Assembly (NCBI GenBank): GCA_017483465.1 | Contig: JAFUWN010000068.1 | Span: forward strand, 1 to 34,689 | DNA from: Oscillospiraceae bacterium | GTDB taxonomy: Bacteria; Bacillota; Clostridia; Oscillospirales; Ruminococcaceae | Direction of reading: 5' to 3' | Length of the DNA: 34,689 nucleotides | Shown: positions 1-34,689 of the stretch, in pieces | How the letters are laid out: the number at the start of each line of letters is the position of its first letter | Position numbering within the stretch: position 1 is the first letter of the stretch | Program-made: the position numbers and the translations under genes | Notes under the pieces: generated by a model | Told to the model about the DNA's origin: nothing | Database searches by the model: none | Seen by the model: the letters and a program-made list of their open reading frames with translations, nothing else

Positions 1-9
1 AATATCTGA

Positions 10-390
10 TTGACTTGTTTTCTCATCCTCCCGGAACTATTCTTCTGCCCTGGAATGAATCCTAATCTCTCGCCGTATGATTCGGCGAGATTTTTTGCTA
101 TCTGGGACGCATTTTATTTTACGCTTACGATTGAGCAACTTAAAGTCGAGATTCAGCCAAACGCTCTGTCAATGAAACTGAATGTCAATGCAAGCAAGCT
201 GTACCATAAATATTATATCTGGTACACCAACAAACGCACACACAAGGGCAGAATGATTCAGCTCCGCTATGATGTCAATCATCCGATTATGATTCAGCCG
301 ACTACACCTGTGAGCGAAATAACTGATAGTTCGCTCTCGTCTGACGAAATCACACCAATGGAAGAATCTGACAGCGATTCTGATGCGTGA
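10..390 (+). CDS. Uncertain hypothetical ORF at the left edge of the mobile element
   Basis: This open frame of up to 126 codons has an acidic Ser/Asp/Glu-rich tail. I do not recognise a domain. The first 27 codons cover a canonical terminator hairpin (68-96), so translation from position 10 is doubtful. A later in-frame ATG at 172 would give 72 residues. The central part, rich in Tyr, Lys and Arg (around YHKYYIWYTNK), looks more protein-like than the start. It lies just upstream of the iteron/oriT region and MobV gene, so an accessory plasmid or element protein is possible. It could equally be the end of a degraded gene or non-coding. Confidence 0.25.
   Translation: MTCFLILPELFFCPGMNPNLSPYDSARFFAIWDAFYFTLTIEQLKVEIQPNALSMKLNVNASKLYHKYYIWYTNKRTHKGRMIQLRYDVNHPIMIQPTTPVSEITDSSLSSDEITPMEESDSDSDA
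68..96 (+). terminator. Rho-independent terminator
   Basis: A perfect 8-bp stem, TCTCGCCG (68-75) with CGGCGAGA (83-90), has a 7-nt loop and is followed at once by six T. It should end a transcript entering from left of the window. Confidence 0.8.
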
Positions 391-462
391 CGCACCGTGA
401 CGGTCGTGACGCTGCTTTTGAGGTCACGAAAAGACCGTCACCATCGACACACATCGTCACGC
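385..462. repeat. Iteron-like cluster of CGTGAC motifs in both orientations
   Basis: CGTGACG/C motifs occur on the plus strand at 386, 396 and 405 (spacing 10 and 9 bp). The inverse GTCACG/CGTCAC occurs at 423, 436 and 455. Six copies in under 80 bp just upstream of a relaxase gene suggest a protein-binding array such as a replication origin or transfer-origin accessory site. Function is inferred from arrangement only. Confidence 0.5.
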
Positions 463-471
463 TAAAGTAAG

Positions 472-652
472 TTTTAACCTCAGTCGTTAAAAGGGAGTGC
501 AGAGGGAACGGCTGCCGCCATGTACTTGTGATAGATGCCCTCCGTGGCAGATGTCACAAGTACTATGGCGTTACAATCGGCAATTATGCCGTTTGTAAAT
601 CCGGAGTCCTCTCTGGTTTTCGGCTTTGCGATGTCCCTATCGTTCAAAGCCG
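472..652. other. Probable oriT / relaxase leader region with nested inverted repeats
   Basis: Several inverted repeats stand in series before the MobV gene: TTTTAAC (472-478) with GTTAAAA (486-492); a 16/17-bp arm pair 516-531 and 554-570 with a one-base bulge and a small inner hairpin TGCC/GGCA; CGGCA (579-583) with TGCCG (587-591); and CGGCTTTG (621-628) with CAAAGCCG (645-652), which encloses CGAT/ATCG. MobV oriTs lie immediately upstream of mob and contain inverted repeats next to nic, so this is the natural oriT candidate. The nic site cannot be named from sequence alone. Confidence 0.5.
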
Positions 653-691
653 ATTATTAAAAATTTAGTTCTTATGATAGGAGAGAGTTAT

Positions 692-1867
692 TTGAAAGAA
701 AAGAGAATATCATTCAGTCAGGGGCATGGTTCGCTGTCCCACAACAACAGAGAGTTCAGAGCCAATAATGTTGATGCAAGCCGAACCTGTAACAACATCA
801 CATTCATCAGCCAGCCGATTGCTGAAGCTTATGAACAGCTTTTCGGTGAATCTACAAGGCGATATAATGCCCGTCAGAAAAGAAATGACCGGAAAATTCA
901 GGGGAGTTACTATGAACATCTGTTTCATTGCAAGCCGTCCAATTCAGTGGTCACTGCTTCTGATAAGCGGAACAGTTTTTATGAAGATGTCATGCAGATT
1001 GGTAAAAAGGAAGATTCTGGAATTGGCACGGAAAATGCCGAACTTGTCGCAGAGTGTCTGAAAGAGTACATGAATGGGTTTCAGGCAAGAAATCCGAATT
1101 TCTATGTTTTCAATGCCGTTCTGCACATGGATGAAGCAACTCCGCACCTGCATATTGATTATATTCCGGTCGGTCATTATTCCAGAGGTCAGGACACACA
1201 AAATGGAATTGCTCAGGCACTCAAAGAAATGGGGTTCGGTATTGGGAAAGATGCCATTGCCAGATGGAGAGCCAGAGAAATTGAGATTATCAATCAGATT
1301 TGCCGTGAACATGGAATTGAGCCGTTACCGCCTGAAACGTCTAGAGGTACACTCGAAATTCCGGAATACAAAGAACAAATTCACAAGACTGAGCAACTGA
1401 AAAAAGAAAATGAACAGGCAGAAACTCAACTCGCTGAAATCAGGAGTGAACTTGAACAGAGTGCCAAAAAGAAACGGAAAATCAAGACAATTGATGAAGT
1501 CAAAACTGGTAAAACTTTGACCGGAAAAGTTGTCCTCAGCAGAGAAGATTATGACGAAATTTCGGGACTTGCCAAAAAACAGGTTGCGACTGAAAAACAT
1601 GAAACCAAAGAGAAAAAACTCACTGAGGCACTCAAACAGAAAGATTCCCAGATTGCACAGCTCACCAGTGAAAATGCCGAACTCAAGGCGAAACTCAGTC
1701 CGAAAATGGGATTCATGTCAAGGGAACAGCTCAAAGCCTCTGCCAAAGATGCTGAACAGCGGAATTATAAGCGTGAAAACCAACAATTACGAGCGTTTAT
1801 CGAAGATATGGGACTTTCTTTTCAGTTAAGCCACTATTTACATCATCATAATGGAGATTTGGAATAA
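692..1867 (+). CDS. MobV-family relaxase (Pre/Mob, plasmid recombination enzyme)
   Basis: Nicks one DNA strand at oriT and starts conjugative mobilisation of the element. The N-terminal half has the MobV signature: a SQGHGSLSHNNREF motif, then NVDASRT, and the metal-binding HMDEATPHLHIDYIPV motif (HxDE..PHxH) about 150 residues in. The C-terminal half is charged and heptad-like (Lys/Glu/Gln-rich), consistent with the coiled coil seen in this family. I chose the TTG at 692 because AGGAGAG stands at 679-685 with proper spacing and the signature begins within ten residues; longer starts (ATG 674 or 626) would run through the hairpin region and lack an RBS. The protein is then about 391 residues, normal for MobV. 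Transcription probably ends at the hairpin at 1883-1920. The gene marks the region as a mobilisable element that needs a helper conjugation system. Confidence 0.9.
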   Translation: MKEKRISFSQGHGSLSHNNREFRANNVDASRTCNNITFISQPIAEAYEQLFGESTRRYNARQKRNDRKIQGSYYEHLFHCKPSNSVVTASDKRNSFYEDVMQIGKKEDSGIGTENAELVAECLKEYMNGFQARNPNFYVFNAVLHMDEATPHLHIDYIPVGHYSRGQDTQNGIAQALKEMGFGIGKDAIARWRAREIEIINQICREHGIEPLPPETSRGTLEIPEYKEQIHKTEQLKKENEQAETQLAEIRSELEQSAKKKRKIKTIDEVKTGKTLTGKVVLSREDYDEISGLAKKQVATEKHETKEKKLTEALKQKDSQIAQLTSENAELKAKLSPKMGFMSREQLKASAKDAEQRNYKRENQQLRAFIEDMGLSFQLSHYLHHHNGDLE

Positions 1868-1882
1868 TTATCCAGAAACAAC

Positions 1883-1924
1883 AACTCCAAAGGCTTCTCA
1901 AATCAGAGGTCTTTGGAGTTATTT
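1883..1924 (+). terminator. Terminator after the relaxase gene
   Basis: A 10-bp perfect inverted repeat, AACTCCAAAG (1883-1892) with CTTTGGAGTT (1911-1920), is followed by ATTTTGAT. The hairpin sits between convergent genes and may serve both strands. Confidence 0.65.
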
Positions 1925-1945
1925 TGATAATTCAGGAATGTAATA

Positions 1946-2653
1946 TCAATATATTGCTCCTAACATTTTCTGCTCTATTCGCAAGGTTACGAGTAAATAA
2001 TAAAGGTCATCAGCTTCAGACAATTTATTTTCATCAATAGCATCTATTTTTCTATTCCACTCTTCCAACTTTGAGAGCATACTCATATAATCGCTCATCA
2101 TATCCATTAAATTCCCTGATTCAGTATATTTTTTCATGAAGGCAATATATCCATCATAAAATGCTTCGTAGGCATCCATTGTTTCCTTAAATTCAGGAGT
2201 TACAAGCGAATAATCGCCATTTTCAATTGCTTGTTTTATTTCATCAGCAGACTGCGTGCTTATTTCGGGAATTTCAGATACCTCATCGGTTTGTTCCTCC
2301 GAAATTACTTCGGAAATTATTGTTTCAGGCATAGTAGTGGTCGTTGTTTCAGTTTCATAAGTTTCAGATTCAGTTTCTGATATGATAATACTTGAATTTT
2401 CATTATAATAACTGCGGTTCTCCGGAATACGATTTCCACCACTGTTTTGATTGAAAAGTGCTAAGACAAGGTATACAAGCCAAGCGACAGAAATAATCCC
2501 ACAACGGAGTTTATTGGTCAAAGTATTATTTCGTAATATAAGCACTGTAAGAGGTATAGGAAAAATAAGTATCCAACCCAGTACCCAAATCCAGACATGT
2601 TTTTTCTGCGGTTTTCCACCATAATGGGACTTTGTCTCATTTATGCTCTCCAT
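1946..2653 (-). CDS. Membrane protein with acidic/Thr linker and C-terminal helical domain
   Basis: The 235-residue protein begins with a short basic N-terminus and two hydrophobic segments (about residues 19-40 and 52-68). A Glu/Ser/Thr-rich linker follows (about 80-130), then a soluble Tyr/Met/Glu-rich domain (about 140-235). The last domain has the look of small Firmicute domains such as DUF6591 (EFKETMDAYEAFYDGY pattern), but this is from memory and unsure. Start ATG has AGGAGGAAAA just upstream. It lies in the same orientation as the 66-residue membrane protein upstream (2740-2940) and probably shares its promoter. Function unknown; cargo of the mobile element by position. Confidence 0.7.
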   Translation of the reverse strand: MESINETKSHYGGKPQKKHVWIWVLGWILIFPIPLTVLILRNNTLTNKLRCGIISVAWLVYLVLALFNQNSGGNRIPENRSYYNENSSIIISETESETYETETTTTTMPETIISEVISEEQTDEVSEIPEISTQSADEIKQAIENGDYSLVTPEFKETMDAYEAFYDGYIAFMKKYTESGNLMDMMSDYMSMLSKLEEWNRKIDAIDENKLSEADDLYYLLVTLRIEQKMLGAIY

Positions 2654-2675
2654 AGATTTTCCTCCTAAAAATTGG

Positions 2676-2704
2676 TTGACGTGCAGATACTTTTGTGGTA
2701 TAAT
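2676..2704 (+). promoter_or_regulatory. Orphan sigma-A-type promoter pointing right
   Basis: TTGACG (2676-2681), a 17-bp spacer and TATAAT (2699-2704) form a near-consensus promoter on the plus strand. The next genes on both sides are on the minus strand, so a transcript would run antisense to the 2740-2940 gene. Confidence 0.6.
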
Positions 2705-2739
2705 TGAAAAGGAAGTTAATCAATCCAACAAAATTCTCA

Positions 2740-2940
2740 TTACTGATATTTATGAATCCAATAATTGGTTAAGTTTGGTGCATATTTGAGAGCAGTTACC
2801 ATTACTAAAGCCCAGCAAATATATTTTACAATAGAAACCACATTTTCCTCAGATACATGAACACTAAGATTGCCTCTTTTTAGTGCCTCGCTTAAATTTT
2901 CCGCAATCTTCATGAGCTTTTCTACAAATTTATTTTCCAT
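2740..2940 (-). CDS. Small membrane protein, divergent from the XRE regulator
   Basis: The 66-residue protein has an amphipathic charged N-terminal half and one hydrophobic segment (about residues 38-55, around VSIVKYICWALVMVTAL), then a short polar tail. The start is supported by AGGAGGG eight bases upstream and a consensus promoter (TTGACA/TATAAT, minus strand). I do not recognise the family. A small membrane protein next to an XRE repressor could be a toxin, a holin-like protein or an accessory membrane factor; nothing in the sequence decides between these. Confidence 0.65.
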   Translation of the reverse strand: MENKFVEKLMKIAENLSEALKRGNLSVHVSEENVVSIVKYICWALVMVTALKYAPNLTNYWIHKYQ

Positions 2941-2985
2941 AATTCATACCCTCCTGAAATGTATGATTTGTTTGTGTGTATTTCT

Positions 2986-3014
2986 ATTATATATCATCAT
3001 TTCGGAAATGTCAA
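2986..3014 (-). promoter_or_regulatory. Consensus promoter of the small membrane protein gene
   Basis: Read on the minus strand: TTGACA (3014-3009), a 17-bp spacer and TATAAT (2991-2986). This is a perfect sigma-A match. Its -35 touches a near-palindrome at 3013-3040 (AAGTAA ... TTACTT), a plausible operator for the XRE protein. Confidence 0.75.
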
Positions 3015-3040
3015 GTAATTTTAAAAATAATAATTTACTT
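3013..3040. promoter_or_regulatory. Candidate XRE operator
   Basis: AAGTAA (3013-3018) and TTACTT (3035-3040) form an AT-rich near-palindrome between the divergent genes. It overlaps the -35 of the minus-strand promoter and precedes the RBS of the regulator gene. Assignment by position and symmetry only. Confidence 0.35.
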
Positions 3041-3062
3041 TTTAGGTAAGGTGAAATTGAAT

Positions 3063-3704
3063 ATGCAGTATTCTTCAGAAATAATTGGTAAAAATATAAG
3101 GATAGAACGAAAAAAGCTATGTTATTCGCAAGAAAAACTTGGACAGAAAATTGGCATTACTGGAAAACAAATTTCAATTTATGAAAAAGGGAAAATTATC
3201 CCTCCTCTTGATATACTATTGAGACTATGCGAAATATTCGGCTGTGAACTTGGCTATCTTCTCGGAGAAAGTAGCTATGCAGAGGGAACGAAACTCCTTA
3301 CTGCTATTTCAAACTATACTGGTTTATCCTCAAAGGCACTCAAGCAAATCGTCAAAATTACAGGTCAAACAAGAGATTGTATTCATTGGGGATATCATTC
3401 TGATGAATATCGTGCTGTGTTAAATAAACTGCTTACATCTAAATATTTTATTGAATTTATTGAAACAATGAAAAAGTTGGACGATGTATATTCTAAACGA
3501 AAAGAGGAGATGCAGAAAATTGACCAATCCTTTCCTGAAATTACTGATAAAATTCGTGAATATATAGGAAGTCATTTCGAAAGTTTAATTGACCAAAAAT
3601 ATTCTATTGATACAGATTTTGAATACAATATGAAAGTTTACCGTTTTGATTTGCAAGAAAAGTTCATACTTTTGCTAAATGATTTGTATAAGACGGATGA
3701 ATGA
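3063..3704 (+). CDS. XRE-family helix-turn-helix transcriptional regulator
   Basis: DNA-binding regulator of about 213 residues. Residues about 8-62 form a classic HTH_3/Cro-CI domain: IGKNIRIERKKLCYSQEKLG, then the turn and recognition helix around GITGKQISIYEKGK and the PPLDILLRLCEIF segment. The remaining 150 residues are helical and not recognised; they probably mediate oligomerisation or sensing. I chose the ATG at 3063 (AGGTAAGGTG at 3044-3053) because longer starts add residues not seen before an HTH_3 domain; a TTG at 3057 is also possible. Divergent from the small membrane protein, whose strong promoter it may repress through the near-palindrome at 3013-3040. Confidence 0.85.
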   Translation: MQYSSEIIGKNIRIERKKLCYSQEKLGQKIGITGKQISIYEKGKIIPPLDILLRLCEIFGCELGYLLGESSYAEGTKLLTAISNYTGLSSKALKQIVKITGQTRDCIHWGYHSDEYRAVLNKLLTSKYFIEFIETMKKLDDVYSKRKEEMQKIDQSFPEITDKIREYIGSHFESLIDQKYSIDTDFEYNMKVYRFDLQEKFILLLNDLYKTDE

Positions 3705-3778
3705 TTATTTCGATTTTTTTGGCAACACAATGGCAACAAAAAATCAGGTAGTCCAAATCTGATAGATAACACGAATCA

Positions 3779-3856
3779 TAGAAATACCACAAGCAATATT
3801 TCTTAACTGAATCTGTTTAAGGTGACAGTTTAAGGAGCGAGTGGGAATAAAAAACA
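3779..3856. repeat. Direct repeat copy 1 (about 80 bp)
   Basis: This copy is about 88% identical by eye to 6219-6296, same orientation. It contains two GTTTAAGG/AGTTTAAGG words and GGAGCGA. Most of the differences are transitions. The two copies bracket the 4086-6017 gene with its promoter. Confidence 0.7.
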
Positions 3857-3859
3857 AGA

Positions 3860-3893
3860 TTCCAGAAATGCAGTCAAATCGGCATTTCTGGAA
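3860..3893. other. Perfect 12-bp inverted repeat
   Basis: TTCCAGAAATGC (3860-3871) and GCATTTCTGGAA (3882-3893) flank a 10-base loop. No T-run follows on either strand. It could be an attachment-site-like or RNA hairpin element next to direct repeat copy 1. Confidence 0.5.
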
Positions 3894-4044
3894 CATCAAA
3901 ACCAATTCTGATAACAGGAAGTAACTGATAATTATTCTTCGTCAACAGTGGGTGTGGGGCTATCCTGCCATTCTTTTGACGGTTGATGTTTACCGCAGTC
4001 GTCAGTAGTCTGCGGTCAGTTGAGCTTTCATTCTGTATGTTTGA

Positions 4045-4078
4045 CCTTGCTGATTTTACTATCAGCAAGGCCTTTTTT
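4045..4078 (+). terminator. Terminator, plus strand
   Basis: A 10-bp perfect stem, CCTTGCTGAT (4045-4054) with ATCAGCAAGG (4061-4070), is followed by a T-run at 4073-4078. It lies just beyond the 3' end of the minus-strand membrane-protein gene and points against it. The stretch 3894-4044 before it contains a further hairpin (ACCGCAG 3992-3998 with CTGCGGT 4010-4016) and no convincing gene, so it may end a short structured RNA. Confidence 0.7.
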
Positions 4079-4085
4079 ATGTTTT

Positions 4086-6017
4086 TCATGCTTTATCAGC
4101 AGTCTTGTTATTGTGTAAGTAATAGGCTAATATGGCAGACATTGAGTAAACGATTGGGAATGCATATCTTGGGTGCTCCTGAATAACAGGTGCTGCAACT
4201 ACGATACCAGCACTTAGCAGAAGCGGGAACATAGCAAGCAGTGCACGCCATGATTTCTTATTTATCGCAAACAAGATCAGGAACAGCAGGGCTATACAGT
4301 AAGGTGCCGGATGAGAGAACATTCCGATGACCGGCAGAGAGAAACAGCTTTTATAAAGACCTCTGATGATCATTTTAGCTTCCTGAAGCCCTTCGACTTC
4401 GGAAATTCCCAAGTCACCATTGACTGTACCGGTGAAAAATCCGCCGATTCCTTCAGGAACCGTTTCTGTATAGATTACATCGTAACCGCCATCGTTCTCC
4501 ACAAAGGGATAGAGCAGATAGTAGTTCTGATTCATTGTAGCCTCGACATATACTTCCGGATGCTTCAGGAACATCTTAAACCAGACTCCCAGGTATCTGG
4601 TGAAATCTTTAGTGGTTGAGTCATTTTTAAAGGTGTTCTTTACAGGGTCGGCAAACCTCGGGTCGTAGATAACAGGCAGGGCATCGTATTCAATCAAAGC
4701 ACGAATGGCCTCCGCCTCCTCATCAGTGACCTCGTCACCGTATTTGGAAACGTAGCGTGCAGTCTGCTGGAATGGCAGCGACATAGCCTCACGGATACCG
4801 AATTGCTCAACATTGTATGTCTTTATTATTGCTGATGATATCAGATTTGCAGTCACGACAGGTATCAGCAGACAGAGCAGCGGTCTGATAAGCGGCTTTA
4901 TGAAATTCTTCTTATCATATTTTCCCGCAGCAGACAGGAAGTATATCAGAAGGACTATAATAGTCGGATAAAGAACGTATTTTCCGTTGTTTCGAGCGAG
5001 CATTGTTCCGATAACTGATACGGCTAAAAGGAGTATGTGTTTAAAGTCCTTGAAATAATCGTCTGTTTTTTCCAGCATACATATAAGTTCAAGAACAAAG
5101 AGCAGGAAGAATACCGAGTAAAAAGTGTCCTTTATTTCTAATACGATATAATCTGTATAGAAAGGCACCAGAACCATTGCTGCAAAGGACATTATCCTCA
5201 GCCATTTGGGCGAACGCCATTTTTTCATCAAAGTAAGGCTGTAAGCCATTATCAGAGCTGCTGTGAGAGTTTGAAGTATTATCGAAATGTAGACACCTGC
5301 ATTGACGTGCCCCATTTTCAGTCCAAGTTTTGTAAACAGTCCCAGAAAGACTGTATGTGCAGGGGGCTGATGAGTGGTAAAGCCTATCTTTTCATAGTAC
5401 ATACACAGCTGATACCATGCATCATAGCAGATATAGCCAGGATAGGCGATTATCAGATGAGGAAGCCAGCAGATCATTATGGCAAAAAAAGAAAACCAGA
5501 ACGGATGCTTGTGGTAGAACTGTGACAGTTTTCCGTGAGGCTCTGTGTTAGTGTCAGACTGATTTTCCAGAAAAAAGAACATGAGCTGTCCAAGCTCATA
5601 GATCAGATAGGTCGATCCTGCAAAATAGCAGATCGACTTTACTATCTGCCCCGCACTGCTGCTCCAAAAATCCAAGGTATTATTGATGCGGAAGCTGACT
5701 CCCATAAGCCACACTAACGCTGTCAGAAAGCTCAGCGGAAGCAGGAAACGGGGCGGCTTGCGGCTTTCCTTAGTACGCTGCACCATTAGTCCAAGACCCA
5801 TAAGACATCCGAAAAGCAGTGTGGAATTAACGCTTGTCCCTTGCAGACTGTTACGGAAATTCCATACGATCTCTGTTAAGGCGTTTACCTTTTGTTCGTC
5901 AGGCAGCTCAGGCATGGAAAAGTTCATGCTCAGTGCCAAAGATCCACAAAAAGAAAAAAAGATAATTGCTGCCAATTTCAATTGCGTTCCGGACTGCTTA
6001 TTTGTTTCGATACTCAA
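4086..6017 (-). CDS. Large polytopic membrane protein, probable GT-C-type glycosyltransferase (DUF6020-like)
   Basis: The 643-residue protein has roughly 11-13 hydrophobic segments spread over its length. One loop, about residues 180-225, carries YPGYICYDAWYQ and THQPPAHT. Acidic residues in an early extracytoplasmic loop followed by His-rich motifs resemble GT-C lipid-linked sugar transferases, and the overall pattern resembles the DUF6020 family found with polysaccharide genes. A long soluble loop around residues 420-560 precedes the last membrane segments. Substrate unknown. The start is a TTG at 6017 behind AAAGGACGG; the next in-frame ATG (residue 31) is inside the first membrane segment. 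It has its own promoter (6146-6118) and stands alone between two direct repeats, suggesting it came in as a cargo unit. Confidence 0.75.
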   Translation of the reverse strand: MSIETNKQSGTQLKLAAIIFFSFCGSLALSMNFSMPELPDEQKVNALTEIVWNFRNSLQGTSVNSTLLFGCLMGLGLMVQRTKESRKPPRFLLPLSFLTALVWLMGVSFRINNTLDFWSSSAGQIVKSICYFAGSTYLIYELGQLMFFFLENQSDTNTEPHGKLSQFYHKHPFWFSFFAIMICWLPHLIIAYPGYICYDAWYQLCMYYEKIGFTTHQPPAHTVFLGLFTKLGLKMGHVNAGVYISIILQTLTAALIMAYSLTLMKKWRSPKWLRIMSFAAMVLVPFYTDYIVLEIKDTFYSVFFLLFVLELICMLEKTDDYFKDFKHILLLAVSVIGTMLARNNGKYVLYPTIIVLLIYFLSAAGKYDKKNFIKPLIRPLLCLLIPVVTANLISSAIIKTYNVEQFGIREAMSLPFQQTARYVSKYGDEVTDEEAEAIRALIEYDALPVIYDPRFADPVKNTFKNDSTTKDFTRYLGVWFKMFLKHPEVYVEATMNQNYYLLYPFVENDGGYDVIYTETVPEGIGGFFTGTVNGDLGISEVEGLQEAKMIIRGLYKSCFSLPVIGMFSHPAPYCIALLFLILFAINKKSWRALLAMFPLLLSAGIVVAAPVIQEHPRYAFPIVYSMSAILAYYLHNNKTADKA

Positions 6018-6117
6018 TTTATTTTCCGTCCTTTCTTACAAACAAGAGTAATAGTGATAATACTTGTTACAGCCGCATTATCAGTGAACTGGCCAAGTAC
6101 CCTCATTTTCAGCATCA

Positions 6118-6146
6118 ATTATAGCATACCCTGGATGAAAAGTCAA
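6118..6146 (-). promoter_or_regulatory. Promoter of the membrane-protein gene
   Basis: Minus strand: TTGACT (6146-6141), a 17-bp spacer and TATAAT (6123-6118). This gives a 5' leader of about 95 bases before the TTG start. Confidence 0.75.
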
Positions 6147-6218
6147 TAGCGGTTATATATTTTTAGTTACTCCATTTTTGTTAATCAAAGCACTTGAAAC
6201 CAGCTATATTTCATCTAA

Positions 6219-6296
6219 TAGAAATACTGCAAGCGATATTTTTTAACTAAATCTGTTTAAGATGATAGTTTAAGGAGCGAATGGGAATAAAAACAC
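6219..6296. repeat. Direct repeat copy 2 (about 80 bp)
   Basis: Second copy of the repeat at 3779-3856, same orientation. It lies between the membrane-protein promoter and the helicase-operon promoter. No open frame is shared by both copies over the whole length. Confidence 0.7.
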
Positions 6297-6337
6297 AAGC
6301 ATAAATTTCTGTTATTCTGATAAACACTATTTTTTAA

Positions 6338-6366
6338 TTGACTATTTTGAAAAAAAGTGGTATAAT
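6338..6366 (+). promoter_or_regulatory. Promoter of the helicase operon
   Basis: TTGACT (6338-6343), a 17-bp spacer and TATAAT (6361-6366), preceded by GTGG. The leader to the first ATG is about 95 bases and contains ACCAGA/TCTGGT complementarity. Confidence 0.8.
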
Positions 6367-6465
6367 ATAAACATAATTACCAGATATTTATAACCAGTAT
6401 TATTATAATTTGTTTATTAATTTCTGGTTCTCTACTTAAATACGCAGAAAGGATTTATTATTATT

Positions 6466-9400
6466 ATGAAGCTAACAGTTTACAAAGGATTTCAGACTGA
6501 ATTTTTGTCAGCATTGAAAGAAAAACCACTTATTAATAATGAGATCAGCCAAAAAATTTCTGTTCTTAATTTTGATAAAGCTTACCGTAAAAAATTGGAT
6601 ATTGCACTGATTTCTCTTCAGGATGACGATGAAGTCTGGGCAACATACGAAGAATTTTCTTTAATAAAAAACCGTGTGGATGATGCCATTGAAGAAGATG
6701 GATTAGAATTAGTGATTATCAAAAATAATCTGTATCCGGATTACTATCCGATAGAATTTGAATTGCCGGATGATCTTGCTTCGGAAATTATTCCTATTCT
6801 GAACGGAGATTCCAATGCTGCTCCCGGTGATCTTTGTCAGCGTTTTTTACTGATATACAATACACTGGTAGATGTCAGCGGTTCTTTTTTCGGCAGTTTT
6901 TATAATTATGAATATGAATATGACCATACGGATAAAGTAAGTTTCAAAGATTATTATCCTACAGCTTTGGAGATTGATGATACACAGCAGCAAAGTGATT
7001 TTGATTTATTTATCACTGAAGATATAGATACTTACCTGAGAAATTTTGAACGTATCAAAAAAGCAAATCCCCGCATCATTGCTGTGAAATCTACAGGAGG
7101 CGACAGTGCGAAAAGAATAGAGAATTCTTTGAAAGCATACTGTCTGCTGCATAACATCCGGCTGATTTATTTTTTTGAAAAACTGCCGGAAGATATCACG
7201 CTTGAAAACGAACTGCTTTCCATTGCTCAAAATGATATAAAGCTCAAAAACTTTCATGATTTCAGGAAAATAAAATTTTATAAATCTCCTGATATGAGCA
7301 AAGAAGTAATAGAGCTTTCTCAGGCTCAGATTATACAGGAAATCATCCATCAGGCGGAGCGTTCCTACGATCCGGAAGAAGGCTATGCTTTCAGAGATAT
7401 TTTCATTACAGCCTCAACCGGTGCCGGAAAATCTGTCATGTTTCAGATTCCGGCGGTATATCTTGCGAAGAAATATCATAAACTCACAATTATTATTGAA
7501 CCGGTCAAGGCACTGATGCAGGATCAGAAAGAAAAGCTCAATAACAATGGATTCATGCGGGTAGAGACATTCAATTCTGATCTGATTTCACAGGTGGAAA
7601 AAGAAGCCGTCCTGAACAGAATCAAAAGCGGTGATGTCGATCTGCTGTATTTAAGTCCTGAAACTTTATTATCCTATTCTATTGAAACGATTATCGGTGA
7701 TCGTGACATTGGACTTCTCATTGTGGATGAAGCACATATTGTCACGACATGGGGTGTAGGATTCCGGCCTGATTACTGGTATCTGGGCAGTTATATCAAC
7801 AGACTGAGAAATCAGATTCAGACATCCAGAGGCCTTAAAAGAAAAACATATCATTTCCCGATATGTGCATTTACCGCCACAGCTGTCAACACCGGCATCG
7901 ATGATTCTGTCAGTGATACTATCACAAGTTTATACATGGAAAACCCTGTCAAATATCTGGGATATGTGAAGCGGAATGATATCAGTTTTGAGATTGTTCA
8001 TAAAAACACGGCGAAGAAACTTCCTAAAAATGATTATGAAGCGGCAAAAACAAAAGATCTTGATTCCCGTATTGCTCAGTGGCTGGATAACAATGAAAAG
8101 ACTATCGTATATTTCCCATATGCGACCTTAGCCGGTGAAGCTTCCAAAGGACAAAAAGGATTTGCAGGAATTACGGTTGATAAACGAATCGGCACATATA
8201 CAGGCAGAAATATCAACGAAGTGAGTACAGAAGCTTTTAATAACTATAAAAAGACTGTCTTTGAAGATTTCCGGAAAGGAACCAAGCCTGTTATGTTTGC
8301 TACCAAAGCATTCGGAATGGGTGTAGATGTTGATGATGTCAGCAATGTCTATCATTATGCTGTCACAGGAAATCTTTGCGACTATGTTCAGGAAATAGGC
8401 AGGGCAGCAAGAAAAGAAAATATGACCGGAAAGGCAATCATTGATTATTATTATAATGACATGATGTTTATCAATACTCTTTTCGGTATGTCCCAGATCA
8501 GACCATACCAGATCAAACAGGTGCTTGCAGGTATTTACAATACTTATCAGAGTAAAAATAATGCCCGTAATTTCCTGATCTCTCCCAGTTCTTTCACATA
8601 TATTTTCAAAGGCAGAAATGAAGATGAGTGTATCAATAAATTAAAAACCTGTCTTTTAATGATCGAAAAAGATTTTGGGGATAAATATACGTTCAGAGCT
8701 ATCATCTCACGCCCCCAGAGTGTATTTACCAAAGCATATATCTGCATATCCAAAGAGCATGAAAACATGGTCTTGTCTTCCAGATACGGCAAATATATGA
8801 AATTTGTCGAAAAAGGAAGAGACAAGGAGCTTCAGGAAGACGGAACCCGCTGCAGCGATGTGGGGGATATCTACGCAATTGACCTAAAAAGCATCTGGGA
8901 AGAATGCAATCCCAATATCTCATTCCCCCAGTTTAAATACTGGTATTTCAATACAAATTCAAAAGCAAAAGACAGAGTGGAAATTATGCCGTCCATCCGT
9001 GAGCATATCTTTCCCAGACAGCGTGTTACTGTTGAAGCACGGAAAGATCTGCTGCTGTCCGAACTGAGAGAACGCATTCTTGATGATTTTGAATATATTG
9101 CAGATACGCTCTACACAAACAAACGGAATCAGTATTTTACTACTGAAGAATTTGCTATGCTGATGAAAGACAGATACGGCATGACCAAGGCAAGAATTAT
9201 AGCCTATTCTTTATTTGACCTGGTTGATTCTACAGGCAAATGTGTGAAAAACAGAACTAACGATGCTAACGAAACAACCTATATACTTTCAAACGGCAAT
9301 CTGAAAGAACTGATGCGGCAGGCAATTATTAAATCACGCATTATCCGTGAGATTAACAGATCAGCAAACGATTCTGTTTATTCAGGCTATATCAAACTTG

Positions 9401-10056
9401 TAGCCGAGGACAGTTCCAGCATTGCTCTGAAATTATTGTCTGTATTTGATTATATCACATATGAAATTGCAGGCGGTGAAGAACCTGAAATCTTTATCCG
9501 TATGAATGACCCGAATAAGATTAAAAATATTGTGCTCGGCAATACTTTTTATTCAAACAAGTATGTCACGAAAGCAAAGCAGAAACATGAAAGAGATGTG
9601 GCTGTTCTGCTCAAGTTTTTCAATGATTTGAAAACCGACGAAGAACGCTGGAATTATATAGAAGAATATTTTCTTGGCTATGATGTTCTCAAAAACACAG
9701 AAATAAACAATACACCCGTTTTTGTCAAAATGAGCAGTGCAATTGATAAACAGCGTTCTTATAGTACAAACAGTCTGCTTTCCTGGAATAAAATTAAAAC
9801 TTTCTTTGATGATGGAGATCATGGTATTATTGACAAGCTGGCTGCTTGCAATATTGCAATACCGGAATATCTTGGAACTGTAATAAAAAAATCAGATGAG
9901 GGTAAAGATATTTTAATGTCCTGGCCTTCCAAAAATGTCATAATCTGTAAAGCCGAAACCAGTGACAGAAGACTTGAATATTTTTCCAATAAAGGATGGC
10001 ATGCCTATCGGTCATATGAAATTGATTACGAAAAAATAAAAGGAGAATTACAGTAA
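6466..10056 (+). CDS. Giant RecQ-like DEAH helicase with unrecognised N- and C-terminal regions
   Basis: An SF2 helicase of 1196 residues. The core spans about residues 300-690: Walker A GAGKS (319-323), SPETLL, DEAH (421-424), FTATA, YTGRN, FGMGVD (from 616) and QEIGRAARKE (642-651), where the last is the RecQ motif VI with its arginine finger. Ordinary RecQ is about 600 residues, begins close to its helicase core and ends in zinc and HRDC domains. Here about 300 residues precede the core (acidic, with a DFDLFITEDIDTYL stretch) and about 500 follow it with no zinc or HRDC pattern visible; a YEIAGGEEPEIFIRMNDP motif lies near residue 1000. Stop and the next start are one base apart (TAATATG), so it is translationally coupled to the NERD/UvrD gene. 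The pair stands next to mobile DNA. I infer a DNA-processing or anti-phage role; it is not housekeeping recQ. Confidence 0.88.
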   Translation: MKLTVYKGFQTEFLSALKEKPLINNEISQKISVLNFDKAYRKKLDIALISLQDDDEVWATYEEFSLIKNRVDDAIEEDGLELVIIKNNLYPDYYPIEFELPDDLASEIIPILNGDSNAAPGDLCQRFLLIYNTLVDVSGSFFGSFYNYEYEYDHTDKVSFKDYYPTALEIDDTQQQSDFDLFITEDIDTYLRNFERIKKANPRIIAVKSTGGDSAKRIENSLKAYCLLHNIRLIYFFEKLPEDITLENELLSIAQNDIKLKNFHDFRKIKFYKSPDMSKEVIELSQAQIIQEIIHQAERSYDPEEGYAFRDIFITASTGAGKSVMFQIPAVYLAKKYHKLTIIIEPVKALMQDQKEKLNNNGFMRVETFNSDLISQVEKEAVLNRIKSGDVDLLYLSPETLLSYSIETIIGDRDIGLLIVDEAHIVTTWGVGFRPDYWYLGSYINRLRNQIQTSRGLKRKTYHFPICAFTATAVNTGIDDSVSDTITSLYMENPVKYLGYVKRNDISFEIVHKNTAKKLPKNDYEAAKTKDLDSRIAQWLDNNEKTIVYFPYATLAGEASKGQKGFAGITVDKRIGTYTGRNINEVSTEAFNNYKKTVFEDFRKGTKPVMFATKAFGMGVDVDDVSNVYHYAVTGNLCDYVQEIGRAARKENMTGKAIIDYYYNDMMFINTLFGMSQIRPYQIKQVLAGIYNTYQSKNNARNFLISPSSFTYIFKGRNEDECINKLKTCLLMIEKDFGDKYTFRAIISRPQSVFTKAYICISKEHENMVLSSRYGKYMKFVEKGRDKELQEDGTRCSDVGDIYAIDLKSIWEECNPNISFPQFKYWYFNTNSKAKDRVEIMPSIREHIFPRQRVTVEARKDLLLSELRERILDDFEYIADTLYTNKRNQYFTTEEFAMLMKDRYGMTKARIIAYSLFDLVDSTGKCVKNRTNDANETTYILSNGNLKELMRQAIIKSRIIREINRSANDSVYSGYIKLVAEDSSSIALKLLSVFDYITYEIAGGEEPEIFIRMNDPNKIKNIVLGNTFYSNKYVTKAKQKHERDVAVLLKFFNDLKTDEERWNYIEEYFLGYDVLKNTEINNTPVFVKMSSAIDKQRSYSTNSLLSWNKIKTFFDDGDHGIIDKLAACNIAIPEYLGTVIKKSDEGKDILMSWPSKNVIICKAETSDRRLEYFSNKGWHAYRSYEIDYEKIKGELQ

Positions 10057-10057
10057 T

Positions 10058-11779
10058 ATGGCATATATTTATCCGCTGAAAGAAGAGTTAAAAGATGTTC
10101 CCTATTCTGAACGCATAGTTTATGATTTACTTAAAGATCTGGAAAAAGATTTTATAATATTTCATTCCGTGCAATGGGTAAAAAAAGGAAGAAGATGGAA
10201 ATCCACATGGAAAGAAAATGATTTTCTGATTCTGAATCCTAAACTTGGAGCACTCGTTCTGGAAATAAAAGGCGGAGATATTATTTATCAGGACGGTGTG
10301 TTTCATCAGATCAATACAGAAACAAAAGAAGTGGCTGTTTTAAGTCCGACAAAGAAAAACGACCCTTTTTCACAAGCCATTGACGGTGTATATCATTACC
10401 GCCGGCTGTTAGATCAAATTTCTCCTGACCTGAGCGATCGCTTTCCGATAGAACCGGCTGTCTGGTTTTCTACCTGTGATATTAAAGAAAAACGCAGAAG
10501 TTTCCCCTTGCAATATCGGGAAGCCTCGGGGGCTGTTCTGGGAAATGAAGATTTTTCCAAACATGGAAAGGCAATCCATGACATTTTTGATTTTTATGCT
10601 TCGCAGGGCAAAACAGCTGTCACAGAAGAAGAATATGCTAAAATAATAGATGCCATTGCTCAGGATTTTAAACTGATTTCTGCTCCCGGTGTCAAAAAAG
10701 GCGAGTTGGATTATGCCTTTTTAAAACTGACGAATGAACAGACCGGTCTTCTTGATTATATATCTGAACAAAAAAATGCAACAATTCAGGGCGTTGCCGG
10801 AACCGGAAAAACATTGATTGCCAAAGAAGCAGCACGAAGACTGGGGGCTGAAGGCAGAAAAGTGCTCTTTCTTTGTTTTAACAGATTTCTTTTTTCGCAT
10901 TTGCAGCATATGTATCCTTATAAAAACGTCACATATTATAATATTCATACTTTTATTTCCAGATACAGACCAGGAGAAGACACGTCTTCCGGTGAGAAAC
11001 GGGTAGCTGAACTGCAAAAAATAGACTGGGATTTTCTGGACTATGATGATATTATTATTGATGAAGGACAAGACTTCTTCAATGATGAAATTATCTATTT
11101 CAAAGAATATATGATACTGAAAGACGGTCATTTCTGGGTATTCTATGATAAAAATCAGCTGCTTACCACACAGGAAGTTCCGGAATGGATTGAAAAATCA
11201 GAATGCCGGCTGCTGCTCACGAAAAATTGCAGAAATACTTATCAGATTGCACTGACTTCCTATAATGTCATTGACATTGAAATGGACCCAAAAGTTATGA
11301 TGATAAACGGAGACCCTACATCTATAAGTTTTGTAAACGGCGAACCCGTTTCAAAACTTGCCAGATTGTTAAAACAGCTTACCAATGCGGAATCCGGCTA
11401 TGAATATTCTGATATTGTAATTCTTTCCCTGAAAACAGAAAATAATTCTATTCTTCAAAATACTGTTAGAATAGCCGGCATTCCGATCATGCATGAAAAA
11501 AACAATTCTTCCATATTATTTACGACTGCAAGCAAATTCAAAGGGCTTGAAAGCCGTATTGTAATTATCATTGATATAGACGAAAGCTGTTTTACAGACG
11601 AAAACAAAAAGCGATTGTTCTATGTTGCCTGTTCCCGTGCTACGCAGAAACTGGCTCTGTTCATCAATGGTGATAACAAAAAAATCGAAGCAATTGCCAA
11701 TGCTATCGACAATGAAAACCGTTTTGCCGCTAAAGGCTGTATTGCAATGAAAACAAAAGCAGACCCGCTGGAATTATAA
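10058..11779 (+). CDS. NERD-domain nuclease fused to UvrD/Rep-like SF1 helicase
   Basis: The 573-residue protein has two parts. The N-terminal NERD domain (nuclease-related, PD-(D/E)xK type) shows the expected residues D55 and E69-I-K71 in NDFLIL ... LEIKGG. From about residue 225 an SF1 helicase follows: GVAGTGKT (245-252), DEGQD Walker B (335-339), LTKNCRNTYQIA, a TASKFKGLESRIVI motif and YVACSRATQKL (motif VI). Compact size suggests reduced accessory subdomains. AGGAG at 10041-10045 lies inside the end of the upstream gene, one base separates the genes, and a strong terminator follows at 11813, so this is a closed two-gene operon. NERD-helicase proteins occur in DNA repair and defence settings. 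Here the partner supplies 3'-5' RecQ-type unwinding and this protein probably supplies cleavage plus a second motor (inference). Confidence 0.88.
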   Translation: MAYIYPLKEELKDVPYSERIVYDLLKDLEKDFIIFHSVQWVKKGRRWKSTWKENDFLILNPKLGALVLEIKGGDIIYQDGVFHQINTETKEVAVLSPTKKNDPFSQAIDGVYHYRRLLDQISPDLSDRFPIEPAVWFSTCDIKEKRRSFPLQYREASGAVLGNEDFSKHGKAIHDIFDFYASQGKTAVTEEEYAKIIDAIAQDFKLISAPGVKKGELDYAFLKLTNEQTGLLDYISEQKNATIQGVAGTGKTLIAKEAARRLGAEGRKVLFLCFNRFLFSHLQHMYPYKNVTYYNIHTFISRYRPGEDTSSGEKRVAELQKIDWDFLDYDDIIIDEGQDFFNDEIIYFKEYMILKDGHFWVFYDKNQLLTTQEVPEWIEKSECRLLLTKNCRNTYQIALTSYNVIDIEMDPKVMMINGDPTSISFVNGEPVSKLARLLKQLTNAESGYEYSDIVILSLKTENNSILQNTVRIAGIPIMHEKNNSSILFTTASKFKGLESRIVIIIDIDESCFTDENKKRLFYVACSRATQKLALFINGDNKKIEAIANAIDNENRFAAKGCIAMKTKADPLEL

Positions 11780-11812
11780 AATAAAAATTTTTATTTATGA
11801 TATTTGAATTTA

Positions 11813-11843
11813 AACGGCTGTACTTCCAGGTACAGTCGTTTTT
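11813..11843 (+). terminator. Terminator of the helicase operon
   Basis: An 11-bp stem with one G-U pair, AACGGCTGTAC (11813-11823) with GTACAGTCGTT (11830-11840), has a 6-base loop and is followed by T residues. Confidence 0.85.
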
Positions 11844-11873
11844 AATGCAAGCAGATTTTGAATGATACAGTAC

Positions 11874-11902
11874 TTGACAAAATCATAAATTTATGGCAAA
11901 AT
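11874..11902 (+). promoter_or_regulatory. Promoter of dusB
   Basis: TTGACA (11874-11879), a 17-bp spacer and CAAAAT (11897-11902). The -35 is consensus and the -10 weak. The spacer ends in TTATGG, resembling the TTTATGA seen before the -10 of the pckG promoter. Confidence 0.5.
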
Positions 11903-11932
11903 AAAACTAATCTGAAAACAGGAGAAATTTTT

Positions 11933-12910
11933 ATGAAGAAAATAAAAATCATGAATTTGGAATTAGATCAGACTGCCTCTCTCGCTCCGATGGCAGGGGT
12001 TGCCGACCGAGCCTATCGGCAGTTATGTGCCGAAATGGGAGCCGTTATGACCGTCAGTGAAATGATTTCTGCAAAAGGATTATGCTATGACAGTAAAGGA
12101 AGTGCCGAACTCTGCCGGATTTCTGAGATAGAAAGACCAATGGGATTACAGTTATTCGGAAGCGAACCCGAATTTATTTCCAGAGCAGTAAATTTAATTC
12201 AGGAATATCAGCCCGATTGGATTGATCTGAATATGGGCTGTCCTGTGCCGAAAGTCGTCAATACCGGAGCAGGTTCGGCCTTGATGAAAACTCCTGAACT
12301 CGCCGCTGAATGTATTAAATCTGCTGTGAAAGAATCATCCGTTCCGGTATCGGTCAAAATGCGGATCGGATGGGATGAAGAACATATCAATGCTGTCGAA
12401 TTTTCCCGAATCTGTGAGGATTCCGGTGCTTCTTTCCTGACGGTTCACGGCCGGACAAAACAGCAGTTATATTCCGGAAAAGCCGATTGGAGTATTATAA
12501 AACAAGTGAAACAAGCTGTAAAAATTCCGGTCATCGGAAACGGAGATGTCAAATCTGCCGTTGATTGTCAGAAAATGTATGAATCGACTGGTGTCGATTT
12601 GGTTGCTGTCGGCCGTGCAAGTTATGGAAATCCTTGGATTTTTAAAGAAATATCGGCATTTTATGAGAATCAAGAGTATACACCTCCGACTCCGGAAGAG
12701 CGAATGCAGATAATGCTCCGGCATATCCGGATGATACTGGAATACAGTGAAAAACCGCCGCATTTAGCCATAAAAGAGGCTCGGAAACATGCATCATGGT
12801 ATCTGACCGGAATGAAAAATGCCGCTGTTTTCCGTGCAAAATGCTATCAGTTGAATTCTTATGAAGAAGCTGAAAAAATGGCAGAAGATTTTTTAAAAGC
12901 CAATTTGTAA
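11933..12910 (+). CDS. dusB: tRNA-dihydrouridine synthase (DusB type)
   Basis: Reduces specific uridines of tRNA to dihydrouridine, with FMN as cofactor and NADPH as donor. The 326-residue TIM barrel shows APMAGVADRAYRQL at the N-terminus (FMN site), QLFGSEPE, the catalytic-cysteine motif NMGCPVPKV (Cys103), VKMRIGWDE, VHGRTKQQLYSGKADW and IGNGDV, ending with GRASYGNPWIF. All family motifs are intact and length is normal. The ATG at 11933 has AGGAG at 11920-11924; an upstream ATG at 11858 would start before the promoter. Single transcription unit with an imperfect terminator at 12911-12939. Confidence 0.93.
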   Translation: MKKIKIMNLELDQTASLAPMAGVADRAYRQLCAEMGAVMTVSEMISAKGLCYDSKGSAELCRISEIERPMGLQLFGSEPEFISRAVNLIQEYQPDWIDLNMGCPVPKVVNTGAGSALMKTPELAAECIKSAVKESSVPVSVKMRIGWDEEHINAVEFSRICEDSGASFLTVHGRTKQQLYSGKADWSIIKQVKQAVKIPVIGNGDVKSAVDCQKMYESTGVDLVAVGRASYGNPWIFKEISAFYENQEYTPPTPEERMQIMLRHIRMILEYSEKPPHLAIKEARKHASWYLTGMKNAAVFRAKCYQLNSYEEAEKMAEDFLKANL

Positions 12911-12940
12911 AAAACTTCCTGTTCTGAGAGGACTTTTTTG
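12911..12940 (+). terminator. Imperfect terminator after dusB
   Basis: AAAACTTCCT (12911-12920) pairs imperfectly with AGGACTTTTT (12929-12938), with two mismatches in the stem, then a T-run. It belongs to the same family as the hairpins at 14034, 16048 and 18651. Confidence 0.5.
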
Positions 12941-12978
12941 TACAGAAAACAGATTTTCTGATGAGTTTTTCAAAAAGT

Positions 12979-13006
12979 ATTGTATTTTTTTTTTTTTGAG
13001 TATAAT
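12979..13006 (+). promoter_or_regulatory. Promoter with poly-T spacer
   Basis: An ATTGTAT -35-like word, a run of 13 T, GAG and TATAAT (13001-13006). Depending on which -35 is used the spacer is 15-17 bp. The same design recurs before the 16200 gene. Confidence 0.6.
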
Positions 13007-13019
13007 TAAATTATCAACA

Positions 13020-13075
13020 TTTCAACGTTGAAAACTAATTTTCAACATTTTTTCAACAAACTTTCAACGTTGAAA
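13020..13075. promoter_or_regulatory. Two identical 14-bp palindromes in the 5' leader (operator candidates)
   Basis: TTTCAACGTTGAAA occurs at 13020-13033 and again at 13062-13075, exactly 42 bp apart (about four helical turns). Two further TTCAAC half-sites lie between them (13041 and 13052). The pair is just downstream of the -10, a position expected for a repressor; an RNA hairpin role is also possible. Confidence 0.6.
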
Positions 13076-13106
13076 CTGTGGAAAATTTTAAAAGGGAGAA
13101 TATTTT

Positions 13107-14027
13107 ATGAAACTCAAAAGATTTTGTGCAGTTTTATCTGCTTTGTGTATGGTGTGTACAGCTGTTCCAGTTCTGCCGGAATTGGTTCAGAGTACTCCTG
13201 TGATTTCTGCAAGTGCAGAAGAAGAATATACATATGAGACTTATGAAATTTGGTCTTATAAAAAATATGCCGATCATATAGAAATTTACAGTGCAGAAGA
13301 TAAAGAGAATATCACAGAAGCAAATATTCCTGCTGAAATTGAAGGCTTGCCTGTGAAATATATTCGTAGTTTTGCATTTACGAGCTGTCCTAATCTGACT
13401 TCTGTTACGCTTCCGGATAGTTTGACAACTATTGAACAAAGTGCATTTAAGGACTGTCTTACACTGACTTCTGTTACACTTCCTGATGGTCTGACAACTA
13501 TTGGAGGTCTTGCATTTTTTTCGTCTGGACTGACTTCTGTCACTATTCCGGAAAGTGTCACAAGTATCGAACATAATGCATTTCGAGTTTGTTCCGAACT
13601 AACTTCTGTCACAATTGAAAATCCAAATTGTGAAATAGGTGATATGGCATATACTATTTGCAATGAAATGGATGAAAATAATAATCCTTATTTTAATGGC
13701 ACAATCTATGGCTATGAAGGCTCTACTGCACAGGCATACGCTGAAAAATATGACTACAAATTTGAACCTCTTGACTCTGCTCCCGAAACATCTGAAACAG
13801 AATCAGAATCCACAGCAGAAGAAATTAAGCCCGATGATTCCTCCGGTGACGGAAAAGTAGATATTCTCGATGTCATCACAATCAATAAAGCGGCTATGGG
13901 TAAAGAAACGCTCCCTCCCGAACAGCTCAAAGCAATTGATTTCAATCAGAACGGTAAACCCGATTCTGAAGAATCTCTTACTTTATTAAAATATATTGTC
14001 GGTCTCATTGATGACCTGAGTGCATAA
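13107..14027 (+). CDS. Secreted BspA-type leucine-rich-repeat protein with C-terminal dockerin
   Basis: A 306-residue extracellular protein. The signal peptide ends near residue 37 (ISASA). Residues about 70-180 are LRR_5 (BspA/TpLRR) repeats of the form LTSVTLPDSLTTIEQSAFKDC, followed by the usual cap IYGYEGSTAQAYAEKY. A Ser/Glu linker leads to a dockerin (about 247-306): GDGKVDILDVITINKA, then FNQNGKPDSEESL and ILKY-like IVGL. The first calcium loop lacks the leading Gly-Asp of other dockerins. It should attach to a scaffoldin cohesin; BspA repeats often bind host or substrate surfaces. RBS AGGGAG before the ATG. Close relative of the 18699 gene. Partner cohesin unknown; the class resembles the dockerin of ScaC. 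Confidence 0.9.
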   Translation: MKLKRFCAVLSALCMVCTAVPVLPELVQSTPVISASAEEEYTYETYEIWSYKKYADHIEIYSAEDKENITEANIPAEIEGLPVKYIRSFAFTSCPNLTSVTLPDSLTTIEQSAFKDCLTLTSVTLPDGLTTIGGLAFFSSGLTSVTIPESVTSIEHNAFRVCSELTSVTIENPNCEIGDMAYTICNEMDENNNPYFNGTIYGYEGSTAQAYAEKYDYKFEPLDSAPETSETESESTAEEIKPDDSSGDGKVDILDVITINKAAMGKETLPPEQLKAIDFNQNGKPDSEESLTLLKYIVGLIDDLSA

Positions 14028-14033
14028 TTTCAG

Positions 14034-14060
14034 AAAATCCTGCTCCGGCAGGATTTTTTT
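14034..14060 (+). terminator. Terminator of the LRR-dockerin gene
   Basis: AAAATCCTGC (14034-14043) pairs with GCAGGATTTT (14048-14057) across a TCCG loop and is followed by a T-run. Confidence 0.85.
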
Positions 14061-14133
14061 GTATGATATGTCATAATCAGGAAAATACATTTTGTGCAGA
14101 CAGCAGATTTTTTCAAAGATTCTCAAAAAATAC

Positions 14134-14162
14134 TTGTCTTTTTAGTAAATATCTGCTATGAT
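14134..14162 (+). promoter_or_regulatory. Promoter of the CAP-dockerin pair
   Basis: TTGTCT (14134-14139), a 17-bp spacer and TATGAT (14157-14162). Confidence 0.55.
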
Positions 14163-14204
14163 AAAATTAATACTATTTTATTCAGATAATCAAGGAGGAT
14201 TTTT

Positions 14205-15242
14205 ATGAAAACTAAAAAATATCTTGCGGCTTTACTGATTGCAGGGGCAATGTCTGCCAATGTGATCAGCTATCCGACAATGCTGCCGCCGCAGCTGCTT
14301 TCTGTGCCGATCACAGTAAATGCTGCTTATGAAACAGAACTCAGTCAGCTGATTGAACTTGTGAACAATGCCCGTACCCAGAACGGTCTTGCTCCTGTAA
14401 CAAGATCTCCAAAACTGATGGAATGTGCAGCAATCCGAGCCAGAGAACTGACTACAAACTTTTCTGATGAGCGTTCTGACGGCTCTCCCGGTCTGATGAC
14501 GCTGGTAGAAAAGGGAGTGGATTTTGATTCGGCACAGGAAAATCTCTCCATGGGTTACAATACTCCTTCTGAAGTTATGTCAATATGGATGGGGGGAGGC
14601 AGCGAACGGGAATGCATTCTGAGTTCAGAATTTCATTTTATCGGAGCCGGTGTTGCTGAACAAAACGGTGTACTTTACTGGGAAATCTGCTTGACTGATA
14701 AGACAGGAGAATCCATATCCACTCAGCCGGCAGAGACGACTACAACAACTCCGGAAACAACTACGACAACAACTACCACTACTACAGAAACAACTACAAC
14801 TACGACTACTACCATTACTACAGAAACAACTACAACCACGACTACTACCACAACAACGACTTCCACCACTCCGGAAACAACTACCACAACAACGACTTCC
14901 ACTACTCCGGAAACAACTACCACAACAACGACTTCCACTACTCCGGAGACAACTGCAACTACAACTTCTACTACTCCGGAAACAAAAGTGATTCCGATTT
15001 TAGGGGATGTCGATGAAAATACTGTTATCGATGCAGTAGATGCTTCTAAAATCCTGATAGAAGCCGCTAATACCGGCGCCGGCAATCCAAGCATTTTGAA
15101 TGATAATCAGAGAAACCGTGGAGATATCGACAGAAACTGGGTAACCGATGCTGCTGATGCCGCTAAAATTCTCCAGTATGCTGCTTATTCCGGTACAGGC
15201 GGTACACAAACTATTGAAGAATATTTTAATATCAAACTATAA
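14205..15242 (+). CDS. Secreted CAP/SCP-domain protein with Thr-rich linker and dockerin; degenerate CAP site
   Basis: The 345-residue protein has a signal peptide (to about residue 40), a CAP (SCP/PR-1) domain (about 46-165), an almost pure Thr linker (about 172-262) and a dockerin (about 266-345, GDVDENTVIDAVDASKIL and ITDAADAAKILQYAA-like second half). The CAP domain keeps the fold words (LVNNARTQNGL, RARELTTNFS, WEICL) but has lost the usual histidines: the FSHxRPDG position reads FSDERSDG and the GHRxNIL position reads SERECIL. The metal-binding or catalytic role is therefore probably gone and a binding role more likely. The linker DNA has a 36-bp tandem repeat (14871, 14907, 14943). It is followed after 23 bases by an intact paralogue, probably in one operon. 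Confidence 0.88.
   Translation: MKTKKYLAALLIAGAMSANVISYPTMLPPQLLSVPITVNAAYETELSQLIELVNNARTQNGLAPVTRSPKLMECAAIRARELTTNFSDERSDGSPGLMTLVEKGVDFDSAQENLSMGYNTPSEVMSIWMGGGSERECILSSEFHFIGAGVAEQNGVLYWEICLTDKTGESISTQPAETTTTTPETTTTTTTTTTETTTTTTTTITTETTTTTTTTTTTTSTTPETTTTTTTSTTPETTTTTTTSTTPETTATTTSTTPETKVIPILGDVDENTVIDAVDASKILIEAANTGAGNPSILNDNQRNRGDIDRNWVTDAADAAKILQYAAYSGTGGTQTIEEYFNIKL
14870..14980 (+). repeat. 36-bp tandem repeat coding the Thr linker
   Basis: CCGGAAACAACTAC-type units start at 14871, 14907 and 14943 (36-bp period), then a 33-bp spaced partial unit at 14976. Differences in copy number would change only linker length. Confidence 0.75.
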
Positions 15243-15265
15243 GATAAAAAGCAGGGGGGTTTTTT

Positions 15266-15994
15266 ATGAAAATAAAACATATGATTACTGCATTCCTTTC
15301 TGTTGCAGTATGTGGAATTTCTGCAATTTCTTTGGTAACTTCTGCCGCAGATCAGTATCAGGATAAAAGAGACGAGGTAATTATGCTTGTGAATGAACAG
15401 CGTACCGCACTGGGAAAATCTGAACTTTATGAAGCAGAATTGCTCAATCAGGCCGCACAGCTTCGGGCAGAAGAAATTATTGATAATTTTTCTCATATAC
15501 GTCCTGACGGCAGAGCAGGCTATACTGCTTTTACAGATCTAGGCGGTGTGTATATGGCTGTTGGTGAAAATATTGCCTATGGCTATCCGACAGAAGCTGA
15601 TGTCATGAACGGCTGGATGAATTCTGACGGTCATCGTGGAAATATCCTGAATGATGCCTATCATGCAATGGGGGTCGGTGTTGCTGCCAAAGGAAATGTG
15701 CTCTACTGGGTGCAGCTGTTCAGCGATGGCAAAAATCTGCCGCCGTTGTATTCTAAAGGAAATATCAACAGAGATAATAAAACAGATTCTACAGATGCCT
15801 CTGCAATTTTGATAGATGCCGCTCAGAAAGGTGCCGGAATGTCCGGCATTCTGAACAGAATGCAGATCAGTTTTGCAGACCTGAACCGCAATCAGCTGGC
15901 AGATTCTGATGATGCTTCTCTGATTCTGCGTTATGCTGCCTATGCCGGAACAGGCGGAACAGAAAGTATTGAGAGCTTCTGCGGTTTGTCCTGA
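15266..15994 (+). CDS. Secreted CAP/SCP-domain protein with dockerin; intact CAP site
   Basis: The 242-residue protein has a signal peptide (to about residue 27), a CAP domain (about 32-160) and a dockerin (about 166-242, GNINRDNKTDSTDASAIL and LNRNQLADSDDASLILRYAA). The CAP site is canonical: NFSHIRPDGR, GENIAYGY, WMNSDGHRGNIL and GVGVA, with both histidines present. There is no long linker. The dockerin is the same class as that of the upstream gene, ending in GTGGTESIESF (GTGGTQTIEEYF upstream). RBS GGGGGG before ATG. Bacterial CAP proteins are secreted with varied roles (surface binding, possible protease or lipid binding); the exact function is not known. Confidence 0.9.
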   Translation: MKIKHMITAFLSVAVCGISAISLVTSAADQYQDKRDEVIMLVNEQRTALGKSELYEAELLNQAAQLRAEEIIDNFSHIRPDGRAGYTAFTDLGGVYMAVGENIAYGYPTEADVMNGWMNSDGHRGNILNDAYHAMGVGVAAKGNVLYWVQLFSDGKNLPPLYSKGNINRDNKTDSTDASAILIDAAQKGAGMSGILNRMQISFADLNRNQLADSDDASLILRYAAYAGTGGTESIESFCGLS

Positions 15995-16047
15995 TTGTTT
16001 TCCTGACGAATTGATACAGAAAAATTGTTCATAAAATTATAGTAAAA

Positions 16048-16075
16048 AAAGTCCTGCTCCGGCAGGGCTTTTTTG
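16048..16075 (+). terminator. Terminator after the CAP-dockerin operon
   Basis: AAAGTCCTGC (16048-16057) pairs with GCAGGGCTTT (16062-16071, one G-U) across a TCCG loop and is followed by T residues. Confidence 0.85.
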
Positions 16076-16115
16076 TGCAAAAAACAGATTTTTCTGACAA
16101 ATTTTCCCGATTCTA

Positions 16116-16141
16116 TTGCATTTTTTTTTTTTGAGTATAAT
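16116..16141 (+). promoter_or_regulatory. Second promoter with poly-T spacer
   Basis: TATTGCA, a run of 12 T, GAG and TATAAT (16136-16141). Same layout as 12979-13006 with one fewer T. Downstream, TTCAACA and TGTTGGAA form an imperfect version of the palindrome at 13020. Confidence 0.6.
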
Positions 16142-16199
16142 GAGTTTTAAACATTCAACATTTTTGGTGTTGGAAAATATCTGAAAAGGGGAAATTTTT

Positions 16200-16616
16200 A
16201 TGAGTGAACAGGAAACAAAAAAATCAGGCGGCGTGAAGGCATTTTTTAAGTCAGGAATATTCAAGGGAATTCTGATTGCTGTTCTGTATATTATCGATTA
16301 TGCAATTTTGAGTAATCTAGCTAAATCTTTTGCTGACAATCCGAAACCGATGCTGATTTATTATGTGGTTTGTGCTATTCTTAGTGCCAGTACCCTTATC
16401 GCCTTTCACAATTCCAGTACGGAAGCAGTCAGAAAAGCAAAAAGCAAAGGCCCCATCCGTATTATGAGTGAACGGCAGTATTATGATGAAAAATCGAGTG
16501 AAGCCATCACACATATGATACATATGCTTTTTTTCACTATTATGGTCGCACCGTTTGCAGCTCCGGTCAATCTGGGAAAACTGATTCATAGTGTGCTTTG
16601 TAAGGTTCTGAAATAA
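16200..16616 (+). CDS. Small integral membrane protein of unknown function
   Basis: The 138-residue protein has hydrophobic segments at about 22-42, 48-68 and 105-122, with a basic loop between the second and third (VRKAKSKGPIRIMSERQYYDEK). AGGGGAAA precedes the ATG. It is a single-gene unit between a poly-T promoter and the pckG promoter. I do not recognise the family. Sharing the unusual promoter design with the LRR-dockerin gene hints at common control. Confidence 0.75.
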   Translation: MSEQETKKSGGVKAFFKSGIFKGILIAVLYIIDYAILSNLAKSFADNPKPMLIYYVVCAILSASTLIAFHNSSTEAVRKAKSKGPIRIMSERQYYDEKSSEAITHMIHMLFFTIMVAPFAAPVNLGKLIHSVLCKVLK

Positions 16617-16688
16617 TGCCGTACAGTTTCATATAAAAAGCCTTTTTTGATGATTTGTTAAAAATTTTGTGTAAAGGGTAACAAACTA

Positions 16689-16717
16689 TTGACAAATTTT
16701 TCAGTTTATGATAAAAT
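16689..16717 (+). promoter_or_regulatory. Promoter of the PEP carboxykinase gene
   Basis: TTGACA (16689-16694), a 17-bp spacer and TAAAAT (16712-16717). Confidence 0.75.
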
Positions 16718-16783
16718 AAAAATGTCAGAGAAATGACAAGTGTATTTCTCAGAAATACATATAAATCAAGGAGGTTTTTAACT

Positions 16784-18631
16784 ATGGCATTAGAAGGTGC
16801 ACTGACTACTAATCAGAAGGTTCTGGACTGGGTGCAGGAATGCATTGATCTCTGCAAACCTGACAAGGTTGTATGGATTGACGGTTCTCAGGAACAGCTT
16901 GACAAACTTATCGAAGAGGTGACTTCTCTTCCCGATGGTGACCCCAATAAAATGTGGCATCTCAACGAAGAAAAGCTCCCCGGCTGTCTGTATCACAGAA
17001 CCGCTGTGAATGACGTAGCTCGTGTAGAAGACAGAACTTTTATCTGTACTAAGACAAAAGAAGATGCAGGTCCTACTAACAACTGGCTGGATCCGCAGGA
17101 AATGTATGCAAAACTCCGTCCTATGTATGACGGTGCTATGAAGGGTCAGACAATGTATGTCATCCCTTACAGCATGGGTCCGGTTACTTCTCCGATCTCT
17201 AAAGTCGGCGTGGAACTCACTGACTCTATCTATGTTGTTCTGAATATGAACATCATGACCAGAATGGGCAAAGCCGCTTTTGATAAACTCGGCGATTCCA
17301 ATGACTTTGTAAGAGGTCTGCACTCCAAGGCTGATGTTGATCCTGAAAAGCGTTATATCGTACAGTTCCCGGAAGATAATACAATCTGGTCTATCAATTC
17401 CGCTTACGGCGGCAATGTTATTCTTTCCAAGAAGTGCTTCGCTCTGCGTATTGCTTCCTTCCAGGGCAAGAATGAAGGCTGGATGGCTGAACATATGCTC
17501 ATCTTAGGCGTTCAGAAACCCGACGGCGATACAAAATATGTTTGTGCTGCCTTCCCGTCTGCCTGCGGTAAGACCAATCTGGCTATGCTCATTCCGCCGG
17601 AAGTATATACCAAGAAGGGCTATAAAGTATTCACTGTCGGTGATGATATTGCATGGCTCAAGCCCGGCAAGGACGGCAGACTTTATGCAATCAATCCGGA
17701 AAACGGCTTCTTCGGCGTTGCCCCCGGTACTAACGAAAAATCTAATTATAATGCTCTGGCCGCTACCAAGAAGAACGCTATCTTCACAAACGTGGCTCTG
17801 AATAATGACGATAATACTGTATGGTGGGAAAAACTCACAAAAGAACCTCCGGTAAATGCTACCGAATGGACCGGCAATAAAGTAAACGGCGTTGAATATA
17901 CGAACGAAGTTGACGAAAAAACCGGTAAGAAAAAGACTCTGGCTCATCCGAATTCCAGATTTACTGCTCCGGCTGAAAACTGCCCGTGCCTGTCTCCGGA
18001 ATTCAATAACCCTGACGGTGTGCCGATCTCTGCGATCGTATTCGGCGGCAGACGTGCTTCTACTACTCCGCTGGTATATCAGTCCTTTGACTGGACTCAC
18101 GGTACTTATATGGGTTCTGCTGTTTCTTCTGAAACAACTGCTGCTGCTACCGGTGCTGTCGGTGTGCTCCGTCATGACCCCATGGCTATGAAGCCTTTCA
18201 TTGGCTATAATGTCGGCGATTACTGGACTCACTGGCTCGAAATGGGCGAAAAGCTCGGTGATAAGGCTCCGAAGATCTTTAACGTTAACTGGTTCAAGCA
18301 GGACGAAAACGGCAACTTCATCTGGCCGGGCTTCGGCGATAACATGAGAGTTCTTGACTGGATTCTCAAGAGATGCGAAGATGCTGTTGATGCTGATGAA
18401 ACTGCTATCGGCTATCTGCCTAAGAAGGGCGATATCAATACAGAGGGTATCGAAGATGAAGTGACTTCCGAAATCATGGATAAGCTCCTCGATGTGGATG
18501 CTGATCTCTGGAAGAAAGAAATTGCTGAAATGCGCAGATATTATGATGAAGACATCGCTGCTAAGGGCGGCCGTGTTCCGCAGGCTCTCAGAGATGTTCT
18601 GGATAAGATCGAAGCTAATCTGAATAAGTAA
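16784..18631 (+). CDS. pckG: Phosphoenolpyruvate carboxykinase, GTP type
   Basis: Interconverts oxaloacetate and phosphoenolpyruvate with CO2 and a guanine nucleotide. In succinate-forming fermenters it runs toward oxaloacetate, fixing CO2 after glycolysis. The 616-residue protein is the GTP family, not the ATP family: the P-loop is AAFPSACGKTNLAM (Cys261, Lys263, Thr264) with the reactive cysteine, and FGGRR, PLVYQSFDW and the late VNWFKQDENGNFIWPGFGDN motif are present. The ATG at 16784 follows AAGGAGG; an earlier in-frame ATG (16733) lacks an RBS. Codon use is biased toward a narrow codon set, as in highly expressed genes. A perfect terminator follows. Confidence 0.95.
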   Translation: MALEGALTTNQKVLDWVQECIDLCKPDKVVWIDGSQEQLDKLIEEVTSLPDGDPNKMWHLNEEKLPGCLYHRTAVNDVARVEDRTFICTKTKEDAGPTNNWLDPQEMYAKLRPMYDGAMKGQTMYVIPYSMGPVTSPISKVGVELTDSIYVVLNMNIMTRMGKAAFDKLGDSNDFVRGLHSKADVDPEKRYIVQFPEDNTIWSINSAYGGNVILSKKCFALRIASFQGKNEGWMAEHMLILGVQKPDGDTKYVCAAFPSACGKTNLAMLIPPEVYTKKGYKVFTVGDDIAWLKPGKDGRLYAINPENGFFGVAPGTNEKSNYNALAATKKNAIFTNVALNNDDNTVWWEKLTKEPPVNATEWTGNKVNGVEYTNEVDEKTGKKKTLAHPNSRFTAPAENCPCLSPEFNNPDGVPISAIVFGGRRASTTPLVYQSFDWTHGTYMGSAVSSETTAAATGAVGVLRHDPMAMKPFIGYNVGDYWTHWLEMGEKLGDKAPKIFNVNWFKQDENGNFIWPGFGDNMRVLDWILKRCEDAVDADETAIGYLPKKGDINTEGIEDEVTSEIMDKLLDVDADLWKKEIAEMRRYYDEDIAAKGGRVPQALRDVLDKIEANLNK

Positions 18632-18650
18632 TTCTGTTTTCAAATTTTTC

Positions 18651-18683
18651 AGAAAAGTCCTGTTCCGGCAGGACTTTTCTTTA
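18651..18683 (+). terminator. Terminator after pckG
   Basis: A perfect 12-bp stem, AGAAAAGTCCTG (18651-18662) with CAGGACTTTTCT (18669-18680), has a TTCCGG loop. Its 3' arm lies only 18 bases from the next start codon. Confidence 0.85.
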
Positions 18684-18698
18684 TAAGGAGAATGTTGT

Positions 18699-19841
18699 AT
18701 GAAATTCAAGAAAATAATCGCTGTTATATCTGCGTTCTGTATGATGGGTGCTGTCATGCCTGTTTTTCCTGTGCAGGAAACGGCTGTGATTTCTGCTTCT
18801 GCGGAAGAGGAAGAATATGCAGAGGGCATTTATGAAAATCTGACATATAATAAATATGCAGATTATATTGAAATTACAGGCTATGTAGAAGAGCCTACAG
18901 GAGAACTTGTCATTCCGGAAGAAATTGACGGCTTGCCTGTAAAGTTTATTGAGCAGGGAGCATTTGAAAAATGTGAGAATATTACTTCTCTGACAATTCC
19001 TGATACAATGACAACTATTTCAAAATATGCTTTCTTTTGTATCATGCGGAGTGAAAACACATCTTCTACTTTAGCTAGTGTTCGTATGTTTGATGATGAA
19101 AATTCTATTAAAACATCCGCTTTTTTTAATTGCGTAGGTTTGAAAAAAATTTACGTTTCTGATACGCATCCGACTCTTTCTAGTGTAGACGGTGTGTTGT
19201 TTGATAAAAATAAAACAGAATTAATTCGTTATCCTGCTGAAAAAGAAGACAGTTCCTATATTATTCCGGAAACTGTTACTAAAATTTTTCGTTTTGCTTT
19301 TTCCGGCTGTACAGAGTTGAAATCTGTTACAATACCTAAGAGCGTAACAAGTATTGAAGAAAAAACATTTTATCATTGTTCTTCATTAACTTCCATCACG
19401 ATTCCGGACAGTGTAACCAGTATTGCAGGCAATTCGTTTAATTTCTGTAAAAATCTGATTTCTGTGAAGATTGAAAATCCGGAATGTGAAATTTATGATG
19501 ATAGATATACTATTTCAGAAACAGCAACCATTTACGGCTATGAAGGCTCAACAGCTCAGGCCTATGCCGAAAAATATGACAGAAAATTTGTATCTCTCGG
19601 CTCTGCTCCGGGAACATCAGAAACAGAATCCGAAGAAATTATGCCCGGCGATGCTGACAGCAACGGCGTGATCAATATCTTAGATGTAATCACTATCAAT
19701 AAAGCCGTTCTGGGGAAAGATTCCCTGTCAGATTCCCAGCTCAAAGCCATTGATTTCAATCAGAACAGCAAACCTGATTCCGAAGAATCACTCACGATTC
19801 TGAAATATATTGTCGGTCTGGTCACAAGCATGACTGCATGA
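18699..19841 (+). CDS. Secreted BspA-type LRR protein with dockerin
   Basis: A 380-residue extracellular protein. The signal peptide ends near residue 35 (ISASA). LRR_5 repeats run from about 60 to 255 (for example TSLTIPDTMTTISKYAF and LTSITIPDSVTSIAGNSF), with an irregular middle stretch including SSVDGVLFDKNKTELIRYPA, a segment typical of BspA proteins. The IYGYEGSTAQAYAEKY cap and a short linker lead to a dockerin (about 318-380: GDADSNGVINILDVITINKA ... FNQNSKPDSEESL). Closely related to the 13107 protein over signal, cap and dockerin. AAGGAG precedes the ATG. No separate promoter fits between the pckG terminator and this gene, so it may depend on read-through or a promoter inside pckG. 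Confidence 0.9.
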   Translation: MKFKKIIAVISAFCMMGAVMPVFPVQETAVISASAEEEEYAEGIYENLTYNKYADYIEITGYVEEPTGELVIPEEIDGLPVKFIEQGAFEKCENITSLTIPDTMTTISKYAFFCIMRSENTSSTLASVRMFDDENSIKTSAFFNCVGLKKIYVSDTHPTLSSVDGVLFDKNKTELIRYPAEKEDSSYIIPETVTKIFRFAFSGCTELKSVTIPKSVTSIEEKTFYHCSSLTSITIPDSVTSIAGNSFNFCKNLISVKIENPECEIYDDRYTISETATIYGYEGSTAQAYAEKYDRKFVSLGSAPGTSETESEEIMPGDADSNGVINILDVITINKAVLGKDSLSDSQLKAIDFNQNSKPDSEESLTILKYIVGLVTSMTA

Positions 19842-19850
19842 TCTTTAAAA

Positions 19851-19885
19851 AGCCTCTCTGCTTCTTCACAGAGAGACTCTTTTTT
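19851..19885 (+). terminator. Terminator after the LRR-dockerin gene
   Basis: CTCTCTG (19854-19860) pairs with CAGAGAG (19869-19875), followed by a T-run at 19880-19885. Confidence 0.8.
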
Positions 19886-19947
19886 GTGGAGAGTGCCGAA
19901 TTTTTAAAGCTGTTTTTGTCTGAATTTTACAAAATCGCCGGAAAGGA

Positions 19948-19976
19948 TTGCAATTTTTCATCAGCTGTGTTATAAT
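19948..19976 (+). promoter_or_regulatory. Promoter of the zinc-ribbon/Sel1 gene
   Basis: TTGCAA (19948-19953), a 17-bp spacer and TATAAT (19971-19976). Confidence 0.7.
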
Positions 19977-20041
19977 AAATTTAATAAAATTTTGAAGATG
20001 CAGGGAAAACTTCTGCATCCGTATGTAAAGGAGTCCAGAAT

Positions 20042-21070
20042 ATGGCACAGAAAGTTTGTTACAGCTGCGGCGCAAGACTGGCAAATAATCAGCTTAGCTG
20101 CAAAAACTGCGGCGCTCATCAGTGGCGCAAAGGTACAGATAAAATGAGCGTGGATAAGCTCAAAGAATTGGCCGATGAAGAATATCGTCAGGGCAGACTC
20201 GGCACGACAGAAGAACATAACAGACATATGGAAAAATCTATGTTCCTGTATTCGATCATTGTCGAGAAAATTGCATATATGGCACCTAAACTGGAAGCCA
20301 TCGAACCGATGGAAAGATGTATTCATATGCTTGATTATATCCTCATGCAGGAACGCCGTGCAAGCTTCCTCGGTGACGAGAGAAGACAGGCCCGTTACAG
20401 AGAACTGATGAATCAGATTACCAATGCAAAAGATAATCTCGTTTATGAACGTATGGAAAAAGCCCATGCTACGGAAAAAGCCAATGCTCCGGCAGCTGCT
20501 CCCGCTCCGGAAGCTCCTGCACCGGCAGCCGCTCCGACAGATGCTGCTGCTCCGGCGGAACAGCCTGCACAGCCGAAACCTGCTCCGGCTCCCGTCCGGG
20601 ATAATCTGGATGATCTTGTGGATTATGCCATCTTCACCGTTTCCGAAATGGACGAAATGGGTAGCTGGACTTTCTTAGGCAAACCCAGAACTAAGAATTA
20701 TATGATCAGTATGCTCAGCTTCCTGCGTGAAATCAAAGGTCAGATTGATACTCTCGAACAGAAAGAACGTGAAGTGCTTCTGCATGTGATGTTCCAGGTT
20801 GCCGACAGCTATAAGAACGGAACTTATCCGTTCCCGCAGAATCCGGACAGAGCTATTGCATGGCATACAGAGGCTTCTGACAGAGGTCTGGTGCTGTCAC
20901 AGCTTGCGATCGGTGAAATCTATCTCAACGGCAGCGGCGGTATGCGTGCACAGCCGGAAAAGGCTCTCGAATGGTATCAGAAAGCCCTTGTTGCCAATAG
21001 TTCTGAAAAAGTCAATGACTATGCTCAGGCCGCTATTGAACATATCAAGTATACCATGAATCAGAAGTAA
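20042..21070 (+). CDS. Zinc-ribbon protein with Ala/Pro linker and Sel1-like repeats
   Basis: The 342-residue cytoplasmic-looking protein has no signal peptide. A zinc ribbon (Cys6, Cys9, Cys20, Cys23) opens the protein, followed by a helical region (about 38-140). A low-complexity Ala/Pro linker (about 145-185) comes next, then a second helical domain ending in Sel1/TPR-like repeats (AIAWHTEASDRGLVLSQLAI and ALEWYQKALVANSS). Such arrangements usually scaffold other proteins. It is monocistronic or leads into the small zinc-ribbon gene past a terminator. Partner unknown. Confidence 0.8.
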   Translation: MAQKVCYSCGARLANNQLSCKNCGAHQWRKGTDKMSVDKLKELADEEYRQGRLGTTEEHNRHMEKSMFLYSIIVEKIAYMAPKLEAIEPMERCIHMLDYILMQERRASFLGDERRQARYRELMNQITNAKDNLVYERMEKAHATEKANAPAAAPAPEAPAPAAAPTDAAAPAEQPAQPKPAPAPVRDNLDDLVDYAIFTVSEMDEMGSWTFLGKPRTKNYMISMLSFLREIKGQIDTLEQKEREVLLHVMFQVADSYKNGTYPFPQNPDRAIAWHTEASDRGLVLSQLAIGEIYLNGSGGMRAQPEKALEWYQKALVANSSEKVNDYAQAAIEHIKYTMNQK

Positions 21071-21083
21071 GATAAAATTCAGG

Positions 21084-21117
21084 CACTCCGGAATTGTAAT
21101 GCTCCGGAGTGTTTTTT
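21084..21117 (+). terminator. Terminator after the Sel1 gene
   Basis: CACTCCGGA (21084-21092) pairs with TCCGGAGTG (21103-21111), followed by six T. Confidence 0.85.
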
Positions 21118-21155
21118 ATCAGTCGAAATTTCATTTAATCAAGGGGGAATCAGCA

Positions 21156-21371
21156 ATGCTTTGTCCTTTCTGTAATCAAAAAATGCAAAAAGGTGTTATG
21201 TCATTCAATGGAAGAGACGGTGTTACTTGGAAGTTGGGAGAAGAAAAAACAGGTTTTATAAAAATCGGAAAAATTACTGCTGTAAAACATACACTTTTCG
21301 CTTATTCTGTAGAAACTTATTATTGTGATTCCTGTAAAAAAATGTTATTTGATACTGATGTACAGTTTTAA
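21156..21371 (+). CDS. Small zinc-ribbon protein (DUF6487-like)
   Basis: The 71-residue protein has two CxxC knuckles, Cys3/Cys6 (MLCPFCNQKMQKG) and Cys57/Cys60 (YYCDSCKK), with a beta-rich middle. This matches short Firmicute PF20097-type proteins as I remember them. The ATG at 21156 is preferred over 21099 because AAGGGGG lies just upstream and the first knuckle should be N-terminal; the longer form would start in the terminator. It is probably cotranscribed with the acetyltransferase gene 27 bases downstream. Function unknown. Confidence 0.75.
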   Translation: MLCPFCNQKMQKGVMSFNGRDGVTWKLGEEKTGFIKIGKITAVKHTLFAYSVETYYCDSCKKMLFDTDVQF

Positions 21372-21398
21372 ATTCTATGCTAAAAAGGAGTATTTTTT

Positions 21399-22016
21399 AT
21401 GACCGAAAAAGAAAAAATGATCGCCGGAAAATTATATGATGCCTCCGGTGAGGAATTAACCCAAATGCGGAAAACTGCTCATAAATTGTCAAAAGATTAT
21501 AACGATACTTATGAGGATGAAATTCAGAAAAGAAAACTGATTCTGCAAAAACTGCTCCCCCATGCCGGAAAAGATTTGTATCTGCAAGGGCCAGTTCAGT
21601 TTGATTATGGTGTGTTTACGACTTTCGGTGACAGATGTTATGCAAATTTTAATTTTACTGTCCTCGACTGCTGTCCGGTGACGATCGGAGATGATGTTTT
21701 CTTTGGCCCTAATTGTACAATTGCGACTCCGGTACATCCGCTCTTAGCTTCTGAAAGAAATATGAAATATCGTCAGAATGGCGATCTCTATGATCTGGAA
21801 TATGCAAAGCCTGTTATTATTAAAAATAACTGCTGGATTGCAAGCAATGTCACTGTCTGCGGAGGGGTCACAATAGGGGAAGGCTCTGTCATCGGAGCAG
21901 GCAGTGTCGTCACAAGAGATATTCCGGACGGTGTATTTGCCGCCGGAAATCCCTGTCGTGTCATAAGGAAAATTACAGATCAGGATTCTGTTTCTCTCAA
22001 AAAAGAATTGTTCTGA
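21399..22016 (+). CDS. Maltose/galactoside-type O-acetyltransferase (hexapeptide repeat)
   Basis: Transfers acetyl from acetyl-CoA to a sugar hydroxyl. The 205-residue protein has an N-terminal Mac domain (MIAGKLYDASGEELTQMR) and a left-handed beta-helix with imperfect hexapeptides (VTIGDDVFFGPNCTIATPVHPL, catalytic His113). The C-terminal end is GAGSVVTRDIPDGVFAAGNPCRVI. This is the standard Maa/LacA/NodL architecture and length; the true acceptor is not shown. RBS AAAGGAG. Its stop lies 5 bp from the end of the convergent gerC gene, leaving no room for a separate terminator. Confidence 0.92.
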   Translation: MTEKEKMIAGKLYDASGEELTQMRKTAHKLSKDYNDTYEDEIQKRKLILQKLLPHAGKDLYLQGPVQFDYGVFTTFGDRCYANFNFTVLDCCPVTIGDDVFFGPNCTIATPVHPLLASERNMKYRQNGDLYDLEYAKPVIIKNNCWIASNVTVCGGVTIGEGSVIGAGSVVTRDIPDGVFAAGNPCRVIRKITDQDSVSLKKELF

Positions 22017-22021
22017 AGTTA

Positions 22022-22921
22022 TTACTGCACTGTTACAGTCAGACTGATTCTGATTTTCATATTTTTTTCCGGTTTGATTCCGGAATTCTCTAATAAATCC
22101 TGTATGCCGATCACATCCGCTTTTGCAGAAAGCATTTCATGAATGGCAGATTCACATTGTTTTTCAACAAGTCTTTGCAGAGTCTGATTTAATTCCGGTG
22201 TTCCTGTCCGGATGATGACATGATAAAATAATTCCTGATTTTCGGCTTGTTTTTCAATTCTGCAATTTCTGATTAAAATATCCTGTTCTCCGTCCGGAGT
22301 CTGGAGTGTCATTGTAAAACTTCCGGAATTCTGCCGGAGCCAGTACAGGCCTTTTCCGGCAAAATCGGATAATTCTGTACATCCACCGTCTTTATGAAGC
22401 AGAATCAGAGCCGGAACGCTCTGATCTGCTTTTTGTACCGGAAGTAAGGCAGTTTCCCAGATTCCATGCCATTCGTTCAGGGCAGTAGCTAAATCTGTTT
22501 TGCATAACAGGCCGTTTTGTTCTGACATGCGGATCATATGAATGACAGAAATATTTTCAGGATTCTGAAAATATTCTTCCGGCTTCGCATACAGAATCTT
22601 ACATGCCGGAGATAAGCCTTTTTCAAATAGTAATTCTTCGGCCGGATTCAGTGTACAGGTTCCGTCAAGGCATAATAATTCCGTATGGCCGATGAAAACT
22701 TTTCCGCCGTTCTGGGATTCTTCCTGTCGAAGTACTTCGGTTATGCTGATTCCCTCTACAGGCGGATTCACTTCCTGATTGAAATTCTGCGTATAAAAAC
22801 TTAATTTTCCGTCACAGGTCAGTCCGACAGCCTGTGTGTATAATCTGTCGGAAATGGTTTCTGTACTGCATCCGGTCAGAAACAGACACAGGCAGGGAAG
22901 CAGAATTTTAAAAAACTTCAT
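22022..22921 (-). CDS. Ger(x)C-family germinant-receptor lipoprotein
   Basis: C subunit of a GerA-type spore germinant receptor, anchored to the outer face of the inner spore membrane. The lipobox LTGC puts the lipid-modified Cys at 18. Sequence after it matches the family (SDRLYTQAVGLT, VLRQEE, KVFIGHTELL). At 299 residues it is shorter than most GerC proteins (about 370-400), so part of the C-terminal domains may be reduced. AAGGAG precedes the start. It overlaps gerB by 14 bp, so the operon is translationally coupled A-B-C. Confidence 0.85.
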   Translation of the reverse strand: MKFFKILLPCLCLFLTGCSTETISDRLYTQAVGLTCDGKLSFYTQNFNQEVNPPVEGISITEVLRQEESQNGGKVFIGHTELLCLDGTCTLNPAEELLFEKGLSPACKILYAKPEEYFQNPENISVIHMIRMSEQNGLLCKTDLATALNEWHGIWETALLPVQKADQSVPALILLHKDGGCTELSDFAGKGLYWLRQNSGSFTMTLQTPDGEQDILIRNCRIEKQAENQELFYHVIIRTGTPELNQTLQRLVEKQCESAIHEMLSAKADVIGIQDLLENSGIKPEKNMKIRISLTVTVQ

Positions 22922-23921
22922 GGGAATACTCCTTTTTCTGAATGCTTTTCATAAACTGCCGGATTCTTAAAGACAGAGGAATGATGAAAATTAAAACCGG
23001 AAGAGAATAGAATATCATAGTTTCTAAAATATCGCTCTTGAAAAAATAGGCCGGAATCAGCATGAAAATCAAAGAAACCGGAGCAGACCATTTTTCAGCA
23101 ATCGGATAAATCTGCTCGGCAATGTGCTCAATGATTCCTGTCTGTAAAGTCGTATGCATGATATGCAGCATGACAAATACTAAAATATATAATGCATCGG
23201 CTCTTTGTCCCTGCAAGGGCTGGGATAATGCGGTGAGTGTAAAAAACGGATAGCCATTCAGATACATCAGTCTGCCGCCTGCTGTGATGCTGAAAAATAA
23301 AATTAAAATACAGAATATCGCTTTGGCTATCAGATAACTGTTTACTGCTGTATTTTTATGATTCCGCACAGAATCTGATAAAATCCAGACAGCGGCCAGC
23401 TCACCGCTCAGGGAAATATACATCCGGATGCTTGGCAGAAAATTTGTTGTCTGAAAAGAAATCCGGCTCATATCAACTCTGTTCCATGCACCCAGAATCA
23501 GAACCGCCAGAGAAATAATAAATATGCCCATCACGAGCGGTGCGGCTCTTGCCGTCGCTCTCAGGCCGGCAGAACTGGTATAAAAACAGGTGAGGGCAAT
23601 CAATACAGCGGCGGTCAGCTTTCCGGAAGACGGCAGCAGCTGCGGCGGAGCCGCTTCCCATAACTGTGAAAATCCGTTTGCTCCGCAGATCAGGAAAAAT
23701 AAAATATAAATGATTCCAAGTGATTTATGCTTCTGAATCTGACGGGAAAATGTTCCTGTCCGGAGTGCCAGCATCGGCAGACAGCACAGAATCTGTATCA
23801 GACAGGCGACAGCTGTGCCTAAAATCTGACCGTTTCCGTACAGTGAGGGAATGCAGATTACTGACCATGCACCGGATAAAAATAATATCGCCGTCAGCTG
23901 ATGATTATGAATTTTGTTCAT
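22908..23921 (-). CDS. GerAB-type germination permease
   Basis: B subunit of the germinant receptor, related to amino-acid/polyamine transporters (Spore_permease). The 337 residues form about ten hydrophobic segments; typical early sequence HQLTAILFLSGAWSV and a later SLSGELAAVWILSDSV are visible. Slightly shorter than usual (about 360). GGAGGA precedes the ATG. It overlaps gerA by 17 bp and gerC by 14 bp. Ligand not predictable. Confidence 0.88.
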   Translation of the reverse strand: MNKIHNHQLTAILFLSGAWSVICIPSLYGNGQILGTAVACLIQILCCLPMLALRTGTFSRQIQKHKSLGIIYILFFLICGANGFSQLWEAAPPQLLPSSGKLTAAVLIALTCFYTSSAGLRATARAAPLVMGIFIISLAVLILGAWNRVDMSRISFQTTNFLPSIRMYISLSGELAAVWILSDSVRNHKNTAVNSYLIAKAIFCILILFFSITAGGRLMYLNGYPFFTLTALSQPLQGQRADALYILVFVMLHIMHTTLQTGIIEHIAEQIYPIAEKWSAPVSLIFMLIPAYFFKSDILETMIFYSLPVLIFIIPLSLRIRQFMKSIQKKEYSHEVF

Positions 23922-25356
23922 GATATTCCTCCACTGTGAAATTACCGTACTGCATTCGATGGAAATTCACTCTTGTTGCCACATCCCGCATTGCTCTGCC
24001 GTAGAACGGGGCAAGCGGTGCCGTTGCCGGAAAGCCGAATGTCTCTGTAGCACAGAGATTATATAATACAATCATACCAAGCAGGCCGATTCCGAATAAG
24101 CCCCATAATCCTCCGGCGATGATGAATAATAACCGCATGACAGTAACAGGAGCATTCAGATCAGGGGTTACAAATCCGGCGATGACAGAAATTGCTGTCA
24201 TTGTCAGCATAGGAGTGCTGATCAGACCAGAAGAAACAGCCGCATCACCGATGATTAAACCGGATACAATGCTGACCGCTCCGCCGACAGCTTTCGGCAG
24301 TCTCAGACCCGCTTCACGGATGATTTCATACATAAGAAGAACAAAAATTGTCTCCGTCGGAAGTGACAGAGGTGCTTTCTGTTCGGCATCGGTCAGAATC
24401 AGCAGCAGAGTACTGTTCAGTAATTCCGGATGATGCATACTCACGGCGATATATAAGGCCGGTAACAGGACGGCGATAAAAAATGCTGCGTATTTTATCC
24501 ATCGGCTGAATGCCGCATAATAGGGCTTATGCTGATAATCATCCAGAGTCTGAAAGCTTTCAATCAGTAATTTCGGAATCACAATGGCAAACGGAGAACC
24601 GTCGATTAATAAGACAACTCTGCCTTCCAGCAGTTTGGAACATAAGACATCCGGTCTTTGACTCAGACTCACACTGTCAAACAGACTGCCACGGCATTTT
24701 TCAAGAAACGGCTGTAAATAGCCGGAAGACAGGATAGTATCCAGCTTGACAGCATTCAGCTCTTTTCTGATCTGCCGGAGCAGCTGCGGCGGCACTCTGT
24801 CAGTCATATAACAAAGACAAATATCTGTCTGGCTCAGATTTCCTGCTGTGGATAATTCAAATTTCAGTAAAGGTGTTTTCATTCTCCGCCGAAGCAGAGA
24901 CATGTTTGTCCTGACTGTTTCTGTCAGGCCGTCATGTGCTCCGTACAGGTTTGCTTCTCCGGACGGTTCGCTGACACTTCTTTTTTCATAGCCCTGTATG
25001 CCGAATCCTAATGCTGTCTGCTGATCTTCTGCGAGAATCACCGCAAAACCGGAGTAGAGAAATCGGAACAGATCATCAAAATTCCGGATAACCGGTCTGT
25101 CAAGGGATAATAACAGATTCTTCCGGAGATATTCATAAAATGCTTTGCTGTCAGCCTGGACAGGCATTTCCGTCAGAGGCTTGATAAATAATTCTGTCAT
25201 GATTGCAGTAGAAAGCATTCCCTCACAAGTCAGAACAGCACAGGAAATGCCTCCTGCTGTAATGCGGTTGATCAGAAGATCTGAACTGTTTCCGCTGATC
25301 TGACGTATCCGGGCGAGAATTTCTTCCAGTGAGCCGGAGATAGTTTCTTGCTTCAT
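23905..25356 (-). CDS. GerA-family spore germination protein (A subunit)
   Basis: A subunit of the germinant receptor, about 483 residues. It has a soluble N-terminal half (about 1-260, with ILSSGYLQPFLE and LLEGRVVLLIDGSPFAIVIP) and a membrane half (about 280-440) containing LPTETIFVLLMYEIIREAGLR-type sequence and a GLIIGDAAVSSGLIS motif typical of the family. I set the start at the ATG ending at 25356 because AGGAGGTGA lies just upstream. First gene of the ger operon. On the minus strand GCATAAA (25404-25398) and CATGTTA (25381-25375), 16 bp apart, resemble a forespore sigma-F/G promoter, but it lies very close to the RBS. Confidence 0.92.
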   Translation of the reverse strand: MKQETISGSLEEILARIRQISGNSSDLLINRITAGGISCAVLTCEGMLSTAIMTELFIKPLTEMPVQADSKAFYEYLRKNLLLSLDRPVIRNFDDLFRFLYSGFAVILAEDQQTALGFGIQGYEKRSVSEPSGEANLYGAHDGLTETVRTNMSLLRRRMKTPLLKFELSTAGNLSQTDICLCYMTDRVPPQLLRQIRKELNAVKLDTILSSGYLQPFLEKCRGSLFDSVSLSQRPDVLCSKLLEGRVVLLIDGSPFAIVIPKLLIESFQTLDDYQHKPYYAAFSRWIKYAAFFIAVLLPALYIAVSMHHPELLNSTLLLILTDAEQKAPLSLPTETIFVLLMYEIIREAGLRLPKAVGGAVSIVSGLIIGDAAVSSGLISTPMLTMTAISVIAGFVTPDLNAPVTVMRLLFIIAGGLWGLFGIGLLGMIVLYNLCATETFGFPATAPLAPFYGRAMRDVATRVNFHRMQYGNFTVEEYHEQNS

Positions 25357-25408
25357 CTGCTCACCTCCTGGTCTTAACATGCCCGTTTCGCAGAGTTTTT
25401 ATGCAGAA

Positions 25409-25426
25409 TTTCAGATTAATCTGAAA
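25409..25426. promoter_or_regulatory. 18-bp perfect palindrome between gerA and the CapA gene
   Basis: TTTCAGATTAATCTGAAA is fully symmetric and sits 7 bp upstream of the -35 of the rightward promoter. Operator candidate for the CapA-family gene, the ger operon, or both. Confidence 0.5.
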
Positions 25427-25432
25427 AAATTG

Positions 25433-25461
25433 TTGCATTTTTACGGATTTTGTGGTATACT
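25433..25461 (+). promoter_or_regulatory. Promoter of the CapA-family gene
   Basis: TTGCAT (25433-25438), a 17-bp spacer and TATACT (25456-25461), preceded by GTGG. Confidence 0.7.
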
Positions 25462-25503
25462 GATATTGAATCATAAAACAGAATTATCAGAAAGGAAATA
25501 ACT

Positions 25504-26817
25504 ATGAAATTCAGAAAAATAAATCTGCTGCTGACCGCCGCCGTTCTGAGCGTTTCTCTGACAGGCTGTGCAGAAAATACAACAATATTGCAGCCGGAAG
25601 AAAAAACAGATCAAAATTATGTGATTGATATTGAAAGCATCGGTATTCCGGAAACTACCGAACCGCCTACCGAACCGGCGTTCCAGCCTGTCGATCTCAC
25701 CTTTGCGGCTGTGGGAGATAATCTGATTCATTCCTGTGTCTATAAAACTGCTTATCAGCATTCCGCAGACGGCATTGTCTATGATTTTCATTATTGCTAC
25801 CGCAATATTGCTGACAGAATCGCTGCGGCTGATCTGGCTTTCGTGAATCAGGAAACATTGATCTGCAACGGAAAATTAGAGCTTTCCGGTGCGAATCTGA
25901 ATTTTAATTCTCCTGTGGAGCTTGGCTATGATATGGCTGATGTCGGCTTTGATATTTTTAATATGGCTAATAATCATGTGCTGGATAAGGGTGAAGAGGG
26001 AATTACACTTACGCTGGATTACTGGGATGAACTTCAGGAAAATTATAGTAATGTCTGCGTTCTGGGAACTTACCGGAACGAAGAAGATATGAATCAGTAT
26101 CGGATTATTGAGAAAAAAGATCTGAAAATCGGTATGCTCGGCTATACAGAACATACCAACGGCTATTGGCTTTCGGAAGATTCTGAACTCGTAATTCCCT
26201 ATACGGATGATGAAGCTCTCATGCAGAAACAGATTCAGGAACTCGCCGCACAGACTGACTGTGTTGTGGTTTCTCTGCACTGGGGGGAGGAAGATACCCA
26301 TGAAGTATTGGATTCCGTCAAGGAACTCGCTCAGAAAGTCATCAACTGGGGTGCTGATGTCATTATCGGCACGGGGCCTCATACACTACAGACAATGGAA
26401 TATCTTACCCGTCCGGACGGAACAAGAGGCTTTGTCTTCTATTCGCTTGGAAATTTCATTTCCGGTCAGACCGATAATTTCAATATGGTCGGCGGTCTGG
26501 GAGAATTTCATATCTGCCGTGATACAGAAGGTGTGATTACAATCGAAAAGCCGACTCTGACTCCTGTCATCACACATTATGAATCTGATATGACCAATGT
26601 CCGGAATTATCCTTATGATCTCTATACTGACGAACTTGTCGAAGAACATTTTATTCCCTATTCTCCCAGCGGTACGGCTAAAAGATGGAGCTGGGATGTG
26701 ATTGATACTATCGTAGAAGAAAATGTTCCCGAAGAATACCGCAAGAATTTCACACCGCATTCTGATACAGATGACGATGATGAAGATGACGGCGATTATG
26801 ATGATTATGATGATTAA
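25504..26817 (+). CDS. CapA-family lipoprotein (PGA_cap metallophosphatase-like)
   Basis: A surface lipoprotein of 437 residues. The lipobox SLTGC gives lipidated Cys22, and a Pro/Glu/Thr linker follows. The PGA_cap fold runs from about residue 64: AVGDNLIH (Gly71-Asp72), VNQETLI, NMANNHVLDKG (Asn156-Asn157-His158), VVSLHWGEE and IIGTGPHTLQ. These are the metallophosphatase-like metal ligands. CapA proteins act in poly-gamma-glutamate capsule or wall polymer metabolism; no capB/capC is nearby, so the substrate is open. The C-terminus is an odd acidic tail of mostly Asp with Tyr and Glu (about 20 residues). AAAGGAAA precedes the ATG. Confidence 0.9.
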   Translation: MKFRKINLLLTAAVLSVSLTGCAENTTILQPEEKTDQNYVIDIESIGIPETTEPPTEPAFQPVDLTFAAVGDNLIHSCVYKTAYQHSADGIVYDFHYCYRNIADRIAAADLAFVNQETLICNGKLELSGANLNFNSPVELGYDMADVGFDIFNMANNHVLDKGEEGITLTLDYWDELQENYSNVCVLGTYRNEEDMNQYRIIEKKDLKIGMLGYTEHTNGYWLSEDSELVIPYTDDEALMQKQIQELAAQTDCVVVSLHWGEEDTHEVLDSVKELAQKVINWGADVIIGTGPHTLQTMEYLTRPDGTRGFVFYSLGNFISGQTDNFNMVGGLGEFHICRDTEGVITIEKPTLTPVITHYESDMTNVRNYPYDLYTDELVEEHFIPYSPSGTAKRWSWDVIDTIVEENVPEEYRKNFTPHSDTDDDDEDDGDYDDYDD

Positions 26818-26852
26818 CCGCCCCTGAAATCAGCTCCCTGTATCTCTGAAAA

Positions 26853-26869
26853 AAGGTTGAAAAAACCTT
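26853..26869 (+). terminator. Possible weak terminator after the CapA gene
   Basis: AAGGTT (26853-26858) and AACCTT (26864-26869) form a short stem; A residues rather than T follow, so termination is doubtful on this strand. Confidence 0.3.
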
Positions 26870-26957
26870 AAAAAATCCCAGCCTTTGTGAGAAAGCTATA
26901 ATTGCCGGAAAGAAATTTGTGTAAAACAATGATTTTGAAAAAATCATAAAAAAACTA

Positions 26958-26986
26958 TTTACTTTTTAAAAAAAATAGTGTATAAT
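26958..26986 (+). promoter_or_regulatory. Distal promoter of the scaffoldin cluster
   Basis: TTTACT (26958-26963), a 17-bp spacer and TATAAT (26981-26986). Confidence 0.6.
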
Positions 26987-27056
26987 AGGAATTGCAGAAG
27001 AGAGTTTCAGAATCTAAGGAAAACGTTTTATATAGGTCTATATTAAATGTGCAGAA

Positions 27057-27078
27057 TTCTGCCGCTGTTCCGGCAGAA
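27057..27078 (+). other. Stable hairpin in the long sca leader
   Basis: TTCTGCCG (27057-27064) and CGGCAGAA (27071-27078) form an 8-bp stem with a 6-base loop, extendable by GAATT with one bulge. No T-run follows. It is transcribed only from the distal promoter. Confidence 0.6.
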
Positions 27079-27154
27079 ATTCCATCAGTATTGTCATATT
27101 GCACAAAGACTGTATCTTGTTTTTAGCGATTTGTACAAAATATAAGAAATTCTC

Positions 27155-27183
27155 TTGACTTATGTGATATTTTGTCCTATAAT
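27155..27183 (+). promoter_or_regulatory. Proximal promoter of the scaffoldin cluster
   Basis: TTGACT (27155-27160), a 17-bp spacer and TATAAT (27178-27183). The leader to scaC is about 125 bases, ends in AAAGGAGGAAAG and holds no recognised riboswitch. Confidence 0.8.
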
Positions 27184-27316
27184 AACAATAAGTAGATGTG
27201 GGGCAGTCCTGTCACAAAATATAATGGGGTGAATATAAGATCCACCTGTTATATATGCGTATATTTATTTTTATTCCATTAACATTCCCAAACAAATTAA
27301 AGGAGGAAAGACAATT

Positions 27317-28165
27317 ATGAGAGTAAGGAAGATTGCTGCCGTTATGGCTGCTGTTTCCATGTTGGCAGCTGTTTCAGCACAGGCTGCTTTCGCTGCTGAT
27401 TCTGTTACCGTAACTGCCGAAAAGGTGAATGCTGAGGCAGGTGCTGAGTTTACTTTAGCCGTTAAGCTGAGCGGTGTTCCCGCTGCCGGTGTCAATGCTG
27501 CTGAATTCGAGCTGACTTATGATGCTTCTGCACTGACAATCACCGGTGCTTCTGCCGGCGATATTGTCAACAGCGATGCTTCCGGCAAAGAAGGCTTTGA
27601 CGGTGTGACTGTATTTGATGCTGACTTCTCCGAAGCCGGTACAGTTACTGTAACTTACGGTGTGGCTCTGGATGATTCCGCTTACTGGGTAACCAAAGAC
27701 GGTACATTCCTGACAATTTCCGGTAAGGTAAACGATGGCACAGCCGATGGTACTTATGCAGTGGATGTTAAGGCTATTGACCGTGAAACCTATGAGGGTT
27801 CCGGCACTCCGAACGCTGAAATCTTTATCGGCAACATGAATTCTGAGGGTACAATCACAAACTATACAGTAACTGCTAAAGCAGGTGCGGTTGTTGTTGG
27901 TACAACTCCGTCCGAATCAGAAACGGAAGCTACTTCTGAAACCGTAAAGCCCAGTGAAAGCGGCGATATCCTCAGAGGTGATGCTGACTGCAATGGTGTT
28001 GTCAATATCGTTGACGTTATCACCATGAACAAGGCTATCATGGGTAAAGAAAACCTGTCTCCGCAGGGTCTGAAAAACGGCGACCTGAACGGCGACGGCA
28101 AGCCTACTTCAGAAGAATCTCTCCAGATCATGAAGAAGATCGTCGGCCTGATCGCTGAACTCTAA
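27317..28165 (+). CDS. scaC: ScaC-like adaptor scaffoldin: one cohesin plus dockerin
   Basis: A 282-residue secreted adaptor that widens the range of proteins a scaffoldin can hold. Signal peptide to about residue 26. A single cohesin (about 28-175) shows the beta-sandwich pattern VNAEAGAEFTLAVKLSGVP, GVNAAEFELTYDASALTI and GTFLTISGKV. A short Ser/Glu/Thr linker leads to a dockerin (about 221-282) with calcium loops DADCNGVVNIVD and DLNGDGKPTSEE. Size, architecture and position directly before two larger scaffoldins match ScaC of R. flavefaciens. Its dockerin resembles those of the LRR proteins, suggesting they compete for the same cohesins, while its own cohesin should bind a different class. 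Confidence 0.85.
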   Translation: MRVRKIAAVMAAVSMLAAVSAQAAFAADSVTVTAEKVNAEAGAEFTLAVKLSGVPAAGVNAAEFELTYDASALTITGASAGDIVNSDASGKEGFDGVTVFDADFSEAGTVTVTYGVALDDSAYWVTKDGTFLTISGKVNDGTADGTYAVDVKAIDRETYEGSGTPNAEIFIGNMNSEGTITNYTVTAKAGAVVVGTTPSESETEATSETVKPSESGDILRGDADCNGVVNIVDVITMNKAIMGKENLSPQGLKNGDLNGDGKPTSEESLQIMKKIVGLIAEL

Positions 28166-28237
28166 TTCTTAATTAAAAATGTCCGCCAATTCTGACATCT
28201 TTTGTTGAGACATCATTGAAAAAATTTTAAACCCGGG

Positions 28238-28257
28238 CAGGCGGCGACAAACGCCTG
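28238..28257 (+). other. Intercistronic hairpin between scaC and scaA
   Basis: CAGGCG (28238-28243) and CGCCTG (28252-28257) form a GC-rich stem with no T-run. The core is shared with the hairpin between scaA and scaB. Confidence 0.6.
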
Positions 28258-28287
28258 ACTACCAAAACAGAAAGGAATTAATTAGTT

Positions 28288-30210
28288 ATGAAGAAGGTAA
28301 TTTCTGCACTGACAGCTGCCACAATGGTAGCAAGTATGTCCGCAAGCGTAATGTCTGCGTTTGCTGTTTATTCTGAGAGCGATATGGCATTTGCCCTCAA
28401 GGTAAATCCGGATTCTTATTATCTCCAGAATGGTACTCCGGACGATCCTCAGCTTTCCTATGAGGCTCAGACTGCTAAGTTCACAGTATCTGACGACGGC
28501 AAGACAATCACATTTGCTACTAAAGAAGATGCTGCTGGTGCAAAGTTCGGCGTTGATTTCTATTTTATCGCTGATCCGACAAAGGCAGCCGTTCAGATGA
28601 TCGGCGGTATGCTCCAGACTGATAATGCAAGCGTTCATCTCCAGCAGGTTGGTGCTGACTTAAAGGCCAGTGCTACCAATGAAGCTGAAAAGACCTATAC
28701 AGCTGCTACATGGACAGTTGAAAAGGATGAAGATGACAATGCTGTATCTGATTTCACACTTGGTGCTGAAACAACAGAATTTACAGCTTCTCAGTTCGTT
28801 AACACATTCGGCTATATCAAGAGAGGCAGCTACAAGCACAACACAGGCGATATGTCCTACTCTCACAACAGTGAATGGGCATGGGCTTCTACTTATACAG
28901 GTCCGGAATCCCTTCTTATTCAGTGGACATATGGTCTGAATAAGAAGGAAGGTGCAAACTCTGCCAATACTGCTGCATTCCTCGGTGCAAAGTCTGATGA
29001 TTTCCCGCTGACAGAAGTCACTGTATCTCTGGACGAAAATATTGCTGACGGCGTTTACAACGTAACATTCAGCGATACTTATGAACATGCTGAATACGGC
29101 ACAACTGTTGTTTCCTTCGTAAACGGCGACGGTAAGACCAAGGTTACACCGGCTACTATGGAAGGTATCAAGATCGTTGTCGGCAGCGAACCCATTGAAT
29201 CTGATACAGAAACAGAAACAGAATCTCAGGAAGTTCCGAGCGATTCTGAAACTCAGCCGACTGAAACAGAAACAGAATCTCAGGAAGTTCCGAGCGAAAC
29301 TGAAACTCAGCCGACTGAAGCTACAGAACCTGAAAACTTTGACAGCTACACATGGAAGATCGCTGATGTAGAATATACTCCTCAGGATGCTGATGACTAT
29401 TTCTATGTACCGATCACTGTTTACAATGACAAGGGTCTGAACGGCTTCCAGTTCAAGATCAAGATCGACGGCAAGAACATCGAAGATGCTGACTGCCCGT
29501 TTGCTGTTGACGAAATCACTGACGAAAACAGCTCCTATAAGTTCGGCCAGTTCCAGGCTAACGTTGACAACGGCTTCATTGCTGGTACAGCTTCCGGTGA
29601 AGGCGACCAGACAATTGAAAACGGTGCAATCGCTCTGGATTATATTCTGGTTCCCACTAAGGACATCTCCACATATACTCCTGGCAGCGTTTACAAGATC
29701 GAATTCGTAACAGACGATCCTGACAATGCTCCTACATTTGCTAACTTCGCTAAGGAAACTTACGATGATGTTGTTCTGGCTGCTGGTTCTATCACAATTC
29801 CTGGCGGCGAACCTGTTGAATCTGAAACAGAAACAGAAACAGAATCTCAGGAAGTTCCGAGCGAATCTGAAACACAGCCGTCTGAATCTGAAACACAGCC
29901 GTCTGAATCCGAAACTCAGCCGTCTGAATCCGAAGCTCAGCCGTCTGAATCTGAAACTCAGCCTGGCGATTATCTGTACGGCGACGTTAACGACAACGGC
30001 ACTGTTGAACTCGTTGACATCGTAATGCTCAACAGATTCCTCACCAAGTATGACAATCAGGCTCTGAATGCTCGTCAGGTTGAAAATGCTAACTGCTATG
30101 AAAACACCACTCCTGGTGCTTCTACAGAAGCTAACCTCGATGGTCTGGATTCCGTTGAAATCCTGAAGTACCTCATCGGTCTGATCAGCAACCTGAATCC
30201 TGGTCACTAA
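28288..30210 (+). CDS. scaA: ScaA-like scaffoldin: N-terminal module of unknown type, cohesin, dockerin
   Basis: Secreted scaffoldin of 640 residues. The signal peptide ends near residue 26. A module of about 275 residues (27-302) has no sequence I recognise. It is followed by an acidic SETETESQEVPS linker, a cohesin (354-507; [44 protein letters not shown]), a second PSESETQ repeat linker and a C-terminal dockerin (562-640). The dockerin has VNDNGTVELVDIVMLNRFL, then an insertion around NCYENTTPGASTEA before LDGLDSVEILKYLIGL. In R. flavefaciens ScaA carries enzymes on its cohesins and docks on ScaB; here only one clear cohesin is seen. The cohesin is very close to cohesins 1-3 of the next gene. 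Confidence 0.85.
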   Translation: MKKVISALTAATMVASMSASVMSAFAVYSESDMAFALKVNPDSYYLQNGTPDDPQLSYEAQTAKFTVSDDGKTITFATKEDAAGAKFGVDFYFIADPTKAAVQMIGGMLQTDNASVHLQQVGADLKASATNEAEKTYTAATWTVEKDEDDNAVSDFTLGAETTEFTASQFVNTFGYIKRGSYKHNTGDMSYSHNSEWAWASTYTGPESLLIQWTYGLNKKEGANSANTAAFLGAKSDDFPLTEVTVSLDENIADGVYNVTFSDTYEHAEYGTTVVSFVNGDGKTKVTPATMEGIKIVVGSEPIESDTETETESQEVPSDSETQPTETETESQEVPSETETQPTEATEPENFDSYTWKIADVEYTPQDADDYFYVPITVYNDKGLNGFQFKIKIDGKNIEDADCPFAVDEITDENSSYKFGQFQANVDNGFIAGTASGEGDQTIENGAIALDYILVPTKDISTYTPGSVYKIEFVTDDPDNAPTFANFAKETYDDVVLAAGSITIPGGEPVESETETETESQEVPSESETQPSESETQPSESETQPSESEAQPSESETQPGDYLYGDVNDNGTVELVDIVMLNRFLTKYDNQALNARQVENANCYENTTPGASTEANLDGLDSVEILKYLIGLISNLNPGH

Positions 30211-30246
30211 TTCATCACACAGGATTTTTCTGAAAAAGTATAAGCT

Positions 30247-30278
30247 GTGTTCAGGCGGTTTCCGCCTGAACACGGTTT
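30247..30278 (+). terminator. Hairpin / possible attenuator between scaA and scaB
   Basis: A perfect 12-bp stem, GTGTTCAGGCGG (30247-30258) with CCGCCTGAACAC (30262-30273), has a 3-base loop and is followed by GGTTTTA. The T-run is short and offset, so partial termination or RNA end-protection is more likely than full termination. Confidence 0.6.
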
Positions 30279-30319
30279 TAAAGTCCTGAAAAAAATATTT
30301 CAGAAAGGAAATATGTGCA

Positions 30320-33300
30320 ATGAAGAAAATTTTATCTGCATTGACAGCACTGTGCCTGTGTGCTTCCATGACTACAGGGGTTCTTCCGGCTTCTGCTCTG
30401 AGTTCCCTGTCGCCGGCTGATGCAGTCATTGCAAAGGCAAATGGCTATGAATGGTATATTCAGGACGTTGAGTATACACCTTCTGCCAATATCAATGATG
30501 ATTATTTTGAAATGCCGGTTAAAGTTAAGAATGACCCGGGCCTGAACGGTTTCCAGTTCATGATTAAAATTGACGGCAAGTCTATTACTGATCCGGATTG
30601 TCCTTTTATTGTAGACGAAATTACAGATGAGGGCAGTGCATATAAATTCGGTCAGTTCCAGGCTAACGTAGATAATGGCTTTATTGCCGGTACAGTAACC
30701 GGTGAAGGCGACCAGACCGTTGCGGATGACAGCGTAGCCTTGACATATGTCTTTGTGCCTAAGGAAGGCGTTACGTATGCCCCCGGTTCTAAATATGAAG
30801 TTTCTTTTGCTACGGATGATCCGCTGAATGCACCTACATTCGCTAATTTCGTAAAAGATACTTATGATGATGTCATTCTGACTTCCGGTTATATTATTAT
30901 TCCCGGAGAGTCTACAGAATCTGAAACTCCTGAAATTACAGAATCTGAATCTGTAACTGAAAAGGAAACCGAAAAAACAGAACCGTCCGAAACAACTCCT
31001 GTTGTTGACGGCTATACCTGGGATATTCAGGATGTGGAATACACACCCTCTGCAAATCCCAGTGATGATTATTTTGAACTGCCGATTACGGTTACAAATG
31101 ATCCGGGTCTGAATGGTTTCCAGTTCAAGATTATGATCGACGGCAAGGGAATTGATGACCCTGACTGCCCGTTTGTCGTAGACGAAATCACTGACGAAGG
31201 CAGTTCGTATAAGTTCGCACAGTTCCAGGCTAACGTGGATAACGGCTTTATTGCCGGCACTGTTTCCGGCGAAGGTGACCAGACTGTAGCAGATGGTTCT
31301 GTTGCTCTGAAATATATCTTCGTTCCCAAGACAGGTGTAACTTATACGCCTGGTACGAAGTATGAAGTGGCTTTCGTAACGGATGACCCGCTGAATGCTC
31401 CGACATTTGCTAACTTCGCAAAAGATACTTATACAGATGTTAATCTGCTTTCCGGTTATATTATTATTCCGGGTGAAGAAGAGTCTTCTGAAAGCGAAAC
31501 ACAGCCGACTGAAAGTGAAACAGATGCTACTGAAACGTCTCCTAAGTCTGACGGCTACACATGGGATATTCAGGATGTGGAATACACACCTTCTGCAAAT
31601 CCCAGTGATGATTATTTTGAACTGCCGATTACGGTTACAAATGATCCCGGTCTGAACGGCTTCCAGTTCAAGATCATGATCGACGGCAAGAAGATTGAAG
31701 ATCCTGACTGTCCGTTTACCGTAGACGAAATCACTGACGAAGGCAGTGCATATAAGTTTGCACAGTTCCAGGCTAACGTGGATAACGGCTTTATTGCCGG
31801 TACAGTAACCGGTGAAGGCAACCAGACTGTAGCAGACGGTTCTGTTGCATTGAAGTATATCTTCGTTCCCAAGACAGGTGTAACTTATACTCCTGGTTCT
31901 AAGTATGAAGTTGCTTTCGTAACTGACGAGCCTCTGAATGCTCCGACTTTTGCTAACTTCGACAAACAGACTTATGATGATGTTACTTTGCTTTCCGGCT
32001 ATATCACTATTCCGGGTGAAGAAGAATCTTCTGAATCAGAAACGCAGCCCACTGAAAGCGAAACACAGCCGACTGAAACTGAAACACAGTTCGTAGAACA
32101 GCAGAAGGAAGTTGATGCTGAATGGGTAATCGATAATACAACAGTTGCTCCCGGTGAAGAAGTTGTTCTGAATATTTATGTTACCGGCAATACAGACGGC
32201 TTTAACAGCTATATTGTAAAACTGGATGTTGACAGTAATGTTACTGTGAAGAATGCCGGCAACCGTATGGATGCATTCAACTTCCAGAAAAATATTGATA
32301 ATGCAACATTTGGCGGTACATCCTTCACAGCTGGCAGTGAAAATATTGTAGGCGACGGTAATGTACTGGCTGTTAGATTCGTTGCTCCGACTGAACCCGG
32401 CAAGTATCCGATTAATTTCGATAAACTCGAAGTTTATAATGCTGATATGGTTAAGCTGATTCCGAAGCAGACTAATGGCTGGATTGAAGTTATTGCTCCT
32501 GAAACAGAAACTGAATTTGTTCACAACAAGAAAGATACTTCTGCTAAGTGGGTTATCGGCAAAGAAGAAGTAAATCCTGGTGATACTGTGAAAGTTCCGG
32601 TATCCGTTCAGGGTGATACTGACGGTCTGAACAGCTATACTGTTAAGATTACACAGGATGCAGGCCCTGTTGCTACAGGTGCTTCCGCAGGCTCGGCTTA
32701 TGCTGAACTTGGCCTGCAGTCTAACCTGAATGGCAGTACCCTCAACTTTGGCGGTACAAACTCCAGCAAGGCTGAAAATATCATTGCAGCAGACGGCGAT
32801 GTATTCTATATGGAATTCAAAGTTCCGGATGATGCTGCTCCTGGTACACTGTATAACCTGAAGTTTGCTGATATTGATCTTGAAGATATCAACATGACTC
32901 AGCTCGTTCCGCAGACAGAAGACGGCTGGATTAAGGTAAAAGACGTTAAGACTCCTGATTCCGCCGGCAAGTGGGTAATCGGCAAGGAAACTGTTGAACC
33001 CGGTGCAACTGTTACGATTCCTGTTACTGTAACAGGCGATGTGAACGGTCTGAACAGCTATATCATGAAGATGGGTGTTGCTGAACTCAACGGCGTTTCC
33101 CCGACAGCTACCAGTGCTGCTAACGGCACAGCTTACGGCGAACTTGCATTTGTAGATAATATCACTAACATGTCCTTTGCAGGTACAAACAACAGCAAGG
33201 GTGAAAATCTTGTTGCTGCTGATGGTGCTACAGTATTCAATGTAACATTCACAGCTCCGACAGAACCCGGCAAGTATGATCTGACATTTGCTGGTCTGGA

Positions 33301-34689
33301 TGTTTATGACATCAATATGTCTGCTCTGACTCCTGAGACAGAAGACGGCTGGATTGAAGTTGTTGCTCCGACTGAAACAGAAACAGAATCTGTCGTTCCG
33401 GATTCCGCAGGCAAGTGGATTATCGGCAAGGAAACTGTTGAACCTGGTGCAACTGTTACGATTCCTGTTACTGTAACAGGCGATGTGAACGGTCTGAACA
33501 GCTATATCATGAAGATGGGTGTTGCTGAACTCAACGGCGTTTCTCCGGTTGCTGTTAGTGCTGCAAACGGCCAGGCTTACGGCGAACTTGCATTTGTTGA
33601 TAATATCACTAACATGTCCTTCGCAGGTACAAACAACAGCAAGGGTGAAAATATCGTTGCTGCTGATGGTGCTGTAGTATTCAATGTAACATTTACAGCT
33701 CCGACAGAACCTGGCAAGTATGATCTGACATTTGCTGACCTGTCTATCTATGATATTAATATGTCTGCCCTGACTCCTGATAAGGAAGATGGCTGGATTG
33801 AAGTTATCGCTCCGTCTGAATCCGAAACAGAATCTGAAACAGAAACCGAAACCGAGTCCGAAAAAGGAACAGTACCGATTCAAATTGATGATGCTGGTAT
33901 GTGGATTATCGGTACTGATACAGTAGAACCCGGTGCAACTGTTACCATTCCTGTAACTGTAACAGGCGATAAGAACGGTATCAACAGCTACATCATGAAG
34001 ATGGGCGTTGCTGAACTTAACGGTGTTTCTCCGGTTGCTACAGGTGCTGACAATGGCACAGCTTACGGCGAACTCGCATTTGCTTCCAATATCGAAAATA
34101 TGACATTCGGCGGTACAAATAACAATAAGGCTGAAAATATTATTCCGGCTGACGATGCAGTTGTATTCTATGTAACATTCACTGCTCCGACAGAACCCGG
34201 TAAGTATGATCTGACATTCGAGGGTCTGGATGTTTATGACATTAACATGTCTGCTCTGACTCCTGCACAGCAGAATGGTTGGATTGAAGTTATTGCTCCG
34301 TCTGAATCTGAAACAGAAACAGAATCTGAAACAGAAACCGAGTCTGAAACAGAATCTGAGACAGAAACTGAGTCTGAAACAGAAACAGAATCTGAGACAG
34401 AAACAGAATCTGAGACAGAAACTGAGTCTGAAACAGAAACAGAATCTGAGACAGAAACTGAGTCTGAAACAGAAACTGAGTCTGAAACAGAAACTGAGTC
34501 TGAAACAGAATCTGAGACAGAAACCGAGTCCGAAACAGAAACTGAGTCTGAAACAGAATCTGAAACAGAATCTGAAACAGAAACCGAGTCCGAAACTCCG
34601 TCCGAAACAGAATCTGAAACAGAAACCGAGTCCGAAACTCCGTCCGAAACAGAATCTGAAACAGAAACCGAGTCCGAAACTCCGTCCGA
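30320..34689 (+). CDS. scaB: ScaB-like scaffoldin with at least eight cohesins, cut by the window end
   Basis: The 3'-truncated gene codes 1456 full codons without a stop. After a signal peptide (to about residue 26) come three cohesins of the ScaA type (about 43-196, 232-387, 413-567), starting with [15 protein letters not shown]. Five cohesins of a second type follow (about 598-727, 740-876, 881-1016, 1029-1165, 1190-1326) with the pattern [19 protein letters not shown] and [11 protein letters not shown] linker almost wholly of Ser-Glu-Thr repeats then runs to the edge. In R. flavefaciens ScaB likewise has two cohesin classes, one for enzyme-type and one for ScaA dockerins, and ends in an X-dockerin that binds cell-wall ScaE. 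The same roles are inferred here; the end is not in view. AGAAAGGA precedes the ATG. Confidence 0.9.
34299..34689 (+). repeat. Ser-Glu-Thr codon repeat at the scaB linker
   Basis: About 390 bp of TCTGAAACAGAAAC-like units with 6-, 12- and 18-bp periodicity, continuing past the window end; a CCGTCCGAAACAGAATC-containing unit repeats near 34596-34689. The reading frame stays open throughout. Confidence 0.85.

Follow-up and report, generated by a model that had tools for sequence, protein, structure and literature searches.

A RecQ-like helicase and a NERD nuclease–SF1 helicase encoded by adjacent genes in an Oscillospiraceae bacterium: a candidate two-protein anti-invader system

Organization of the locus

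A stretch of 34,689 nt on contig JAFUWN010000068.1 of an Oscillospiraceae bacterium, hereafter called the window, carries two adjoining genes for a large RecQ-like helicase (P1) and a nuclease–helicase (P2). This arrangement raises the question of whether the two proteins act together and whether they act against invading DNA. The locus is laid out as follows.

6338..6366, + strand: putative sigma-70-like promoter, TTGACT-17-TATAAT with extended −10 (TG before the −10); 11 of 12 consensus bases, by consensus match only
6446..6453, + strand: RBS-like AGAAAGGA of P1, by sequence inspection
6466..10056, + strand: P1, 1196-aa RecQ-like SF2 helicase (ORF, profile and fold matches)
10038..10045, + strand: RBS-like AAAAGGAG of P2, within the 3′ end of P1, by sequence inspection
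10058..11779, + strand: P2, 573-aa NERD nuclease–SF1 helicase (ORF, profile and fold matches)
11812..11841, + strand: intrinsic terminator with a 13-bp stem and a T run behind it (folding and shuffles)

Both reading frames are intact and are separated by a single base, as the initial annotation had stated. It had also given the pair a promoter and a terminator of its own. The terminator held up (dG −17.5 kcal/mol, z −5.3; 0 of 200 shuffles equally stable) and was absent from the output of the consensus scan that listed the promoter; the promoter is suggestive only, because two 11/12 matches occur within 6 kb.

The placement of the pair between mobile DNA and housekeeping genes agreed with Pfam analysis. 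On the left are a Mob_Pre gene (4.6 kb upstream), DUF6591, an HTH gene, and DUF6020, the last of which adjoins P1 on the side opposite P2; a dihydrouridine synthase gene (dus) is on the right. The seven flanking genes scanned by Pfam did not have the look of a defense island. Homology to the nearest dus relative begins at position 11865, directly past the terminator, and this was the only boundary that could be placed when same-genus genomes were searched for an empty site: 8 other genomes among 10 drawn contained dus, in rearranged neighborhoods. An apparent second copy of the operon on contig C101, with identical P1 residues 1–480, was rejected; since this contig matches the window at 99.83% identity across 7570 b and stops within P1, we took it for redundant sequence in a mixed assembly.

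P1 contains a RecQ-like motor

The regions of P1 are given below, with the limits of the core set by the analyst.

6466..7260, + strand: N-terminal region, residues 1–265, predicted alpha/beta
7318..8550, + strand: RecQ-type motor core, residues ~285–695 (K322, D421, QxxGRxxR 642–649, Pfam, fold)
8551..9690, + strand: conserved C-terminal region, residues 696–1075, lacking the RecQ-like four-Cys spacing
9691..10053, + strand: C-terminal tail, residues 1076–1196, observed here exclusively in the P2-linked branch; proposed to dock P2

P1 carries a Walker A motif (GAGKS, including K322), DEAH at residues 421–424, and QEIGRAAR at 642–649, and the Pfam DEAD and Helicase_C domains fall within residues 306 to 650. 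A PDB profile search and fold comparison both led to RecQ, RECQL5, WRN, and BLM; in these match lists, as in those for P2, a missing family is not thereby excluded. With these three motifs on an SF2 core of RecQ fold, P1 is RecQ-like; its score lies below the curated cut-off of NCBIfam recQ_fam (152.4 vs 219.8 bits). About 785 residues lie outside the core, close to the 800 first estimated. RecQ-type motors have 3′–5′ polarity as a family, and the RecQ zinc-binding domain consists of four closely spaced cysteines downstream of the core. This spacing was not found in residues 650–800 of P1, where C722, C729, C760, and C796 are 7, 31, and 36 residues apart, and C722 and C729 are not conserved in distant relatives.

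The N-terminal region gave no Pfam match and only chance-level matches in a PDB sequence search. PADLOC model C3a193 ("poss. alt. Cas3") matched residues 53–1073 (2.6e-157) and ended short of the tail, for which PDB matches were also at chance level and no relatives were found in plasmids. Two further ORFs in the genome resemble the P1 core, and P1 is therefore probably not the housekeeping RecQ.

P2 joins a NERD nuclease to a second helicase

P2 had been described as a NERD nuclease fold (D55, E69, K71) joined to an SF1 helicase, and both parts were recovered.

10058..10672, + strand: NERD (PD-(D/E)XK) nuclease region, D55/E69/K71 (Pfam, alignment, predicted model)
10727..11695, + strand: SF1 (UvrD/SLFN-like) helicase region (PADLOC, Pfam, fold matches)

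Pfam analysis placed NERD at residues 17–137 (PF08378, 30.6 bits vs a cut-off of 22.1), with the D...ExK set complete, and UvrD_C_2 at residues 488–534. D55, E69, and K71 are invariant across 11 aligned sequences, and the NERD and Walker residues are likewise invariant in the alignments of P1 and P2 relatives. PADLOC model RTasNERD-Hel matched residues 1–540 (1.3e-52), and C3a187 (NERD + UvrD) was also matched. Foldseek comparison, performed with a weak predicted model (pLDDT 69.9, pTM 0.39), ranked SLFN, AdnA, Rep, UvrD, and PcrA above Dna2 (rank 12, E 8.1e-6).

Comparison with named systems

The initial annotation could not match the pair to a named system, and none was matched here; the P1 and P2 families, however, are each already PADLOC candidates, so that novelty appears to be limited to their combination. 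No named system joining a RecQ motor with a NERD–SF1 protein was found in the literature searched, most subscription papers lying outside its scope, and no PADLOC model of the pair was seen: C3a193, RTasNERD-Hel, and C3a187 are single-protein models. The C3a names presumably go back to the study of Shah et al. (2019). That study is in the reference list of PMC9252829.

The closest likeness in logic is to Hachiman (HamAB) and AbpAB, two-gene defenses that combine a helicase with a nuclease (PMC12278908). HamAB couples a sensor helicase with an effector nuclease and is activated by DNA damage; HamB, like AbpB, is Ski2-like, and HamA is a DUF1837 protein (PMC12278908). Here, in contrast, a RecQ-like motor is combined with a NERD nuclease that is fused to a second motor. 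The searches agreed with the reported absence of Hachiman and Gabija partners: neither DUF1837 nor HamB was among the matches listed for P1, P2, and their flanks, and no GajA (ATPase–TOPRIM) match was given by Pfam in the seven flanking genes; P2 showed partial GajB matches only. P2 also differs from Gabija (GajAB) in that the NERD nuclease sits on the helicase chain itself. A review passage lists NERD for both Nhi and Mokosh type I and names no RecQ-like partner (PMC10952713). Nhi matched P2 at 3.7e-11, in the helicase part only (residues 224–541).

P1 shares a RecQ-like helicase core with DpdF of Dpd and PsyrT of PsyrTA. The best matches to these proteins were limited to P1 residues ~310–690, and P1 scored below the NCBIfam DpdF cut-off (120.6 vs 550 bits). 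BLM/Sgs1–Dna2 and AddAB/RecBCD are end-resection machines. The pair resembles them in architecture, a RecQ motor with a PD-(D/E)XK–SF1 protein; homology to Dna2 is not claimed.

Distribution and coupling of the pair

The pair is not part of a fixed core gene set. P1 was present in 8 of 297 genomes of the same family, its own included, and in none of the four same-genus genomes listed, and P2 in 4 of 394 genomes of the same order (its own, one at 65%, and two at 34–36%). Some pair carriers come from rumen or rabbit samples, according to their sequence records. A contig scan with two peptide patterns gave 15 loci, which are a sample and not a census. Duplicates were counted once (L032 = L042; L026 and L084 = L027); L050 (27%, partial), L016/L017, and the longer stretches L024/L025 (1588–1644-aa proteins with the core alone in common) were dropped, and the tree omits L010, L097, and L100 (split ORFs or near copy).

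Among the 16 close P1 relatives (59–74% identity), P2 lies immediately 3′ of P1 in 11, uninterrupted in 10 and with assembly Ns and a frame break in L035. As to the others, L037 has a P2 remnant, L041 has no P2, one locus is cut at a contig edge, and L044 and L046 have neither P2 nor the C-terminal tail of P1. The putative link between tail and P2 rests on these two joint absences; L037 and L041 retain the tail without an intact P2. In each of the 11 measured loci, which include the window but not L040, the spacing between the genes is +1 or −1 base, with start codons picked by the analyst. The identities of P1 and P2 co-vary (r = 0.91 for 45 pairs drawn from 10 loci, a value reached in 0 of 5000 permutations), which is equally expected from shared descent alone. 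The dN/dS ratios of ~0.18 for P1 and ~0.17 for P2, from the single pair L040/L042, point to purifying selection on both. Across scattered genomes of the Clostridia type, the two genes are passed on as one unit.

L040 and L042 have a common 5992-bp block of 95.7% identity, composed of the pair with flanks of ~500 bp on the upstream and ~190 bp on the downstream side and containing no recombinase. Apart from this block, the two ~23.6-kb stretches matched each other over 139 and 84 bp only, in both cases against the block end. This is one case of the pair being shared as a block in otherwise different surroundings. Searches for P1 relatives gave 233 plasmid records, 6 with at least 80% coverage, and 25 phage records, none of which reached 80%; the 20 phage matches listed cover ~28–30%, the core only. 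A plasmid DNA search with the operon and dus gave short matches only, in three records.

Defense genes and mobile DNA near the pair

The initial annotation had looked to defense islands. A strong known defense gene was found within 10 kb in 5 of the 16 close P1 loci, in agreement with this idea, but the flanks in the window form no clear island. Four of the five loci carry P2, which corresponds to 4 of the 11 P2-bearing loci (three independent); the fifth, L041, has P1 alone and a type IV restriction enzyme (2.6e-210). The neighbors in L040 include Drt4 (6.8e-201), an AbiU-like protein (1.3e-32), and a partial GajA (9.2e-28). L047 has a CBASS effector (2.9e-272), and in L039 a DpnII gene (7.2e-107) ends 40 bases ahead of P1; L048 was counted as a DpnII locus via 18 kb common to L039.

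PADLOC and Pfam were run on 134 of 139 neighbors (75 + 59; L027:2126 and L046:2663, 6824, 15613, and 21324 were omitted). The list of 139 excludes ORFs below 170 aa, edge ORFs, P1 and P2 matches, and the part of L048 common to L039. The two sets matched 144 PADLOC families for 75 proteins and 36 for 59 proteins, and a control of 77 proteins encoded near dus in eight genomes of the same genus matched nine (best 7.6e-40), but these counts overstate the contrast because one protein can match many related models and the control is one genus. Among the first 25 families listed, mad2, mad3, mad8, and AriA were matched in test and control alike. When 20 neighbor proteins were scanned singly with PADLOC (E limit 1e-20 in one run and 1e-12 in the other), those of L036, L037, L038, L042, L043, L046, L047, and L049 and one of two from L041 gave no match, and those of L044 gave partial GajB matches only.

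These surroundings bear on two alternatives. The pair could be an accessory repair or recombination module of mobile DNA, in which the RecQ protein and the nuclease–helicase process ends for integration or replication of the element. RecQ cores and SF1–nuclease proteins are classic end-processing enzymes, and helicase–nuclease pairs also occur in ordinary repair; two serine recombinase genes lie upstream of the pair in the IMG/VR contig L027, and Mob_Pre lies upstream in the window. We nevertheless consider this unlikely, given the defense genes near P2-bearing loci and the recombinase-free block of L040 and L042. Alternatively, P2 might be a DRT-type auxiliary, or P1 might assist type III CRISPR as a Cas3-like accessory, the two being neighbors without a joint function, as the PADLOC names and the Drt4 reverse transcriptase ~6.4 kb upstream of the pair in L040 could suggest. 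This is highly improbable: Pfam gave no reverse transcriptase match in the seven flanking genes of the window, the P1–P2 coupling is maintained, and a simple exact-repeat scan of 40 stretches gave matches only at window position 29260 and L010 position 17380, both tentatively judged not to be CRISPR arrays, the latter lying inside a replication-initiator ORF.

Proposed mechanism

The pair is best explained as one transferable two-protein helicase–nuclease anti-invader system, which we regard as probable. We infer a defensive role in which the RecQ-type motor of P1 would recognize abnormal DNA or open it, with free ends, gapped forks, and phage or plasmid replication intermediates as examples. 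The C-terminal tail of P1 would hold P2, whose NERD nuclease would degrade the opened DNA as its UvrD-like motor feeds it. Destruction may be confined to foreign DNA or extend to that of the host. In a Hachiman-like, abortive version, which is compatible with this explanation, P1 would sense DNA damage or phage replication and license P2 to break down the entire DNA of the cell, which would die together with the phage. The sensor–effector logic of HamAB, activated by DNA damage, makes such an outcome conceivable (PMC12278908), but P1 is RecQ-like rather than Ski2-like, and P2, with a motor of its own, would be expected to degrade DNA processively; we hold this version to be possible without favoring it. 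If protective, the pair would extend the known helicase–nuclease immune systems by a RecQ-based nuclease with two motors, in Clostridia-type bacteria.

Partner variation in the wider P1 family

Most of the wider P1 family lacks P2, and its other branches have a sigma-70-like neighbor or neither partner. A sigma-70-like neighbor was present in 9 of the 19 distant relatives examined, and P2 adjoined P1 in none of them. If the pair protects cells, the family would offer a natural experiment in which a single conserved motor has exchanged its partners (NERD–SF1, a sigma-70-like protein, or neither), and a general role of RecQ-like helicases in detecting abnormal phage DNA would become testable. 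Tentatively, the pair might even be an immune counterpart of BLM/Sgs1–Dna2, in which the RecQ-like protein is a shared sensor that hands strands to a tail-docked, exchangeable PD-(D/E)XK–SF1 protein; L044 and the sigma-70-like branch would then exemplify interchangeable partners.

The same variation could mean that P1 alone is the defense protein and P2 a dispensable add-on, since part of the distant relatives have the sigma-70-like neighbor, none of the 19 was seen with P2 beside P1, and L041 and L046 lack P2. This seems distinctly unlikely, as P2 appears to be under purifying selection (one pair) with invariant nuclease residues, and the P2-linked clade has a private P1 tail. Moreover, the P2-less locus L044 carries two ORFs immediately upstream of P1, one for an SF1-type helicase and the other small and exonuclease-like.

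Association of P1 with P2

The initial annotation had proposed that P1, a RecQ-like SF2 helicase, and P2, a NERD nuclease–SF1 helicase, form a candidate defence or DNA-processing operon. A genome_contigs scan with a two-sequence P1 alignment returned 16 loci, comprising 15 close relatives (L035–L049, 59–74% identity) and L050, a weak match that was left out of this group. With the viral contig L027 added, 16 close relatives were compared, and the pairing recurred, with P2 directly downstream of P1 in 11 of them. P2 was uninterrupted at L027, L036, L038, L039, L040, L042, L043, L047, L048, and L049, and carried assembly Ns and a frame break at L035. Only a P2 remnant of about 50 residues was found at L037; L041 encoded P1 with its C-terminal tail (residues 1076–1196) and no P2; L044 and L046 had neither tail nor P2; and L045 reached the contig edge inside the tail.

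At each of the 11 loci measured (the window included, L040 excluded), P1 and P2 were spaced at +1 or −1 base, given the start codons that we chose. Identities of P1 and P2 were strongly correlated (r = 0.91 for 45 pairs of 10 loci), and none of 5000 permutations was as high, as co-inheritance would give. The dN/dS ratios between L040 and L042 were about 0.18 for P1 and 0.17 for P2. These two loci have in common 5992 bp at 95.7% identity, consisting of the pair and short flanks, and their only further matches (139 and 84 bp) are both to the end of this block. L040 and L042 are not independent of each other, nor are L039 and L048, which are 99.2% identical over 18 kb. As annotated, the helicase–nuclease pair of P1 and P2 is real; it is also co-inherited and has been shared at least once.

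Distribution of P1 and P2

Both genes were sparsely distributed. P1 was matched at E ≤ 1e-40 in eight of 297 genomes of the same family, including the source genome; of the others, five matches were near full length (33–36% identity) and two covered the core only. The four same-genus genomes listed gave no match at this threshold. Across the phylum, nine of 398 genomes, again counting the source, matched at E ≤ 1e-80. P2 was matched in four of 394 genomes of the order: besides the source genome, these were the L042 record at 65% and two more at 34–36%. Neither gene was present in the stretches around dus, the dihydrouridine synthase gene to the right of the pair, in eight same-genus genomes. 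The source genome also has two further ORFs similar to the P1 core. Contig G000:C101 (L018, 7578 bases), which is 99.83% identical to window positions 336–7905 and terminates within P1, is probably redundant through strain mixture.

The wider P1 family

Nineteen distant P1 loci (L007–L010, L019–L023, L074, L075, and L096–L103) were examined, and no P2 was seen beside them, in whole stretches or within four ORFs on either side. A sigma-70-like neighbour was present in nine (L007, L009, L022, L023, L097, L098, L101, L102, and L103), and the four such neighbours scanned against PADLOC match MzaA. In a midpoint-rooted tree of 33 rows with long branches, the 17 window-type rows grouped together (100/100), one branch (100/100) separated eight sigma-70-partnered rows from the other labelled rows, and a third group (100/100) comprised six rows with neither partner found. 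The unlabelled L008 fell among the sigma-70-partnered rows and L075 beside them. The branch with the sigma-70-like partner is a candidate second system. Type I restriction genes were seen near the P1 relative and the sigma-70-like gene at L009 and L023.

Matches of distant relatives to P1 stop at residues 1071–1092, and the tail had no counterpart in the eight distant relatives aligned. Therefore, the tail appears to be confined to the P2-linked clade. Because its position in the tree is inside this clade and beside L036 (95/71, nested in a 100/100 group), L044 has most likely lost both tail and P2. Two ORFs (1454–3870) lie just upstream of its tail-less P1, at spacings of 11 and 29 bases. The SF1-type helicase ORF showed a partial GajB match and weak FBH1/PIF1 matches, and by eye its C-terminal end looks like a PD-(D/E)XK nuclease; the 184-aa ORF looks like a DEDD exonuclease, also by eye. 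These ORFs are a possible replacement partner, and this single case suggests, rather than proves, that P1 of this branch is partnered by an SF1-nuclease protein.

At L033 (569–10508), a 994-aa ORF precedes a 1727-aa DruE/YprA-like helicase, and a P2 relative (33–36%) follows after 5 bases. The helicase matched the DruE model at 3.8e-67, yet the same model finds matches in seven of 14 control genomes; PDB matches were also obtained. This locus is possibly a Druantia-like operon with a NERD-SF1 gene added.

Links to defence

When both proteins were searched against PADLOC, each matched a candidate defence model separately: P1 residues 53–1073 matched C3a193 "poss. alt. Cas3" (2.6e-157, among the best 25 of 26 families), and P2 residues 1–540 matched RTasNERD-Hel (1.3e-52). 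The DpdF, PsyrT, and GajB models matched the motor or part of it only. Each family had thus been suspected of defence beforehand, separately.

Known defence genes were found near several P1 loci. Drt4, a partly GajA-like protein, and an AbiU-like protein are encoded upstream of the pair at L040 (2026–9365), a CBASS effector lies about 6.5 kb downstream at L047, and DpnII ends 40 bases before P1 at L039, a stretch also carried by L048. At L041, where P1 stands without P2, a type IV restriction enzyme is encoded 2 kb upstream. In total, strong known defence genes lay no more than 10 kb away at five of 16 loci (four independent), and at four of the 11 with P2 (three independent). Individual scans covered just 20 neighbour proteins, of which 15 gave no match at the limits applied, so this count falls short of a full census. 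In batch scans, one set of 75 neighbour proteins matched 144 PADLOC families and a second set of 59 matched 36 (first 25 families listed), compared with nine for 77 control proteins of one genus (best E-value, 7.6e-40). Since such counts are swollen by related models, E-values are the better contrast.

Possible function and known systems

Taken together, the pair is most likely a candidate anti-invader system, unnamed and built of two families already under defence suspicion. In the simplest reading, P1 would detect or open abnormal DNA, which P2 would then degrade; we infer the tail docking, trigger, and target choice of the pair. By analogy, the arrangement may resemble that of the BLM/Sgs1–Dna2 and AddAB/RecBCD pathways. 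Dna2 ranked 12 on the P2 Foldseek list, below UvrD-, Rep-, and SLFN-type motors. Hachiman (PMC12278908) has the closest studied logic, with proteins that differ from P1 and P2, and TALON is a rare system of a YprA-like helicase with NERD (PMC12458937), whose helicase belongs to another family than P1. Consistent with the annotation, which had matched the pair to no named system, no name for a RecQ-like plus NERD-SF1 system was found in the accessible parts of the literature searched, including PMC12458937, PMC12839542, PMC10910872, PMC10952713, PMC9252829, and PMC10853773.

Repeats and mobile elements

Among the Pfam families listed, phage integrase was found in three of 75 neighbour proteins and resolvase in two of 75 and three of 59. 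A 133-bp repeat (89%) at L040, 7344–7476 (about 2 kb upstream of the 5992-bp block) and 15359–15490 (block end), may mark a recombination site. The DUF6020 gene (4086–6017), the left neighbour of P1, had no match at E ≤ 1e-60 in any of the ten other genomes searched from the genus, several of them incomplete. An 82-bp direct repeat, 89% identical, lies on either side of it (window 3778–3858 and 6218–6299) and occurs elsewhere in the source genome only on the redundant contig C101. A plasmid-borne P1 relative of Levilactobacillus brevis (L010, 7709–12072) is broken by an IS30-family transposase gene.
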